Of a stretch of DNA of 52,758 nt, positions 1-52,758 are shown piece by piece. A program made the translations under genes and the position numbers. Origin of the DNA: a virus. The stretch spans positions 1 through 52,758 of IMG/VR virus record IMGVR_UViG_3300020394_000115. One strand, given 5' to 3'. Within the stretch, counting starts at the first letter, position 1. Every line of letters begins with the position of its first letter. A model generated the notes under the pieces. That model was not told where the DNA came from, searched no databases, and worked only from the letters and a program-made list of their open reading frames with translations.

Positions 1-279
1 CATGGTAATCAATTTCAAGCAGAGGAAGGTAGTAATGATGATTTGGTTATGTGTCTGGTGTTATTTTCATGGGCAACTGACCAAAGATATTTTAAAGAAT
101 TAACAGACCAAGATGTTAGAAAAAGAATGTATGCTGATAATCAAGATAGAATTGAGCAAGACATGACACCATTTGGATTTATAGTAGATGGTAATAATGA
201 TGAAATAGGAGAAACAGTAGATGAGTATGGAACAAGATGGTCACCCGTCACAATCAGAGACAAAGACACCGATTGGTAA
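1..279 (+). CDS. gp17: Large terminase subunit gp17, C-terminal fragment
   Basis: The reading frame is open from the first base, so only the last 92 residues are present. The terminase large subunit is the ATP-driven DNA packaging motor and the headful nuclease. The visible part carries the end of the nuclease domain: a DDLVMCLVLFSW segment, then an acidic helix and the PFGFIVDG segment typical of the gp17 C-terminus in marine T4-like phages. The catalytic motifs lie upstream of the window. The next gene overlaps its last 59 bases. In T4 and most relatives gp18 follows directly; here about 3.9 kb of accessory genes intervene. Confidence 0.85.
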   Translation, partial: HGNQFQAEEGSNDDLVMCLVLFSWATDQRYFKELTDQDVRKRMYADNQDRIEQDMTPFGFIVDGNNDEIGETVDEYGTRWSPVTIRDKDTDW

Positions 280-775
280 TTATTTTAGATACAATTGGAA
301 ACCCGATTATAGTAAGTTTAAATATTCGGGTTGGCAACTACTAGATAAGATAGATAAAAACGCACACATACTAGATATAGGATGTGGCTATAATTTACTT
401 AAACCACACTTTCCAAATTTATATGGAATAGACCCATATAATAGCGATGCAGATCAAGAGATTGCATTTGAGGATTACAAACCACATAAAAATTTTGATG
501 TTTATTTAGCGTTAGGAAGTTTAAACTTTGGAGATGAAAAAACAGTTGACAAACAAATAGAACATCTGTATAATATCACTAAAAAAAATGATATAATTTA
601 TTGGAGGCAAAACCCTGGGTTAAGCGATCATCCTTGGCAAGGTGTAGAGGAGATTGTATTTTTTCCATGGTCAGAAATATATAATCAATATTTTTGTAAT
701 AAGTATGATTTTGAATTGAAAGACTTAAAACATGATAGTGGTAATAGATTATACGCAGAGTGGATACGTAAATAA
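221..775 (+). CDS. Putative class I SAM-dependent methyltransferase
   Basis: This 184-residue protein has a motif I-like segment, HILDIGCGYN, near residues 49-58. A second beta-strand ends in YGIDPYN and a third region reads DVYLALGSLNFG, the layout of a small Rossmann methyltransferase. The substrate is unknown. The first 20 residues lie inside the terminase gene; a shorter form starting nearer residue 19 would need a non-ATG codon, so the ATG at 221 is kept. The stop abuts the GTG of the permease gene, so the two are probably co-transcribed. It could instead be a methyltransferase-fold protein without activity. Confidence 0.55.
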   Translation: MSMEQDGHPSQSETKTPIGNYFRYNWKPDYSKFKYSGWQLLDKIDKNAHILDIGCGYNLLKPHFPNLYGIDPYNSDADQEIAFEDYKPHKNFDVYLALGSLNFGDEKTVDKQIEHLYNITKKNDIIYWRQNPGLSDHPWQGVEEIVFFPWSEIYNQYFCNKYDFELKDLKHDSGNRLYAEWIRK

Positions 776-2215
776 GTGGAAATAATATTTTTGTTATTAG
801 GAATCCTTTACGGATTAATAGTTGGTTTAGTTCCAGCCGCAGGTGCAACGACTGGGTTAATAACTCTATTTGGATTTATGCCATATTTTGCATCTGACCC
901 ATATCTTGGTGTTATCTTTTGTGTTGCTGTTGTTGCATCCTCTACTACTGGTGACTCTTTTAGTGGAGTGTTGTTAGGAATACCAGGTGCAAACTCAGCT
1001 GCCGCAACAATGGTTGATGGATTTCCTATGGCACAAAACGGAGAAGCATCTAGAGCTTTATCTGCTGCAATAACATCATCAACTTTAAATGGATTATTCT
1101 TTGGTTCATTAACATTTTTATTTTTACCATACTATACAAACATTGTAATGTACATGGGTATACCAGAACTATGGGCGTTAGTTGTACTCGCATTTGTAAC
1201 CGTTGGATTTGTTTCTACAAAAAATTATGTTAGAAGTATTATAGCAATTGTACTTGGTGTTACATTAGGACTTGTAGGCGTGGATGCAAACAACGTACCT
1301 AGATTTACTTTAGGATGGCAATATCTAGAGGATGGTATTCAGATACTTCCTTTTGTTGCAGGTCTATTTGCTATACCAGAATTATATTCAAGTTGGAAAA
1401 AAGGTAGTGCAACCAACGAAGTAGAATATATGTATAGTGGAACGTGGAAACAAGTTAGACAAGGTATCGTAGATGTATTTAAATTTTGGAAAGATAGTTT
1501 ACGTGGAGGTGTTATAGGTTCTTTCATAGGATTACTACCAGGTCTTGGTGGGGCAATGGCAGATTGGATGGCATATGGTTCAACTGTTGCATCTAACCCA
1601 AACGAAAAATTTGGTATAGGAAATGTAAAAGGTGTTGTTGGTGCTGAAGGTGCAAACAATTCACAAAAAGCATCTTCATTTATACCAACAGTATTATTTG
1701 GAATACCTGGCGCTCCATTTGCAGCTATCTTAATGGGATTGTTTTTATACATTGGAATAGACTTAGGTTCACCAGAAACTTTTTATGACAATAAGTTATT
1801 TGATAGTATGGCGTTTGCGTTTCTATTAGGAACTTTAATTACAGCATTGATTTGTTATATACTAGCATATTACTCTTCATATCTTGCAAAATTACCATAC
1901 AAATATTATTTTCCATTTATACTAATAGTAATTGTATGGGCAACTTTACAATATACTGGTGGATGGGAAGACATAGCAGTTTTAACAATTTTTAGTATCG
2001 TAGGTATCATTGCAAAGAAATATAAATTTAGCAGACCTGCTTTACTAATTGGTTTTTTGTTAAGTGATAGAATTTATTCTTTAACTTATCAATTAACAAC
2101 ACTACATACAATACATGATTTGATAACCAGACCAATATTCATATTCATTGTATTGTCAATAATTGCAATCTTATATTGGTCACTCACAAAAAGGAGTAAA
2201 TTAGACTATGCTTAG
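776..2215 (+). CDS. tctA: Tripartite tricarboxylate transporter permease, TctA family
   Basis: This 479-residue protein is strongly hydrophobic with about 11-12 membrane segments, close to the usual TctA length of about 500. The N-terminal half has the family's Gly/Pro-rich loop (GLVPAAGATTG) followed by SSTTGDSFSGVLLGIPGA. The second half repeats that pattern as GLLPGLGGAMADWMAYG and FIPTVLFGIPGAPFAAILMG, the inverted-repeat signature of TctA. TctA is the large membrane subunit of secondary importers that take up tricarboxylates or other organic acids with a periplasmic binding protein. The start is the GTG next to the previous stop, and the end overlaps the binding-protein gene by 8 bases. 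The usual small four-helix TctB subunit is not visible nearby. Phage genes on both sides rule out a simple host fragment. Confidence 0.85.
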   Translation: MEIIFLLLGILYGLIVGLVPAAGATTGLITLFGFMPYFASDPYLGVIFCVAVVASSTTGDSFSGVLLGIPGANSAAATMVDGFPMAQNGEASRALSAAITSSTLNGLFFGSLTFLFLPYYTNIVMYMGIPELWALVVLAFVTVGFVSTKNYVRSIIAIVLGVTLGLVGVDANNVPRFTLGWQYLEDGIQILPFVAGLFAIPELYSSWKKGSATNEVEYMYSGTWKQVRQGIVDVFKFWKDSLRGGVIGSFIGLLPGLGGAMADWMAYGSTVASNPNEKFGIGNVKGVVGAEGANNSQKASSFIPTVLFGIPGAPFAAILMGLFLYIGIDLGSPETFYDNKLFDSMAFAFLLGTLITALICYILAYYSSYLAKLPYKYYFPFILIVIVWATLQYTGGWEDIAVLTIFSIVGIIAKKYKFSRPALLIGFLLSDRIYSLTYQLTTLHTIHDLITRPIFIFIVLSIIAILYWSLTKRSKLDYA

Positions 2216-3245
2216 AATATTGTTTGCATTGATTTTAATGACATCTGTTGCAAAAGCAGATTATACATTAGTTGTACCGCAAAAACCCTCAGGTGGTACA
2301 TCTGTTTGGTCACAAATTGTTGTGGCAGAGTGGGAAAAACATTTAGGTGAGAAGATTATTCTTAAATACTTACCTGGCGCCAGAGATCAAATGGGCCCAA
2401 ATCAATTTCAAAATGAATTTAGATTTGACGATAAAACAATTCTAGTATCACATGGTGGTAACGGAATATCTTATCTGATTGAACCAGTTGAATATAATTA
2501 TTTTGATTGGGATTCTATTGGACACATGAATCTTAATATTATTGTTGGGGCAGATGATACCATTGCAAATGGTCATGTTAAATTTTCTGCCGGTTCAGGT
2601 ATGATACCTGAAATTATGGCAATCACTATGTTAATGGGTGGACCAGATATGGACCCCTATGAAGCTTTTAACAAATACATAACTTTTGTAAAAGGAATGA
2701 GTGGGTCAGAGAGAAGACTTGCATTTAGGCGTGGAGACTTAAACGCAACTAGAGAAAACCCAGCTGCATATAAAAAACACGTAATGCCTTTAATAGAAAA
2801 AGGAGTTGCAGAGACATGGTTTCATCATGGAATATTAGATGTAGAATCTGGTAAACATATTGATGACCCTAATTTTACAGAACCAACATTCGAAAAATTA
2901 TACACATATACATATGGAGTTGAACCAAGTGGTGATTTCTATGATGCATATAAACTTGTTAAGTCATGGAGAGACTCTTTACAAAAAGCGTTTTGGGTTA
3001 ATAAAAACAATCCTAACAAACAAAAGTTAATTGATGCATTAAATAAAATGATTGCAGACCCAGAATCTGTGGCTGCGATTGAAAAGAAAGTTGGAAAGTA
3101 TGAGTGGCGAGTAGGAGAAGATGGTAATGATACTGTTAAAATACTAAAGTCATTTATCACACCAGAAGCACTAAAAACATTAGTTGACTTTACTAATATT
3201 GAACTTGGATATAACACGGTGTACAAAGAAGACCTTACCAAGTAA
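2208..3245 (+). CDS. tctC: TctC-like periplasmic substrate-binding protein
   Basis: The 345-residue product starts with a clear signal peptide: a hydrophobic core, then AKA at residues 15-17 as the probable cleavage site. The mature start (YTLVVPQKPSGGTSVWSQIV) and a following LPGARDQMGP segment match the VP..aGG and N.PGA..G blocks of TctC-type binding proteins in the Bug family. The segment ILVSHGGNG matches the third conserved block. It should deliver an organic acid to the TctA-like permease, whose gene it overlaps. It is divergent and somewhat longer than typical TctC, so the ligand cannot be guessed. With no TctB seen, the pair may act with host TctB or alone. Confidence 0.75.
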   Translation: MLRILFALILMTSVAKADYTLVVPQKPSGGTSVWSQIVVAEWEKHLGEKIILKYLPGARDQMGPNQFQNEFRFDDKTILVSHGGNGISYLIEPVEYNYFDWDSIGHMNLNIIVGADDTIANGHVKFSAGSGMIPEIMAITMLMGGPDMDPYEAFNKYITFVKGMSGSERRLAFRRGDLNATRENPAAYKKHVMPLIEKGVAETWFHHGILDVESGKHIDDPNFTEPTFEKLYTYTYGVEPSGDFYDAYKLVKSWRDSLQKAFWVNKNNPNKQKLIDALNKMIADPESVAAIEKKVGKYEWRVGEDGNDTVKILKSFITPEALKTLVDFTNIELGYNTVYKEDLTK

Positions 3246-3817
3246 TGTCATATATTCTGTTTACAGGGGCACCCGGTTCTAAGTGGTCTGGTGTGGCCAG
3301 AGATATCTATAAATCAAAAGATATAGATCAATCTGACTACAAAAGAAATCGGGTGTACAAAAATAAAAAAGTAAAACATGTTGGTTCTTACTTTGACCCT
3401 GGTATGGAATTTGGACCTCAAAGAGAGGAGTGGGATAAACCTTTTTCTGGCAAAGGAAAAAGAATAATAAAATCCCACACCTTTTCTTATGATCTTGATA
3501 ATTTAAAAGAACATGGATATCCCATAGTATTTGTTCATAGACCAGATTATGAGTGTTATAAATGGTGGCAACAGGCAGGTGGATTTGATATAAAATACCC
3601 AAGTTATCAATGGTATGAAGATTTAGAAGGTATGTGGTGGCACATACAAGAACAAAATAGAGAAATTATGGATTTTATTAAAAACAATGAAAGGAATATA
3701 ACAACACTAGAGGATAATTTCGATTTATTAGAAATACTTAAAATATCAGAACCTGAAGATTTTTCATATAGACTATACAGTAATGAAGATATTAAAGTTT
3801 ATGTGTGGTTAAAGTAA
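3245..3817 (+). CDS. Sulfotransferase-like P-loop protein
   Basis: The 190-residue protein opens with a beta-strand and the glycine-rich loop FTGAPGSKWSG (residues 6-16). Mid-protein it has IVFVHRPDYECYKWWQQAGG, which resembles the second PAPS-binding block of sulfotransferases (R.P.....S/W). A histidine follows in IKSHTFSYD. This supports a P-loop sulfotransferase or kinase-like fold, not a specific reaction. The start codon overlaps the stop of the binding-protein gene (TAATG), so it belongs to the same transcript. Its last bases overlap the end of the convergent gene on the other strand. Confidence 0.45.
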   Translation: MSYILFTGAPGSKWSGVARDIYKSKDIDQSDYKRNRVYKNKKVKHVGSYFDPGMEFGPQREEWDKPFSGKGKRIIKSHTFSYDLDNLKEHGYPIVFVHRPDYECYKWWQQAGGFDIKYPSYQWYEDLEGMWWHIQEQNREIMDFIKNNERNITTLEDNFDLLEILKISEPEDFSYRLYSNEDIKVYVWLK

Positions 3818-4108
3818 CTCAATAAGATCATTATCAAGTTTAATCCAACAATTATGACATATAATTTTAGAACTATCAATTAAATTAAGTATCTCTTGTC
3901 TACCTGCACCATTAACCCCTTTTATTTTAGACAACTTACGTATATTGGAGTCATGAGGATGAAATTTTAGACATATTGTTTCACTCTCACCACAATTTTG
4001 ACAAGACTTATCAGATAAATGATTATTTAGCCAAGATACACGTTTGTTATAGTGTCTTCTTGCCACTTTCTTGATAGTCTCTTTGTATTTTTCATAATGA
4101 GATTGCAT
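3809..4108 (-). CDS. HNH-like zinc-binding protein
   Basis: This is the only minus-strand gene in the window, 99 residues and basic at the N-terminus. It has a zinc-ribbon pair, CQNCG and CHNCW, flanking LKFHPHD. The spacing is that of small HNH endonucleases, where C..C, L.FHH.D and C.NCH are usual. The final His of the second cluster is replaced by Trp and the central HH is split, so catalysis is uncertain. It could be an active homing-type nuclease, a decayed one, or a DNA-binding zinc protein. It is convergent with the sulfotransferase-like gene and has its own TATAAATA box seven bases upstream of the ATG, leaving almost no leader. An in-frame stop lies just upstream, so the start is fixed. 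Confidence 0.55.
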   Translation of the reverse strand: MQSHYEKYKETIKKVARRHYNKRVSWLNNHLSDKSCQNCGESETICLKFHPHDSNIRKLSKIKGVNGAGRQEILNLIDSSKIICHNCWIKLDNDLIELL

Positions 4109-4115
4109 AATGCAC

Positions 4116-4123
4116 TATTTATA
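4116..4123 (-). promoter_or_regulatory. Late promoter box for the minus-strand HNH-like gene
   Basis: Read on the minus strand this is a perfect TATAAATA, the gp55-dependent late promoter element of T4-type phages. It sits only seven bases before the ATG at 4108, so the transcript would be nearly leaderless. It faces away from the late box at 4167. Confidence 0.5.
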
Positions 4124-4166
4124 TCTGGTCGGTCTATAAAAAACAGGGTTTAGAAAATTAAATATC

Positions 4167-4174
4167 TATAAATA
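4167..4174 (+). promoter_or_regulatory. Late promoter box upstream of gp18
   Basis: Perfect TATAAATA in the context CTATAAATAC, 48 bases before the tail sheath ATG. The leader contains a strong AAGGAG ribosome binding site. This is the expected position for late transcription of the structural operon by the gp55 sigma factor encoded in this window. Confidence 0.75.
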
Positions 4175-4222
4175 CAGATATAAAATAGAATGTAATAGCT
4201 ATACATCAAAAGGAGAACAACA

Positions 4223-6232
4223 ATGGCATTTTTAGTCTCACCTGGCGTTCAGGTAAAAGAAGTTGACTTAACAAATGTGGTACCAGCAGTAGCGACATCA
4301 ATCGGTGCAATCGCTGGAGCATTTGAAAAAGGCCCTGTTTCATCTGTAACAACTATAACGTCTGAAGAAGACTTAATTAAGAATTTTGGCAAACCAAACT
4401 CATCAAACTTCGAGAACTGGTATTGCGCTGCGAACTTCCTACAATACACTAACAACTTGCAAGTAGTAAGAGCAGAAAGTGGAATAGTAAACGCAGTTGC
4501 TTCAGGAACAGCAATACTAATTAGAGATACAGATCACTATCTAGGCTCATTCTCTGCTGGAGAAGCGAGTGTTGGTGAGTGGGCTGCAAGAACAGCTGGA
4601 ACACACGGTAACTCAATAGGAGTTTCTATTTGTGCAACAGCAACAGCATACGAACAAGTATTATCATCAGGTAACTTAACAGTTACGGAAGATGCAGTAG
4701 GTTCTACATCAATTGCAGTAGATGATATCGATTTATCAAACAATGTTATCAACGTAGGTGACATCGTATCTTTCTTTACAGACTCAGCAGGTACAACACC
4801 TGTAACTGGTGAAGACGGAAAACAATATGAAGTAACAGCAGTAAATACTTCAACTAACGTAATGACAATCAAAAGATTAGACGACCCTAACGGCGGTGGA
4901 GTTCATAACATTATACCTGATAACTCTTTTATCAAAAGACGTTGGAGATTTTATGACAGATTTGACGGAGCCCCTGGCACATCTGCATGGTCAACAGCAA
5001 ACGCAAGAGGAACAGGTGACGAAATCCACGTTGTAGTTTACGATAGAACTGGTGATATCACTGGTGCAGCTGTAGATGTAAATGGTGAAAGACAAAATGC
5101 AATTATCGAAACTTTTGCAAACATGTCTAAAAACCCTAACGCAAAAACAGCTCAAGGTTCTACAAACTACTATCCAAATGTAATTTACAATCAATCACAA
5201 TTCGTATATTGGATGGACCATAATTCATCTGGTTCGAATTGGGGAACTGACACAACATCAGCATATACAGCTGTCGATACACCAACTGCTACAAACTTAT
5301 CTGGTGGAACAGACGATTACTCACTAACAAATGGTGAGTTAAGACTTGCATATGATAAATTTGCTGATACAGAGTCATTAGACATTAACTTAGTAATTGG
5401 TGGTTCATCTTCAATAGCTGCAGATACAGCATCAAACATGGATACACACGTTACTATGATTACTGATCTGGTTGAAAAAAGACGAGACTGTGTAGCATTT
5501 GTATCACCATACAGAGCTGCAACAGTTAACATTGCGAACACTACTACACAAACTGAAAACGTAAAAACTGGCTTTGATGCATGTCCTAGTTCATCTTACG
5601 TAGTGTTTGATAGTGGATACAAATACATGTATGACAAATACAATGATGTTTACAGATTTGTACCATTAAATGGTGACATTGCTGGTCTTTGTGCATTTAC
5701 AGATAGAATAGCAGATAGTTTCTTTTCACCTGCTGGATTTAACAGAGGTAACATAAGAGGCGCAATCAAATTATCATACAACCCTAACAATGCTGAAAGA
5801 GATATACTTTACAGAGCAAGAGTTAACCCAGTTGTTAACTTCCCAGGTCAAGGTGTTGTATTGTTTGGTGACAAAACTGCATTAACTAAACCAAGTGCTT
5901 TTGATAGAATTAACGTAAGAAGATTATTCTTGTTAATGGAAAAAGCAATCGCAACAGCAGCTAAATTCCAACTCTTTGAATTCAACGATGAATTTACAAG
6001 AGCACAATTTAGAAACTTAGTTGAGCCATTCCTAAGAGACATACAAGGTCGAAGAGGAATATCTGACTTCTCAGTTGTTGCAGACGCTTCAAACAATACT
6101 GGCGAAGTAATTGACAGAAATGAGTTTGTCGCAGACATCTTTGTCAAACCTGCAAGAGCTATTAACTTTATTACATTATCGTTCATAGCAACTAGAACAG
6201 GTGTAGCGTTTACCGAAGTAGGAGGAGCGTAA
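4223..6232 (+). CDS. gp18: Contractile tail sheath protein gp18
   Basis: The product is 669 residues, about the length of T4 gp18 (659). It begins FLVSPGVQVKEVDLTNVVPA, the hallmark sheath start in which the chain joins its neighbour. The C-terminal half has the conserved handshake region (YRARVNPVVNFPGQGVVLFG, then INVRRLFLLMEKAI and FEFNDEFTRAQFRN). It forms the contractile outer tube of the tail. It is the first gene after the late promoter at 4167, has an AAGGAG site, and is followed after 1 base by the tail tube gene. Confidence 0.97.
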   Translation: MAFLVSPGVQVKEVDLTNVVPAVATSIGAIAGAFEKGPVSSVTTITSEEDLIKNFGKPNSSNFENWYCAANFLQYTNNLQVVRAESGIVNAVASGTAILIRDTDHYLGSFSAGEASVGEWAARTAGTHGNSIGVSICATATAYEQVLSSGNLTVTEDAVGSTSIAVDDIDLSNNVINVGDIVSFFTDSAGTTPVTGEDGKQYEVTAVNTSTNVMTIKRLDDPNGGGVHNIIPDNSFIKRRWRFYDRFDGAPGTSAWSTANARGTGDEIHVVVYDRTGDITGAAVDVNGERQNAIIETFANMSKNPNAKTAQGSTNYYPNVIYNQSQFVYWMDHNSSGSNWGTDTTSAYTAVDTPTATNLSGGTDDYSLTNGELRLAYDKFADTESLDINLVIGGSSSIAADTASNMDTHVTMITDLVEKRRDCVAFVSPYRAATVNIANTTTQTENVKTGFDACPSSSYVVFDSGYKYMYDKYNDVYRFVPLNGDIAGLCAFTDRIADSFFSPAGFNRGNIRGAIKLSYNPNNAERDILYRARVNPVVNFPGQGVVLFGDKTALTKPSAFDRINVRRLFLLMEKAIATAAKFQLFEFNDEFTRAQFRNLVEPFLRDIQGRRGISDFSVVADASNNTGEVIDRNEFVADIFVKPARAINFITLSFIATRTGVAFTEVGGA

Positions 6233-6233
6233 G

Positions 6234-6764
6234 ATGGCAAAAATAGACGATTTTAAAGCAAACCTAATTGGTGGAGGTGCAAGACCCAATCAGTTTAGAG
6301 TAACTATTACACCACCACCAGGTATCGCAATCGGATTAGATGTAAGAAGAAGTTCATTCTTAGCAAAGGCTTCAAACTTACCAGGTCAAACACTTGGTGA
6401 GATACCTATACCTTTCAGAGGTAGAAATATCTACATCGCTGGAGACAGAGAGTTTGATACTTGGTCAACAATCTTTATCAATGATACAGACTTCATGGTA
6501 AGAAATGCAATAGAGCGTTGGATGAATGGTATCAATGACATGGTTGAAAACACAGGTGTTTCATCACCAGCAGAATATCAAGCTGACTTGTTTGTTGAAC
6601 AACTAGATAGAGATGACACTATTCTTAAAACTTACATTATGAGAAATGCGTATCCGTTATCAACACCACAGATCGAAGTGGCTGCTGATTCAACGAATAC
6701 CATTGAAGAGTTTGAGGTGACATGGAGATATCAACACTTTGAATCAAGTGGCGTTAACTTCTAA
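6234..6764 (+). CDS. gp19: Tail tube protein gp19
   Basis: The 176-residue protein (T4 gp19 has 163) has the family signature: GGGARPNQFRVTITPP near residues 13-28, FLAKASNLPGQTLGEI, then a FRGRNIYIAGDREFDTW segment and an IERWMNGIN helix. It forms stacked hexameric rings of the inner tube through which DNA passes. Its ATG comes one base after the sheath stop, so translation is probably coupled. The gene at 13438 looks like a distant member of the same fold. Confidence 0.95.
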   Translation: MAKIDDFKANLIGGGARPNQFRVTITPPPGIAIGLDVRRSSFLAKASNLPGQTLGEIPIPFRGRNIYIAGDREFDTWSTIFINDTDFMVRNAIERWMNGINDMVENTGVSSPAEYQADLFVEQLDRDDTILKTYIMRNAYPLSTPQIEVAADSTNTIEEFEVTWRYQHFESSGVNF

Positions 6765-6772
6765 TTTACCTA

Positions 6773-6780
6773 CATAAATA
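6773..6780 (+). promoter_or_regulatory. Late promoter-like box upstream of gp20
   Basis: CATAAATA in the context TACATAAATACATAAG has one mismatch to the T4 late consensus. It lies in the only sizeable gap between gp19 and gp20, 22 bases before the portal ATG, followed by a TAGGAG ribosome site. Confidence 0.5.
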
Positions 6781-6802
6781 CATAAGAACGTAGGAGTACA
6801 TT

Positions 6803-8392
6803 ATGGCAGAGCTATTCGGATTTAAATTCGAAAGAATAAAAGATACAGAAAGTCAAGAAAAGTTTACCCAAAAATCGCCTGACGATGGTACGGTTGAAGT
6901 CGCAGGCGGTGGGCACTTTGCTCAAGTTCTAGATCAAGACGGAAGAGATAGAAACGAGAATGATCTCGTAAGAAGATATCGAGATATTGCACAACAACCA
7001 GAATGTGATAGTGCAATTGAAGATATCATGAATGAGGCAATCGTTGCTAACGAAAGAGATCAATCAGTATCAATCATAACTGATAACTTACCACACACAA
7101 AAAGAATTAAAGATAGAATTAGAGAAGAGTTTGATAGTGTTTTAAAACTATTAGACTTTGATACAAAAGGACCAGATATTTTTAGACGTTGGTATGTGGA
7201 TGGTAGAATATATTATCACAAAGTAATTGACACTAAAAATCCTAGAATGGGTATTCAAGAAGTTAGATACATTGACCCAAGACAAATCAAAAAAGTAAGA
7301 GAAATTAAAAAACAACCTAAAGCAGTAGGACCAGATGTAATTAAAAAACAAGAAGAGTATTACATTTACAACGCAAAAGGTAATTATACTGGTACTGGTT
7401 CTAGTAATATGATTGGTGTAAGACTATCACCAGACTCAGTAACTTACTGTCCATCTGGTTTAATTGATGCAAATAGAAATATGGTTTTATCATATTTGCA
7501 CAAAGCAATTAAACCTGTCAATCAATTAAGAATGATTGAAGATAGTCTTGTTATTTACAGAATATCAAGAGCACCAGAAAGAAGAATTTTTTATATCGAT
7601 GTAGGTAACTTACCAAAAGTAAAAGCAGAGCAATACTTAAAAGATGTAATGCAAAGATATCGAAACAAATTAGTTTACGATGCAAAGACAGGTGAAATAA
7701 GAGACGATAGAAATCACATGTCAATGTTAGAAGACTTTTGGTTACCAAGAAGAGAAGGTGGTAGAGGTACAGAGATTACAACTTTACCAGGTGGAAGTAA
7801 CTTAGGTGAGATAGAAGATATAACTTATTTCCAAAGAAAATTATATCGTTCTTTAAATGTTCCTATTTCTAGATTAGAAGCTGAACAAAACTTTTCTTTA
7901 GGTAGATCAACAGAAATTACAAGAGATGAATTAAAGTTTACTAAGTTTGTACAAAAAATTAGAAAAAAATTCACGCCACTATTTAATGACATGCTTAAAA
8001 CTCAGTTAGTTTTAAAAGGTGTTATTAATGTAGAAGAGTGGCCAGATATGAGAGAACATATTAGTTATGATTTCTTACAAGATAATAACTTTGCAGAATT
8101 AAAAAATGCAGAGTTACTAAGAGAGAAGATAGATCAACTTGGTGCAATCGAGGGATTTGTAGGAACATTCTTTAGTAAGAAATGGGTACAACAAAACGTT
8201 CTTAAATTTACAGAATTTGAAATAGAAGAAATGAAAAAACAAATTAATATTGAGGCAGGTATACCACCAGAAGAAGGTGGAGTTAATTTACCACCAAATG
8301 ATGGTGTAACAAATGAACCATTACAAGGTGTAGAACAACCACCTCAAGAACAACCACCAGAAGATGATATAGGAGATGAACAAGATGTCTAG
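6803..8392 (+). CDS. gp20: Portal vertex protein gp20
   Basis: The 529-residue length matches T4 gp20 (524). Conserved blocks include RYRDIAQQPECDSAIEDIMN near residues 60-79, YIDPRQIKKVREI, IEDSLVIYRISRAPERRIFY and the NRN-type helix DVMQRYRNKLVYD, all hallmarks of T4-like portals. The portal is the dodecameric ring at one capsid vertex through which gp17 pumps DNA. The C-terminus is a Pro/Gln/Glu-rich tail. The end overlaps the following prohead core gene by eight bases. Confidence 0.97.
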   Translation: MAELFGFKFERIKDTESQEKFTQKSPDDGTVEVAGGGHFAQVLDQDGRDRNENDLVRRYRDIAQQPECDSAIEDIMNEAIVANERDQSVSIITDNLPHTKRIKDRIREEFDSVLKLLDFDTKGPDIFRRWYVDGRIYYHKVIDTKNPRMGIQEVRYIDPRQIKKVREIKKQPKAVGPDVIKKQEEYYIYNAKGNYTGTGSSNMIGVRLSPDSVTYCPSGLIDANRNMVLSYLHKAIKPVNQLRMIEDSLVIYRISRAPERRIFYIDVGNLPKVKAEQYLKDVMQRYRNKLVYDAKTGEIRDDRNHMSMLEDFWLPRREGGRGTEITTLPGGSNLGEIEDITYFQRKLYRSLNVPISRLEAEQNFSLGRSTEITRDELKFTKFVQKIRKKFTPLFNDMLKTQLVLKGVINVEEWPDMREHISYDFLQDNNFAELKNAELLREKIDQLGAIEGFVGTFFSKKWVQQNVLKFTEFEIEEMKKQINIEAGIPPEEGGVNLPPNDGVTNEPLQGVEQPPQEQPPEDDIGDEQDV

Positions 8393-8579
8393 TGATAAAA
8401 TAGTTGACGCATTAGTTAATAATTCAAACTTAGATGCTGAAGATGCATTTAAAGAAACTATGAAAGATAAAGTAGCAATGGCGATTGATGATAAAAAACA
8501 AGAAATTGCTAAAGGATTTGTGAGAGATCACATACCTGAAACAGAACCAGAAGCGCCTGTTACCCAAGAAGAAGAATAA
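8385..8579 (+). CDS. gp67: Small prohead core protein, gp67-like
   Basis: A 64-residue, charged protein directly after the portal gene, where T4-like phages encode the prohead core protein PIP (gp67). An ATG exists at 8376, but the AGGAG site at 8371-8375 touches it; with the ATG at 8385 the spacing is nine bases, so that start is preferred. The chain is an amphipathic helix (DAEDAFKETMKDKVAMAIDD) with an acidic Glu/Pro tail. The call rests mainly on position and composition. Confidence 0.6.
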   Translation: MSSDKIVDALVNNSNLDAEDAFKETMKDKVAMAIDDKKQEIAKGFVRDHIPETEPEAPVTQEEE

Positions 8580-8583
8580 AAAA

Positions 8584-8832
8584 ATGAAATTTGAAGAGTT
8601 ATATACGTCTACCTTTGAGGCTGACGAACACAAAAGAACTAAAGAATATCGTAAATTATCGCCAAAAATGAAGAAAGCGGTAGACGATATTTTTAAAAAA
8701 ATGGACGCAAAACCTTCAAATTTCCTAAATACTTTTGAAAAGACAATATCCGATGTCGCTAAGAAGTATAAAGTCAAAGAAAAAGACTTATTACAATATT
8801 TCGAAAAAGAGGCAATTGGATTATTAAAGTAA
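8584..8832 (+). CDS. Small protein in the prohead core operon, gp68 position
   Basis: An 82-residue lysine-rich, mostly helical protein (YRKLSPKMKKAVDDIFKKMD, then FEKTISDVAKKYKVKEKDLL). It sits between the gp67-like gene and gp21, the place of gp68 in T4, but I cannot claim sequence homology to T4 gp68. A role as an internal scaffold or head component is inferred from position alone. Its start is five bases after the previous stop with only an A-rich, GA-containing leader. Confidence 0.55.
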   Translation: MKFEELYTSTFEADEHKRTKEYRKLSPKMKKAVDDIFKKMDAKPSNFLNTFEKTISDVAKKYKVKEKDLLQYFEKEAIGLLK

Positions 8833-8841
8833 GGAACAAAA

Positions 8842-9222
8842 ATGGCAGTAGTACTACAAACATTGGTAGATTCGGATTTTGAACATGTTGTTAAAATAAC
8901 AACTACTGGTACAAACTCAGCCGCAACAGTTGTCGATGCATCAGGTTTAACTGGTCACGACTCTGGTCCAAAACTATCAATTGTTGCGTGTCAATGGTCA
9001 GTAGGTTCACAAACAGATATTTTATTTGATGCAACTTCAAATGTCGTTGCATTATCTTTAAATGGTAATGGAGCATTTAATACATCACAATCATTACCAA
9101 CAATCAAAAACAACGCTGGTTCAGGTGTAACTGGTGATATTTTATTAACAAACTCAAGCGCATCCGTTGGTTTTATTATTTTAAAACTAAAGAAAACAGA
9201 CGGATATGATAACTTAGATTAA
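8842..9222 (+). CDS. Predicted beta-rich virion protein of unknown function
   Basis: The 126-residue protein is rich in Thr, Ser, Gly and Val, with alternating hydrophobic strands (VVKITTTGTNSAATVVDAS, LSIVACQWSVGS, VGFIILKLKK), suggesting a beta-sandwich such as a head decoration protein. It has no signal peptide or enzyme motif. It lies between prohead core genes and gp21 with a clear AAGGA ribosome site, so it is almost surely late-expressed. Structural role inferred. Confidence 0.55.
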   Translation: MAVVLQTLVDSDFEHVVKITTTGTNSAATVVDASGLTGHDSGPKLSIVACQWSVGSQTDILFDATSNVVALSLNGNGAFNTSQSLPTIKNNAGSGVTGDILLTNSSASVGFIILKLKKTDGYDNLD

Positions 9223-9226
9223 AGAT

Positions 9227-9895
9227 ATGACAAACGCAGTTAAACTAATAACAGAAGCTACGGATTTTTCTCAAAACAATTACCTAATTGAAGAAAAGAA
9301 TGGTAAAAAAGAGTATAAAATCAAGGGTATCTTTATGCAATCTAACATCAAAAATAGAAACGGAAGAGTATATCCTAAAGAAGTTTTGATGAAAGAGGTT
9401 GCAAATTATAACAAAGAATACATCCAAAAGAACCGAGCATTCGGTGAACTTGGTCACCCAGAAGGCCCAACGGTTAATTTAGACAGAGTATCACACATGA
9501 TAACTGAACTAAAACCAGAGGGTGATAACTTCATAGGAGAAGCAAAGATTATGTCGACTCCAATGGGTGAAATCGTTAAAAACCTTATGGACGAGGGTGC
9601 AACTCTCGGTGTATCATCAAGGGGTATGGGAAGTTTAGACCAAAGAGGCGGTGCTAACTATGTGAGAAGCGACTTCAAACTGGCAACAGCCGGTGATATC
9701 GTGGCAGACCCGTCTGCTCCAAACGCTTTCGTAGAGGGAATTATGGAAGGTAAAGAGTGGGTATGGGACCATGGTAACTTAGTCGAGGCGGAAGTCTTTA
9801 ATATGAGACAAAGAATTGAGAAAAGAACTCGATTAAGAGAAGATAAATTGAAGGCACTTGAATTTGCAAGATTCATGAAATTAATGAGTAAATAG
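9227..9895 (+). CDS. gp21: Prohead core protein and maturation protease gp21
   Basis: A 222-residue serine protease of the T4 prohead type (T4: 212). The N-terminus has GIFMQSNIKNRNGRVYP; the catalytic His is in AFGELGHP (His77) and the nucleophile Ser in TLGVSSRGMG (residues 130-131). An Asp-containing DFKLATAGDIVADPSAP block follows. It digests the scaffold and trims capsid and portal proteins during head maturation. Neighbours gp22 and gp23 are its substrates in T4. The ribosome site is weak (AAAG), suggesting coupling to the previous gene. Confidence 0.95.
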   Translation: MTNAVKLITEATDFSQNNYLIEEKNGKKEYKIKGIFMQSNIKNRNGRVYPKEVLMKEVANYNKEYIQKNRAFGELGHPEGPTVNLDRVSHMITELKPEGDNFIGEAKIMSTPMGEIVKNLMDEGATLGVSSRGMGSLDQRGGANYVRSDFKLATAGDIVADPSAPNAFVEGIMEGKEWVWDHGNLVEAEVFNMRQRIEKRTRLREDKLKALEFARFMKLMSK

Positions 9896-9915
9896 TAGTT
9901 AAAAGTGCCAAGTTT

Positions 9916-9923
9916 TATAAATA
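9916..9923 (+). promoter_or_regulatory. Late promoter box upstream of gp22
   Basis: Perfect TATAAATA (TTTATAAATAAT) 36 bases before the gp22 start, followed by an AAAAGGAGAA ribosome site. It would add transcripts for the abundant scaffold and capsid proteins. Confidence 0.7.
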
Positions 9924-9959
9924 ATAGTACTAAATAAAAAATAAAAGGAGAACGTTCCA

Positions 9960-11339
9960 ATGGCTACAGAAATAGACAAAACCATAGAGGAATTAGAAGC
10001 GGAAGTTTTGGCTGAATTAGAAGAAGCCAATGGTGCTGATGCTCCTAAAAAATCTGCTGTAAAAGCAGAACCTATGGACAAAATCAAGCCAGCTCTCTCA
10101 GGTGAAGACAAACCAGAAGACCTAGGTAAAGCAGTAACAGACCCTAAAGATGCTACTGACCCAGGTAAAGAAGCTTCTAAAAAATCTAAAGAAGTTTCTG
10201 GTGATGCTCAACAAAAGGGAGAAGGCAAACCAGACGCAATGCAAAAAATCAAAGAAGAAGACGAAGAAGATAAAGAAGACGAAAAATCTGATAAAGAAGA
10301 CGACAAAGAAGATGAGAAGTCTGAAGAAAAAGACGAAGACGAAGAGCAAAAAGAAATGTCTCATGATGACATGAAAAAAGAAATGCTTAAAGCTATGAAG
10401 TCAATGAAAAAAGACGAAATGGCTAACATGTATGCTTCTTATCATTCAGCTGCAATGTCCAAAACTAAAGATGAAATGTATAAAGAAATGATGCATGGTA
10501 TGGACAAAATGAAAAAAGAAGGTATGAAAAAACTTCATGCAGAAATGATGCCTTCTAAAATGAAAAAAGAAGAAGCTACTGATGCAAAAACTGAAGAAAG
10601 ATTAAATTCAGTTGATGTAAAAGAGCACGTTGACGCTTTATTAAACGCTGACGATTCTTTATCAAAAGAGTTTAAAGAAAAAGCTGCTACAATTTTTGAA
10701 ACTGCTGTTAAGTCTAAAATCAGAGAAGAGATTAAAAGACTTGAAGAAGAGTATCAAGAAGATGTAAGAACTGAAATTGCTGAAACAAGAGAATCATTAA
10801 CTAACAAAGTTGACAGTTACTTAGATTACGTAACTGGCGAGTGGATGAAAGAAAATGAATTAGCAATTGAAAGAGGCTTAAAAGGCGAAATCGCTGAAGA
10901 CTTCATATCTGGTCTTAAGCAGTTATTCGAAGATCACTATATCGATGTACCTGCTGAGAAGTATGACGTACTAGAAGCGCAAGCTGATAAAATTTCTAAA
11001 TTAGAGAAAAAATTAGAGGAAACAATTCAACAAGTAGTTGAGGCGAAGAAATCTGAAGGCGCTCTAATGAAAGAATCTGTTAAGGCTGAGGTTTCTTCAG
11101 ACTTAACTGAAACAGAGATTGAAAAGTTTGACTCACTAGCTCAAGAAGTAGAATATACTGATAAAGAGTCTTATACTGAAAAGTTAAAGACTATTAAAGA
11201 AAACTACTTCCCTAAAAAAGCTTTGAGTGAAACTGCACATGATGAAGTAGAAACTGGCACCGCTGTACAGGCTGACATAGACGGACCGATGGACAGATAT
11301 ATATCCGCTATCGGAAAAGCTGTAAAGAGTGCAAACTAA
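9960..11339 (+). CDS. gp22: Major prohead scaffolding core protein gp22
   Basis: At 459 residues it is longer than T4 gp22 (269) but similar to marine relatives. Residues about 90-135 are a run of Asp, Glu and Lys, followed by Met/Lys-rich helices, then long heptad-type helices to the C-terminus, giving an all-helical, highly charged scaffold. It fills the prohead and is destroyed by gp21. It sits between gp21 and gp23 as expected. The extreme charge produces long open frames on both strands that are not genes. Confidence 0.9.
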   Translation: MATEIDKTIEELEAEVLAELEEANGADAPKKSAVKAEPMDKIKPALSGEDKPEDLGKAVTDPKDATDPGKEASKKSKEVSGDAQQKGEGKPDAMQKIKEEDEEDKEDEKSDKEDDKEDEKSEEKDEDEEQKEMSHDDMKKEMLKAMKSMKKDEMANMYASYHSAAMSKTKDEMYKEMMHGMDKMKKEGMKKLHAEMMPSKMKKEEATDAKTEERLNSVDVKEHVDALLNADDSLSKEFKEKAATIFETAVKSKIREEIKRLEEEYQEDVRTEIAETRESLTNKVDSYLDYVTGEWMKENELAIERGLKGEIAEDFISGLKQLFEDHYIDVPAEKYDVLEAQADKISKLEKKLEETIQQVVEAKKSEGALMKESVKAEVSSDLTETEIEKFDSLAQEVEYTDKESYTEKLKTIKENYFPKKALSETAHDEVETGTAVQADIDGPMDRYISAIGKAVKSAN

Positions 11340-11345
11340 TAAATA
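11338..11345 (+). promoter_or_regulatory. Late promoter-like box upstream of gp23
   Basis: AATAAATA, one mismatch from the T4 late consensus, overlapping the gp22 stop codon and 25 bases before the gp23 ATG. A strong AAAGGAG ribosome site follows. A dedicated promoter for the major capsid gene is typical of T4-like phages. Confidence 0.5.
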
Positions 11346-11370
11346 GTAGAAAATATAAAGGAGAAACACA

Positions 11371-12690
11371 ATGTTTCAAACACAACATCTACAAGAAAAG
11401 TGGCAGCCAGTCCTAGAACATCCCGAACTACCAAAAATCGGTGATGCGTACAGACGAGCTGTTACTACTTTAATCTTGGAAAACCAAGAAAAATCTATGA
11501 AAGAAGATAGAGCATTCTTGGGGGAAGCTGCACCTACTAACGCAACTGGTTCAGCTATCGACAATTGGGACCCAATTCTTATTTCTCTAGTTAGAAGAAG
11601 TATGCCTAATCTTATCGCATATGATATCTGTGGCGTTCAACCTATGAGTGGACCAACAGGCCTTATCTTTGCAATGAGAGCAAGAGCAACTAACCAAACT
11701 GGTAAAGAAGCTTTGGCTGATCCATTAATACCTGATCTATCTAACCAAGACGCTGCTGGTAATACTGGTGGTGGCGACCAATCAGGAACTAACCCAGCTG
11801 TACTTAACGATTCACCAAGTGCTGGTACATACTCGTTTGTAACTGGTATGACTACAACTCAAGGTGAGACTTTAGGTGATGGTACAGATGAATTCGCAGA
11901 AATGGCTTTCTCAATCGAGAAACATACTGTTACTGCGGTAACAAGAGCTCTTAAAGCAGAATACACTATGGAATTAGCTCAAGACCTTAAAGCTATCCAT
12001 GGTTTAGACGCTGAGACTGAACTTGCGAACATCTTATCAAGCGAAATCCTAATGGAAATCAACAGAGAAGTTGTAAGAACAATTTACAACACAGCTGTAA
12101 AAGGTGCTCAAGTTAACACAACAACTGCAGGTATCTTTGACTTAGACACAGACTCAAACGGAAGATGGTCTGTTGAGAAGTTTAAAGGTCTATTATTTGC
12201 AATCGAAAGAGATGCAAATGCTATCGGTCAAGAAACAAGAAGAGGAAAAGGTAACATCATCATAACTTCAGCTGATGTTGCATCTGCTCTTCAAATGGCT
12301 GGTGTTCTAGACTATACACCTGCGTTATCATCTAACTTAAACGTGGATGACACTACAACTACTTTTGCTGGTGTATTAAACGGAAGATACAGAGTTTACA
12401 TCGACCCATATGCTGCAAACGTAGCTGCAAAACAATACTACATTGTTGGATACAAAGGTACATCACCATACGATGCTGGTGTATTCTACTGTCCGTATGT
12501 GCCACTACAAATGGTTAGAGCGGTAGGTGAGAACTCATTCCAACCAAAAATTGGTTTCAAAACAAGATACGGTATGGCTGCTAACCCATTCCATACTGGT
12601 ACTGTTGCTGCTTCTGCTGAAGGTGCAATTACACTTTCTGCGAACACTAACAAATATTACAGAAGAGTACAAGTAACAAACTTAATGTAA
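11371..12690 (+). CDS. gp23: Major capsid protein gp23
   Basis: A 439-residue HK97-fold major capsid protein, shorter than T4 gp23 (521) as in marine T4-like phages. Diagnostic segments include GSAIDNWDPILISLVRRSMP near residues 60-79, YDICGVQPMSGPTGLIFAMR, the EMAFSIEKHTVTAVTRALKAEYT region and RYRVYIDPYAAN near the end. It assembles the head after gp21 cleavage. It has a strong AAAGGAG ribosome site and ends in front of a strong terminator. Confidence 0.98.
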   Translation: MFQTQHLQEKWQPVLEHPELPKIGDAYRRAVTTLILENQEKSMKEDRAFLGEAAPTNATGSAIDNWDPILISLVRRSMPNLIAYDICGVQPMSGPTGLIFAMRARATNQTGKEALADPLIPDLSNQDAAGNTGGGDQSGTNPAVLNDSPSAGTYSFVTGMTTTQGETLGDGTDEFAEMAFSIEKHTVTAVTRALKAEYTMELAQDLKAIHGLDAETELANILSSEILMEINREVVRTIYNTAVKGAQVNTTTAGIFDLDTDSNGRWSVEKFKGLLFAIERDANAIGQETRRGKGNIIITSADVASALQMAGVLDYTPALSSNLNVDDTTTTFAGVLNGRYRVYIDPYAANVAAKQYYIVGYKGTSPYDAGVFYCPYVPLQMVRAVGENSFQPKIGFKTRYGMAANPFHTGTVAASAEGAITLSANTNKYYRRVQVTNLM

Positions 12691-12719
12691 TAACTTGTTT
12701 GAGAATAACAATTCAAAGA

Positions 12720-12740
12720 GGGGGCTTCGGCCCCCTTTTT
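12720..12740 (+). terminator. Rho-independent terminator after gp23
   Basis: A perfect six-pair GC stem, GGGGGC and GCCCCC, closed by a TTCG tetraloop and followed by TTTTT then ATTTT. This is a textbook intrinsic terminator 30 bases after the gp23 stop. Confidence 0.93.
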
Positions 12741-12750
12741 ATTTTGAGCG

Positions 12751-12758
12751 TATAAATA
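12751..12758 (+). promoter_or_regulatory. Late promoter box after the gp23 terminator
   Basis: Perfect TATAAATA (CGTATAAATACT) directly after the terminator and 15 bases before the ATG at 12774. Transcription would restart here for the genes beyond gp23. Confidence 0.7.
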
Positions 12759-12773
12759 CTATGTGGAGTAATT

Positions 12774-13220
12774 ATGAGTAAAAGATTAGATATATCAGAC
12801 AATACTGCTATCAGTATGCCAGTTCGAAACATGCTCGCCATAATTGGAGCTGTGGCAGTAGGAGTATGGGCTTACTTTGGGGTATTAGAGCGTATCACAA
12901 TGTTAGAAACTAAAGCTCAATTAGCAGAAAAAGACTTAAACGCACACGTTGAAAGATTAGAAGCTGACTTAACAAAAAACACAGAGTTTAGAATTAAGTG
13001 GCCAAGAGGTGAAATGGGTGCATTGCCAGCTGATGGAGAGCAATTCATGTTGATCGAGGACCTTTATAAGGCCACCGAAAAAATGCAAAAACATATTGAT
13101 GATATGGCAAACAATAAAATTAACATAGAGTTTTTAAGAAAACAAGTTGATAAGATGATGGAAGATATTGAAAAACTAAAAGATGCTGACAGAGAAATAA
13201 CTTACAAGAACGGAAATTAA
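12774..13220 (+). CDS. Membrane-anchored coiled-coil protein
   Basis: The 148-residue protein has one membrane segment near residues 19-38 (MLAIIGAVAVGVWAYFGVLE) followed by a long heptad-rich coiled coil. A break (FRIKWPRGEMGALPADGEQF) separates two coiled segments. The architecture resembles spanins and other lysis-associated or tape-like proteins, but no family is recognised. It has its own late promoter and a GGAG site, and is followed one base later by another small gene with a hydrophobic N-terminus. Confidence 0.65.
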   Translation: MSKRLDISDNTAISMPVRNMLAIIGAVAVGVWAYFGVLERITMLETKAQLAEKDLNAHVERLEADLTKNTEFRIKWPRGEMGALPADGEQFMLIEDLYKATEKMQKHIDDMANNKINIEFLRKQVDKMMEDIEKLKDADREITYKNGN

Positions 13221-13221
13221 A

Positions 13222-13434
13222 ATGATAGAGGTAGTAGTAGCTTTATTAATGATCGTCAACTCAGAAATCAAGGAGCATAGGATACAGCCTTCGCTTTCTG
13301 AATGCTTAAAAGGCAAACGCCATGCAGAGAGACAATATAGTGAGGGTGTTAGATACCAATGTATAAAATCTAAAGCAGAGCTTGAAAAAAATATAGATGG
13401 TTCAATAGCAATTAAATCTCTTATTTTGGAGTAA
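13222..13434 (+). CDS. Small protein with hydrophobic N-terminus and two cysteines
   Basis: A 70-residue product with a short hydrophobic start (VVVALLMIVN) resembling a signal anchor, then a polar domain with two Cys about 27 residues apart (SLSECL and RYQCIK) that could form a disulfide after export. It begins one base after the coiled-coil gene stop, so the two are likely co-translated. Function unknown. Confidence 0.55.
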   Translation: MIEVVVALLMIVNSEIKEHRIQPSLSECLKGKRHAERQYSEGVRYQCIKSKAELEKNIDGSIAIKSLILE

Positions 13435-13437
13435 GAA

Positions 13438-14016
13438 ATGCCAATAGGAAGACAACCAGAAGTTTTAGATTATGCGTCACCTACTCAGTTTAGGATGGCA
13501 ATTAATCAGTTACCAAAAGTCGAATTTTTTATTACTGCGTGTAATTTACCAGGTATAAATCTTGGTGAAGCTGTGTTCCCTACACCATTGAAACAAATAC
13601 CAATACAAGGTGATGAATTAACTTTTGAAAACTTATCAGTATCTTTTTTAGTAGATGAAAATTTACAAAACTATAAAGAATTACATGATTGGTTAATCGG
13701 TATTGGATTTCCACAATCAAGACAACAGTTTAAAAACTTTAGATCACAAACAGCAAACCGACCTGGTGCGACTAGAGGTAATTCGCAAGACATTGGTGAT
13801 GTACAACCAGCGACACCAATTAGTCCAATGTTTTCGGATGGAACTTTAACTATATTATCAAACAAGAATAACCCAGTTGTAGAGGTAAGATTTGAAGAAC
13901 TATCACCTGTTGCGTTAGGAGCTTTAGCTTTTGACCAAGAGGCGACAGATGTACAATATCTTAAAGCTACAGCAGACTTTAACTACAAGTACTACGAAAT
14001 AGTACCACTAACTTAG
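13438..14016 (+). CDS. Tail tube-fold structural protein (gp19/gp54-related)
   Basis: The 192-residue protein follows the gp19 pattern: SPTQFRMAINQLPKVEFFIT near residues 15-34, CNLPGINLGEAVFPTPLKQI, then a FENLSVSFLVDENLQNYKEL strand-helix also seen in the baseplate tube initiator gp54. In related marine phages the gene after gp23 is often annotated as tail completion protein gp3. I can support a tail-tube fold but not which of gp3, gp54 or another connector it is. GGAG ribosome site four bases after the previous stop region. Confidence 0.65.
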   Translation: MPIGRQPEVLDYASPTQFRMAINQLPKVEFFITACNLPGINLGEAVFPTPLKQIPIQGDELTFENLSVSFLVDENLQNYKELHDWLIGIGFPQSRQQFKNFRSQTANRPGATRGNSQDIGDVQPATPISPMFSDGTLTILSNKNNPVVEVRFEELSPVALGALAFDQEATDVQYLKATADFNYKYYEIVPLT

Positions 14017-14026
14017 GAGTTGACAA

Positions 14027-14119
14027 ATGGACTGGTTAAAGAGTATAATAATCAAATTATTAAAAATTAAAGTATGCGAGTGTAAAAGTTGTGAATGTGA
14101 AATGGGAAAAAGTAACTAA
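14027..14119 (+). CDS. Tiny cysteine-rich protein, 30 residues
   Basis: A short frame starts at the ATG at 14027, preceded by TAGGAG with 7-base spacing, a better ribosome site than many longer neighbours have. The product is a hydrophobic/basic helix (WLKSIIIKLLKIK) followed by CECKSCEC, four cysteines in eight residues, which could bind a metal. It overlaps the next gene's GTG start by 29 bases, which may couple their translation. Supported by the ribosome site and composition only. Confidence 0.5.
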   Translation: MDWLKSIIIKLLKIKVCECKSCECEMGKSN

Positions 14120-14744
14120 ACTATATCAAGATAATAAAAATCATCTTTGGGATTACGACATAGAACAATACGAAATACTTAACAATCTTTTTAAAGATGT
14201 TAAAACGGTTAAGTGTATTGGTGGTGGTCCCACTTTAGATTTCTTTATAGCACAAACTGGCAATAACGTAAAACAATGCGTTAATATAGATAATAAGTTA
14301 CAAATAGATTATAGAGGTAATAATTATAATTTAATTAGTTTACACGATCAATATAAAGATTATTTTAATTACAATGGAGAGTATGAATTTGTATTATCAG
14401 AAGCAAACAAAATACCTGTATTTGATAAACCATATGATGTGGTAATTGATAATGTTGGGCCTGATGGTGAGCTAGATTATACCTTGACAAATCCCCCAAA
14501 AATCTATATAATCAATCACAATAAACACATTGAAAATTTTCAATGGTGTGTTGATTTTAATAATATAATACCTATGCAGTTTGCAACAAGAGAAAGTTGT
14601 TTTTATAGTTTCGATTATATAGAACCAGTTAATGAATACTATGATGTTGTACATAAAAAATTTAAGATTAAAAATAAATGGATACCATTAATAGTAAGAG
14701 ATAAACGTAATGACGCTAGACGATTTAAAAAAAGAGACGTATAA
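14091..14744 (+). CDS. Unknown protein, possible Rossmann-type fold
   Basis: A 217-residue protein starting at a GTG inside the tiny upstream gene. Residues around 38-48 read TVKCIGGGPTLDF and a later strand reads KQCVNIDNK, resembling the nucleotide-binding turn and acidic second strand of a class I methyltransferase. A PYDVVIDNVGPDGE segment fits a third strand. No catalytic motif is diagnostic, so function is left open. It overlaps the uvsY start by 35 bases. Confidence 0.5.
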   Translation: MNVKWEKVTKLYQDNKNHLWDYDIEQYEILNNLFKDVKTVKCIGGGPTLDFFIAQTGNNVKQCVNIDNKLQIDYRGNNYNLISLHDQYKDYFNYNGEYEFVLSEANKIPVFDKPYDVVIDNVGPDGELDYTLTNPPKIYIINHNKHIENFQWCVDFNNIIPMQFATRESCFYSFDYIEPVNEYYDVVHKKFKIKNKWIPLIVRDKRNDARRFKKRDV

Positions 14745-15138
14745 AGATTTACCTGTTGATAAAGAACATTTAGATACAGAAAGTTTACGTAATCAAGACT
14801 TATATGCAAAGTATCTAGATTACAAAACTAACTTTGAATTTTTACTAGCAAAGGCAAAGGGCGAATATACAAAGTTATATCGAGACAAGTGGGAATACTA
14901 TGGTGGCAAGTCAGATGCTAAAATTTATGCTTCCAAACCATTTGACTTAAAAGTTTTAAAGAGTGATTTAAACATTTATATTGAATCAGACCAAGAGATT
15001 ATAGACGCAAAGAATAAAATAGTATATCTAGAAACAACAGTAAAATTTTTAGAGGGCGTTCAAAAGTCGATTCAATCTAGAGGGTGGGATATTAAAAATG
15101 CGATTGAATGGCGAAAATTCGAAGCTGGAATGGTTTAA
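14710..15138 (+). CDS. uvsY: Recombination mediator UvsY
   Basis: The 142-residue length matches T4 UvsY (137). The sequence opens with MTLDDLKKETYKDLPVDKEH, followed by a KYLDYKTNFEFLL helix and YRDKWEYYGGKSDAKIY, the conserved YY.GK block. UvsY loads the UvsX recombinase onto gp32-coated single-stranded DNA. It lies just before uvsW, as in T4. It overlaps the preceding gene by 35 bases and the next by 41. Confidence 0.85.
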   Translation: MTLDDLKKETYKDLPVDKEHLDTESLRNQDLYAKYLDYKTNFEFLLAKAKGEYTKLYRDKWEYYGGKSDAKIYASKPFDLKVLKSDLNIYIESDQEIIDAKNKIVYLETTVKFLEGVQKSIQSRGWDIKNAIEWRKFEAGMV

Positions 15139-15622
15139 ACCAATTCAACAAATGCGAGACGAGGAATATTCATTCCTTGATAATTTCATAAGAACAAGAA
15201 CCTATGGCAATATCTTAGAGATAGGTCAAGGTGGTTCTACTGTTATATTATTAGACGCTACAAAAGATACTGACAGAATGGTATACTCTATTGATATGAA
15301 ATTTAAATTAAAAGATGTCATGAAATATCTACCTAATGATTATATTGAAAGATTAAAATTTATTCAAGATAACTCGCAAAAAATTCATCTGAAAGAAAAA
15401 TTTGGTACTTTACTCATTGATGCAGACCATACCTTTACTGGTGTTAGAAAAGACACTATGAATTTTTGGGATAATTTAGATGATAATGGTTATGCAATTT
15501 TTCATGATTATGGAAATATGCCAGGGGTAACAGAATTTGTTGATGATTGGATTATGCTTTGGGAAAATGCTAAAACAACAATGGTATATGATAATCTTAT
15601 CGTAGTACAAAAACAATGTTGA
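15098..15622 (+). CDS. Class I SAM methyltransferase, Methyltransf_24-like
   Basis: The 174-residue protein has the motif I-like segment NILEIGQGGSTVILLDAT near residues 38-55, a second-strand acid in VYSIDMKFK, and TLLIDADHTFTGVRKD (DADH/D.H motif) typical of the Methyltransf_24 family. The end has YAIFHDYGNMPGV, another family block. The substrate is unknown. The ATG at 15098 lies inside uvsY; a later ATG at 15151 is possible, but the upstream residues look protein-like, so the longer form is given. Confidence 0.6.
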   Translation: MRLNGENSKLEWFKPIQQMRDEEYSFLDNFIRTRTYGNILEIGQGGSTVILLDATKDTDRMVYSIDMKFKLKDVMKYLPNDYIERLKFIQDNSQKIHLKEKFGTLLIDADHTFTGVRKDTMNFWDNLDDNGYAIFHDYGNMPGVTEFVDDWIMLWENAKTTMVYDNLIVVQKQC

Positions 15623-17049
15623 TTAAAAAAATAAATGATGTCTATTTAAAGATAGACACCGATCCAGCAATAGCTCAAGAATTATCTGACTATTTTACTT
15701 TTGAGGTACCAGGTGCGAAGTTTATGCCAACTGTACGTAACAGAATGTGGGATGGTAAGATAAGATTATTTTCAAAACAAACTGGTCAAATATATGTTGG
15801 ATTGTTACCATATATTAAACAGTTTTGTCAAAGAAATGATATAGAACCTAAGGGATATGTAGAGGAGTTTCCTTGGCCTCATGAGTATGACCATGCAAAA
15901 GGTTTTGTGGAATCTTTAAATATGCCTTTTGAATTATACGACTATCAATTCGATGCATTTCATAAAGCGTTACAATGGAGAAGAAAATTATTTGTATCAC
16001 CTACCGCATCTGGTAAGTCAGCAATCATTTATGCAATTGTTAGATACTTACAACTATCTAGCATTAATGTTTTAATATTAGTACCAACAACTTCTTTAGT
16101 AGAACAAATGGCAAGTGATTTTATATCTTATGGTTGGGATGATTCGCATATTCATAAAATTTACTCTGGCCACGACAAAGTTAGCAACAAACCAATAACT
16201 ATATCAACTTGGCAATCAATATACAAAGAAAACAAAAAGTATTTTAAAAGATATCAATGTGTAATAGGTGATGAGGCACATCTATTTAAAGCAAAATCAT
16301 TAACAGGTATTATGACTAAACTAGAGGATTGTCCTTATCGTTTTGGGTTTACTGGTACGTTAGACGGAACACAAACACATAGACTAGTGTTAGAGGGTTT
16401 GTTTGGTGAAGTAGAACAAGTTACAACTACTAAAGCATTAATGGATGATGACACAATTGCCAAGTTGGCGATTGATTGTATTGTGTTAAAACATGGTAAC
16501 GATATAAGTAAGCAATGTAAGGATTTTAATTATATCGATGAAATTAATTTCCTTGTACAAAACAAAAAACGAAATCAATTTATTTACAATCTTTGTAAAA
16601 CTTTAAAAGGTAACACACTTGTTCTCTATCAACTTGTAGAAAAACATGGTGAGGTTTTAAATGAAATGATGCAAGACCTTGACAAAGAAGTTCACTTTGT
16701 ACATGGTGGAATAGGAACAGATGAACGAGAACAGATTAGAGCGTTGGCTGAGGAAAAAGATAAAATTCTTATACTCGCTAGTTACGGAGTATTTTCCACA
16801 GGCATTAATATTCGTAATCTACACAATGTTGTATTTGCAAGCCCATATAAATCTAGGATAAAAGTTTTACAGTCTATTGGTCGTGGTTTAAGAAAGTCTG
16901 AACAAAAAGACGCAGTAAAGCTATATGATATAGCAGATGATCTCACATACAAGAATCGCAAAAACTTCACACTATTACATTTTCAAGAACGAATAAATAT
17001 ATACAATGAGGAAGAGTTTAACTATAAGGTTAACACACTAAACGTATGA
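15616..17049 (+). CDS. uvsW: UvsW RNA-DNA/DNA-DNA helicase
   Basis: A 477-residue superfamily 2 helicase (T4 UvsW: 503). The Walker A motif is SPTASGKS (128-135), motif II is GDEAHLF, motif III is FTGTLDG, and motif VI is QSIGRGLRKSEQ. The N-terminal VPGAKFMPTVRNRMWDGKIR block is the UvsW-specific DNA-binding start. It unwinds R-loops, stopping origin-dependent replication, and drives branch migration. It overlaps the methyltransferase end and the next gene start by a few bases each. Confidence 0.95.
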   Translation: MLIKKINDVYLKIDTDPAIAQELSDYFTFEVPGAKFMPTVRNRMWDGKIRLFSKQTGQIYVGLLPYIKQFCQRNDIEPKGYVEEFPWPHEYDHAKGFVESLNMPFELYDYQFDAFHKALQWRRKLFVSPTASGKSAIIYAIVRYLQLSSINVLILVPTTSLVEQMASDFISYGWDDSHIHKIYSGHDKVSNKPITISTWQSIYKENKKYFKRYQCVIGDEAHLFKAKSLTGIMTKLEDCPYRFGFTGTLDGTQTHRLVLEGLFGEVEQVTTTKALMDDDTIAKLAIDCIVLKHGNDISKQCKDFNYIDEINFLVQNKKRNQFIYNLCKTLKGNTLVLYQLVEKHGEVLNEMMQDLDKEVHFVHGGIGTDEREQIRALAEEKDKILILASYGVFSTGINIRNLHNVVFASPYKSRIKVLQSIGRGLRKSEQKDAVKLYDIADDLTYKNRKNFTLLHFQERINIYNEEEFNYKVNTLNV

Positions 17050-17468
17050 GATATAATATAATCAAATTAACAACTGGCGAGGAAATCGTTTGTCAAATAA
17101 CAAACGAAACGGATACGCACACCTCAATTAAAAATCCTTTAAAAATTCACACTATACCAAGATTTGTAAGTCAAGGAGTGGTGGAGTCATTAGCATTAAT
17201 TCGTTGGGTTAAACCATATACTGATAATGATTGTGTTGATGTAAAAAATAATCAAATAGTTTACTCTGCTGAAACCTCACAAGGTTTAAGTACGTTTTAT
17301 GAAAAACAGTTATTAATGGCAGAAAGTCATGGTGGATTTATGACAAAAGAAAAACACCAGAGTTTAATTGATAATTACCACAGAGAACAAGTTCAACAGT
17401 TACAAGAACAAGTGGATGAAGAATATGGTTTAGATCATGATTTTGATGAAGATAAAACAATACACTAA
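17046..17468 (+). CDS. Conserved phage protein with Sm-like N-terminal domain
   Basis: The 140-residue product starts with IIKLTTGEEIVCQITNE and IKNPLKIHTIP, the strand pattern of an LSm/Hfq-type barrel (a G-[DE] turn then an N.P turn). The C-terminal part is helical and ends in an acidic tail. An RNA-related role is only inference; no Hfq RNA-binding residues can be assigned. It overlaps uvsW by four bases and is the last gene before the gp55 promoter. Confidence 0.5.
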   Translation: MRYNIIKLTTGEEIVCQITNETDTHTSIKNPLKIHTIPRFVSQGVVESLALIRWVKPYTDNDCVDVKNNQIVYSAETSQGLSTFYEKQLLMAESHGGFMTKEKHQSLIDNYHREQVQQLQEQVDEEYGLDHDFDEDKTIH

Positions 17469-17481
17469 GCTAAAATTTTTA

Positions 17482-17510
17482 TTGACAACTCAACCATTTT
17501 TTATTAGAAT
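17482..17510 (+). promoter_or_regulatory. Host-type sigma-70 promoter of gp55, with a dyad over the -10
   Basis: TTGACA at 17482-17487, a 17-base spacer and TAGAAT at 17505-17510 make a near-consensus bacterial promoter 25 bases before the gp55 start. An inverted repeat, AACCATT (17492-17498) and AATGGTT (17508-17514), covers the spacer and -10 and could be an operator or a hairpin at the transcript start. Confidence 0.75.
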
Positions 17511-17534
17511 GGTTAGTTAAAAAGGATGTAAAAA

Positions 17535-18068
17535 GTGTCTAAGAAAAAATCAGCTGCACATTACGTATCAAACAAAGAACTCTTTGAGGCAATGAAGAAA
17601 TTTAAAGTTGCTTGTGAAGAAGCAGACAATATTGGTGAAAGACCAAAGGTACCAGAATACATTGGTGAATGTATTTTAAAAATTGCAAATGGTTTGTCTA
17701 ATAGACCAAACTTTATTAACTATACTTACAAAGATGAAATGATATCAGATGGTATTGAAAACTGTTTACAATATATCTATAACTTTGACCCGTCAAAATC
17801 TAAAAATCCTTTTGCATATTTCACACAAATAATATACTATGCGTTTATACGAAGAATACAAAAAGAGAAAAAACAACAACATATTAAACACAAAATGATT
17901 GATGGTGGCGAATATAAAACACATGAACAAATGCCAGGTGACCCAAACGTTTATACATTTAATGGTCAGTTTAATCCTTTGGTAATGGTACCAGATGAAC
18001 CTGTATATAAAACAAAAGAAAAAAAGAAAAATCCAAAAGGATTAGAGGAGTTTATGGATGACGAATAA
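17535..18068 (+). CDS. gp55: Late-transcription sigma factor gp55
   Basis: The 177-residue protein matches T4 gp55 (185). Conserved segments include YIGECILKIANGLSNRPNF near residues 37-55, then MISDGIENCLQYIYNFDPSK and NPFAYFTQIIYYAFIRRIQK, the sigma region 2-like -10 recognition helix. It directs host RNA polymerase to TATAAATA promoters together with gp33 and the gp45 clamp. The start is a GTG behind AAAGGA. The near-consensus host promoter upstream fits early or middle expression. Confidence 0.92.
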   Translation: MSKKKSAAHYVSNKELFEAMKKFKVACEEADNIGERPKVPEYIGECILKIANGLSNRPNFINYTYKDEMISDGIENCLQYIYNFDPSKSKNPFAYFTQIIYYAFIRRIQKEKKQQHIKHKMIDGGEYKTHEQMPGDPNVYTFNGQFNPLVMVPDEPVYKTKEKKKNPKGLEEFMDDE

Positions 18069-18696
18069 TATGAAAGCAGAATTTAAATTAATATCACCAG
18101 AAGCAGATATACTAAACAAACCTTTACCTGAGTTTAAAGATGAAATACTACCAGAGGGATTTACAAGAACTAAAATAGCTGAAGATTTATTCGTTGCAAT
18201 GAAACAGTTTGGTGGTATTGGATTATCAGCAAATCAAGTAGGATTACCATATAGAATGTTTGTTATGGGTGGTCATCAAGATATGGAAGAAGGTAAAGCA
18301 AGAGCATGTTGGAACCCAGAGATAATAGAATTTTCTGAAGAAACAATACAACTAAGTGAGGGTTGTTTAACATATCCATTATTATTTTTACAAGTAACAA
18401 GACCTAAAAAAATTAAAGTAAAATATACAGACAATGATGGTAAAGAGTGGACGGAAGATTTAGACCATATGCCATCAAGAGTTTTTCAGCATGAGTTTGA
18501 CCACATGAATGGCACAGACTTTACTAAACTTGTATCTAAATTTAAATTAGATAGAGCAAAAGAAAAACTAAGAAAGTTATATGAACAAGAAAAGAAACTT
18601 GCACCAAAAACTGTACAACTCGCTAAAAAAATTAAAAGAGAAATAGAAGAGAAGAAAACTGGTGTAATAAAACCAAATACAGATATCATAGTATAA
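18058..18696 (+). CDS. def: Peptide deformylase
   Basis: All three metal-site motifs are present: GGIGLSANQ (52-60), EGCLTYP (101-107) with the metal-binding Cys, and QHEFDH (144-149) with the two His and catalytic Glu. The enzyme removes the N-formyl group from nascent proteins. The 212-residue form has a longer charged C-terminal helix than minimal phage deformylases. A GAGGAG site with seven-base spacing supports the ATG at 18058, overlapping the gp55 end; an ATG at 18070 is the alternative. Deformylases are known in cyanophages and other marine phages. Confidence 0.95.
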   Translation: MTNNMKAEFKLISPEADILNKPLPEFKDEILPEGFTRTKIAEDLFVAMKQFGGIGLSANQVGLPYRMFVMGGHQDMEEGKARACWNPEIIEFSEETIQLSEGCLTYPLLFLQVTRPKKIKVKYTDNDGKEWTEDLDHMPSRVFQHEFDHMNGTDFTKLVSKFKLDRAKEKLRKLYEQEKKLAPKTVQLAKKIKREIEEKKTGVIKPNTDIIV

Positions 18697-19757
18697 TGAA
18701 AGTAGCAATCATAACAGATACGCACTTTGGTGCTAGAAACGATAGTGACTTTTTTAATAATTACTTTTATGAATTTTATGAAGGCATATTTTTTCCATAT
18801 CTAGAACAGCATAATATAAAAACAGTTTTTCATCTAGGTGATATGATGGATAGACGTAAGTATGTCTCATATAAAACAGCAAAAGAATTTAGAGAAAGAT
18901 TTGTATTTCCTTTAAAACATTTAAAAGTTGACTTTCATTGTTTAGTAGGTAATCATGATATCTATTATAAAAATACAAATGATATAAACTCACTAAAAGA
19001 ATTAATTGGAAATAAAAGCGATAAGTTTCATTTATATGAGGATGCAACAGAGGTTAATGTTGGTGGATTAGATATACTGTTTATGCCATGGATTAATCCA
19101 CAAAATTATATTTACTCTATGGGTATGATTGATGAAACAAAAGCAGGTATATGTATGGGGCATTTAGAGATTAAAGGATTTCAAATGCACAAAGGACAAT
19201 TTAGTGAAACTGGTTATGACAAAGATACATTTAAAAAATTTCATACAGTATTCTCTGGCCACTTTCATCATAAATCAGATGATGGTCAAATATATTATCT
19301 AGGAACACCATACGAGATATATTGGAACGATCACAATGACCCAAAAGGTTTTCATATCTTTGACACAGAAACTTTAGAGTTAGAAAGAATTGTAAATCCT
19401 ATAAGGATGTTTGAAAAAATTTATTATGATGATACAGATAAAGATTATGCAAATGAGGATGTATCAAAGTATGAAAAGAAGTTTGTTAAATTAATTGTAG
19501 TTAATAAAAAAGATTTATATCAATATGATAGATTTGTTGATAGGTTAATGAAAGCAAACGCATACGAAGTTAAGATAGTAGAAGATTTTTCTGATATGCA
19601 AGCAGATAGTGTATCAGATGATATAGTGAAATATGCTGAAGATACCAATACTTTACTAAACAAATACATAGATGAATTAGAAATTGATTTAGATAAGGAT
19701 AGATTAAAAGGTATGATGCGAGGATTATATAATGAAGCTCAAGACTTGGAACTCTAA
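18696..19757 (+). CDS. gp47: Recombination nuclease subunit gp47 (SbcD/Mre11-like)
   Basis: A 353-residue calcineurin-type phosphoesterase (T4 gp47: 339). The metal-binding motifs are in order: DTHFG (Asp8, His10), HLGDMMDRR, LVGNHDIYYKN, MGHLEI and SGHFHHKS. With gp46 it processes DNA ends for recombination-dependent replication and helps degrade host DNA. It overlaps the deformylase stop by one base. The downstream gene starts 26 bases before its stop, so the insertion between gp47 and gp46 left translation coupled. Confidence 0.96.
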   Translation: MKVAIITDTHFGARNDSDFFNNYFYEFYEGIFFPYLEQHNIKTVFHLGDMMDRRKYVSYKTAKEFRERFVFPLKHLKVDFHCLVGNHDIYYKNTNDINSLKELIGNKSDKFHLYEDATEVNVGGLDILFMPWINPQNYIYSMGMIDETKAGICMGHLEIKGFQMHKGQFSETGYDKDTFKKFHTVFSGHFHHKSDDGQIYYLGTPYEIYWNDHNDPKGFHIFDTETLELERIVNPIRMFEKIYYDDTDKDYANEDVSKYEKKFVKLIVVNKKDLYQYDRFVDRLMKANAYEVKIVEDFSDMQADSVSDDIVKYAEDTNTLLNKYIDELEIDLDKDRLKGMMRGLYNEAQDLEL

Positions 19758-20271
19758 ATACAAGGTAATTTATGCAGACCCACCTTGGCACTTTAAATCA
19801 TACAGTTCAAAAGGTGATGGACGTAACGCTACACAGCATTATGATTGCATGTCTATTTCTGATATTTCTAATTTACGTGTTTCTGATTTGGCTTCAGATG
19901 ATTGTGTATTGCTCATGTGGGTGGTTGACCCAATGTTACCAGAAGCTTTGGAAGTTATTAAAGCGTGGGGTTTCAAATATAAAACAGTAGGTTTCACTTG
20001 GGCGAAACAAAATAAAAATGATTTAGGTATGTTTACAGGTTTAGGTTATTGGACTAGAGCAAACCCAGAGATGTGTTTACTTGCAACAAAAGGTAAACCA
20101 AAAAGAATATCAAAGTCAGTAAGACAACTAATCATAAGTCAACGACAAGAACATAGTAGAAAACCAGATGAGATATATGAAAGAATTGAACAATTATTAG
20201 ATGGTCCTTATGTAGAACTTTTTGCTCGTAGAGAAAGAAAAGGTTGGGATAGTTGGGGTAATGAATTGTGA
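19732..20271 (+). CDS. MT-A70 family adenine-N6 DNA methyltransferase
   Basis: The 179-residue protein has the catalytic DPPW motif at residues 16-19 within VIYADPPWHF, and a late TRANPEMCLLATKG block typical of MT-A70 enzymes, with the SAM-binding end (GPYVELFARRERKGW). It likely methylates adenines in phage DNA, giving protection or marking. It is inserted between the two nuclease subunits gp47 and gp46, overlapping gp47 by 26 bases and the next gene by four. Confidence 0.88.
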   Translation: MKLKTWNSKYKVIYADPPWHFKSYSSKGDGRNATQHYDCMSISDISNLRVSDLASDDCVLLMWVVDPMLPEALEVIKAWGFKYKTVGFTWAKQNKNDLGMFTGLGYWTRANPEMCLLATKGKPKRISKSVRQLIISQRQEHSRKPDEIYERIEQLLDGPYVELFARRERKGWDSWGNEL

Positions 20272-20975
20272 GAAAAAAAATGATTATAGTAGCAGGTGAT
20301 AGCAATCATGATTTAAAATTTCAAAAAAGAGCTGGGTTAGATTATAAATTAACTCTTTGGTTTGAACAACTAAACCTAGATGTAAAAAACTTATCTAAAT
20401 GTGCTGCTGGAAATGATATTATATGTAATTCTGTTCTTAAAGCAGTAAATGAAAATAGTAACGTAGATCATGTATATGTATTTTGGTCAGAGTGGTATAG
20501 AGTTTTAAAAAAACCTGTATTATCATATAATCAATTTGTTACAAAAAAATATTTTGATGACGGATTTCCAACTGAAAAAGGTAGTCAATATCAAAACTGG
20601 TTATATTCTATATCTTCTGGTGATCTTAAACAAGAGTTTATAGAAACAGTAAATGAAAATATGAATAGATTTTACTTACTACAATCAGCACTAAAAAAAA
20701 TGAATATTGATTACACTTTCTATCAAGACTTATGGCCATGGCCAAATATGAAATATGACAAAATGTTTACAGCTGCAAAATTAATAATAGAACACCCTTT
20801 ACATGATCTTATAGACGAAGACAGATTTTGGGGTTGGCCTATACACCCACACCTTGGTGGAAAATGTATTAGTAGTTTACAGATAGATCAAGTGTCAGAT
20901 ACAGATAATCACTATGGACAAAAAACACATGATTACCTTGCAAAAAATATTATTGAAAAAGGTATAAATTTATGA
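20268..20975 (+). CDS. SGNH-like protein, paralogue 1
   Basis: A 235-residue protein starting IIVAGDSNHD, a GDSL-type nucleophile block, with an AAGND block near residues 46-50 (the Gly/Asn oxyanion blocks) and a late DTDNHYG that may supply the Asp-His pair. It shares YVFWSEW and GWP....LGG with the two genes at 24408 and 25168. Such enzymes are esterases or acyl-group carriers; the substrate is unknown. GTG start in a GTGA overlap with the methylase stop; an ATG at 20280 is an alternative. Confidence 0.55.
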   Translation: MRKKMIIVAGDSNHDLKFQKRAGLDYKLTLWFEQLNLDVKNLSKCAAGNDIICNSVLKAVNENSNVDHVYVFWSEWYRVLKKPVLSYNQFVTKKYFDDGFPTEKGSQYQNWLYSISSGDLKQEFIETVNENMNRFYLLQSALKKMNIDYTFYQDLWPWPNMKYDKMFTAAKLIIEHPLHDLIDEDRFWGWPIHPHLGGKCISSLQIDQVSDTDNHYGQKTHDYLAKNIIEKGINL

Positions 20976-21217
20976 AAATTAGATACTATAATAAATTAGA
21001 TGCTGGACGTTGGTTAGGATTTATTATTGCAATGATAGGATGTTTTATTTTATCAAATGCAGATGTTGATACACAATGGTTAGGATGGGCAATAGCATGT
21101 ATATCTTGTAGTATGTGGATAAGATTTGCTATTAAGGATAAAGATATTCCTAGAGCTTTAATGGAAGGTATGTATTTACTATTATCTATCAGAGCAGTTT
21201 GGAATTGGTTAGTATGA
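20972..21217 (+). CDS. Small integral membrane protein
   Basis: An 81-residue protein with about three hydrophobic stretches (WLGFIIAMIGCFILSN, WLGWAIACISCSMWIRFAI and MYLLLSIRAVWNWLV), so mostly membrane-embedded. It is coupled on both sides by ATGA overlaps, to the SGNH-like gene before it and to gp46 after it. No family recognised. Confidence 0.6.
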   Translation: MKIRYYNKLDAGRWLGFIIAMIGCFILSNADVDTQWLGWAIACISCSMWIRFAIKDKDIPRALMEGMYLLLSIRAVWNWLV

Positions 21218-22923
21218 TACACTTTGAAAAGATACGTTGGAAAAACTTTTTATCTACTGGTAATAATTTTACAGAGATACATTTAGATAGGCAAAACACA
21301 ACACTAATAGTTGGTGAGAACGGTGCAGGTAAATCAACAATACTTGACGCATTGTGTTTTAGTTTATTTGGTAAACCTTTTAGAATAATTAGTAAATCTC
21401 AATTAGTTAATACTGTCAACGATAGAGAAGCAGTTGTTGAAGTAGAATTTAGAATTGGTACTAATCAATGGAAAGTTGTTAGAGGTATTAAACCTAGTAA
21501 GTTTGAAATATACCAAAATGGCGAAATGATTAATCAAGAAGCAAACTCTAGAGACTATCAAAAGTATTTAGAACAAAATGTATTAAGATTAAATTATAGA
21601 TCATTTACTCAGGTTGTAATATTAGGGTCATCAACTTTTGTACCTTTCATGCAATTAAAAGCAGTACATAGAAGAGAGGTAGTTGAAGAGATACTTGACA
21701 TTAAAATATTCTCTCTAATGAACATGATACTTAAAAATCAACTAAAAGATTTACAAGACGATATCAAAGATATGGATTATCAGTTTGAATTGGCAGTTGA
21801 AAAGATAGCCATGCAAACAAACTATATCGATGATATGAAAAAAAATAAGGATAAAATCATCAAAGAGAAACAAGATTTATTTGATTCTAATAAAACAATA
21901 CTAACAGACAGAGAGAAAGAAAAAGCCCTGCTAGAGACTGCTAGCGAGGATTTAGCGGGTGAAATCAATGATAAGACAGTAATAGAGGACAAATTAAGTA
22001 AACTTAATAATATACGTGCTACTTTGACTGAAAAACATAAACAATTAACAAAAGATATGGAGTTCTTTAAGAATAATGATTCGTGTCCAACCTGTGAACA
22101 AGATATACAACAATCTCATAAAGAAAAAATGGTTAACAAAAAAGAAATCAAAGTCAAAGAAATCGTTGAAGGTGCAACAAAACTTAAAGAAGAATTATTA
22201 GTTGTTAATAAACGTTTAGAAGAAATAACAGGTGTAACACAAAAGATAAGAGATAATGAAGTTAGACAGGCAGAGATACTTAGTTCTATATCAGAATTAA
22301 AAAAATATAATACAAAGTTAGAAGAAGATATATCAAACTTTGAAACTGGTAGTGTATCACAAAAAGATATAGACAAACTAGATCAGATGAAAAGTGATTG
22401 TAAAAAAATTGAACATCAAAGAAGTAAGTTAAAAGATGATAAAACTTACATCATGGCAGCTAGAGACATGTTAAACGATACAGGTATTAAAACTAAAATT
22501 ATTAAACAGTATCTACCTATTATGAATCAGTTAATTAACAAGTATCTCATGTCAATGGACTTTTACGTAAACTTTAATCTAGATGAAAACTTTAATGAAA
22601 CTATCAAGTCTAGATTTAGAGATACATTTAATTATGCTTCTTTTAGTGAAGGTGAAAAAATGCGAATTGATTTAGCATTGCTATTCACTTGGAGAGCAGT
22701 AGCAAAAATGAAAAACAGCACTAATACAAACTTACTAATACTAGATGAAATATTTGACAGTAGTTTAGATGGTCAAGGCACAGATGAGTTTTTAAGAATT
22801 TTAAATACTTTATCTGAGGAAAATACTTTTGTTATATCCCACAAAGGTGACCAACTAGCTGATAAATTTAGACATAGTATTAGATTTGAAAAAGTACAAA
22901 ACTTTTCTAGGATAGCAAAATGA
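21214..22923 (+). CDS. gp46: Recombination nuclease subunit gp46 (SbcC/Rad50-like)
   Basis: A 569-residue SMC-type ATPase (T4 gp46: 560). Walker A is GENGAGKST (34-42), a zinc hook SCPTCEQ sits midway between two coiled-coil arms, and the signature FSEGEKMRIDLALL is followed by Walker B LLILDEIFDSSLDG and a final FVISHKG. It is the partner of gp47. The ATG at 21214 is chosen because it overlaps the previous stop and begins at the family start MIHFEKIRWKNF; the upstream TTG is less likely. Confidence 0.97.
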   Translation: MIHFEKIRWKNFLSTGNNFTEIHLDRQNTTLIVGENGAGKSTILDALCFSLFGKPFRIISKSQLVNTVNDREAVVEVEFRIGTNQWKVVRGIKPSKFEIYQNGEMINQEANSRDYQKYLEQNVLRLNYRSFTQVVILGSSTFVPFMQLKAVHRREVVEEILDIKIFSLMNMILKNQLKDLQDDIKDMDYQFELAVEKIAMQTNYIDDMKKNKDKIIKEKQDLFDSNKTILTDREKEKALLETASEDLAGEINDKTVIEDKLSKLNNIRATLTEKHKQLTKDMEFFKNNDSCPTCEQDIQQSHKEKMVNKKEIKVKEIVEGATKLKEELLVVNKRLEEITGVTQKIRDNEVRQAEILSSISELKKYNTKLEEDISNFETGSVSQKDIDKLDQMKSDCKKIEHQRSKLKDDKTYIMAARDMLNDTGIKTKIIKQYLPIMNQLINKYLMSMDFYVNFNLDENFNETIKSRFRDTFNYASFSEGEKMRIDLALLFTWRAVAKMKNSTNTNLLILDEIFDSSLDGQGTDEFLRILNTLSEENTFVISHKGDQLADKFRHSIRFEKVQNFSRIAK

Positions 22924-23093
22924 CACTATACAAATTAAAACTTTATATAAAATTATACTGGTCAACATTTTTATCTTACTTTAAAAAGAAACCAAAAGAT
23001 AATGATGTTTACATTTACGAAAATGATATTGAAGAAGATGAATATCATCGTAAGTTAAGAGAAAACAAAATAGACATAAGTAAAGATGAATAA
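22920..23093 (+). CDS. Small acidic-tailed protein, 57 residues
   Basis: A short gene between gp46 and the carbamoyltransferase, coupled by ATGA at its start and TAATG at its end, which supports translation. The N-terminal 20 residues are hydrophobic and basic (a Leu/Tyr-rich possible amphipathic or membrane helix); the rest is charged and mainly acidic. No family recognised. Confidence 0.55.
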   Translation: MTLYKLKLYIKLYWSTFLSYFKKKPKDNDVYIYENDIEEDEYHRKLRENKIDISKDE

Positions 23094-24424
23094 TGATACA
23101 CGTAGGAATATCTGAAGGTTTTCATGATGCAGCTATAACTGTACTACATGGACAAGAAATAATATCAGCTAGACATAGTGAGAGATATACTAAAATTAAG
23201 AATGACCCAATTCTTGATTTAAATTTAATACCTGTTAAATATGACACATTAAATTTTTATGAAAAACCTTTCTTAAAAAATACTAGAAGATTATTTGCTG
23301 GTCAAAAATGGCAAAACCCTAGAAGAAAATATGACAATTATTTTGGTCATCATGAAACACATGCAGCTGCAGGTTATTACACTTCACCATTTAATGAATG
23401 TAACGTATTGGTTATAGATGCTATTGGTGAATGGAATACTGTATCCATATGGGAATGTAAAGATAATGAAATGAAAAAAATTAAGTCATGGAATTATCCT
23501 TATTCACTTGGTCTATTATATTCAGCAATCACTAAAAGATTAGGACTAAAACCAAATGAAGATGAATATATTACAATGGGTATGGCTGCGTTTGGAGAAC
23601 CTAGATATGATTTAGAATATTTACTAGAGGAAAACAATCACAAAGGTGTTGGTAGGATATTTCCACATGCACACCCACATGACTTAGCAGCTAGTGTACA
23701 AAATTTATATGAGACTAAGTTTTTGCAATTACTAAAATATTGTGAATATAGTAATCTAGTATTAGCTGGTGGTTGTGCTTTAAATTGTGTTGCTAACAGT
23801 AAGATACCAGACAGATTTAATGTTTGGATTTTACCAGCGCCAGGAGATGCAGGTTCATCTTTGGGTGCAGCTGCATTAGTTGAAAAGAAAAAATTAAAAT
23901 GGAAACATCCTTATCTTGGCTTAGCTGCAGGGCATGGTCAAAGTCATGTAAAGGAGATTGTAGATCATTTACTTAAACATGGAGTATGTGGAATAGTAAA
24001 TGGTAAAGAAGAGTTTGGGCCAAGAGCATTAGGAAATAGAAGTTTACTTGCAGACCCTAGATTAAATATTAAAGATACAGTAAATGAAATAAAACAAAGA
24101 CAAAAATTTAGACCGTTTGCACCAGCAATACTAGAAGAATATTTTGATAAGTATTTTGATGGTCGTAAAAATAGATATATGCAATTTGTATCTAAAGCAA
24201 AACATGATTTAAAATCAGTTACACATGTTGATGGTACTGCTAGAGTTCAATGTGTAGAGGAAGATAATATCAGTATATTAAGACCAATACTAGAAGAGTT
24301 TTATGATAGAACAGGTTGTCCTATGTTACTAAATACAAGTTTGAATATAAAAGGAAGACCTATGTGTAGCACTTGGGCAGATGCCCAAAGATTTGAGAAA
24401 AAATATAATGTCAAAGTATTCTAA
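23093..24424 (+). CDS. NodU/TobZ-type carbamoyltransferase
   Basis: The 443-residue protein begins HVGISEGFHDAAITVLHG, then has the HHETHAAAGYY block (His86, His87, His90) of the Kae1-like domain, LVIDAIGEW, VLAGGCALNCVAN and the C-terminal signature EFGPRALGNRSLLADPR followed by KFRPFAPAIL. These enzymes transfer carbamoyl groups from carbamoyl phosphate via an adenylate intermediate to sugars or other small molecules. It is shorter than typical NodU/TobZ (about 550-600). It is flanked by SGNH-like genes, which suggests a joint tailoring pathway. Confidence 0.9.
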   Translation: MIHVGISEGFHDAAITVLHGQEIISARHSERYTKIKNDPILDLNLIPVKYDTLNFYEKPFLKNTRRLFAGQKWQNPRRKYDNYFGHHETHAAAGYYTSPFNECNVLVIDAIGEWNTVSIWECKDNEMKKIKSWNYPYSLGLLYSAITKRLGLKPNEDEYITMGMAAFGEPRYDLEYLLEENNHKGVGRIFPHAHPHDLAASVQNLYETKFLQLLKYCEYSNLVLAGGCALNCVANSKIPDRFNVWILPAPGDAGSSLGAAALVEKKKLKWKHPYLGLAAGHGQSHVKEIVDHLLKHGVCGIVNGKEEFGPRALGNRSLLADPRLNIKDTVNEIKQRQKFRPFAPAILEEYFDKYFDGRKNRYMQFVSKAKHDLKSVTHVDGTARVQCVEEDNISILRPILEEFYDRTGCPMLLNTSLNIKGRPMCSTWADAQRFEKKYNVKVF

Positions 24425-25175
24425 AATAATTGCTGGTGGATGTTCTTTTACAGATAAGGATTTTCCTAAATTTGCCTCACCCAATCCATTAGATTATAAG
24501 ATGTGGCCAGAAGTCATAGGTGAAAAACTTGATTGTGAAGTTATTAATACTGGTAGATGTGGATTTGGTAATTATGCGATATATCACACTACTCTAAATG
24601 CAATAATGAAACATAAAGTAGACCATGTATTTGTTATGTGGTCAGATTGGACAAGGCAAGATTTTTTAATTGATAGTTTTGCAAGTTCAACAAGAATGGG
24701 TGGTAAAGCTGGTGGAGATTATGTATCACTACACCCATTTTATTGGGGAATAAAAGAAAGTGATGTCATAAAATGGTATAATGAATCTTTTACTAAAAAC
24801 TTCCCTCATAAACATATACATGGTAAAGAATTTACAGCATCGATGCCTAATATACAACAACTCATAGATACAAATATAAATTATATATTTTCAATGCAAG
24901 CAATATGTGAAAAATTAAATATTAAATATACTGCTTGTCAAGCAATGGAGAATGATAGATTTTTACCAAGTATTTTAATAAAACATCCATACTTAGAACA
25001 TATAAAAAATTTTTATGGATGGCCAATGGATAAAAAGCTAGGTGGATTTACCATGGTAGATTTACTTAAAAAAGAATACAAAAATGCTTATAAAGTTAGT
25101 GAAGAGGATGCTCATCCAAATGAAATAGGTCACAAATTTATAGGAAATAAAATAATGGAGTACATAAATGTCTAA
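24408..25175 (+). CDS. SGNH-like protein, paralogue 2
   Basis: The product has about 255 residues. The N-terminus IIAGGCSFTDKDFPKFASP has GCSF in place of the classical GDSF nucleophile motif. INTGRCGFGNYAIYH provides Gly and Asn blocks, and the end has SEEDAHPNEIGHKF with the Asp..His pair (DAHPN). The VMWSDWTRQDFL and GWPMDKKLGG blocks are shared with the neighbouring paralogue. Start chosen at the ATG at 24408, which aligns with the start of paralogue 3; an upstream ATG at 24381 lies in the previous gene. Likely an esterase or acyltransferase-like enzyme. Confidence 0.6.
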   Translation: MSKYSKIIAGGCSFTDKDFPKFASPNPLDYKMWPEVIGEKLDCEVINTGRCGFGNYAIYHTTLNAIMKHKVDHVFVMWSDWTRQDFLIDSFASSTRMGGKAGGDYVSLHPFYWGIKESDVIKWYNESFTKNFPHKHIHGKEFTASMPNIQQLIDTNINYIFSMQAICEKLNIKYTACQAMENDRFLPSILIKHPYLEHIKNFYGWPMDKKLGGFTMVDLLKKEYKNAYKVSEEDAHPNEIGHKFIGNKIMEYINV

Positions 25176-25887
25176 AATTATTATTACAGGTGGATGTTCT
25201 TTTGCAGATAAATTTATGCCCAAGAACGCAAAACCTAAACCACTTGATTATAAGATGTGGCCAGAAATCATTGGCGAGTTAAGTAAATGTGAAGTGATTA
25301 ACACAGGACACTCAGGTTTTGGTAATCATGCGATATATCACTCAGTACTCAACGAAATATGGAATAATATTGATGATGTACAACATGTTTATGTTATGTG
25401 GTCAGAATGGGCAAGACAAGACTTTTTAACAAAAAGTGGTTATAAATCAGTTGTTCCTAGATTAGAATTTGATGAATATAATAAAACACAAGCATTTTAT
25501 CAAAGAACATGGAGTCGTCCATTTCCTAGTATGCAACAACTTATAGACACAAATATGAATTACGTATATTCAATGCAAAGTATTTGTAAAAATTTAGGGA
25601 TTAAATATACTGCCGTTCAAGCAATGAAACCAATCCCTCAGCTTGTTGAGGGTGAAACCTTAGATACACCTTTTGCATACAATATAATAAAACATCCTCT
25701 AGTAGAAAGTATTGAAAATTTTATGGGGTGGCCAATGTTAGATCATCTGGGTGGATATAATATTGTAGATTTATTAAATTTATCTATGGGTTCTAGTTGG
25801 CGAATCAGTATAGAAGATGCACATCCAAATGAGAAAGCACAAAAGTTCATAGCATCCAAAATATACGAATATTCAGACAAATCCTAG
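25168..25887 (+). CDS. SGNH-like protein, paralogue 3
   Basis: The 239-residue protein is a close relative of the preceding one: IIITGGCSFADKFMP, then a LDYKMWPEIIGEL segment, INTGHSGFGNHAIYH, YVMWSEWARQDFL, a FMGWPMLDHLGGYNIVDLL segment and IEDAHPNEKAQKFI. The GCSF/GN/DAHPN arrangement fits an SGNH hydrolase with a Ser nucleophile and an Asp-His pair. The tandem arrangement, with an 8-base overlap, points to a local duplication. It ends the operon before the GC-rich gap. Confidence 0.6.
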   Translation: MSKIIITGGCSFADKFMPKNAKPKPLDYKMWPEIIGELSKCEVINTGHSGFGNHAIYHSVLNEIWNNIDDVQHVYVMWSEWARQDFLTKSGYKSVVPRLEFDEYNKTQAFYQRTWSRPFPSMQQLIDTNMNYVYSMQSICKNLGIKYTAVQAMKPIPQLVEGETLDTPFAYNIIKHPLVESIENFMGWPMLDHLGGYNIVDLLNLSMGSSWRISIEDAHPNEKAQKFIASKIYEYSDKS

Positions 25888-25912
25888 AATCGACTACGAA
25901 TCGTCAAAAAAC

Positions 25913-25974
25913 GACACGCTAGCATCGCCGCTCAGCCGGTGTAAAGGGGTGTCCGTAGGGGTTAGTATCCCCTA
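25913..25974. ncRNA. Candidate structured RNA or regulatory hairpin cluster
   Basis: The 153-base gap between the SGNH-like genes and the VWA gene is much more GC-rich than its surroundings. Read on the + strand it can form an outer GACAC/GTGTC helix (25913-25917 with 25949-25953), an inner CGCCG/CGGTG hairpin (one G-U pair) and a separate TAGGGG/CCCCTA hairpin with a seven-base loop (25956-25974). A T-run lies at 25995-26000 on this strand, and an A-run just before the outer helix would give a U-tract on the other strand. No tRNA or known RNA family is recognised; strand and function are open. Confidence 0.3.
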
Positions 25975-26005
25975 AAACCCTTGATTTTACTTGCTTTTTT
26001 AGGCC

Positions 26006-26034
26006 TTGACAATTACACCCTCACCTGATACTTT
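26006..26034 (+). promoter_or_regulatory. Host-type promoter of the VWA gene
   Basis: TTGACA at 26006-26011 is followed after 17 bases by a weak TACTTT at 26029-26034 in the AT-rich TGATACTTTATAT. A GAGAGGTTATAT element follows at 26045-26056, the same as in front of the cobS-like gene. Confidence 0.55.
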
Positions 26035-26061
26035 ATATGTATGAGAGAGGTTATATCACAG

Positions 26062-28302
26062 ATGAAAAAGTCAACTATTGCAAAATTACTTGCTGAAGAA
26101 GATATTTCAGTAGTTCACAAAAAAACTAGAACCGCTTCTTTTGATGTTAAGAAAAGAGAGTTAGTTCTACCAATATTCAAAACAGAAATATCTAATGACG
26201 TTTATGACATGTTCGTGTGTCATGAAGTTGGCCATTCATTATGGACTCCTTTAGATATGTTAGAAAAAGTTCACAAAGAAGGTATTGATAAATCTGTTGT
26301 TAACGTTATCGAAGATGCTAGAATTGAAGCAATGATACAAAACAGATATCCTGGTTCTAGAAAAAACTTTACTCAAGGTTACAAAGAATTATTACAAAGA
26401 GATTTCTTTGGTATTAAAAACAAAGATTTATCTAAACTTAATATTATTGATAAAATTAATATCTATTTCAAAACTGGTCTTGATGTAGGATTTACAGTAG
26501 AAGAAAAATTACTTGCTGACAAAGTTGCAAAATGTAAAACTGCTGACGATGTTATTAAACTTGCAATTGAGATTTCTGGTTATCACAAAAAGAAAACTGA
26601 GGAAGAGAAGAAAAAAGAATTAAAAGTTAATGTTCCTAATAATGCTCCTAAACAAGAAGAGTCAGAGTCGAGTGAAAGCGACTCTGGTTCTTCAAATGAT
26701 GCAGAGGACGATGTTCAAGATTCTAGTGGTGATGATATGCAAGATGGTCAAGACGATCAAGCTGATACTGGTGGTCATCCAAAACAAGAAGATAAAAAAG
26801 AAGATGGACAAGTAGGTAGAGAAGGTGCAGGTCTTGGTGCCAAAGGTGATTTAGTTTCTCATACAGATGCTGCGTATCAATCGGCGATGGATGGTCATAA
26901 CGATTACAAAGCAAAAGATAGAACGTATGTTAATATTCCTAAGAAAACTGATTTATCAAAGTTGATGGTTCCATATAAAACTATGTTATCAGATTTAAAA
27001 GAGCATTACAAAAAAGACCCAGATGCTGTTAATGATTATTTTAATACAGAATATATTAAACTTGTTAACGATAACAAAAAAGTAGTTCAATATATGGTTA
27101 AAGAATTTGAAATGAAAAAACAAGCAGATTTATATAAGAGAGCAACAGTTTCTAAAACTGGTGTACTTAATATGAGTAAGTTACATACTTACAAATACAA
27201 TGATGACTTGTTTGCAAAAATGACTACTATACCTGGTGCAACTAATCATGGAATGGTTATGTATGTTGACTGGTCTGGTTCAATGGCTGACAATATGGAA
27301 TTTACAATGAAACAATTATTTAACTTGATTTGGTTTTGTAATAGAACAAAGATACCTTTTCAAGTAATTGCTTTTTCAGATAGAGAACATAGAATCAGTA
27401 ATAGATATGGCGAAAGCAATCATAACAAATATCAACAAGATATTGTACTTGGTGATATGTGTATTGAAGAATTAAAACTAATTGAGTTGTTTAGTTCTAA
27501 TATGAATAAACAAGAGCAAGAAGAACAAATGAAAAACTGTATGAAGATGTATCATCAATGGACAAGTTATCATCAAAGCAGATTCAATGATAATTATGCT
27601 ACGTTATATGATTTGTCTTATGTAAAAGAAGAATACAATCTAGGTGGTACACCACTTAATCATGCTTTAATTTGTGCAGCTGATGTTGTAGAAAATTTTC
27701 AAAAACAAACTAAAGTTCAAAAAACAAATGTCATATTCTTAACTGACGGTGATAGTCATAGTTGTGAACATGTTTATGATTATCCTAGAGAAGAATACAA
27801 AGATCAAACAGTTCAACCAATATCTATACCATACGATCACGATATTGTTTATGCAGATAAAAAGAGAATGGTAAAAGCAATGAGTGTTGATGGTATGTAC
27901 AGTTACAGAGGCGGTCAAACTAAAGTATTATTAGACATGTTAAAAAAACAATTACCTACTGTTAATATTGTAGGATTCTTTGTTGAGGGTAGAGGTAGAC
28001 ATGGTAGAGTTGATGTAAATACTATTTGCAGAAAAATGGGTTGGTCTAGAGGTAGAGATGAGCAAAAGATATTAGATGCTCAGAAAAAACTTAAAAAAGA
28101 TAAAGTATTAGTTTGTACAACTCAAGGTTATGATGAGTTCTATATCTTACCAAGAGGCCCACTTGGAGCAACTGAGGATGAAGTATTGACAATCAAAGAA
28201 GGTGCAAAATCGAATCAGATTGCAAAAGCTTTCATGAAATCTAGTGGTGCTAAGACAGTAAATAGACAATTACTTAACAAATTCATAGGGATGGTCGCTT
28301 AA
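26062..28302 (+). CDS. VWA-domain protein with HEXXH metallopeptidase motif (CobT-like)
   Basis: The protein is about 746 residues. Near the N-terminus is HEVGHSLW (zinc-site HEXXH), followed by NVIEDARIEAMI, which could give the third ligand. A low-complexity acidic, Ser/Gln-rich linker follows, then a von Willebrand A domain with the MIDAS motif DWSGSMAD and a later FLTDGDSH. This is the layout of CobT-like VWA proteins that pair with MoxR/CobS ATPases. An ATG at 26041 exists, but GAGAGG at 26045-26050 sits 11 bases before the ATG at 26062, so the latter is preferred. It is followed by the AAA+ partner gene. Confidence 0.75.
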   Translation: MKKSTIAKLLAEEDISVVHKKTRTASFDVKKRELVLPIFKTEISNDVYDMFVCHEVGHSLWTPLDMLEKVHKEGIDKSVVNVIEDARIEAMIQNRYPGSRKNFTQGYKELLQRDFFGIKNKDLSKLNIIDKINIYFKTGLDVGFTVEEKLLADKVAKCKTADDVIKLAIEISGYHKKKTEEEKKKELKVNVPNNAPKQEESESSESDSGSSNDAEDDVQDSSGDDMQDGQDDQADTGGHPKQEDKKEDGQVGREGAGLGAKGDLVSHTDAAYQSAMDGHNDYKAKDRTYVNIPKKTDLSKLMVPYKTMLSDLKEHYKKDPDAVNDYFNTEYIKLVNDNKKVVQYMVKEFEMKKQADLYKRATVSKTGVLNMSKLHTYKYNDDLFAKMTTIPGATNHGMVMYVDWSGSMADNMEFTMKQLFNLIWFCNRTKIPFQVIAFSDREHRISNRYGESNHNKYQQDIVLGDMCIEELKLIELFSSNMNKQEQEEQMKNCMKMYHQWTSYHQSRFNDNYATLYDLSYVKEEYNLGGTPLNHALICAADVVENFQKQTKVQKTNVIFLTDGDSHSCEHVYDYPREEYKDQTVQPISIPYDHDIVYADKKRMVKAMSVDGMYSYRGGQTKVLLDMLKKQLPTVNIVGFFVEGRGRHGRVDVNTICRKMGWSRGRDEQKILDAQKKLKKDKVLVCTTQGYDEFYILPRGPLGATEDEVLTIKEGAKSNQIAKAFMKSSGAKTVNRQLLNKFIGMVA

Positions 28303-28341
28303 ATGATTGATATTACTAGCTTATTTGACCACATTATATGG

Positions 28342-28371
28342 TTGACAATCAACACTATACTATGTTATTAT
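28342..28371 (+). promoter_or_regulatory. Host-type promoter of the cobS-like gene
   Basis: TTGACA at 28342-28347, an 18-base spacer and TATTAT at 28366-28371. The transcript would carry GAGAGGTTATAT just before the ATG, the same leader motif as the VWA gene. Confidence 0.65.
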
Positions 28372-28392
28372 TAATAATGAAAGAGAGGTTAT

Positions 28393-29574
28393 ATGTTAAC
28401 ACCAAATAAACAAAAGTTCATTGATGCTGCTTCAAAACATTTTGGAGTCGGTGCAATCGTTGGAAGAAACGAGATCAATGAGTTTGCAACTAACAATGGA
28501 TTTTCAAATCCTAGTTGGTTCAAGAAACCTGCTTACAAAGTAGGTCACGGTAAATATCAATTACCATCAGACAATGCTGAAGTTGAGACTAAAGAAGTTT
28601 CAAAATCAACTGTCTCAAATAATACTGAGGATGCGATGAAAGTTAATTTGATCGCAAGTAACTCAGGTATGGACTCTTTAGTTCCTAGTAAGTTTCAAGG
28701 TTTTGTACCTTGGGGTCATTACTCTACAATCAATCAGGTTGTTAAGTCTGGTATGTTTTACCCAATCTTTATTACTGGTCTATCTGGTAACGGTAAAACT
28801 CTTATGGTAGAGCAAGTTCACGCAGCTGCCAAAAAAGACTTAATCAGAGTTAACATTACAATCGAAACTGACGAAGATGATTTACTTGGTGGTTTCAGAC
28901 TTGTAAATGGTGAGACTAAATTTGTTCCTGGTCCAATTGTTGAAGCAATGGAAAAGGGTTGTACCTTATTGCTTGACGAATGTGATTTAGGTTCTAACAA
29001 ACTTATGTGTTTGCAACCAGTATTAGAAGGTAAAGGTGTTTATCTTAAAAAAGTAAATAAATGGATTACACCAAAAGCTGGATTTAATATTATTGCGACA
29101 GCGAATACTAAAGGTAAAGGTTCTGAGGATGGTAGATTTATCGGAACGAATGTTTTGAACGAAGCATTTCTAGAAAGATTTGCTATCACAATCGAACAAC
29201 CTTATGCCAACAAAAAAGTAGAAGAGAAGATTATTCTTGGTTCTATGGATAAGTATGGTAAAACTGACAAGAAGTTTGCAGCTAACTTATGTACTTGGGC
29301 TGAAGTAATCAGAAAAACTTTTTACGATGGTGGTGTTGATGAGATTATATCAACTAGAAGACTTGACCATATCGTAAAAGCATTTTCTATCTTTGGCGAT
29401 AAAATGAAAGCGATTGAGTTATGTGTTGCTAGATTTGATGATGATACTAAAGAGTCATTCTTAAATCTTTACACTAAGATTGATGCTGGAGTTACAGTTG
29501 ACACTCTAAACAATGACGACCAAACTAAGGTCGAGGAAGACGAAAAAGAAGAAGAGGTCGACACAGCAATATAA
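28393..29574 (+). CDS. cobS: AAA+ ATPase, CobS/MoxR-like
   Basis: A 393-residue AAA+ ATPase: Walker A GLSGNGKT (129-136), DEDDLLGGFR, Walker B LLLDECDLGS, sensor IIATANTKGKGSEDGRF and an arginine-finger region ending in FLERF. This matches the phage CobS family, named for the cobaltochelatase subunit but more generally a MoxR-type remodelling ATPase. The N-terminal about 60 residues form a separate small domain. A CobN-type subunit is not visible in the window, so B12 synthesis is unlikely; the natural partner is the adjacent VWA protein. GAGAGG ribosome site. Confidence 0.85.
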   Translation: MLTPNKQKFIDAASKHFGVGAIVGRNEINEFATNNGFSNPSWFKKPAYKVGHGKYQLPSDNAEVETKEVSKSTVSNNTEDAMKVNLIASNSGMDSLVPSKFQGFVPWGHYSTINQVVKSGMFYPIFITGLSGNGKTLMVEQVHAAAKKDLIRVNITIETDEDDLLGGFRLVNGETKFVPGPIVEAMEKGCTLLLDECDLGSNKLMCLQPVLEGKGVYLKKVNKWITPKAGFNIIATANTKGKGSEDGRFIGTNVLNEAFLERFAITIEQPYANKKVEEKIILGSMDKYGKTDKKFAANLCTWAEVIRKTFYDGGVDEIISTRRLDHIVKAFSIFGDKMKAIELCVARFDDDTKESFLNLYTKIDAGVTVDTLNNDDQTKVEEDEKEEEVDTAI

Positions 29575-29584
29575 AATTTATTTT

Positions 29585-29613
29585 GGGGGTTGACTTTTTA
29601 GAGGTCAATCCCC
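29585..29613 (+). terminator. Hairpin terminator after the cobS-like gene
   Basis: GGGGGTTGAC (29585-29594) pairs with GTCAATCCCC (29604-29613) over ten pairs with one G-T, closing a nine-base loop. The sequence after it is AT-rich but lacks a long T-run, so it may act as a weak terminator or a processing site. Confidence 0.6.
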
Positions 29614-29614
29614 A

Positions 29615-29622
29615 TATAAATA
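29615..29622 (+). promoter_or_regulatory. Late promoter-like box upstream of hsp20
   Basis: Perfect TATAAATA directly after the hairpin, 62 bases before the Hsp20 ATG. A TTGACT inside the hairpin arm with TATAAA 19 bases later could also serve a host-type promoter, so the class is uncertain. Confidence 0.5.
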
Positions 29623-29626
29623 ATAA

Positions 29627-29649
29627 TGACACGCTCATAAGAGGTGTCA
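29627..29649 (+). repeat. Inverted repeat in the hsp20 leader
   Basis: TGACAC (29627-29632) and GTGTCA (29644-29649) pair around an 11-base loop. The halves contain GACACGCT and GGTGTC, also present in that order in the GC-rich gap at 25913-25953. It could be a leader hairpin or an operator. Confidence 0.4.
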
Positions 29650-29684
29650 AACTTAACTTTGCTTAATATAAGGAGGTACTAATC

Positions 29685-30113
29685 ATGACCAATCTAAGCA
29701 TATTCAATCAATTAAGACCATTTTCAGTAGGATTTGACGACATGTTCGATCATTTCGATTCAATGGTAAGTATGGGTTCAAGTAATTACCCACCATATAA
29801 CATTGTAAAAACTGATAAGAATAATTATAATGTAGAAATCGCACTAGCAGGTTTCAACAAAAAAGACATATCAGTTGAAGTAGAAAATGGTATATTAACT
29901 ATCGAGTCTATCAAAGATAAAGACACAAAAGAAGTTGAGGACAACGATGGTATCTTGCATAAAGGTATTTCTAAAAGATACTTTAAAAAACAATTTACAA
30001 TTGCAGATGATGTAAAAGTAAATGGGGCTGAACTAAAAGACGGTCTATTAAAAGTGTCTATGGAAAAAATCATACCAGAGGCAAGAAAATTAAGACAAAT
30101 TACTGTAAAGTAA
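29685..30113 (+). CDS. hsp20: Small heat shock protein, Hsp20 family
   Basis: A 142-residue alpha-crystallin-type chaperone. The N-terminus has RPFSVGFDDMFDHFDSM; the core has NIVKTDKNNYNVEIALAGFN, VENGILTIES and the conserved A.LKDGLLKVSM block near the end. Hsp20 proteins hold unfolding proteins in solution and are common in cyanophages. It has a strong AAGGAGG ribosome site and is isolated between a hairpin upstream and a terminator downstream, so it is a single-gene unit. Confidence 0.93.
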   Translation: MTNLSIFNQLRPFSVGFDDMFDHFDSMVSMGSSNYPPYNIVKTDKNNYNVEIALAGFNKKDISVEVENGILTIESIKDKDTKEVEDNDGILHKGISKRYFKKQFTIADDVKVNGAELKDGLLKVSMEKIIPEARKLRQITVK

Positions 30114-30130
30114 TATAACCTCTAAAACAT

Positions 30131-30160
30131 AAAAGAGGCCTTGACAAAGAGGCCTCTTTT
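30131..30160 (+). terminator. Rho-independent terminator after hsp20
   Basis: AAAAGAGGCC (30131-30140) and GGCCTCTTTT (30151-30160) are perfectly complementary over ten pairs around a ten-base loop, ending in a T-run. The symmetric A and T arms could make it active in both directions. Confidence 0.85.
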
Positions 30161-30170
30161 GTTGTATCTT
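30141..30170 (+). promoter_or_regulatory. Promoter nested in the hsp20 terminator
   Basis: The terminator loop starts with TTGACA (30141-30146). An 18-base spacer, formed by the rest of the loop and the 3' arm, leads to TATCTT (30165-30170). It would drive the small gene at 30183. A TATAAT also overlaps that gene's ATG. Confidence 0.55.
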
Positions 30171-30182
30171 GGGCTTAATATA

Positions 30183-30323
30183 ATGAATGAACAGTTGGAT
30201 AGAATAGAAAAGAAATTAGATAAACTTGAAAAGAAACTTGATAGACATATAAAAGAGATATGGCAAGTTTATGAACCTATCAAAAAAATATTAGAGAAGT
30301 TAGAGAGATTTAAATTATGGTAA
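30183..30323 (+). CDS. Short coiled-coil protein, 46 residues
   Basis: The frame from the ATG at 30183 gives a clean two-heptad-type helix (LDRIEKKLDKLEKKLDRHI) followed by another charged helix. Predicted to form a coiled-coil dimer. There is no obvious ribosome site and the nested promoter would place transcription start near the ATG, so it may be leaderless. It overlaps the next gene by seven bases. Function unknown. Confidence 0.55.
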   Translation: MNEQLDRIEKKLDKLEKKLDRHIKEIWQVYEPIKKILEKLERFKLW

Positions 30324-30922
30324 AAGTATTTGATCTAGAACCAGGCGGTTTAAAAGATGGTGGACAAGCAAAATTAAATAAAGAAGAAACCGATAAACTT
30401 AACAAAGAAAACGAATTAAAACAAAAACAACAAGAGACTAACAAGGGTCTAGCAATTGAATTAAGAAATAAAATTGCTTGTCCTATGATGCGTGTTGAGT
30501 TTCCAAAAGAAATAATAGAAGAAATAGAAGAAGGTATACAAAATCCTAATCAAGAATTTAGAGATAATCTAGAAAACATATTTAAACAAATAGGTAAAAC
30601 ATTTTTAAAAAAATCTTATGGAATAGAAAAAAAATTAAAGATAGATTTTAGATTATTTCAACCAGGTATTGAGGCAACTAAAGAATACGATCATAAATTA
30701 AAAGCATTACTATTTACAGATGGTGGTAATAAATTTGATTTTCAATGGAATAGTGTTGAGTTAAACGATCATCCATTAAGACCAGAGGGATTTGAAACTG
30801 TAACAACAGAACCAGGTGTATTAATAATATATCCTAGTTACAACATAATTACATCATCCCCACCACAAAATTATTTGGATGAGTCGCCTGTAATTGAGAT
30901 AGGTATTGATTATGAAATATAA
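30317..30922 (+). CDS. Unknown 201-residue protein
   Basis: The N-terminal 45 residues are Lys/Glu/Gln-rich and probably disordered or helical. The C-terminal half is beta-rich and contains NDHPLRPEGFETVTTEPGVL and IIYPSYNIITSSPPQ, with no motif I can assign. It overlaps the preceding and following genes, so it is part of the operon leading into the clamp gene. Confidence 0.5.
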   Translation: MVKVFDLEPGGLKDGGQAKLNKEETDKLNKENELKQKQQETNKGLAIELRNKIACPMMRVEFPKEIIEEIEEGIQNPNQEFRDNLENIFKQIGKTFLKKSYGIEKKLKIDFRLFQPGIEATKEYDHKLKALLFTDGGNKFDFQWNSVELNDHPLRPEGFETVTTEPGVLIIYPSYNIITSSPPQNYLDESPVIEIGIDYEI

Positions 30923-31193
30923 CGAAGATAAAATTTTATCTGAAGTTAAAGAATATATTGAAAGCACATATAACCAACATTATAGCGTTGGTAAAGATGG
31001 TAAGATTCAAGTTCAAGATTTGCTAAGGCAACTTGGAATAGATAAAGATTTTTGTCAAGCCAATGCAATAAAATATCTTGCAAGGTATGGTAAGAAGAAT
31101 GGTAGAAACAGAAAAGACTTGCTAAAAGCAATTCATTATGTTATACTGTTAATGTCGAATGAAGAAAATGATAATGGAGAAAGTGAAATATGA
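30912..31193 (+). CDS. DUF3310-like small protein
   Basis: The 93-residue protein has the DUF3310 pattern at its C-terminal half: a DFCQANAIKYLARYGKKNGR segment, then DLLKAIHYVILLM. This family is common in phages next to nucleotide or replication genes; its biochemical role is not established. The ATG at 30912 is preferred over an upstream TTG. It ends in an ATGA overlap with the clamp gene. Confidence 0.75.
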   Translation: MKYNEDKILSEVKEYIESTYNQHYSVGKDGKIQVQDLLRQLGIDKDFCQANAIKYLARYGKKNGRNRKDLLKAIHYVILLMSNEENDNGESEI

Positions 31194-31864
31194 AACTAAG
31201 CAATGAAACTATTGGTGTGCTTAAAAACTTTAGTAGCATAAACATGAATTTAGTTATTAAAGAAGGTAACACCATGACTACAATGTCAGCAATGAAAAAC
31301 ATTGTAGCGAAGGCAGACGTTACTGAAACGTTTCCTAAAGAAGTAGCGATTTATGACTTGAATGAGTTTTTACAATCGTTATCTTTATTTGCTGAACCAG
31401 TTCTTGATTTTCAAGATCAATTTATGACAATGAAAGATGAGGGTTCTAAAGCAACTCTTAAATATTGGTACTCTGACCCTAGTGTTGTTACAAGTCCTAG
31501 TAAGATGATAACAATGCCAAGTGAAGATGTTAAATTGACTTTGACAAGTGAAGACATAGAAAAACTAAAACGTGCAGCTAGTGTCGTTCAAGCACCAGAT
31601 ATGGTTCTCGAAAAAACAGATGCTGGTGTATCGTTAATGGTATGCGATAAAAAGAATACTACTGCCAATAATTATGCTATCGATGTAGATTGTAATTCTA
31701 ATGCTAAGTCGTTTAAATTCTATTTTAAAGTTGAAAATATGAAACTGTTACCAGGTACATATGATATAACAATATCACAAAAAAATATCAGTAACTTTAA
31801 AAACTCAAACAAGAATGTAGAATATTGGATTGCGTTAGAACCTGAATCAACATATGAGGCTTAA
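31190..31864 (+). CDS. gp45: Sliding clamp gp45
   Basis: A 224-residue clamp (T4 gp45: 228) that tethers the polymerase and also activates late promoters. Recognisable segments are LSNETIGVLKNFSSINMNLV at the start, YDLNEFLQSLSLF, then a PSKMITMPSEDVKLTLTS stretch and the end EYWIALEPES. It is encoded directly upstream of gp44 and is translationally coupled to the DUF3310-like gene. Confidence 0.94.
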   Translation: MKLSNETIGVLKNFSSINMNLVIKEGNTMTTMSAMKNIVAKADVTETFPKEVAIYDLNEFLQSLSLFAEPVLDFQDQFMTMKDEGSKATLKYWYSDPSVVTSPSKMITMPSEDVKLTLTSEDIEKLKRAASVVQAPDMVLEKTDAGVSLMVCDKKNTTANNYAIDVDCNSNAKSFKFYFKVENMKLLPGTYDITISQKNISNFKNSNKNVEYWIALEPESTYEA

Positions 31865-31866
31865 TT

Positions 31867-32802
31867 ATGGAAACATTTTTGTGGGTCGAAAAGTATCGAC
31901 CAAAGACAGTAGCAGATTGTATTCTACCTACTGAGTTAAAGAAAACATTTTCAGAGTTTGTAAAAGACAAACATATTCCCAATTTAATTTTATCTGGTTC
32001 TGCTGGAACTGGTAAGACTACTATTGCAAAAGCAATGGTGGAAGAGATTGGTAGTACATGGATGTTAATAAATGGTTCAGAGGAATCTGGTATTGACGTT
32101 CTACGTACTAAGATTAAAAACTTTGCATCAACTGTATCGTTAGAAGGTGGTAGGAAGTATATCATACTAGACGAGGCAGATTATCTTAATCCTCAATCAA
32201 CTCAGCCGGCCTTACGTGGATTTATGGAAGAGTTTCATAAGAACTGTGGTTTTATTCTTACTTGCAATTATAAAAATAGATTAATACCACCAATTCATTC
32301 TAGGTGTTCTAACATTGATTTTACTATTCGCAATGGTGAAAGAGTTAAACTTGCAGAGTCTTTTTTTAAAAGAGTACAAGATATTCTTGGTCAAGAAAAA
32401 ATTAAATCTGAACCTAAAGCAGTTGCAGAATTAATTAATAAATTTTTTCCCGATTGGCGAAGATGTTTAAATGAATTACAAAGGTATTCATCATCTGGTC
32501 AAATAGATGCAGGTATACTTGTTAATCTTTCAAGCGAAAATATAAAAGAACTTGTTGGTTTTATGAAGGCAAAAGAATTTACAAATGTTCGTAAATGGAT
32601 TGTTAACAATTTAGATAATGACCCATCAAGAATTTTTAGAACAATTTATAATTCTTTATATGACAATTTAGATCATAGCACAATACCACATGCTGTTGTA
32701 ATTATCGCAGATTATCAATATAAGTCAGCTTTTGTCGCAGATCAAGAGATTAATATGCTTGCTTGTATGACTGAATTAATGTCTCAGATAAAGTTTAAAT
32801 AG
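31867..32802 (+). CDS. gp44: Clamp loader large subunit gp44
   Basis: A 311-residue AAA+ ATPase (T4 gp44: 319). It begins FLWVEKYRPKTVADCILP; Walker A is GSAGTGKTT (44-52), Walker B is LDEAD (101-105) and the SRC motif is in HSRCSNIDF. Four copies with one gp62 open the gp45 clamp. In T4 gp62 follows directly; here three foreign-looking genes (2.8 kb) separate the subunits. Confidence 0.97.
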   Translation: METFLWVEKYRPKTVADCILPTELKKTFSEFVKDKHIPNLILSGSAGTGKTTIAKAMVEEIGSTWMLINGSEESGIDVLRTKIKNFASTVSLEGGRKYIILDEADYLNPQSTQPALRGFMEEFHKNCGFILTCNYKNRLIPPIHSRCSNIDFTIRNGERVKLAESFFKRVQDILGQEKIKSEPKAVAELINKFFPDWRRCLNELQRYSSSGQIDAGILVNLSSENIKELVGFMKAKEFTNVRKWIVNNLDNDPSRIFRTIYNSLYDNLDHSTIPHAVVIIADYQYKSAFVADQEINMLACMTELMSQIKFK

Positions 32803-32819
32803 GATAAATACATGTTACG

Positions 32820-33527
32820 ATGTATGAGAATAAAGTCGACTCCGACACAAGCGAATTCTTACAGACAGGTCTAGGAATGAAAAACGAATGGCATGTTGTA
32901 ACAGAATTTGAAAACAAGATAGCAGAATTCTTTGGTGCTCCATATGCGGTCGCCACAGATTGTTGTACAAATGCCCTTGAACTTAGCATAAGATTAGAAA
33001 AAATGAAAAAAGGTAGAGAGGTTAGACCAATAACTGTACCTTTCCACACTTATGTTTCAGTACCAAACATGTTAATTAAAAATAATTGGACATTCAATTG
33101 GGGTGATGTTCGTTGGCATGGATATCATTATTTAACAAAAGAAACAATTGATGCAGCTGTATATTGGAAAAGAAATGGTTATGAACCAGGTACAAAAATG
33201 TGTTTAAGTTTTTTTTATAGAAAACATTTAAGTACAGATAGAGGTGGAATGATACTTCTAGATAATAAAGAAGATGCTGATTTATTAAGGATAATGTGTT
33301 ATGATGGTAGGCAAAGATCAAACGTGCCATGGAATAAACAATACATAGATTTATTTGGTTATCATTATTATATGACACCACATAAAGCAAAAATAGGATT
33401 AAAAAATTTTGAAAAGGTGAAAGACAAAAAGCCAATAAGAAAAGATTGGGATTGGTACCCAGACATTCATAATTGGCCTGTCTATAAAAAATTTGGTGAT
33501 GAAACATTTAGTATTAGTACAAAGTAA
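32820..33527 (+). CDS. DegT/DnrJ/EryC1-like protein lacking the PLP core segment
   Basis: A 235-residue relative of sugar aminotransferases (usually about 370). It keeps the N-terminal GLGMKNEWHVVTEFENKIAE block, a CTNALELSIRL block in place of SGT.AL.L.L, the VPFHTYVSVPNMLI strand and the SFFYRKHLSTDRGGMIL segment that contains the Schiff-base Lys. The roughly 50-60 residues that normally carry the PLP-ring Asp (EDAAQ region) are missing and the C-terminal domain is cut short, so activity is doubtful. A weak late-like GATAAATA lies nine bases upstream. It starts an inserted cassette. Confidence 0.65.
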   Translation: MYENKVDSDTSEFLQTGLGMKNEWHVVTEFENKIAEFFGAPYAVATDCCTNALELSIRLEKMKKGREVRPITVPFHTYVSVPNMLIKNNWTFNWGDVRWHGYHYLTKETIDAAVYWKRNGYEPGTKMCLSFFYRKHLSTDRGGMILLDNKEDADLLRIMCYDGRQRSNVPWNKQYIDLFGYHYYMTPHKAKIGLKNFEKVKDKKPIRKDWDWYPDIHNWPVYKKFGDETFSISTK

Positions 33528-34593
33528 TCAAGGCGTAGGTCACGCAAATAGAGCAAAGGCTTTAGGTGAGTATCTAACAACCAGACTTATTATAACTAGA
33601 CCTTTTACAGGTAAATCAACCGATACTGAATTTTTTGGACACGATAAAGTCTATAACGATTTATATCAAGATTATAGAGAGTATGACCCAGATGTAATTA
33701 TTACAGAGGGATATCCTTTTGGTCGATATGGTTGGGACCCATTTTGGGCTGAACAATGGGGTCATAAATGGGAACATGGTGGCGTTTTAGATATATTAGA
33801 ACATGCAAAAGAAAATAAGAAAAAAATTTATTCATTAGATAGAGATATACCTTGGATTCAACCAAAGGAAATGTATTTCTATATTGATAGATTAAATGAA
33901 TATTATGATGGTGTGTTTTTTGCTGGCGACTATAATTTTTTAGACGCAACTGAGCAACTATATGAAACCCCCATGATAGATTGTGAAGTTTATAATACTG
34001 GTTATATTACATATCCTTATACCAAACCAAGTGTTGATAAAAGAGATGGTATATTAGTATCTGGTGGTGATTGGTATAAACTAACTCATAAGTATCAAAG
34101 ATTATTTCTTGAAGTAAAAGAAGCAATTCCTAGTTTAAAAATATCTTTTATTATTGGTGATAAAACACCAAAAGATATTTTAAAAATGGCAGAGAATAGA
34201 GATATTAATTTAATTAAAAGACCAAGTGTAAATGAATTTAGAGATTATTTGTCTGTACATAAAATGGCATTTACATCTTTAGGTTATATGACTTTTACTG
34301 ATTTAAATATTACAAAAACACCAGCGTTAGTTGTTCCAAATGAATATTCATCATCTGAATTATATGATGTAAATAATAATGTTATAGGAAACGAAGAAAC
34401 TTATAGAACATCTAGATATTCAGACGAAGGTGGTTGCCATTGGATACCACAAAAAGATTTAGATATAGATTTAATATTAGGAGGTATTGAAGAGACAATG
34501 AAAATTAAACAAGAGGATATACCAGATATCGATTTAGATGGTGGAGAATATATTAAACAATGTTTGATAGAGAAGAAAATAAAATATATTTAA
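33499..34593 (+). CDS. GT-B fold glycosyltransferase (MurG-like)
   Basis: The 364-residue protein has the N-terminal motif QGVGHANRAKALGEYL (residues 11-26), as in GT-B enzymes of the MurG/GT28 type (G.GH..R..AL). The middle has ILVSGGDWYKLTHKYQRLF, the start of the second Rossmann domain, and the C-terminal half has FTSLGYMTFTDLNITKTPAL, similar to the donor-binding loop. It should transfer a sugar from a nucleotide donor. Start ATG 33499 preferred; TTG and GTG codons precede it in frame. It overlaps the DegT-like gene by 29 bases. Confidence 0.7.
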   Translation: MKHLVLVQSNQGVGHANRAKALGEYLTTRLIITRPFTGKSTDTEFFGHDKVYNDLYQDYREYDPDVIITEGYPFGRYGWDPFWAEQWGHKWEHGGVLDILEHAKENKKKIYSLDRDIPWIQPKEMYFYIDRLNEYYDGVFFAGDYNFLDATEQLYETPMIDCEVYNTGYITYPYTKPSVDKRDGILVSGGDWYKLTHKYQRLFLEVKEAIPSLKISFIIGDKTPKDILKMAENRDINLIKRPSVNEFRDYLSVHKMAFTSLGYMTFTDLNITKTPALVVPNEYSSSELYDVNNNVIGNEETYRTSRYSDEGGCHWIPQKDLDIDLILGGIEETMKIKQEDIPDIDLDGGEYIKQCLIEKKIKYI

Positions 34594-35627
34594 AAAGTAT
34601 TCAAGGTGCGATAGATGGTGGACATATGCAAGCCTCGATAGATAACAAGTACATGTACCCTTGGCGTATAAACATATTTCCTGGTACGAGTTGTATGTTT
34701 TTTTGTTCTTTCTGTGGTAGAAATCATGGTTCTGTTGTTGATGATGCATATGAATCATATCTTTACTTTAAACAAGTAATAGAACAAGATAGTGGTAAAG
34801 ACCCTAAAGTTTTTGGTATAGGTGGTGGACTAGAACCACTGACAACACCTTACATAGGTGAAATATTTAAAAACTTACATGATGGTGGGTATAAATGTAG
34901 AATGTTAACAAATGCTTTTTTACTTAATAACAAGTATATTAAAAAACATGAATATATTAATTCGTTAGATCATATTAGAGTATCTTTGTATGGTATAGAT
35001 GAAGAAGAATATAAAAGTACAACAAAACATAATAAGGGTTGGCATGTTGTAAAAGAAAATTTAAAAAATTATAACAAGATTGAAAATAGAACTAAGTTAT
35101 ATTTAAATTATATACTATTACCAAGTAACTATAAAAACATATTAAAAGTAATTGATTATATTGATTACATAGGTGGATGTGATAATTTATCTTTACGTGA
35201 AGACTTTGCTTTTCATTATGAGATTGAAGAGAGAAAAACTTTGGCAGAGTATCTTTTAAAATTTGATACTGAAATAAAAAAGAGAGGTATAAGAGTTGAC
35301 TATGGTTATTCTTTATCTCAATTACTAAAAGGTTTGGAAACAAAACTATTAAGAGTAACTTCGGTAGATCAATTAACCAGAAGACAATCGCCACAAGTAA
35401 AGATTGCCCTTGACCCGAGAGGCGATATATATTATTATCAAGAAGCAGGTTTCATAGATAGACCTGGTTCAGATAGACATATTTTGGGTAATATAAAAAA
35501 TTCTTCTATTGAAGAAGAGCTAAAAAAAGAAGTTGAAATAGAACCTGATATAAATGATGTAAAATATATGGACGCATTTAATCAGACTGTTGAATTATAT
35601 AAATGGAGTAAGCGATGTATGAATTAA
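34560..35627 (+). CDS. Radical SAM enzyme
   Basis: The 355-residue protein has the [4Fe-4S] ligand motif CMFFCSFC (Cys45, Cys49, Cys52), followed by the GIGGGLEPLTTP block (SAM-binding GGE-like) and MLTNAFLL, LDHIRVSLYG and LYLNYILLPSN strands of the TIM barrel. No C-terminal auxiliary-cluster cysteines are evident. The substrate is unknown. Adjacent aminotransferase-like and glycosyltransferase genes suggest a deoxy- or amino-sugar reaction. It overlaps the upstream gene by 34 bases and gp62 by 13. Confidence 0.8.
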   Translation: MFDREENKIYLKSIQGAIDGGHMQASIDNKYMYPWRINIFPGTSCMFFCSFCGRNHGSVVDDAYESYLYFKQVIEQDSGKDPKVFGIGGGLEPLTTPYIGEIFKNLHDGGYKCRMLTNAFLLNNKYIKKHEYINSLDHIRVSLYGIDEEEYKSTTKHNKGWHVVKENLKNYNKIENRTKLYLNYILLPSNYKNILKVIDYIDYIGGCDNLSLREDFAFHYEIEERKTLAEYLLKFDTEIKKRGIRVDYGYSLSQLLKGLETKLLRVTSVDQLTRRQSPQVKIALDPRGDIYYYQEAGFIDRPGSDRHILGNIKNSSIEEELKKEVEIEPDINDVKYMDAFNQTVELYKWSKRCMN

Positions 35628-36010
35628 AAGATTATTTGAATTCTATTAATTATGGTAAAAATAATTTAATGGATAGTGGTGACCCAATGTGGGAAAAGAA
35701 ATACCCAGCATTTGTAGTAAACAAATGTCTCGCCCCTTTTGGTGATACGATACAGTTAGTTAATGAAATGAATCGTAATCATCATCTAGACAAAAAGTTA
35801 CAATATGACTTTTTACTAAATAGTTTAAGGACACGTAAAAGATTTGCACCTTGGATGAGGTCAAGTAAGTCCAAAAATTTAGAGTATGTAAAAGAGTATT
35901 ATGGTTATAATAATGAAAAAGGACAATCTGCTCTTAGCATATTAAACAATGAACAAATTAAAACAATAAAAGATAAATTGAATAAGGGTGGTAAACATGG
36001 AAAACGTTAA
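35615..36010 (+). CDS. gp62: Clamp loader small subunit gp62
   Basis: A 131-residue protein, shorter than T4 gp62 (187) as in marine relatives. Key segments are YPAFVVNKCLAPFGDTIQLV, NEMNRNHHLDKKLQYDFL and RTRKRFAPWMRSSKSKNLEY. It is the non-ATPase subunit that completes the clamp loader with gp44. It overlaps the radical SAM gene and the regA start, so despite the insertion the operon remains translationally linked. Confidence 0.9.
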   Translation: MYELKDYLNSINYGKNNLMDSGDPMWEKKYPAFVVNKCLAPFGDTIQLVNEMNRNHHLDKKLQYDFLLNSLRTRKRFAPWMRSSKSKNLEYVKEYYGYNNEKGQSALSILNNEQIKTIKDKLNKGGKHGKR

Positions 36011-36431
36011 GTGGTCGAGAGAAAACATGCTCGAAATTACACTAAAGCAACCTGATGATTTCCTTAAAGTGAGAGAAACACTTTCACGTATCGGAGTTGC
36101 TTCTAGAAAAGAAAAAAAATTATATCAATCTTGCCATATACTTCATAAACAAGGCAAGTATTACATAGTACATTTCAAAGAGTTATTTGCATTAGACGGC
36201 AAGGAAACAAACTTGTCTGAGAATGATATAGGTCGTAGAAATCGTATTGCATCATTACTTTCAGATTGGGGTTTGGTATCAGTAGTTGGTAATACTGAAC
36301 CAATTGCACCACTAAGCCAAATTAAGATTATAGCATTTAAAGAAAAAAACGATTGGATTTTAGAAACAAAATATAATATTGGAAAGTCTAAGGACTCTAG
36401 TGATGGCAATACAAAATCTACCACAACTTAA
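35997..36431 (+). CDS. regA: Translational repressor RegA
   Basis: The 144-residue protein resembles T4 RegA (122) with a longer Ser/Lys/Thr-rich tail. It has MLEITLKQPDDFLKVRETLS, SRIGVASRKEKKLYQSCHI, FKELFALDGK and GRRNRIASLLSDWGLV, the RegA core. RegA binds translation start regions of early mRNAs, including clamp-loader genes in T4. Start at the ATG 35997, preceded by AAGGGTGG; a GTG three codons earlier is possible. Confidence 0.93.
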   Translation: MENVKWSRENMLEITLKQPDDFLKVRETLSRIGVASRKEKKLYQSCHILHKQGKYYIVHFKELFALDGKETNLSENDIGRRNRIASLLSDWGLVSVVGNTEPIAPLSQIKIIAFKEKNDWILETKYNIGKSKDSSDGNTKSTTT

Positions 36432-37155
36432 AAAACAATTACGACTGATAGAGGAAAGTCATTTAATCTACAAACCTTTTGGTGAGTACGGTAGATATCG
36501 TTTTCCAAAAGAAGTTGTTAAAAGTTCATCTTTAGTTTATAGCATTGGGGTATCAAAAGATTGTGATATGGAAATCGCCATGGCAACTGACAACCCCGAT
36601 TTAAAATTTCATTGTTTTGATGGTTCACCACAATCAAAAAAATGGTGGGATACTGATAGTTGGCCATTTAAACCATCGATGACTTTTCATAATGTTTGTT
36701 ATGCACCTGATAATAATATCAATGTTCCATTTTATTACAATCCATTAAAAGAAATAGAAACTAGAATAGGATATGGTGATAGACCATATGGTAGAGAATA
36801 CAATTTAAAACCACACTTTATTAATGCTGTTGAAAATGTATATGAGGATAGTAAACAAAAACATGTTTTAGTTGAGACACAAAATTTTAGAACCATGATT
36901 AGTAAACATGGATTACCTGACATAATTAAAGCAGACACTTGGGGAATATGGTATGAGACTTGTAAAGAAATATTAGATTACAACATACCAATAAAATGTT
37001 TTCATATTAGAGCACATTTATTTTGTCCAACACCAGAAGAAAAACTATTTGATTTAATAGAAATAATAAGCGATTTTAAAGAAAAAGGATATGAAGCATA
37101 TCTAACACGACCAAGAGAAAACTTTGGATGTGACATGTTTTTTTTAAAAAAGTAA
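36403..37155 (+). CDS. FkbM-like methyltransferase
   Basis: The 250-residue protein has the motif I-like segment VYSIGVSKDCDMEIAMA (residues 45-61), a second strand reading FHCFDGSPQSKKWW, and IKADTWGIW near residue 180, the [DE].[DE]G-like block of FkbM O-methyltransferases. FkbM enzymes often methylate sugars. The ATG at 36403 has an AAGGA site eight bases upstream; an in-frame TTG at 36379 is less likely. It lies between regA and the polymerase promoter. Confidence 0.6.
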   Translation: MAIQNLPQLKKQLRLIEESHLIYKPFGEYGRYRFPKEVVKSSSLVYSIGVSKDCDMEIAMATDNPDLKFHCFDGSPQSKKWWDTDSWPFKPSMTFHNVCYAPDNNINVPFYYNPLKEIETRIGYGDRPYGREYNLKPHFINAVENVYEDSKQKHVLVETQNFRTMISKHGLPDIIKADTWGIWYETCKEILDYNIPIKCFHIRAHLFCPTPEEKLFDLIEIISDFKEKGYEAYLTRPRENFGCDMFFLKK

Positions 37156-37184
37156 TTGACAATAAGATACTAATAATATATTAT
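37156..37184 (+). promoter_or_regulatory. Host-type promoter of the DNA polymerase gene
   Basis: TTGACA at 37156-37161, a 17-base spacer and TATTAT at 37179-37184. The -35 begins on the base after the preceding stop codon, and the polymerase ATG is nine bases past the -10, so the leader is very short. Confidence 0.75.
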
Positions 37185-37192
37185 GGTAAACG

Positions 37193-39670
37193 ATGAGTAA
37201 GTTTTACACAAATGTTATACAATGGGGAAACAATCTTTTACTAAGAGAGATTGTCAATGGTGAACGTATTAATCGTAGGATTAAATATTCGCCTACTATG
37301 TTTTGCCCTGTCATGAGAGAAACAAAATACAAAACTCTTCAAGGCAAATATGTGATGCCTGTTAAACATGAGACTATCAAAGAAGCCAAGAATTGGATTC
37401 AACAATACGAAGATCAGCCTCACTTGGTATATGGTAATACCAACTTTCAATTTAATTATCTGTATGAACAATATCCTAACCTTGAGTGGAATATGGATGA
37501 AGTATTAATTATTACAATTGATATTGAGGTTGCTTGTGAGAATGGTTTTCCAAATGTAAAAGATGCAGCTGAGGAAATGTTATCTATCACAATTAAGAAC
37601 CAGCAGAATAAACAAATATTTGTTTGGGGTGTAGGTAAGTATCAAACAAGTAGAAAAGATGTTGTGTATATTGAATGTGATAATGAATATGAATTACTTA
37701 CAGAGTTTCTAAAGTTTTGGAAAGTAAATCAACCAGATGTTATTACTGGTTGGAATACAGAATTTTTTGATATACCTTATTTGTGTAATCGTATTAAAAG
37801 AATAATGGGTGAGGATACTTTAAAAGATTTATCACCATGGAGATCAGTATTATCTAAAACAATATATCAAATGGGAAGACAACATCAAATATACGAAATA
37901 CAAGGTGTTGCAGCTCTTGACTACTATGATCTATATAGAAAATTTACATACACCAATCAAGAGAGTTACAAACTAGATCATATTGCTAGTGTAGAACTTG
38001 GTATTAAGAAAGATGAAAATCCACATGATACGTTTAGAGATTGGTATACAAATGACTTTCAATCTTTTATAGATTACAATATCAAAGACGTTGAGATAGT
38101 TGACCAACTAGAAGACAAGATGAAACTAATTGAACTATGTTTAACAATGGCATATGAGGCAAAAGTAAATTATGTTGATGTTCTCGGTACAGTTCGTTAT
38201 TGGGATATGTTAATACACAACTACTTAATGGATAAAAAAATTGTTATACCACAAAAAACTGATAAAGAAAAATCTGACAAGTATGAAGGTGCATATGTTA
38301 AAGACCCACAGGTTGGCGAACACAAATGGGTTGTGTCTTTTGACTTGAATAGTTTGTATCCACATCTAATTATGCAATATAATATTTCACCAGAAACATT
38401 GAAGAGTGAAAGAACTGTACCTAATATGAATGTGGATAAGATGTTAAGTAAATCAGTTGATACATCTATATTAGAAAATACTACCATGACACCAAATGGT
38501 GCTTTGTTTAGAACTGATAAAAAAGGTTTTTTACCTGAGATGATGCAAACAATGTATGATGATAGAGTTAAGTATAAACGAGCAATGTTAGATGCTAAAC
38601 AAGAATATGAAAAAACTAAAAATGCAAAATTATTAAAAATGATATCTAAGTTCGATAATATTCAAATGGCAAGAAAGATTTCACTTAACTCAGCTTATGG
38701 TGCGATTGGTAACAAATGGTTTAGATATTACAATTTACCTATGGCAGAAGCAATAACCACTTCTGGTCAACTATCTATTCGTTGGATTGAACATAAGATA
38801 AATGAATACATGAATAATATAAATCAAACAAAAGATGTTGATTATGTTATTGCGTCTGATACAGACTCAGTTTATATTCGATTTGATGAACTAATAGAAA
38901 AATTTAATCCAAAAAACCCAGTTGACTTTCTTGATAAAATAGCTAAAGATAAAGTAGAACCATTTATTAATCAAGCGTATCAAGAACTTGCTGATTACAC
39001 ACACGCATACGATCAGAAAATGCAAATGAAACGTGAAGTGATTGCAGACAAAGGTATATGGACAGCAAAGAAAAGATATATTTTAAATGCACATGACGTT
39101 GAAGGTGTTCGTTATCAAGAACCTAAATTAAAAATTATGGGAATAGAAGCAGTTAAGTCTTCAACACCAGCACCTTGTCGTGAAAAAATTAAACAAGCAT
39201 TACGTATTATTATGGATGGTAACGAAAAAGAATTAAATATATTTATTCAAAATTTTAGAACTGAGTTTCTAACATTACCACCAGAGGATGTGGCATATCC
39301 TAGAAGTGTGAATGGTCTAGATAAGTGGACTGAATCACACAATCTATTTAAAAAGGGAGCACCAATACATGTCAAAGGTGCTATATTATATAATTATCTA
39401 GTTAAGAAAAATAAACTATCTCACAAATACCCATTTATACAAGAGGGTGATAAGATTAAATTTTTACATATGCAATTACCAAACATATATCAATCTTCTA
39501 GTATTTCATTTATTACTTCATTACCAAAAGAAATAAAGTTTGCTGTTGATTATGAAACACAATTTGAAAAGTCTTTTATTGAACCTCTACATTATATTAC
39601 TGAAAAAATTAAATGGAATGTAGATAGAACTTATGGTACTCAAGGTACTCTAGATGAATTTTTTGTATGA
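37193..39670 (+). CDS. gp43: Family B DNA polymerase gp43
   Basis: An 825-residue replicative polymerase (T4: 898). Exonuclease motifs are IDIE (Asp110, Glu112), TGWNTEFFDIPYL and YNIKDVEIVDQLED. Polymerase motifs are FDLNSLYPHLIMQYN, KISLNSAYGAIGN and ASDTDSVYI. It ends GTLDEFF, a clamp-binding type tail that matches T4 polymerase. It has its own TTGACA promoter and overlaps the next gene by ATGA. Confidence 0.98.
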   Translation: MSKFYTNVIQWGNNLLLREIVNGERINRRIKYSPTMFCPVMRETKYKTLQGKYVMPVKHETIKEAKNWIQQYEDQPHLVYGNTNFQFNYLYEQYPNLEWNMDEVLIITIDIEVACENGFPNVKDAAEEMLSITIKNQQNKQIFVWGVGKYQTSRKDVVYIECDNEYELLTEFLKFWKVNQPDVITGWNTEFFDIPYLCNRIKRIMGEDTLKDLSPWRSVLSKTIYQMGRQHQIYEIQGVAALDYYDLYRKFTYTNQESYKLDHIASVELGIKKDENPHDTFRDWYTNDFQSFIDYNIKDVEIVDQLEDKMKLIELCLTMAYEAKVNYVDVLGTVRYWDMLIHNYLMDKKIVIPQKTDKEKSDKYEGAYVKDPQVGEHKWVVSFDLNSLYPHLIMQYNISPETLKSERTVPNMNVDKMLSKSVDTSILENTTMTPNGALFRTDKKGFLPEMMQTMYDDRVKYKRAMLDAKQEYEKTKNAKLLKMISKFDNIQMARKISLNSAYGAIGNKWFRYYNLPMAEAITTSGQLSIRWIEHKINEYMNNINQTKDVDYVIASDTDSVYIRFDELIEKFNPKNPVDFLDKIAKDKVEPFINQAYQELADYTHAYDQKMQMKREVIADKGIWTAKKRYILNAHDVEGVRYQEPKLKIMGIEAVKSSTPAPCREKIKQALRIIMDGNEKELNIFIQNFRTEFLTLPPEDVAYPRSVNGLDKWTESHNLFKKGAPIHVKGAILYNYLVKKNKLSHKYPFIQEGDKIKFLHMQLPNIYQSSSISFITSLPKEIKFAVDYETQFEKSFIEPLHYITEKIKWNVDRTYGTQGTLDEFFV

Positions 39671-40473
39671 TAGATAAACTATTAGTTGAAAATATAGAAC
39701 AAACAACACCAGATCAAAACGTGGCAGTATTATTGTCTGGTGGGGTTGATAGTATATCAGTTGCATTGGCAGCTCATAGACTAGGAAAAACTATAACAGC
39801 ATATTCTTTTTGCCTTGACAACGAGCCCTCTTATGATTATAATAAGGCTAAAGAGATTGCAAAGAATCACAATTGGGCATTTGTAGGAACTGTAATAGAC
39901 ACTACAAAACTTGAACAAGACTTTTACAAGTTGGTAAGTTTAGGATGCAAAAAGAAAACTCATTATGAATGTGTGTATCCTTTTTTACATGTGTACCCAA
40001 AGATTGCAGAGACTTATGTACTCTCTGGTTGGGCAGCAGATGGTTATTATGGAGTAAGTAAAAAAGCAAACATCCATTATAAACATACTAAAGAAAAGTT
40101 TGATGAGTTTAGAGATCAATACTTTTTACCAGAAAATGCAGCTGGATATAAAATGCATAAAAAAGTTTCGGATATGTATAATAAAAAATTTATTACACCA
40201 TATCTAAGAATGAATGTGAAAGATTATTTTTATAGTATGGATTGGTATCAATTAAATCAACCTTATCAAAAACATCACGTAAGAACTGCTTTTAATCTTG
40301 ACAAAGACGTTAAGAAACATTTAAACTTACAATTAGATTCAAAAATAAATGTATTGTTTGAAAGACTGCTAAATAATAAAAAGATAAACTATAAAGGAAG
40401 ATCAAGAGTGATGGACATGGTTAGAGATTGGCCTAAACCTGAAGGTGCAACACTAAATCAATTTATGATATGA
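39667..40473 (+). CDS. PP-loop ATPase, asparagine synthetase-like
   Basis: The 268-residue protein has the PP-loop SGGVDS (24-29) in VAVLLSGGVDSISVAL and a later YVLSGWAADGYYG that resembles the S.GGDE.F.G block of the asparagine synthetase synthase domain. The glutaminase domain is absent, so it would need free ammonia or a different nucleophile. It may adenylate and amidate a small molecule or modify a base. Coupled to gp43 and to the C5 methylase by ATGA overlaps. Confidence 0.7.
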   Translation: MIDKLLVENIEQTTPDQNVAVLLSGGVDSISVALAAHRLGKTITAYSFCLDNEPSYDYNKAKEIAKNHNWAFVGTVIDTTKLEQDFYKLVSLGCKKKTHYECVYPFLHVYPKIAETYVLSGWAADGYYGVSKKANIHYKHTKEKFDEFRDQYFLPENAAGYKMHKKVSDMYNKKFITPYLRMNVKDYFYSMDWYQLNQPYQKHHVRTAFNLDKDVKKHLNLQLDSKINVLFERLLNNKKINYKGRSRVMDMVRDWPKPEGATLNQFMI

Positions 40474-41609
40474 AATACAAACCTTATTTAATGAAAGATG
40501 TACATGCTGGAGAAGCTCTGAATAAGTTTAGAGTTATATCTACTTTCGCTGGTGGTGGAGGTTCATCTACAGGTTACAGACTTGCTGGTGGTAAGATACT
40601 TGCAATTAATGAGTTTGTTGAAGAGGCAAGAAATACTTACAGAGACAATTATCCTAACACACCAATTCTTGATGGTGATATAAAAGAACTTACAGGTAAA
40701 GAATTTTTAGAAGTAACAAAATTAAAAGAAGGTGAACTAGAATTATTAGATGGCAGTCCACCTTGTTCAGCATTTAGTATGTGTGGTACTCTTGCAAGAG
40801 AGGGAACTGTACATAGTGATGGGTTTGGTAAAACTAAATCTTATTCAGATGGTAAGATAGTTACAAACATCGAAGACTTATTTTTTGAGTTTCTAAGAGT
40901 TGCTGAAGTTATTAGACCAAAAACTATTATTGCAGAAAATGTTGAGGGTCTAACAGTTGGAGAAGCAAAACAATATTTTAATAAAATTCAAAATACATTT
41001 GAAGACATTGGATATCAAGTAGTTGCAAAAGTACACGATTGTTCTCAGTTTGGTGTTCCACAAAGAAGACGAAGAGTTTTCTTCATGGCAGTACGTGATG
41101 ATATCATGGATGAAGTTGGTTTAAACTTTATGACATTATCATCTTTATTTCCTGAGCCAAATAAAACAATTACTACTTTACAAGGTGCCTTTGATGGTTT
41201 AGAGTATGATAAAGATGAAGTTGATATGTTAACTACAAAATGGAAAGAGACAGCATACTATAAACAAACATGTGTTTTGATGCCAAGAAACCCAGATAAA
41301 GTTATTACTGGTACAGACTATCATCCTAAAGGATGGCACTTTAATTTAAAGATTGCTTCAGAGTTTCACCCTAGTCCTACTATTACAGCGATGGGTGCAA
41401 CAGAAAAAACTGCTGGAGTTTGTCATTGGAATGATGATAGAAAATTTACACTTGGCGAATTAAAAAGAGTTACTTCATTACCAGATGATTTTGTACTTAC
41501 AGGTAAGTGGGCACAAAAAAGTGAAAGATGTGGTCGTATGGTACCTAGTCTTATGATGAAAGCTCTTGCTGAATCAATGTATAACAAGGTGATAAAAAAT
41601 GCCAGATAA
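40470..41609 (+). CDS. DNA cytosine-C5 methyltransferase
   Basis: A 379-residue enzyme with the C5-methylase motifs in order: FAGGGGSSTG (27-36, SAM), GSPPCSAFS (95-103, catalytic Cys99), IIAENVEGL (ENV 156-158), QRRRRVFFMA (motif VIII) and a C-terminal block with RVTSLPDDFVLTG. The target recognition region is short. It would put m5C into phage DNA, complementing the MT-A70 adenine methylase at 19732. Confidence 0.93.
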   Translation: MKYKPYLMKDVHAGEALNKFRVISTFAGGGGSSTGYRLAGGKILAINEFVEEARNTYRDNYPNTPILDGDIKELTGKEFLEVTKLKEGELELLDGSPPCSAFSMCGTLAREGTVHSDGFGKTKSYSDGKIVTNIEDLFFEFLRVAEVIRPKTIIAENVEGLTVGEAKQYFNKIQNTFEDIGYQVVAKVHDCSQFGVPQRRRRVFFMAVRDDIMDEVGLNFMTLSSLFPEPNKTITTLQGAFDGLEYDKDEVDMLTTKWKETAYYKQTCVLMPRNPDKVITGTDYHPKGWHFNLKIASEFHPSPTITAMGATEKTAGVCHWNDDRKFTLGELKRVTSLPDDFVLTGKWAQKSERCGRMVPSLMMKALAESMYNKVIKNAR

Positions 41610-42306
41610 TGATTTTACTTTCGCACATAGAGACGAAGGTTTTGATAATCATATAGATAAATCTATTCGTGGTTATCAAGATATGTTAAAAGATGTAGTA
41701 TCTTTTTCTAGATACTTTATAGAAGACGGAACATATGTATTAGATATAGGATGTTCTACAGGTAAACTTACTGAAAGAATAATAAAAGCAAATAAAGATA
41801 TAGCACCATCTGCTCATTATGTTGGTGTTGAATATGCAAAAGGTTTTCAGAAAGACTTAAAAGAAAGAACTAAAACAATTAAAAATAATCATGATATTGA
41901 ACCAAAGTTTTTACATGCAGATATTAGATATCATGATTTTGATTATAGACATAAATTATCATTAGCAACTTCTATCTTTACTTTACAGTTTATGCCAAAG
42001 AGAGATAGAGAGGATGTAATTAAAAAAGTGTACAATCAACTACAACCTGGTGGAGCTTTAGTGTTTGCAGAAAAAGTTTATTGTGAAAATCCACAAATAC
42101 AAGACATGATGACTTTTATGTATTACGACCATAAGAAAGAAAGCTTTAGTTGTGATGATATAATGACAAAAGAAAAAACATTAAGACATATGTTAAAACC
42201 TAATACTTACGATGAATTAAAACAGTTTATGTACAATGCTGGATTTAAAGATGTGCAAGTGTTCTGGCGAAACTTTATGTTCATAGGAGCGATAGCAATA
42301 AAATGA
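41599..42306 (+). CDS. CmoA-like SAM-dependent enzyme
   Basis: The 235-residue protein matches the CmoA family start to end: DFTFAHRDEGFDNHIDKSIRGY (18 of these in the family pattern F.FD..VA..FD.MI.RS.PGY), SAM site VLDIGCSTGKL (47-57), TLQFMPKRDREDVIKKVYNQ and PGGALVFAEKV. CmoA makes carboxy-SAM for tRNA wobble-uridine modification. The Arg that salt-bridges the extra carboxylate in E. coli CmoA (Arg199, from memory) appears to be Glu192 here, so it may be an ordinary methyltransferase. Overlaps the C5 methylase by 11 bases. Confidence 0.7.
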   Translation: MPDNDFTFAHRDEGFDNHIDKSIRGYQDMLKDVVSFSRYFIEDGTYVLDIGCSTGKLTERIIKANKDIAPSAHYVGVEYAKGFQKDLKERTKTIKNNHDIEPKFLHADIRYHDFDYRHKLSLATSIFTLQFMPKRDREDVIKKVYNQLQPGGALVFAEKVYCENPQIQDMMTFMYYDHKKESFSCDDIMTKEKTLRHMLKPNTYDELKQFMYNAGFKDVQVFWRNFMFIGAIAIK

Positions 42307-42530
42307 GTAAGGCAAGTGAAGAGAAAAGAATGTATGAAAGTCTAAAGGCTCATGCTGAAGACATGTCATACGAAAATGAAGGTAGTACTGTTACTATCCC
42401 ATTAAAAGAATATGATAAATTAAAACAACAACAATCTTATATTACAGATAAAAGTTTAATTGCTGTGATAGATAAGATAGAAGAATTGGTTAGAGCATTA
42501 AGAAAACATATTGTTCGAACTGATATATAA
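42303..42530 (+). CDS. Small helical protein of unknown function
   Basis: A 75-residue charged protein, helical at both ends with a beta-like middle (GSTVTIPLKEYDKL). It is coupled by ATGA to the CmoA-like gene and lies 12 bases before uvsX. No family recognised. Confidence 0.5.
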   Translation: MSKASEEKRMYESLKAHAEDMSYENEGSTVTIPLKEYDKLKQQQSYITDKSLIAVIDKIEELVRALRKHIVRTDI

Positions 42531-42542
42531 TAGGAGTAAATT

Positions 42543-43589
42543 ATGGCTGGAACTGATTTTCTAAAAGAAATAATTAAAACAACTGGTAATGAATATGCAT
42601 CATTGGCTAACGATGGTATCGAAAGTGGTGATGTATCAGACTTCATTGATACAGGTTCATATATTTTTAATGCTCTTCTATCTGGTTCACTATATGGTGG
42701 ACTTCCACAAAATAAAATTACAGCACTAGCAGGTGAGTCTGCAACTGGTAAGACTTTCTTTCTTATGGGGATGGTTAAACATTTCTTAGATGCAAACCCA
42801 GATGGTGGTGTTGTTTACTTTGAGTCAGAATCAGCAATTACTAAAAAGATGGTTGTTGATAGAGGTATCGATGCAGAAAGAATGGTTATTGTACCTGTAA
42901 CAACTGTACAAGAATTTAGAACACAAGCAATATCAGTATTAGATAGATACATGCAACAAGATGTAGATATAAGAAGACCATTGTTTATATGTTTAGACTC
43001 TTTAGGAATGTTATCAACTACAAAAGAAGTAGAGGATACTAAAGAAGGTAAAGAGACTAGAGACATGACAAGAGCTCAAGTATTAAAAGCTGCATTTAGA
43101 GTATTAACATTGAAACTTGGTAAAGCAAAAGTACCAATGGTTGTAACTAATCATACTTATGATGTTGTTGGTTCATATGTACCTATGAAAGAAATGGGTG
43201 GTGGAAGTGGATTAAAATATGCAGCTTCTTCTATCATATATCTTTCAAAGAAGAAAGATAAAGTAGGCACAGAGGTCGTTGGTAATATTATTCATTGTAA
43301 AAACCAAAAGTCAAGATTAACAAAAGAAAATTCTATTGTGGATGTTAAACTTACATATACTAAAGGACTTGATAAGTATTATGGTTTACTACCACTTGCT
43401 GAAAAGTATGACATATTTAAAAAAGTATCTACTAAGTACGAACTACCAGATGGTAAAAAAGTATTTGGTAAATCAATAAATGATGACCCTCAAACTTATT
43501 TTACTGAGGAAGTAATGAGTAAGTTAGAGGATGCAGCTAAAAAGGAATTTTCTTATGGTGGAAACGAAGAAACCAAAGAAGAGATATAG
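42543..43589 (+). CDS. uvsX: RecA-like recombinase UvsX
   Basis: A 348-residue recombinase (T4 UvsX: 391). Walker A is GESATGKT (64-71), Walker B region is [12 protein letters not shown], and the loop region has [20 protein letters not shown]. It catalyses strand invasion for recombination-dependent replication, assisted by UvsY and UvsW in this window. It has a TAGGAG site and overlaps the next gene by 35 bases. Confidence 0.96.
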
Positions 43590-43875
43590 TTATATCGAAT
43601 CACCTAATCATCCTAAACAAACTTGTATAGGTATAAACGAAGGTAAGTGGCAAGGTGTTATATACAAATATGGTAAAGTTACACCAATTGAAAAAGATGG
43701 TACGGCAACTTTACAGTTTGAGTTTGATATACTAGAAAACAACGGACTACCAAGAGATGTATTTGACAAAGAGTTTTTTACATACATTGGTGATATATTA
43801 GTGGAAATAATTGATGAACAAAACAATCGAGAAGACAACTCTATCGCATCTAATTTGGAACGAGGATTACTCTAG
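43555..43875 (+). CDS. Unknown protein between uvsX and gp41
   Basis: A 106-residue protein with a basic N-terminus and beta-strands ([29 protein letters not shown]). The ATG at 43555 has AAGGA upstream at normal spacing and is preferred over the ATG at 43531. In marine T4-like phages a small conserved gene of unknown role often occupies this place. It overlaps gp41 by 62 bases. Confidence 0.6.
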
Positions 43876-45205
43876 AAAAGTAATTCCGTTTATCAAAGAA
43901 GATTATTTTACAGATAAGAATGATAAAGTAATCTTTCAAGAGATAGTAAAGTTTATAGAGAAATATAATAAGACACCTACGATAACATCTATACAAATTG
44001 AAATAGATAATCGTAAAGACTTATCTGAGTCTCAGTTCAAAGAAATTAAAGAGACAATATCTACATTTGAAAAAGAAGATGTTGATATCGATTGGTTATG
44101 TGATACAACTGAAAACTGGTGTAAAGAAAAAGCAATATACAATGCAATCGTTGACGGAATATCTATCATCGAAGGCAGAGATAAGAATCGTAAACCAGAT
44201 GCTTTACCTACTTTACTTACAGATGCACTAGCAGTTTCATTTGATAATAGAGTTGGTCATGATTACTTACAAGATTCTACTGAGAGATTTGACTACTACC
44301 ATAAAGTAGAAGAAAGAATACCTTTTGATTTAGATTTCTTTAATAAGATTACAAAAGGTGGATTACCTCAAAAGACATTGAACGTTGCACTTGCTGGCAC
44401 AGGTGTAGGTAAATCTTTGTTCATGTGTCATATGGCTTCTAACTGTCTATCTCAAGGTAAAAATGTTTTATACATTACCTTAGAGATGGCAGAGGAGCGT
44501 ATTGCTGAAAGAATAGATGCAAACTTAATGAATCTTAGCATTGATGATTTACATGACTTACCTAAAACAATGTATCAAGATAAGATTGAAAAAGTTAAAA
44601 AGAAAGCATCAGGTAATCTTATTATTAAAGAATATCCTACAGCATCAGCACATACTAATCACTTTAGACAGTTAATACAAGAACTAGCAATTAAGAAATC
44701 ATTTAAACCAGATATTATATTTGTGGATTATTTAAATATATGTGCTTCATCTAGATTTAGAGGTGGAAGTAATATTAATTCATATACAATAATAAAAGCA
44801 ATAGCAGAGGAACTAAGAGGACTAGCAGTAGAGAATAATCTACCAATAGTCACAGCAACACAGACAACAAGAAGTGGATTTGTTTCAACTGATATCGGAC
44901 TTGAAGATACATCCGAATCATTTGGACTACCAGCAACAGCAGACTTTATGTTTGCGCTTATCTCAACAGATGAGTTAGAGGAATTAAATCAGATGGCTGT
45001 CAAACAGCTTAAAAATAGATACAATGACCCTACGGTTAATAAAAGATTTGTGCTTGGAGTAGATCGAGCAAAAATGAAACTATACGATGTAGAAGTAAAA
45101 GCTCAAGATGATATCGTTGACAAGAATCAAGAAGACGATACACCATTATTTGATAAATCAACAATAGGGTCTAGATATGAAAAGTTCCAAAAACTCAAGG
45201 TTTAA
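43814..45205 (+). CDS. gp41: Replicative DNA helicase gp41
   Basis: A 463-residue DnaB-type helicase (T4 gp41: 475). Walker A is GTGVGKS (about 195-201), followed by NVLYITLEMAEERIAERIDA, Walker B DIIFVDYLNIC and TATQTTRSGF. It unwinds the lagging-strand template and works with the gp61 primase, which is not in this window. The ATG at 43814 is used in preference to the adjacent TTG. Confidence 0.95.
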   Translation: MNKTIEKTTLSHLIWNEDYSRKVIPFIKEDYFTDKNDKVIFQEIVKFIEKYNKTPTITSIQIEIDNRKDLSESQFKEIKETISTFEKEDVDIDWLCDTTENWCKEKAIYNAIVDGISIIEGRDKNRKPDALPTLLTDALAVSFDNRVGHDYLQDSTERFDYYHKVEERIPFDLDFFNKITKGGLPQKTLNVALAGTGVGKSLFMCHMASNCLSQGKNVLYITLEMAEERIAERIDANLMNLSIDDLHDLPKTMYQDKIEKVKKKASGNLIIKEYPTASAHTNHFRQLIQELAIKKSFKPDIIFVDYLNICASSRFRGGSNINSYTIIKAIAEELRGLAVENNLPIVTATQTTRSGFVSTDIGLEDTSESFGLPATADFMFALISTDELEELNQMAVKQLKNRYNDPTVNKRFVLGVDRAKMKLYDVEVKAQDDIVDKNQEDDTPLFDKSTIGSRYEKFQKLKV

Positions 45206-45383
45206 GATTGAAATAGCACCAGGTCAGAGACAATCTTATAAAGTAAGGGATACTAAGTTTAACCATATCGTGCATAAATGTGAATTTAAAGAGGATGCAG
45301 AGGAATTTTGCAAGTTTCAGAATAAACATTGCACATGGGGTAACTTTGAATTCCCAAAGTTTATGCGACCAACAGACGAATAA
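45177..45383 (+). CDS. Small Cys-containing protein of unknown function
   Basis: A 68-residue protein, basic and aromatic, with three Cys/His pairs (HKCEF, EFCKF and KHCTWG), which might bind a metal. It overlaps the gp41 end by 29 bases and precedes the late promoter at 45379. No family recognised. Confidence 0.5.
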   Translation: MKSSKNSRFKIEIAPGQRQSYKVRDTKFNHIVHKCEFKEDAEEFCKFQNKHCTWGNFEFPKFMRPTDE

Positions 45384-45386
45384 ATA
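45379..45386 (+). promoter_or_regulatory. Late promoter-like box before the second structural block
   Basis: AATAAATA in GAATAAATACTTG, one mismatch to the late consensus, 29 bases before the ATG at 45416. A TATAAATG at 45399-45406 lies too close to the ribosome site to serve the same start. Confidence 0.45.
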
Positions 45387-45415
45387 CTTGTTAATTTGTA
45401 TAAATGGAGGGCTTG

Positions 45416-46756
45416 ATGGCTATCAACAAATACGTACAACAGGTTAGACGCAGACAAACACAACTAGTAAATCACGTTGAAAAGATTTCAAATCTTATTC
45501 AAGAAGATGCTATGAATCTTCCTATTGATATTTTTAGAGGATTAGACTATTCAAAATCTAGTAAACTTTCTTCATCTAAAAGAGATGTTATAATTGTACG
45601 TTCACCAGACAGAGAGACAGATAGAGACGAGATATTAAGAAATTTAAGACAAGCTGGGGTAGATGCAAAACTAGGAGACTCACAATCTAGTGTAGACCCT
45701 ATTGATGGTACGTTTGAGGATAGAGCATTTAGAATATTTGTTAAACCACAATCGGGTGGAATGGGTGAAACAACTTTAAATGCTTCAATTACTGAACTGT
45801 TTCCATGCATTGCATTTGAAAAAAAATATAAACCAAAAGATGCTAAATCTTTTCATGAGTACTTGTTAGATGTTAATCTTAAACAACTTAAATGTGTCAT
45901 ACCAGCTGATGTAGAAAAAGCTCAAGAGATAATTAATAGAGCAGATACTTCATCAAAGTTTGAAGATAAGATGAACAATGCTATTGCAATTCATCAATAC
46001 ATTCTAGATCAAAACAAAGATAAAAAAATAGTTGAGACTAGATGGGGCCCAACAAACAAATCTAAACCTGCAGGTGTACCAGGTGGACACCCAGGTGATA
46101 TATTTTTAATTTATTTTGATAAATCAATATTAGGTGTTAGTTTAAAAGCAGGTGGAAAGAAAACTACTGAACCTAAACTAAACACTTATGTTAATACTAT
46201 ATTCAACTCATTCAGACAAGGTAATAAGTTAAGAGGGATTTATGCTAAGGTACATAAAGAAGCACATGGTAAAGTTCCAGGTATGCCACCAGCAAATAGA
46301 TTTCAAAAAGATAGAAAAACATCGCAAGTTCTAAGAGACTTTGACAAAAAGAATAATAAAAAGTATGAAGAACTTTATAATACATATCTTGAAATAATGA
46401 GACAAGAAGTTATTAAACTATTTAATGCAAATAGAAAAAATACTTTAGAGTATATTAAAAGAGAAGTTTTAAGAGACGCACCAGACACACCTACAATGGT
46501 AATTAAAGCAGCTGGTAAAACTTATTCAGAGATAACTGAAAAAGATGCTTTAGGAGTATTCATACCACAAGTAGATTTTGTAAAAGCATATCCTAGTAGA
46601 ACTTCTAAGCAAAATTGGGAAATAGAATTAAAGTCTGGTTCAGATAGTTTAATTATGAAGATGTCTATTAGAACTAACAAATCAGGTCATGCAGGTGTAA
46701 AAAAATTAGGACAACATTCTCTTGCAGTAAAATATAACTCATTGGCAACAAAGTAA
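45416..46756 (+). CDS. Unknown late protein, possible PD-(D/E)XK nuclease-like core
   Basis: The 446-residue protein starts at the ATG at 45416, five bases after GGAGG, rather than at the ATG at 45404. The central part reads PGGHPGDIFLIYFDKSILGV followed by SLKAGGKKTTEPKLNTYV; the Asp then (S)LK arrangement resembles restriction-type nuclease cores, but this is a motif impression only. The C-terminal part has GHAGVKKLGQHSLAVKYN. A DNA end-processing or head-internal role is possible. It heads the last late block. Confidence 0.45.
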   Translation: MAINKYVQQVRRRQTQLVNHVEKISNLIQEDAMNLPIDIFRGLDYSKSSKLSSSKRDVIIVRSPDRETDRDEILRNLRQAGVDAKLGDSQSSVDPIDGTFEDRAFRIFVKPQSGGMGETTLNASITELFPCIAFEKKYKPKDAKSFHEYLLDVNLKQLKCVIPADVEKAQEIINRADTSSKFEDKMNNAIAIHQYILDQNKDKKIVETRWGPTNKSKPAGVPGGHPGDIFLIYFDKSILGVSLKAGGKKTTEPKLNTYVNTIFNSFRQGNKLRGIYAKVHKEAHGKVPGMPPANRFQKDRKTSQVLRDFDKKNNKKYEELYNTYLEIMRQEVIKLFNANRKNTLEYIKREVLRDAPDTPTMVIKAAGKTYSEITEKDALGVFIPQVDFVKAYPSRTSKQNWEIELKSGSDSLIMKMSIRTNKSGHAGVKKLGQHSLAVKYNSLATK

Positions 46757-47016
46757 TGAAAACATATAAAGATTTAATGAACGATAACAGATGCCCACCA
46801 GGTATGAAGTACGATAAAAAATTAAAACAATGCGTACCAAAAAAAATAAGATATAAGGGAAGATATATTCTTGGCGTTCCAAAAAATACAAGTGGGGGTG
46901 ATGAGACACCTGCAAATGGAAATGGCAACGGCAATGGTAATGGAAACGGAAACGGAAACGGAAATGGTGGAAACGGAAACGGAGGTGGCAATGGTGGAAA
47001 TGGAGGTGGTGAATAA
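46756..47016 (+). CDS. Gly/Asn-repeat protein
   Basis: An 86-residue protein with an ordered N-terminus (CPPGMKYDKKLKQCVPKK, with two Cys) and a C-terminal half made almost wholly of Asn-Gly pairs. Likely a flexible virion or surface segment. It overlaps its neighbours as TAATG at both ends. Function unknown. Confidence 0.6.
   Translation: MKTYKDLMNDNRCPPGMKYDKKLKQCVPKKIRYKGRYILGVPKNTSGGDETPANGNGNGNGNGNGNGNGNGGNGNGGGNGGNGGGE
46915..47010 (+). repeat. Six-base tandem repeat encoding Asn-Gly
   Basis: About 96 bases of GGAAAC/GGAAAT/GGCAAC-type hexamers, drifting to GGTGGAAAT near the end. Synonymous variation between units shows it is older than a recent slippage event, but the length may vary between relatives. 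Confidence 0.8.
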
Positions 47017-48248
47017 TGCTTAGTTTTATACAAGAACAAGCTGGTAAAAATCTTCACATGGAACATATTGAAGATGAGATTATTAATCATGGCGTACCAG
47101 GTGGAAGAGCAGCTATAAATTTTTTAAGAAGTTTAAGAGATATGTTAGCAGGTGCAAGTAGATCATCTGTTAATATGACTGTTAAGTGGGATGGAGCTCC
47201 AGCTATCTTTGCAGGTACTGACCCTAGTGATGGTAAGTTCTTTGTTGCGAAGAAGTCTGTATTTAACGTAAATCCAAAATTATATAAAACTGATAAGGAG
47301 ATTGACGATGATTTATCTGGTCAACTTAATTCAAAGTTTAAGATCGCTCTCAAAGAGTTTTCAAAACTTAATATTAAAGGTGTACTTCAAGGTGACCTCA
47401 TGTTCACAAATGATCTTGGAAAAACTAAGATCGATGGTGTTTCATATATTACATTTCAACCCAACACTATTGTTTATGCTGTTCCTAGTGATTCTGACTT
47501 TGCAAAGACAATAAACAAAGCAAAGATTGGAGTAGTTTGGCATACAACATATTCTGGTAAAGACTTACCGAGTATGAAAGCATCCTTTGGTGCAGATATA
47601 AACAAACTTACAAAAACATCATCTGTTTGGATGGATGATGCGTCATACAAAGATGTGTCTGGTAAAGCAACATTTAATAAATCAGAAACAGACGCAGTTA
47701 CAAAAATACTATCTGAAACAGGTAAAACATTTCAAAGAATTAACGCACCTATGTTAAAAAAGTTTTTGAATTTACAAGCATCAATGACAGGTCAGTTATC
47801 TGGTGCATCATATAAAACATATTATAATAGTAAAGTAAGAGCAGGCGAAACTATTAAAAATCCTAGTAAATACGCAAGAGAATATGAGAAATTTGTATCT
47901 GATAAACTACAATTGCAAGTGGATAAATTAAAGACTCCTAAAGGAAAAGCGAAGTATCAGAATATACAAAAGGAATACACTAGAGAAATTAAGAAACATG
48001 TACGTAATTTAGAACAAGTTGTCAGGTTTCAAAACTTATTGATTGACGCAAAAATGCAGATCGTCAAAAAACTAAATAGTGTAAGGCAGTTGACTAATAC
48101 GTTTATTCGTACTAATAATGGATATAAAGTGGTTAACCCAGAGGGGTATGTAGCGATAGACAGAGTATCAGGCAATGCTGTTAAATTAGTCGACCGAATG
48201 GAGTTCTCATTTAATAACTTCACGGCGATTAAAACATGGGATAAATGA
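47016..48248 (+). CDS. Unknown late protein with ligase-like KxDG motif
   Basis: The 410-residue protein has VKWDGAPAIFAG (Lys57, Asp59, Gly60), the K.DG motif I of ATP-dependent ligases and capping enzymes, then GVLQGDLMFTND near residues 122-133 (motif III-like G.L..E/D..) and IGVVWHTTYSG. A matching K after strand V is not certain. The C-terminal half is helical and basic. A nucleotidyltransferase-superfamily fold is inferred; activity unproven. Cyanophages carry related uncharacterised proteins. Confidence 0.5.
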   Translation: MLSFIQEQAGKNLHMEHIEDEIINHGVPGGRAAINFLRSLRDMLAGASRSSVNMTVKWDGAPAIFAGTDPSDGKFFVAKKSVFNVNPKLYKTDKEIDDDLSGQLNSKFKIALKEFSKLNIKGVLQGDLMFTNDLGKTKIDGVSYITFQPNTIVYAVPSDSDFAKTINKAKIGVVWHTTYSGKDLPSMKASFGADINKLTKTSSVWMDDASYKDVSGKATFNKSETDAVTKILSETGKTFQRINAPMLKKFLNLQASMTGQLSGASYKTYYNSKVRAGETIKNPSKYAREYEKFVSDKLQLQVDKLKTPKGKAKYQNIQKEYTREIKKHVRNLEQVVRFQNLLIDAKMQIVKKLNSVRQLTNTFIRTNNGYKVVNPEGYVAIDRVSGNAVKLVDRMEFSFNNFTAIKTWDK

Positions 48249-48252
48249 TAAG

Positions 48253-48663
48253 ATGTCAAAAACAATAGAACAATTTAATAAAGATATGGGTCTTGATGAG
48301 TTACGTGTTATTAACGTAGCACAAAGACGTAAGATCGCTAGACGTATGGCACGTTTGGCAAAGTCTTCAGCATTCAAAAAGAAAAAAGAAAGATCACTAC
48401 TTAAAATTGCTTCGCCAGAAAAACAAGCAGTCAAAGCAAGAAAGGCTGCTAAAAAACTTATAGTTAAGAAGTTTTACAAAAACTACGATCAATTATCCCC
48501 ACAAATGAAAGTTAGAATAGACCAACAAATACAAGCAAAGTATGGTGCGGCTATCAATAAAATTGCGGGTCGTATGAAAATCAAAGTTAAAAAAGCAGAG
48601 ATGGATAAAGTTAAGAAAGCCAGAGCTGCAAGACAGGCGAAACAAAGTGAAGAAAGAAATTAA
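48253..48663 (+). CDS. Highly basic, probably DNA-associated late protein
   Basis: A 136-residue protein, about one-third Lys and Arg, with helices such as RRKIARRMARLAKSSAFKKK and KARKAARQ-type repeats and few hydrophobics. Such proteins often sit inside the capsid with the DNA, but this is inference from composition. It overlaps the GTG start of the next gene. Confidence 0.55.
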   Translation: MSKTIEQFNKDMGLDELRVINVAQRRKIARRMARLAKSSAFKKKKERSLLKIASPEKQAVKARKAAKKLIVKKFYKNYDQLSPQMKVRIDQQIQAKYGAAINKIAGRMKIKVKKAEMDKVKKARAARQAKQSEERN

Positions 48664-50701
48664 AAAATTTAGTTTATTTGAAGTACCTCTTGTAGAGAAG
48701 AAAGTTGTCTTTACGTTTGGTCGTTTCAATCCACCAACAACTGGTCACGAAAAACTAATTGACAAAGTTAAATCAGTTGCTGGTAGCGATGACTATCGTA
48801 TATATCCATCACAATCACAAAATCAAAACAAAGACCCTCTTCCATATGCTAAAAAAATAGCATATATGAGAAAGATGTTTCCTAAACATAAGAGAAGCAT
48901 TGCCGTAGATAAAAATCCTAAAACTGCTATTGATGTTGCAACGTCTTTACATAACGCTGGTTACAAAGATGTAACTATGGTTGTAGGTTCTGACAGAGTA
49001 AAAGAATTTGAAACACTATTAAAAAAATATAATGGTGTAAAAGCAAGACATGGTATGTACAAGTTTGACAATATCAAAGTTGTATCTGCTGGAGATAGAG
49101 ACCCAGATGCTGAAGGTGTATCAGGTATGTCAGCAAGTAAGATGAGAAAAGCTGCATCTGATGGTAACATGGATGAATTTATGAAAGGTTTGCCAAGAGG
49201 ATTTAAAGATGGTAAGTCTTTATATAGAGATGTTAGAAAGAACATGGGTATTAGAGAAGAAAAAGATATGGGTGTCATGAATGATTATGAATCAAAAAGA
49301 GATGCATATCTAATAGGTAAAATTTGGAAAATAGGTGATATCATAGAAGCAAAAGATATGAGAGGTCCTATTGTTCAAAGAGGTACAAACTATGTATCAA
49401 TGGAAGTAAATAATAAAATTCATAGAGTATGGTTACATGATATAAAAGAATATGCACATGGTGGAAGAGCTCAAGGATATGGTTTATATAGACCAACAGC
49501 CGATTTAAATTTAAGAGCTTCTAAATTAGATAGAGTGAAACAAGATAAAGATGTGAAAGACGAACCAGGTACACAACCTGCAAAATATTATTCTGGCGTG
49601 AAAAAGAAAACAAAAGATGACAGAGCTGCACACTTTAGAAAAGGTGCAAAAATGGATGACGATAATCCAGCTGCATACAAACCAGCACCAGGCGATAAGG
49701 GTGCAAAAACTAAACCGAGTAAACATACTCAAAAATACAAAAAAATGTTTGGAGAAGATATGCCTAAGACATTAAATCAAGTCCTAGATGAAAAGATTGC
49801 AGGTCTTGTAAAAAAGGCAGATAAGTCAGGTATCGCCTATTCAATCTTAAAACAAGTTTATAACAGAGGAATGGCTGCCTGGCGAACAGGCCATAGACCA
49901 GGTACTACACCACAACAATGGGCAATGGCTAGAGTTAATTCTTTTGTTACAAAATCAAAAGGAACATGGGGTGGCGCAGATAAAGACTTAGCTGCAAAAG
50001 CAAGAGGTTCTAAAAAAGAAGCTATGGAATATCCTAGTGATGAACTGACTAAGAAATATAAAAAAGACACACCAGGTCAAGATGAAAGTTTATGGGCAAA
50101 CATCCATAAGAAAAGACAAAGAATCAAACAAGGTTCTGGTGAGAAGATGAGAAAGAAAGGTGACAAAGGCGCACCTACACCAGCACAAATGCAAAGAGCA
50201 AAAAACGCTAGTGAGGAAACAGTACAACAATGGTTTGAGTCAACAGAAACAAGAGGTTCATATCAATACAAGTATGGCGAAGATTGGTGGTGGAAACTTA
50301 ATGAAACACATGATCTTATGTTAGAAAAGATTGGTGTATGTTGTGAAGACTGTAAAGAAGATAAAAAACCTATGACATCTTGGAAAGTATTTAAAGAACA
50401 AAACTTTTGGGGTGAGATAGAAGAAGCTGCTGAGTATCAAGGTAGAAAAGTTACACTTAATAAACCTATGAAAGGTGATGTTAAGAAATCTAAAGTATAT
50501 GTTAAAAATGATAAAGGTAATGTTGTCAAAGTAGAGTTTGGTGACCCTAACATGGAGATCAAGCGAGATGACCCTGCTAGAAGAAAAAGCTTTAGAGCAA
50601 GACATAACTGTGATAACCCAGGTCCTAAATTTAAAGCAAGATATTGGTCTTGTAAGTTTTGGGAAAAAGGAAAAACTGTTACATCGTTAAAGAAAGGTTA
50701 A
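48647..50701 (+). CDS. Multidomain protein with N-terminal nucleotidyltransferase
   Basis: A 684-residue protein. Residues about 20-170 form a cytidylyltransferase-like domain: FGRFNPPTTGHEKLI (GRFNPPTTGH 25-34, the HxGH-like site as TTGH) and SGMSASKMR (159-167, the ISSTxxR-like site). A basic linker follows, then an ILKQVYNRGMAAWRTGHRPG domain and a C-terminal Cys-containing RARHNCDNPGPKFKARYWSC block. The reaction could be NMN or similar adenylylation, unproven. The start is a GTG inside the upstream gene. Confidence 0.65.
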   Translation: MKKEIKKFSLFEVPLVEKKVVFTFGRFNPPTTGHEKLIDKVKSVAGSDDYRIYPSQSQNQNKDPLPYAKKIAYMRKMFPKHKRSIAVDKNPKTAIDVATSLHNAGYKDVTMVVGSDRVKEFETLLKKYNGVKARHGMYKFDNIKVVSAGDRDPDAEGVSGMSASKMRKAASDGNMDEFMKGLPRGFKDGKSLYRDVRKNMGIREEKDMGVMNDYESKRDAYLIGKIWKIGDIIEAKDMRGPIVQRGTNYVSMEVNNKIHRVWLHDIKEYAHGGRAQGYGLYRPTADLNLRASKLDRVKQDKDVKDEPGTQPAKYYSGVKKKTKDDRAAHFRKGAKMDDDNPAAYKPAPGDKGAKTKPSKHTQKYKKMFGEDMPKTLNQVLDEKIAGLVKKADKSGIAYSILKQVYNRGMAAWRTGHRPGTTPQQWAMARVNSFVTKSKGTWGGADKDLAAKARGSKKEAMEYPSDELTKKYKKDTPGQDESLWANIHKKRQRIKQGSGEKMRKKGDKGAPTPAQMQRAKNASEETVQQWFESTETRGSYQYKYGEDWWWKLNETHDLMLEKIGVCCEDCKEDKKPMTSWKVFKEQNFWGEIEEAAEYQGRKVTLNKPMKGDVKKSKVYVKNDKGNVVKVEFGDPNMEIKRDDPARRKSFRARHNCDNPGPKFKARYWSCKFWEKGKTVTSLKKG

Positions 50702-50702
50702 G

Positions 50703-51512
50703 ATGCAAGAACTAACAGATTTCATGAAGCTTGTATCTGCTGAGAAGATTAAGGTACAAGAGATAAAAGAAGAAAGACAGAAAAGGTTTGCACCCAGAAT
50801 TAATACAAGTGCATCTTTAGCTGACTTCTTTACCATGATTTCTGAAGCACCTAGAATACCTAGAAAAAAAGGACAACCTGCAGGTTCTGATAAACATTCT
50901 GATTTATATACAGATGAAAATCCTAAAGGAACAATACACGGTCTAGGATTTAAAGATGTAGAAACAGCAAGAGCAAGTGTTAAAAAAATTATCAACTCTG
51001 GTAAAACACATGCACATAAAATACAAGCTGCTATTGCAATGGAACAAAGAGCAAGAGTAATGGGTAAAACAGCTGAGGCTGCTGTCTTTAGAAAATATAT
51101 CGAAAAGATGAAAAAGAAAACTAAAGAAATGCAGAAAGAGGAAGTTGTGGAAGTTGTTCAACCACAGATAATAACTGAACAAGATAATGCACAAAGAATT
51201 GATGTGTTAAAAACTTTCTTTGGTAGATTAGATAAATTTGAAGAAACTTTAAATCAAAGACAACTAGCTCAGAAAATGAACAAGTATATGCCTGAGCAAA
51301 AAGATATAAACGAATTAACACAATTAAAAGAAGAGTTTAATCGTTTCAGACAATTGGTACAACAACAAATGTCAACGATTGGAGGCGGTGGAGCAGTAAG
51401 ACTGCAAGACTTGGACGATGTTGATACATCATCACTTGGTAATGGAAAATTTTTAGTATTTAATTCCTCTTCAGGTAAACTAGAATTTACAGATCAAGTG
51501 GATGGTAATTAA
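50703..51512 (+). CDS. Late structural protein with coiled-coil and fibre-type end
   Basis: A 269-residue protein. The middle has KGTIHGLGFKDVETARASVK and AHKIQAAIAMEQRARVMGK, a block found in marine T4-like structural proteins. A coiled coil follows, then LQDLDDVDTSSLGNGKFLVFN, the kind of repeat seen at the start of tail fibres. Start follows the previous stop by one base. Confidence 0.55.
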   Translation: MQELTDFMKLVSAEKIKVQEIKEERQKRFAPRINTSASLADFFTMISEAPRIPRKKGQPAGSDKHSDLYTDENPKGTIHGLGFKDVETARASVKKIINSGKTHAHKIQAAIAMEQRARVMGKTAEAAVFRKYIEKMKKKTKEMQKEEVVEVVQPQIITEQDNAQRIDVLKTFFGRLDKFEETLNQRQLAQKMNKYMPEQKDINELTQLKEEFNRFRQLVQQQMSTIGGGGAVRLQDLDDVDTSSLGNGKFLVFNSSSGKLEFTDQVDGN

Positions 51513-52207
51513 TGGCATTAAAGATTAAATTAAAACAAGTCGCTGGAACACCAACAACCTCAGATTTAGAGAACGGTGAAATTGCACATAACACTAGCGC
51601 CAATACACTACATATACGTATAGGTGACACTATACACTCTGTATCTAGTTCTGGTGGTGGTGGAGGTAGTACTTTAACAGTACAAGATGAGGGTTCATCA
51701 TTATCAACAGCTGCAACTACACTAAACTTTGTTGGCTCTGGTGTTACTGCCAGTGGTACAGGTGCAACTAAAACAATTACTATTAGTGGTGGTGGTTCTG
51801 TTGATTTATCAGCAGTAGATCAAGATATTATACCAGATGCAAATAACACTAGAAGTTTAGGTAGTGCAAGTAAAAGATTTTCAGATTTATTTCTTTCTGG
51901 TCAAACAATTAACCTAGGTGGGGCAACTCTTAGTTCAGATGGAACTGGTTCAATCTCTATTTCTGCTGCAGGCGTTACTTTACCAGAAAATTCTAAAGCA
52001 GGTACATCAAAAATAGCAGTTGCAAATGATGAGGGTGTGGTAGTTAGAAAAGTAGATTTATTTACAGCCGCAGGTGGATTATCAACCGCAGCCACAACTT
52101 TTTTATTTAAGGCATCAGGTTCTAGAAACATTGCTTTTACAGATTTAACTTTTGCAAATGGGAGTAGTTTATCATCAACACAATCAACTCAATTGTTTGA
52201 GTTCTAA
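51512..52207 (+). CDS. Tail fibre-like protein
   Basis: A 231-residue protein rich in Gly, Ser and Thr. It starts LKIKLKQVAGTPTTSDLENG, an attachment-type sequence, then GEIAHNTSANTLHIRIGDT, found at the N-terminal part of phage fibre or baseplate-wedge proteins, then beta-rich repeats with SLGSASKRFSDLFLSG (a fibre repeat seen in many T4-like fibres). Probably a host-recognition component. Overlaps the previous gene as TAATG. Confidence 0.7.
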   Translation: MALKIKLKQVAGTPTTSDLENGEIAHNTSANTLHIRIGDTIHSVSSSGGGGGSTLTVQDEGSSLSTAATTLNFVGSGVTASGTGATKTITISGGGSVDLSAVDQDIIPDANNTRSLGSASKRFSDLFLSGQTINLGGATLSSDGTGSISISAAGVTLPENSKAGTSKIAVANDEGVVVRKVDLFTAAGGLSTAATTFLFKASGSRNIAFTDLTFANGSSLSSTQSTQLFEF

Positions 52208-52221
52208 GGATAAATAAAGAT

Positions 52222-52758
52222 ATGAGCGCAAAAACACCTTTAAGAGTAGTATTCGATGGCAGTAATAATGCAACAGGTCTTGCTGAATTTCAGTCTGGCG
52301 AGTTTGTAGCATTAACGCATGGAGGTCTTGGTGCTTCTTTATCTATTGGTTCAGCAGGTCAGGTATTAAAAGTAAACTCTAGTGCTAGTGCGTTAGAGTT
52401 TGGAAATGTAGAAGCAGTCTTCAATATTGATGGAATGACTGATGGTACAAGTATCACTCTTGCAGATGGTGATGTATTTGCAATTTCAGATGGTGGTACA
52501 GAGAAAAGAATTACAGCATCACAAATAAAAACATACGTAAGTGGCACAGGTGGAACAGCGATTACGGCATTAGACCTTGATGGTGCAACAGATATTGGTG
52601 CTGCTCTTGCAGATGCAGATTTATTTATTGTAGATGATGGTGCAGGTGGAACAAACAGAAAGATGGCTGCATCTAGAATTAAAACATATGTTGCAGACAT
52701 AACTTTAACAACAGCTGCACAAACAAATATCACTTCATTAGGAACATTAACATCTTTA
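52222..52758 (+). CDS. Tail fibre protein, truncated by the window end
   Basis: The frame from the ATG at 52222 stays open for 179 residues to the window edge, so the C-terminus is missing. The N-terminal part contains two related units, LADGDVFAISDGGTEKRITA and LADADLFIVDDGAGGTNRKM, each ending IKTYV, separated by about 40 residues. Such repeats are typical of long fibre proteins of marine myoviruses. GATAAATA upstream is too close to the start to be its promoter. Confidence 0.7.
   Translation, partial: MSAKTPLRVVFDGSNNATGLAEFQSGEFVALTHGGLGASLSIGSAGQVLKVNSSASALEFGNVEAVFNIDGMTDGTSITLADGDVFAISDGGTEKRITASQIKTYVSGTGGTAITALDLDGATDIGAALADADLFIVDDGAGGTNRKMAASRIKTYVADITLTTAAQTNITSLGTLTSL

Follow-up and report, generated by a model that had tools for sequence, protein, structure and literature searches.

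The record IMGVR_UViG_3300020394_000115, whose 52,758 bases were analysed as a whole and are hereafter called the window, represents part of a T4-like marine phage genome; its genes include portal, head, sheath, gp46/47-type, clamp, UvsX-like and CobS/CobT-like ones. A virus of the pelagimyophage type is indicated by its nearest relatives, which were found among cultured Pelagibacter phages and in many IMG/VR contigs. The genes under study, namely three SGNH-like paralogues, a carbamoyltransferase (CT), a DegT-type aminotransferase and a radical SAM enzyme, are listed in Table 1.

Table 1. Position and main characteristics of the window genes considered in this analysis
Gene	Position	Strand	Characteristics
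SGNH-like paralogue 1	20268..20975	+	235 aa, GTG start; GDSN / WSEW / GWP-LGG / DNH
NodU/TobZ/CmcH-type O-carbamoyltransferase (CT)	23093..24424	+	443 aa
SGNH-like paralogue 2	24408..25175	+	255 aa; GGCSF / WSDW / GWP-LGG / DAHPN
SGNH-like paralogue 3	25168..25887	+	239 aa; GGCSF / WSEW / GWP-LGG / DAHPN; AlphaFold model
DegT/DnrJ/EryC1-type sugar aminotransferase, short	32820..33527	+	235 aa
Radical SAM enzyme	34560..35627	+	355 aa

Gene overlaps suggest that the CT and paralogues 2 and 3 form one translationally coupled unit: 17 bases (24408-24424) are common to the end of the CT gene and the beginning of paralogue 2, and 8 bases to paralogues 2 and 3. A preliminary description of this DNA had the paralogues surrounding the CT: paralogues 2 and 3 do follow it directly, while paralogue 1 stands apart, with a small membrane-protein ORF and a T4-type gp46 in between. 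In the SGNH tree, however, the nearest relatives of paralogue 1 with a known context lie directly downstream of a CT (L016:5191-5844 and its copies), so that paralogue 1 is probably a member of one set with the others, although gp46 now intervenes. The CT cassette of the window is located amid replication genes (gp47, gp46 and CobT/CobS-like genes) and near an MT-A70 methylase, the sugar-type genes being 7-10 kb off. The DegT gene, 7 kb away, belongs to the same family as the DegT found beside SGNH and CT genes in the Mosig-type clusters described below; it is a possible pathway partner, and so is the radical SAM gene.

Concerning the CT, the NodU/TobZ-type enzyme recognised from the sequence proved to be complete, as judged by its Pfam and PHROGs matches and its PDB relatives. 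Both Pfam domains were found (Carbam_trans_C, 3e-47; Carbam_trans_N, 7e-38), with scores of 131 and 161 bits for the N and C domains vs. curated cut-offs of 24 and 27, together with phrog_1601 (4e-83) and, among PDB structures, NovN, GdmN and TobZ. Aligned with NovN, GdmN and 7xb6, the HDAA motif and the metal site (HxxxH and the Asp ligands) are intact, their roles as metal ligands being presumably those known from TobZ. The YrdC-like half displays the motifs EFGPRALGNRS, FRPFAPAIL, HVDGTARVQ and LLNTSLN, and its carbamoyl-phosphate motifs are present as well. The window enzyme therefore has both domains, the metal site and the YrdC-like motifs in common with the solved NodU/TobZ/CmcH enzymes (TobZ, NovN, GdmN), but is shorter, with 443 aa vs. 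576-702 aa. Its identity with most marine phage CTs is about 24-34%, and CTs were already known from the annotation of many cyanophages. Given the two domains and the active-site motifs aligned with NovN, GdmN and relatives, it very likely O-carbamoylates a hydroxyl.

As for the three SGNH-like proteins, their proposed paralogy holds at all three positions and far beyond chance: P0001 and P0003 match each other in BLASTP at E 4e-18, P0004 used as a query against the window retrieves the other two at E 3e-36 and 1e-21, and pairwise identities range from 32 to 54%. Each of them has both a WS[ED]W block (WSEW, WSDW and WSEW, respectively) and a GWP....LGG block, as described. GCSF was correctly read in paralogues 2 and 3, whereas the GDSF expected elsewhere is GDSN in paralogue 1. 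Searched alone, none of the three window proteins matched a Pfam or PHROGs family, P0003 giving a weak match to the tail fibre family phrog_5240 (E 0.007, PHROGs). They are single-domain proteins in which the first strand begins only two or three residues from the N-terminus; signal peptides are thus lacking and a cytoplasmic location is probable.

The AlphaFold model of the protein encoded at 25168, built from an alignment with 62 relatives, was predicted with a pLDDT of 92.4 and a pTM of 0.91, and shows an alpha/beta/alpha SGNH (flavodoxin-like) fold. Its top Foldseek match was TesA (E 4e-6; Z 14.2 over 170 residues in the structural comparison); next came further GDSL esterases, carbohydrate esterases, CgnD and PatB. 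Structure prediction, which the preliminary description had set as a test of its SGNH assignment, was accordingly in its favour. A Pfam scan of the 62 family members yielded weak matches to Lipase_GDSL_2 in 16 and to DUF6071 in 15. These are the nearest entries, as neither Pfam nor PHROGs holds the family as such. In the PDB, the top sequence match of the family profile, the designed protein 8g8i, involved short helical repeats only and was dismissed as a chance match.

The family alignment has 105 rows, the fractions below being counted over the rows with a letter at the given position. The block I serine stands in GxS in 101 of 102 rows and the aspartate of GDS is replaced by cysteine in 73 of 102, which makes GCS the norm of the family and not an oddity of two genes, as it had first appeared. 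Block II, with its oxyanion-hole glycine, is conserved (N45, 97%; G50, 92%; G52, 84%), as are a G.GN motif and DxHPN. Block III, on the other hand, is missing in its usual form: GxND with the oxyanion asparagine occurs in none of the 105 rows, and W[ST]xxxR stands in its place with an invariant arginine (105/105). In block V, the histidine is found in 98 of 99 rows, but the aspartate lies at H-2 (85/98) instead of H-3, giving DxH spacing where DxxH is usual. Serine and histidine are both kept in 94 of the 105 rows. The view that the two blocks are not general SGNH features was thus correct, since the WS block replaces block III and GWP....LGG is specific to the family.

With the SGNH/GDSL superfamily (TesA, carbohydrate esterases and the O-acetyltransferase PatB), these proteins have in common the predicted fold, the serine of G-x-S, the N..G..G of block II and the histidine of the last block; they differ from it by W[ST]xxxR for GxND, DxH for DxxH, the usual GCS and the additional GWP....LGG. 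The family is a divergent SGNH-like one that retains Ser and His and is devoid of two textbook block features. Catalysis is not assured, since the oxyanion asparagine of GxND and the usual DxxH spacing are missing. The oxyanion hole may be completed by Arg83 or by Asn53, the latter being a position with Asn or Gln in 104 of 105 rows. A bacterial origin of the family was also considered, but the one genome scan made for it yielded three MAG contigs, at least two of which look phage-like, with tail-type genes, and hence gave no cellular context.

The association with CTs was analysed in 80 viral loci obtained from a scan seeded by the SGNH profile alone, a CT being called above an HMM cut of 70 bits in the fetched flanks, i.e. 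within 8 kb. A CT was found near the SGNH-like gene in 52 of these 80 loci, in 24 of 29 when only loci flanked by more than 4.5 kb on either side are counted, and in 33 of the 50 loci left after dereplication at 85%. All 53 CT genes, without exception, are on the strand of the SGNH-like gene. As controls, 160 loci of related phages were taken from scans seeded with the gp46 and portal genes of the window: a CT was present in two of them and an SGNH-like gene also in two, with one locus having both. The difference in CT occurrence is highly significant (Fisher's test, 1.6e-29; 1.4e-23 after dereplication) and corresponds to about 54 CT loci per megabase in the SGNH set (958 kb) vs. 1.4 in the controls (1,423 kb), whose contigs are shorter on average. 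The adjacency of SGNH-like genes and CTs, for which a search of marine phages had been recommended, is therefore real and recurrent, and the opposite outcome, paralogues mostly devoid of a CT, was not observed. A laxer CT profile had given 59 of 80 loci; its matches of 24-50 bits proved, on inspection, to consist of radical SAM proteins that the profile had picked up through radical SAM-CT fusions, and the 70-bit cut was adopted for this reason.

This link is one-sided, as only 12 of 78 further loci retrieved with the CT profile (L090-L167) have an SGNH-like gene within reach. SGNH loci without a CT also exist (L015, L045, L063 and L068). When 20 contigs with a CT-less SGNH locus were searched over their whole length, one had a CT elsewhere; some carriers of SGNH-like genes thus do without a CT, though most of the contigs searched are fragments.

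Two types of arrangement were distinguished. In type A, to which the window belongs, the CT is directly followed by one to four SGNH-like genes, with four in a row in L039 and L051. About a dozen type A loci lie, like that of the window, between gp46 and the CobT/CobS-like genes, while others (L018, L035, L039 and L051) have gene families 37 and 60 in common with the Mosig island. Type B, represented by phage Mosig EXVC030M with SGNH, DegT, radical SAM and CT genes in one run, starts with a GT-B-like glycosyltransferase (the first gene of the Mosig-type cluster has a GT-B fold), a radical SAM enzyme, a SPASM-like protein and one to three SGNH-like genes, and continues with a DegT aminotransferase, a radical SAM enzyme, the CT, nitroreductase-like and methyltransferase-like proteins, and GT8-like and further glycosyltransferases. 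The SGNH clades track the locus type, with two label changes on the tree vs. a mean of 36 after shuffling. The DegT protein is closest to scyllo-inositol transaminase, QdtB, WbpE and perosamine synthase, and the cluster glycosyltransferases include GT8-like and phrog_1962 members. Radical SAM and SPASM pairs (split enzymes) occur beside SGNH and CT genes, and radical SAM-CT fusions were found in three loci (L050, L056 and L076). Asp/Arg hydroxylases are frequent neighbours, and the clusters are often beside tail-fibre genes.

The recurrence of DegT aminotransferases, glycosyltransferases, radical SAM enzymes and a methyltransferase around the SGNH-CT pair lends weight to the dedicated tailoring pathway suggested at the outset. 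The observations themselves comprise the homology, the fold, the retained Ser and His, the linkage and the conserved neighbourhood. What we infer for the activity, substrate, acyl chemistry and biological role of the cassette is, with somewhat better than even confidence, that infected cells use it to make or tailor a glycan or amino-sugar compound. The CT would transfer the carbamoyl group of carbamoyl phosphate, via carbamoyl-AMP, onto a hydroxyl. The one to four SGNH-like proteins per CT would be cytoplasmic serine enzymes working on this same compound, at its hydroxyls or acyl groups; they are most likely O-acyl esterases or O-acyltransferases, and different paralogues may serve different positions. 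In the relatives, the rest of the pathway would be provided by the sugar aminotransferase, GT-B and GT8-like glycosyltransferases, the split radical SAM/SPASM enzymes and the nitroreductase-like and methyltransferase-like proteins. A sugar-based product is the simplest reading of a DegT protein resembling sugar and cyclitol aminotransferases, of three kinds of glycosyltransferases and of the radical SAM-CT fusions; the CT-less SGNH loci and the distance between the cassette and the sugar-type genes in the window speak against it. Possible targets are the host surface, the virion and a small molecule, with DNA looking the least likely, and the likeliest use would be to alter a surface glycan, be it that of the host, for superinfection exclusion, or that of the virion. 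A host-surface target was earlier suggested for pelagimyophage glycosyltransferases (PMC7029224).

Protection of phage DNA, with the CT acting as a 5-hydroxymethylcytosine carbamoyltransferase and the SGNH-like proteins as auxiliaries, has a precedent in the viral NodU-type enzyme of Yang et al. 2021 (PMC8670742), which was characterised as having precisely this function, and would suit the position of the window cassette among DNA replication and recombination genes, near the MT-A70 methylase. DNA carbamoylation, however, requires 5-hydroxymethylcytosine, and its defining partner is a dCMP hydroxymethylase of the thymidylate synthase family (PMC8670742), with which the CT of Yang et al. is paired. 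The search for such a homologue (PF00303) was negative for the window and for 16 other records with SGNH and/or CT genes, among them Mosig (reported as 76% complete), HTVC008M, C48C1, a 165 kb contig and near-complete genomes, whereas the control genomes were positive. This absence from 17 records, most of which are fragments, speaks against DNA carbamoylation, even if an alternative hydroxylation route is possible, and the SGNH-linked clusters hold a sugar aminotransferase and glycosyltransferases instead; we consider this function improbable. In the unmodified contigs of the same study, CTs likewise stand beside glycosyltransferases (PMC8670742). Maturation of a RiPP-like peptide, modified by the radical SAM/SPASM enzymes, cut or esterified by the SGNH-like protein and carbamoylated by the CT, is unlikely too, if a little less so. 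SPASM domains, split radical SAM pairs and the Asp/Arg hydroxylases would suit a peptide product, and crocagin biosynthesis combines both enzyme kinds in one cluster, the SGNH-fold hydrolase CgnD and the carbamoyltransferase CgnI (PMC10070186). CgnD matches our model (Z 12.0, 192 residues), but is just one of many SGNH-fold matches, and the crocagin cluster is devoid of the sugar aminotransferase and glycosyltransferases that recur near SGNH and CT genes in the phages.

Many phage tail proteins carry SGNH domains, and the SGNH-like proteins might be virion-associated esterases (tail-fibre deacetylases) directed at the host surface and unconnected with the CT. The weak tail-fibre match of P0003 and the clusters adjoining tail-fibre genes agree with this, but single-domain proteins without fibre or attachment regions, genes overlapping those of CT or DegT and the strong CT linkage leave it little probability. 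The same low probability is given to an association that merely reflects the hypervariable cassettes of marine T4-like phages, with both genes as accessory passengers having no shared substrate. CTs without an SGNH partner are indeed common (most of L096-L167), yet the genes are on one strand in all loci and overlap, the linkage recurs at two different genome positions and in different gene contexts, and 158 of the 160 control loci of related phages have no CT. Both the CT-independent virion esterase and mere co-residence in variable regions thus fit poorly with the linkage and the gene overlaps.

Part of this gene repertoire was known. Hypervariable regions of pelagimyophages contain GT8 glycosyltransferases and radical SAM cassettes (Zaragoza-Solas et al. 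2020, PMC7029224), and deoxysugar genes accompany the GT8 and radical SAM genes in the variable LPS/glycan regions of this phage group, to which Mosig EXVC030M belongs; that study does not mention a carbamoyltransferase. Next to these genes and the cyanophage CTs, what appears to be new is the family of SGNH-like proteins, the alteration of its blocks and the strength of its linkage to CTs, none of which was found in the literature searched, which included few subscription papers; a search on DUF6071 returned nothing relevant. The analysis defines a family of SGNH-like proteins whose catalytic block is altered and which no library searched names, and what was a phage "carbamoyltransferase" with unnamed hypothetical proteins becomes a testable, recurrent pathway of marine phages, including cultured SAR11 phages. 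As the SGNH-CT pairing recurs next to sugar-building genes in dozens of marine phages, synthesis or decoration of an unusual sugar is probably part of infection by these viruses, and Mosig with its cultured host offers a genetic handle on what they carbamoylate.

A bolder version of the sugar-based reading, which we hold only tentatively and consider rather doubtful, is that marine T4-like phages, SAR11 phages included, carry a modular, natural-product-like pathway. Its product would be an aminosugar that is carbamoylated and acyl-tailored, and the W[ST]xxxR family would have an oxyanion-hole chemistry of a new kind, which might serve to transfer acyl or carbamoyl groups instead of hydrolysing esters. 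The modules would be the sugar aminotransferase, the radical SAM/SPASM enzymes, the CT, the SGNH-like proteins and the glycosyltransferases; an amidinotransferase is also present in some members.

Natural fusions of radical SAM and NodU/TobZ-type carbamoyltransferase (CT) were found in the viral loci L050, L056 and L076, as open frames of 959-982 aa in which a radical SAM portion of ~460 aa is joined to the carbamoyltransferase, and their presence in one frame links the two functions. An SGNH-like stretch is also present within A0A6J5LTW5, a radical SAM-annotated phage protein of 602 aa and a BFVD match to the AlphaFold model (me15bf97645b2) of the SGNH-like protein encoded at 25168-25887 of the window; this is perhaps another fusion, of radical SAM and SGNH-like parts.

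The CT preceding the tandem SGNH-like array of L051 consists of two overlapping frames (1993-2877 and 2873-3349), possibly owing to a frameshift. That of Marine virus AG-345-D19 (L010) lacks the N-terminal HDA motif at its start in the frame read, and is a truncated, frameshifted or mis-started copy. As for the amidinotransferase-like product of L010, its PDB matches were arginine:glycine amidinotransferase (4e-9), SxtG (4.5e-7) and inosamine-phosphate amidinotransferase (2e-4).

Type B (Mosig-type, with DegT aminotransferase) and type A (CT directly followed by SGNH-like genes) clusters were also observed on L168 and L169, contigs assigned to Rhodobiaceae and Gammaproteobacteria MAGs. Since phage tail-type genes adjoin the clusters on both, these are probably phage contigs. 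In the window, the asparagine-synthase-like product also has a weak QueC-like match.

Features of the window and of other loci
Feature	Location	Remark
Amidinotransferase-like, in or beside CT/SGNH cassette	L016:5805-7115	weak match
Amidinotransferase-like, in or beside CT/SGNH cassette	L012:10125-11369	
Amidinotransferase-like, in or beside CT/SGNH cassette	L010:2585-3904	PDB matches
Four tandem SGNH-like paralogues behind CT	L039:7054-10587	
Four tandem SGNH-like paralogues behind CT	L051:3279-6322	
CT, Marine virus AG-345-D19	L010:5871-7208	~51% identical
Radical SAM-CT fusion frame	L050:11658-14558	
Radical SAM-CT fusion frame	L056:11671-14547	
Radical SAM-CT fusion frame	L076:4459-7404	
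Methyltransf_24-type methyltransferase	window 15098-15622	near cassette
MT-A70 adenine methylase	window 19732-20271	near cassette
Asparagine-synthase-like protein	window 39667-40473	PF00733, 1.8e-12
DNA methyltransferase	window 40470-41609	adjoins asparagine-synthase-like gene

What the first reader, a model, noticed from the sequence alone, without database searches (positions are those of the whole stretch)
32820..35627. DegT-like, glycosyltransferase and radical SAM cassette inside the clamp-loader operon
gp44 and gp62 encode one complex and are adjacent in T4, but here 2.8 kb is inserted between them with overlapping starts kept. Aminotransferase, radical SAM and glycosyltransferase together recall deoxyamino-sugar pathways such as desosamine biosynthesis. 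Expression would follow replication genes, so the target could be DNA, host surface or a nucleotide sugar.
Basis: partly seen in the sequence, partly recalled or inferred. Interest (0 to 1): 0.75.

Follow-up and report, generated by a model that had tools for sequence, protein, structure and literature searches.

The report
Phage deoxyamino-sugar cassette in clamp-loader operon
A marine T4-like virus carries, wedged between two DNA-replication genes, three short genes that look able to build an unusual amino sugar (with a radical enzyme related to one from antibiotic pathways) and attach it to something, most probably the surface sugars of the infected cell, less probably the viral DNA.

Summary
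In detail: 2.8 kb between intact gp44 and gp62 encode a shortened DegT aminotransferase (32820-33527), a GT-B glycosyltransferase (33499-34593) and a radical SAM enzyme (34560-35627), same strand, ends overlapping. The radical SAM protein is a relative of DesII, the desosamine ammonia-lyase (PDB 8HZV, E=5e-49), with every reported cluster-, SAM- and catalysis-related residue kept except a conservative Y324F. Independent contigs show the same order. In 70 IMG/VR relatives the gp44-gp62 gap is a cargo slot: 25 empty, 26 other small genes, 6 DegT+GT, 13 DegT+GT+DesII-like. The DesII-like gene is never there without the other two, is under purifying selection, and the cassette moves as a unit. In two lineages a GFO/IDH/MocA sugar dehydrogenase replaces it beside a near-identical DegT, suggesting both supply a 3-keto sugar for amination. 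Best reading: synthesis and transfer of a deoxyamino sugar. The target is not settled: host surface glycan is favoured (pelagimyophage precedent; DesII homologues in SAR11 polysaccharide loci); DNA is the live rival (the slot carries Dam, Mom-like and oxygenase genes in relatives; nearby C5-methylase). The clamp-loader location itself is ordinary; the DesII-type enzyme in phages appears unreported.

The parts
31867..32802 (+). gp44-type clamp-loader large subunit (upstream flank of the slot)
   Evidence: PHROG 168 E=2e-121, PF00004/PF21328
32820..33527 (+). Mini-DegT sugar aminotransferase, 235 aa; predicted PLP lysine K135 and PLP-N1 aspartate D111; C-terminal domain of full-length DegT enzymes missing
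   Evidence: PF01041 1.2e-21; profile hits to perosamine synthase and other sugar aminotransferases; AlphaFold model pLDDT 79.5, all top 50 Foldseek hits are DegT-family enzymes, TM 0.53-0.65 by query length, 0.33-0.42 by target; D111 and K135 invariant in 12-13 homologues
33499..34593 (+). GT-B-fold glycosyltransferase (GT1/GT28-like); invariant N-terminal G-x-G-H loop; ORF could also start at TTG 33493
   Evidence: No Pfam/PHROG/NCBIfam hit; AlphaFold pLDDT 77.3, Foldseek MurG 7e-11 and GT1 enzymes, also GT-B 2-epimerases; G14, G16, H17 invariant in 11 homologues
34560..35627 (+). DesII-type radical SAM sugar ammonia-lyase, 355 aa; C45/C49/C52 cluster, GGLE 89-92, R140/S142/Y144, D215, E295, D338; lacks the ~115-residue N-terminal domain of DesII
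   Evidence: TIGR04426 9.9e-62; PDB 8hzv/8hzy 5e-49; residue mapping and tree
35615..36010 (+). gp62-type clamp-loader small subunit (downstream flank of the slot)
   Evidence: PHROG 225 E=1e-42, PF16790

Best explanation
A mobile sugar-tailoring cassette sitting in a known cargo slot of the replication operon of an uncultured pelagimyophage/methylophage-like T4 relative. Proposed working: the DesII-type radical SAM enzyme uses a 5'-deoxyadenosyl radical to take the amine off a host-supplied 4-amino-4,6-dideoxy (or similar) NDP-sugar, leaving a 3-keto-4-deoxy sugar; the mini-DegT then puts an amine on C3, giving a 3-amino-3,4,6-trideoxyhexose nucleotide (like N-demethyl desosamine); the GT-B enzyme transfers it to an acceptor, most likely a host envelope glycan, so that competing phages cannot adsorb. 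Shown: gene content, DesII kinship with catalytic residues kept, selection, co-occurrence, exchange as a unit. Inferred: the order of steps (DesII before DegT) from the swap with a sugar dehydrogenase; the donor nucleotide; the supply of precursor by the host; the acceptor and the benefit. Rough odds: sugar-modifying cassette 0.9; DesII-before-DegT order 0.5; surface-glycan target 0.5.
For: DesII kinship: PDB phmmer 5e-49, TIGR04426 1e-61; all Fe-S cysteines, GGLE, R/S/Y ribose motif, D323, E408 and the essential D456 equivalents kept (residues from PMC11434129). Co-occurrence: 13 of 13 contigs with the DesII-like gene at this site and both flanks also have DegT and GT; a DesII-like/DegT pair without an adjacent GT recurs at another genomic place in L099. 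Ketone-module swap: in L009 and L021 a GFO/IDH/MocA enzyme (L009 copy: best hit UDP-GlcNAc 3-dehydrogenase, 2e-15, below cut-off) stands in place of DesII, while DegT is 86% and 89% identical to that of the matching DesII-bearing contig. Unit transfer: between L007 and L087 cassette dS is 0.14-0.25 against 0.51-0.75 in gp44/gp62. Surface target: full-length DesII homologues of SAR11 and Marine Group I lie among polysaccharide-type genes; nearest phage DegTs lie in glycan clusters; LPS-type genes in clusters of two or three, and O-chain modification against coinfection, were already proposed for pelagimyophages (PMC7029224).
Against: No activity is shown. The TIGR04426 score of 209 is below the 450-bit equivalog cut-off, so the substrate may differ from DesII's. 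DegT lacks its C-terminal domain and could be altered in function. NDP-sugar precursor enzymes are not on the record, which is only 52.8 kb. Four contigs have DegT+GT with neither DesII nor dehydrogenase. Three contigs have a DesII-like gene without a nearby DegT (L100, L101, L118). Position in a replication operon, in a slot that holds DNA-modifying cargo in relatives, fits DNA as well. The host is unknown.
Confidence: 0.5

Rival explanations
1. DNA hypermodification: the cassette makes a deoxyamino sugar that the GT-B enzyme adds to a hydroxymethylated base of the phage DNA during replication, protecting it from nucleases.
For: Cassette is in the clamp-loader/polymerase operon; a C5-cytosine methylase lies 4.8 kb downstream (40470-41609) and is 91-97% identical in the nearer relatives, including those whose gp43 is only about 75-78% identical. 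The same gp44-gp62 slot holds Dam (S-RIM4), a DNA methyltransferase plus 2OG-Fe(II) oxygenase (P-RSM6) and a Mom-annotated gene (S-SCSM2R). Melnitz, the nearest isolate, has a TET/JBP gene overlapping its C5-methylase gene. RB69 has a candidate sugar-donor module for arabinosyl-hmC between gp43 and uvsX (PMC6024577).
Against: No TET/JBP (PF12851) or thymidylate synthase/hydroxymethylase family (PF00303) on this record or on the cassette-bearing contigs searched, all fragments. The GT's best fold hits are MurG/GT1 and 2-epimerases, with no DNA glucosyltransferase in the PDB top 50. In the slot, 2OG oxygenase and cassette are alternatives, not partners. SAR11 rarely has restriction systems (PMC7029224).
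Confidence: 0.25
2. DesI-type order: DegT makes the 4-amino sugar, DesII removes the amine, so the pair is a 4-deoxygenation module and the GT transfers a 4-deoxy (keto or later reduced) sugar. This concerns the order of steps and is independent of the target.
For: It is the order of the characterised desosamine pathway (a 4-amino sugar is the DesII substrate; PMC11434129) and needs only a common host 4-keto-6-deoxy NDP-sugar; a DesII-like/DegT pair exists without a GT in L099.
Against: Does not explain why nearly the same DegT works with a sugar dehydrogenase in L009 and L021, or with GT alone in the 1.75-kb form; leaves a reactive 3-keto sugar unless another enzyme acts.
Confidence: 0.25
3. 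Virion glycosylation or a small diffusible glycoside rather than envelope or DNA.
For: Glycan clusters in large phages (S-SCSM2R, LR756502) mix DegT with many GTs and their target is also unknown.
Against: The cassette is in the replication operon, not with structural genes, and no acceptor protein or natural-product scaffold gene is adjacent.
Confidence: 0.1
4. Decayed or functionless cargo: the shortened DegT and DesII are remnants.
For: DegT lacks its C-terminal domain and DesII its N-terminal domain.
Against: The short forms are shared by all the phage homologues, catalytic residues are invariant, reading frames intact and dN/dS low across divergent lineages.
Confidence: 0.05

Closest known systems
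DesII (TIGR04426), TDP-4-amino-4,6-dideoxy-D-glucose ammonia-lyase of desosamine biosynthesis (PDB 8HZV/8HZY)
   Same: Radical SAM core and C-terminal part align almost end to end, 33% identity, all cluster, SAM-binding and catalytic residues kept apart from Y324F
   Different: No N-terminal six-helix domain; below the equivalog cut-off; all phage forms are one separate clade (100/100 support); context is a phage replication operon
Full-length DesII homologues of SAR11, Marine Group I and Luteitalea (L095-L098)
   Same: Same family (TIGR04426 328-350 bits for the three scored), same catalytic residues where aligned; in SAR11 and Marine Group I set among glycan-type genes
   Different: 470-505 aa with the N-terminal part in SAR11 and MGI; 31-37% identity to the window protein; cellular
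DegT/DnrJ/EryC1/StrS sugar aminotransferases (perosamine synthase, ArnB, AtS13)
   Same: PLP fold and catalytic Lys/Asp
   Different: Phage forms are 195-236 aa instead of about 370-390; C-terminal domain absent
Pelagimyophage LPS-related gene clusters (PMC7029224)
   Same: Small groups of deoxy-sugar and glycosyltransferase genes in T4-like phages of streamlined marine bacteria, proposed to alter the host O-chain
   Different: That paper's main text mentions no aminotransferase and no clamp loader, and GT8 is its main GT family
RB69 arabinosyl-hmC module (PMC6024577)
   Same: T4-like phage with candidate sugar-donor genes next to replication genes
   Different: DNA target shown by chemistry; arabinose, not an amino sugar; hmC-containing DNA; the text mentions no aminotransferase

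Membership tests
DesII (TIGR04426 equivalog) | Score above the curated cut-off (450 bits) | tested here: not met
   209 bits over residues 20-344; full-length SAR11/MGI homologues also fall short at 328-350
DesII (TIGR04426 equivalog) | CX3CX2C cluster motif and the GGLE, R/S/Y and beta-6 SAM motifs | tested here: met
   C45/C49/C52, GGLE 89-92, R140/S142/Y144, D215 (Y324 is F)
DesII (TIGR04426 equivalog) | Catalytic E408 and essential D456 | tested here: met
   E295 and D338; D338 invariant in all homologues aligned, E295 is G in some phage forms (roles from PMC11434129)
DesII (TIGR04426 equivalog) | N-terminal six-helix domain | tested here: not met
   Alignment starts at DesII residue 117
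DesII (TIGR04426 equivalog) | Deamination of TDP-4-amino-4,6-dideoxyglucose | not testable with these tools
   Needs an anaerobic enzyme assay
DegT/DnrJ/EryC1/StrS (PF01041) | Family score above gathering and PLP Lys/Asp | tested here: met
   77.9 vs 19.8 bits; D111 and K135 invariant
DegT/DnrJ/EryC1/StrS (PF01041) | Full two-domain fold | tested here: not met
   Model covers only part of each target, TMt 0.33-0.42 over 219-262 alignment columns
GT-B glycosyltransferase (GT1/GT28 type) | Two Rossmann-like domains matching MurG/GT1 | tested here: met
   Foldseek E down to 7e-11, probability 1.00, TM about 0.5-0.6; donor and acceptor unknown
Desosamine-type pathway | Two aminotransferases, DesII, N,N-dimethyltransferase, and RmlA/RmlB supply | tested here: not met
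   One DegT and one DesII-like; no PF16363 or PF00483 on the record
Phage DNA base glycosylation | Enzyme making a hydroxymethylated base (TET/JBP or dCMP hydroxymethylase) | tested here: inconclusive
   Absent from the 52.8-kb record, but the genome is incomplete
Phage DNA base glycosylation | Sugar-bearing nucleosides in virion DNA | not testable with these tools
   Needs nucleoside mass spectrometry

The most novel reading that the evidence does not exclude
The cassette puts a radical-SAM-derived 3-amino-3,4,6-trideoxy sugar onto bases of the phage genome: a DNA hypermodification of a kind not yet described, in ocean phages, with interchangeable modules (DesII-type lyase or sugar dehydrogenase) giving different sugars in sister phages.
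Probability: 0.15. Interest if true: 0.88.

Novelty: new variant of a known kind. Interest (0 to 1): 0.6.

Why it matters
DesII is known as an enzyme of antibiotic sugar biosynthesis. Finding a compact, deep phage branch of it beside a minimal aminotransferase and a glycosyltransferase suggests that marine viruses make their own rare deoxyamino sugars. The natural swaps (DesII-like for a sugar dehydrogenase, GT for GT, the DegT kept) make a ready set for testing what the sugar is and what it is attached to, and so whether such phages alter host surfaces or their own DNA.

Tried and rejected
Chance ORFs or assembly chimera: rejected (two further contigs at 98% identity, low dN/dS). Recent host acquisition: not supported; GC and codon use match the phage core and phage DesII proteins form one deep clade. 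Database searches for close rSAM or GT relatives in cultured phages: none. Single-sequence scan of bacterial genomes with the rSAM found none; only the alignment query reached four cellular homologues. UDP-GlcNAc 2-epimerase reading of the middle gene (also GT-B hits) judged less likely because of the invariant N-terminal G-x-G-H loop and the MurG-like C-terminal pattern, which is my reading of the alignment. The radical SAM beside the S-SCSM2R mini-DegT is not DesII-like. RmlA/RmlB/TET/thymidylate synthase family searches gave nothing in the record. Promoter scan: 58 sites against 46.8 expected, uninformative. No Rfam match or tRNA in the window. No paper on DesII-type enzymes in phages was found.

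Full report
OBSERVATION. The window (a 52,758-base virus record) carries the order gp45, gp44, [three genes], gp62, RegA, one unassigned gene, gp43. The bracketed genes fill 32820-35627 exactly as reported. DegT/GT, GT/rSAM and rSAM/gp62 overlap by 29, 34 and 13 nt; gp44 and DegT are 17 nt apart. L002 and L003, from two other metagenomes, repeat the arrangement at 98% identity, and substitutions are strongly synonymous.

WHAT THE GENES ARE. The radical SAM protein is the surprise. Its best NCBIfam model is DesII at 1e-61, and its only significant PDB relatives are the two DesII structures at about 5e-49. Mapped on the DesII structure paper (PMC11434129), the Fe-S cysteines, the SAM motifs, the proposed base E408 and the essential D456 are all present (Y324 is Phe); D456 is invariant in every homologue aligned, phage and cellular. 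It lacks the N-terminal helical domain. The DegT protein keeps the PLP lysine and aspartate but is 235 aa; its model matches sugar aminotransferases over part of their length. The middle protein has no sequence match, but its model is GT-B, nearest to MurG, GT-B 2-epimerases and GT1 enzymes.

WHERE ELSE IT OCCURS. The nearest cultured phages are Melnitz (OM43 host) by gp43 and gp44, then by gp44 the SAR11 phage Mosig. Of 70 IMG/VR contigs with both gp44 and gp62, 25 have the two genes 2 nt apart, 26 have other short cargo (a 2OG-Fe(II) oxygenase in those read at 521-551 nt), 6 have DegT+GT and 13 have DegT+GT+DesII-like. These contigs are related and are not independent counts. Cultured marine T4-like phages also use the slot: oxygenases (Mosig, HTVC008M, P-RSM6), DNA methyltransferases (P-RSM6, S-RIM4), a Mom-annotated gene (S-SCSM2R). 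So the location is ordinary and the cargo is what matters.

COUPLING. At this slot the DesII-like gene never appears without DegT and GT. A DesII-like/DegT pair without a GT stands elsewhere in L099, and three contigs have a DesII-like gene without a nearby DegT. Between L007 and L087 the cassette is much more similar at synonymous sites than its flanks, so it is exchanged as a unit. Within the cassette, parts also swap: in L009 and L021 a GFO/IDH/MocA oxidoreductase (weak best match of the L009 copy: UDP-GlcNAc 3-dehydrogenase) replaces DesII, beside DegTs 86% and 89% identical to those of DesII-bearing sisters; GT types are shuffled across both.

HOW IT LIKELY WORKS. A C3 ketone is the known product of DesII and the expected product of the dehydrogenase, so the simplest common plan is that either one feeds a C3 ketone to the same DegT, whose amino sugar the GT then transfers. 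With DesII this gives a 3-amino-3,4,6-trideoxyhexose. This is an inference; the classical order, amination before DesII, is a serious rival. The precursor must come from the host or from unseen phage genes, since no RmlA/RmlB-type families are on the record.

TARGET. For the surface: DesII homologues of SAR11 and Marine Group I lie among polysaccharide-type genes; phage DegT relatives lie in glycan clusters; pelagimyophage deoxy-sugar/GT clusters were proposed to modify the host O-chain (PMC7029224); the window also has a carbamoyltransferase next to two paralogous genes with SGNH-like motifs (the SGNH reading is by eye). For DNA: the operon, the DNA-modifying cargo of the same slot in relatives, the conserved C5-methylase, the TET/JBP gene of Melnitz and the RB69 precedent (PMC6024577). 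Against DNA: no enzyme that would make a hydroxylated base was found on this or the cassette-bearing sister records, all incomplete. I put surface at about 0.5, DNA at 0.25.

NOVELTY. Phage glycan cassettes are a known kind. The DesII-type enzyme, its compact form, and the interchangeable ketone modules appear new; the literature searches found nothing on DesII in phages, within an open-access library only.

Noticed in passing
L094:5208-6194 (Melnitz MZ577097.1): A protein annotated as hypothetical is a TET/JBP-type 2OG oxygenase (PF12851 3.6e-11) whose gene overlaps that of the HhaI-like C5-methylase; the pair suggests 5mC oxidation in this OM43 phage.
   Followed up: partly
window 40470-41609: C5-cytosine methylase 91-97% identical in the nearer IMG/VR relatives, even those whose gp43 is only about 75-78% identical; about 62-64% in two more distant contigs.
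   Followed up: no
window 23093-25887: NodU/Nol-like carbamoyltransferase followed by two paralogous genes with GCSF and DAHPNE motifs that look SGNH-like by eye; no family hit above cut-off.
   Followed up: partly
window 36379-37155: 258-aa gene between RegA and gp43, variable among relatives; no Pfam, PHROG, NCBIfam or PDB match; by eye FkbM-methyltransferase-like.
   Followed up: partly
window 39667-40473: AsnB/QueC/LarE-like ATP pyrophosphatase domain protein between gp43 and the C5-methylase, itself variable among relatives.
   Followed up: no
L095, L096, L097, L098: DesII homologues in SAR11 single-cell genomes, an acidobacterial MAG and a Marine Group I thaumarchaeote; in SAR11 and MGI they lie in polysaccharide-type loci, so the family is not confined to macrolide producers.
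   Followed up: partly
L004:11998-13382 (S-SCSM2R): Mini-DegT beside a different, non-DesII radical SAM enzyme, several GTs and an inosamine amidinotransferase in a cyanophage.
   Followed up: partly
L052:3095-3691: A mini-DegT at another genomic place, in a contig whose gp44-gp62 slot is empty.
   Followed up: no
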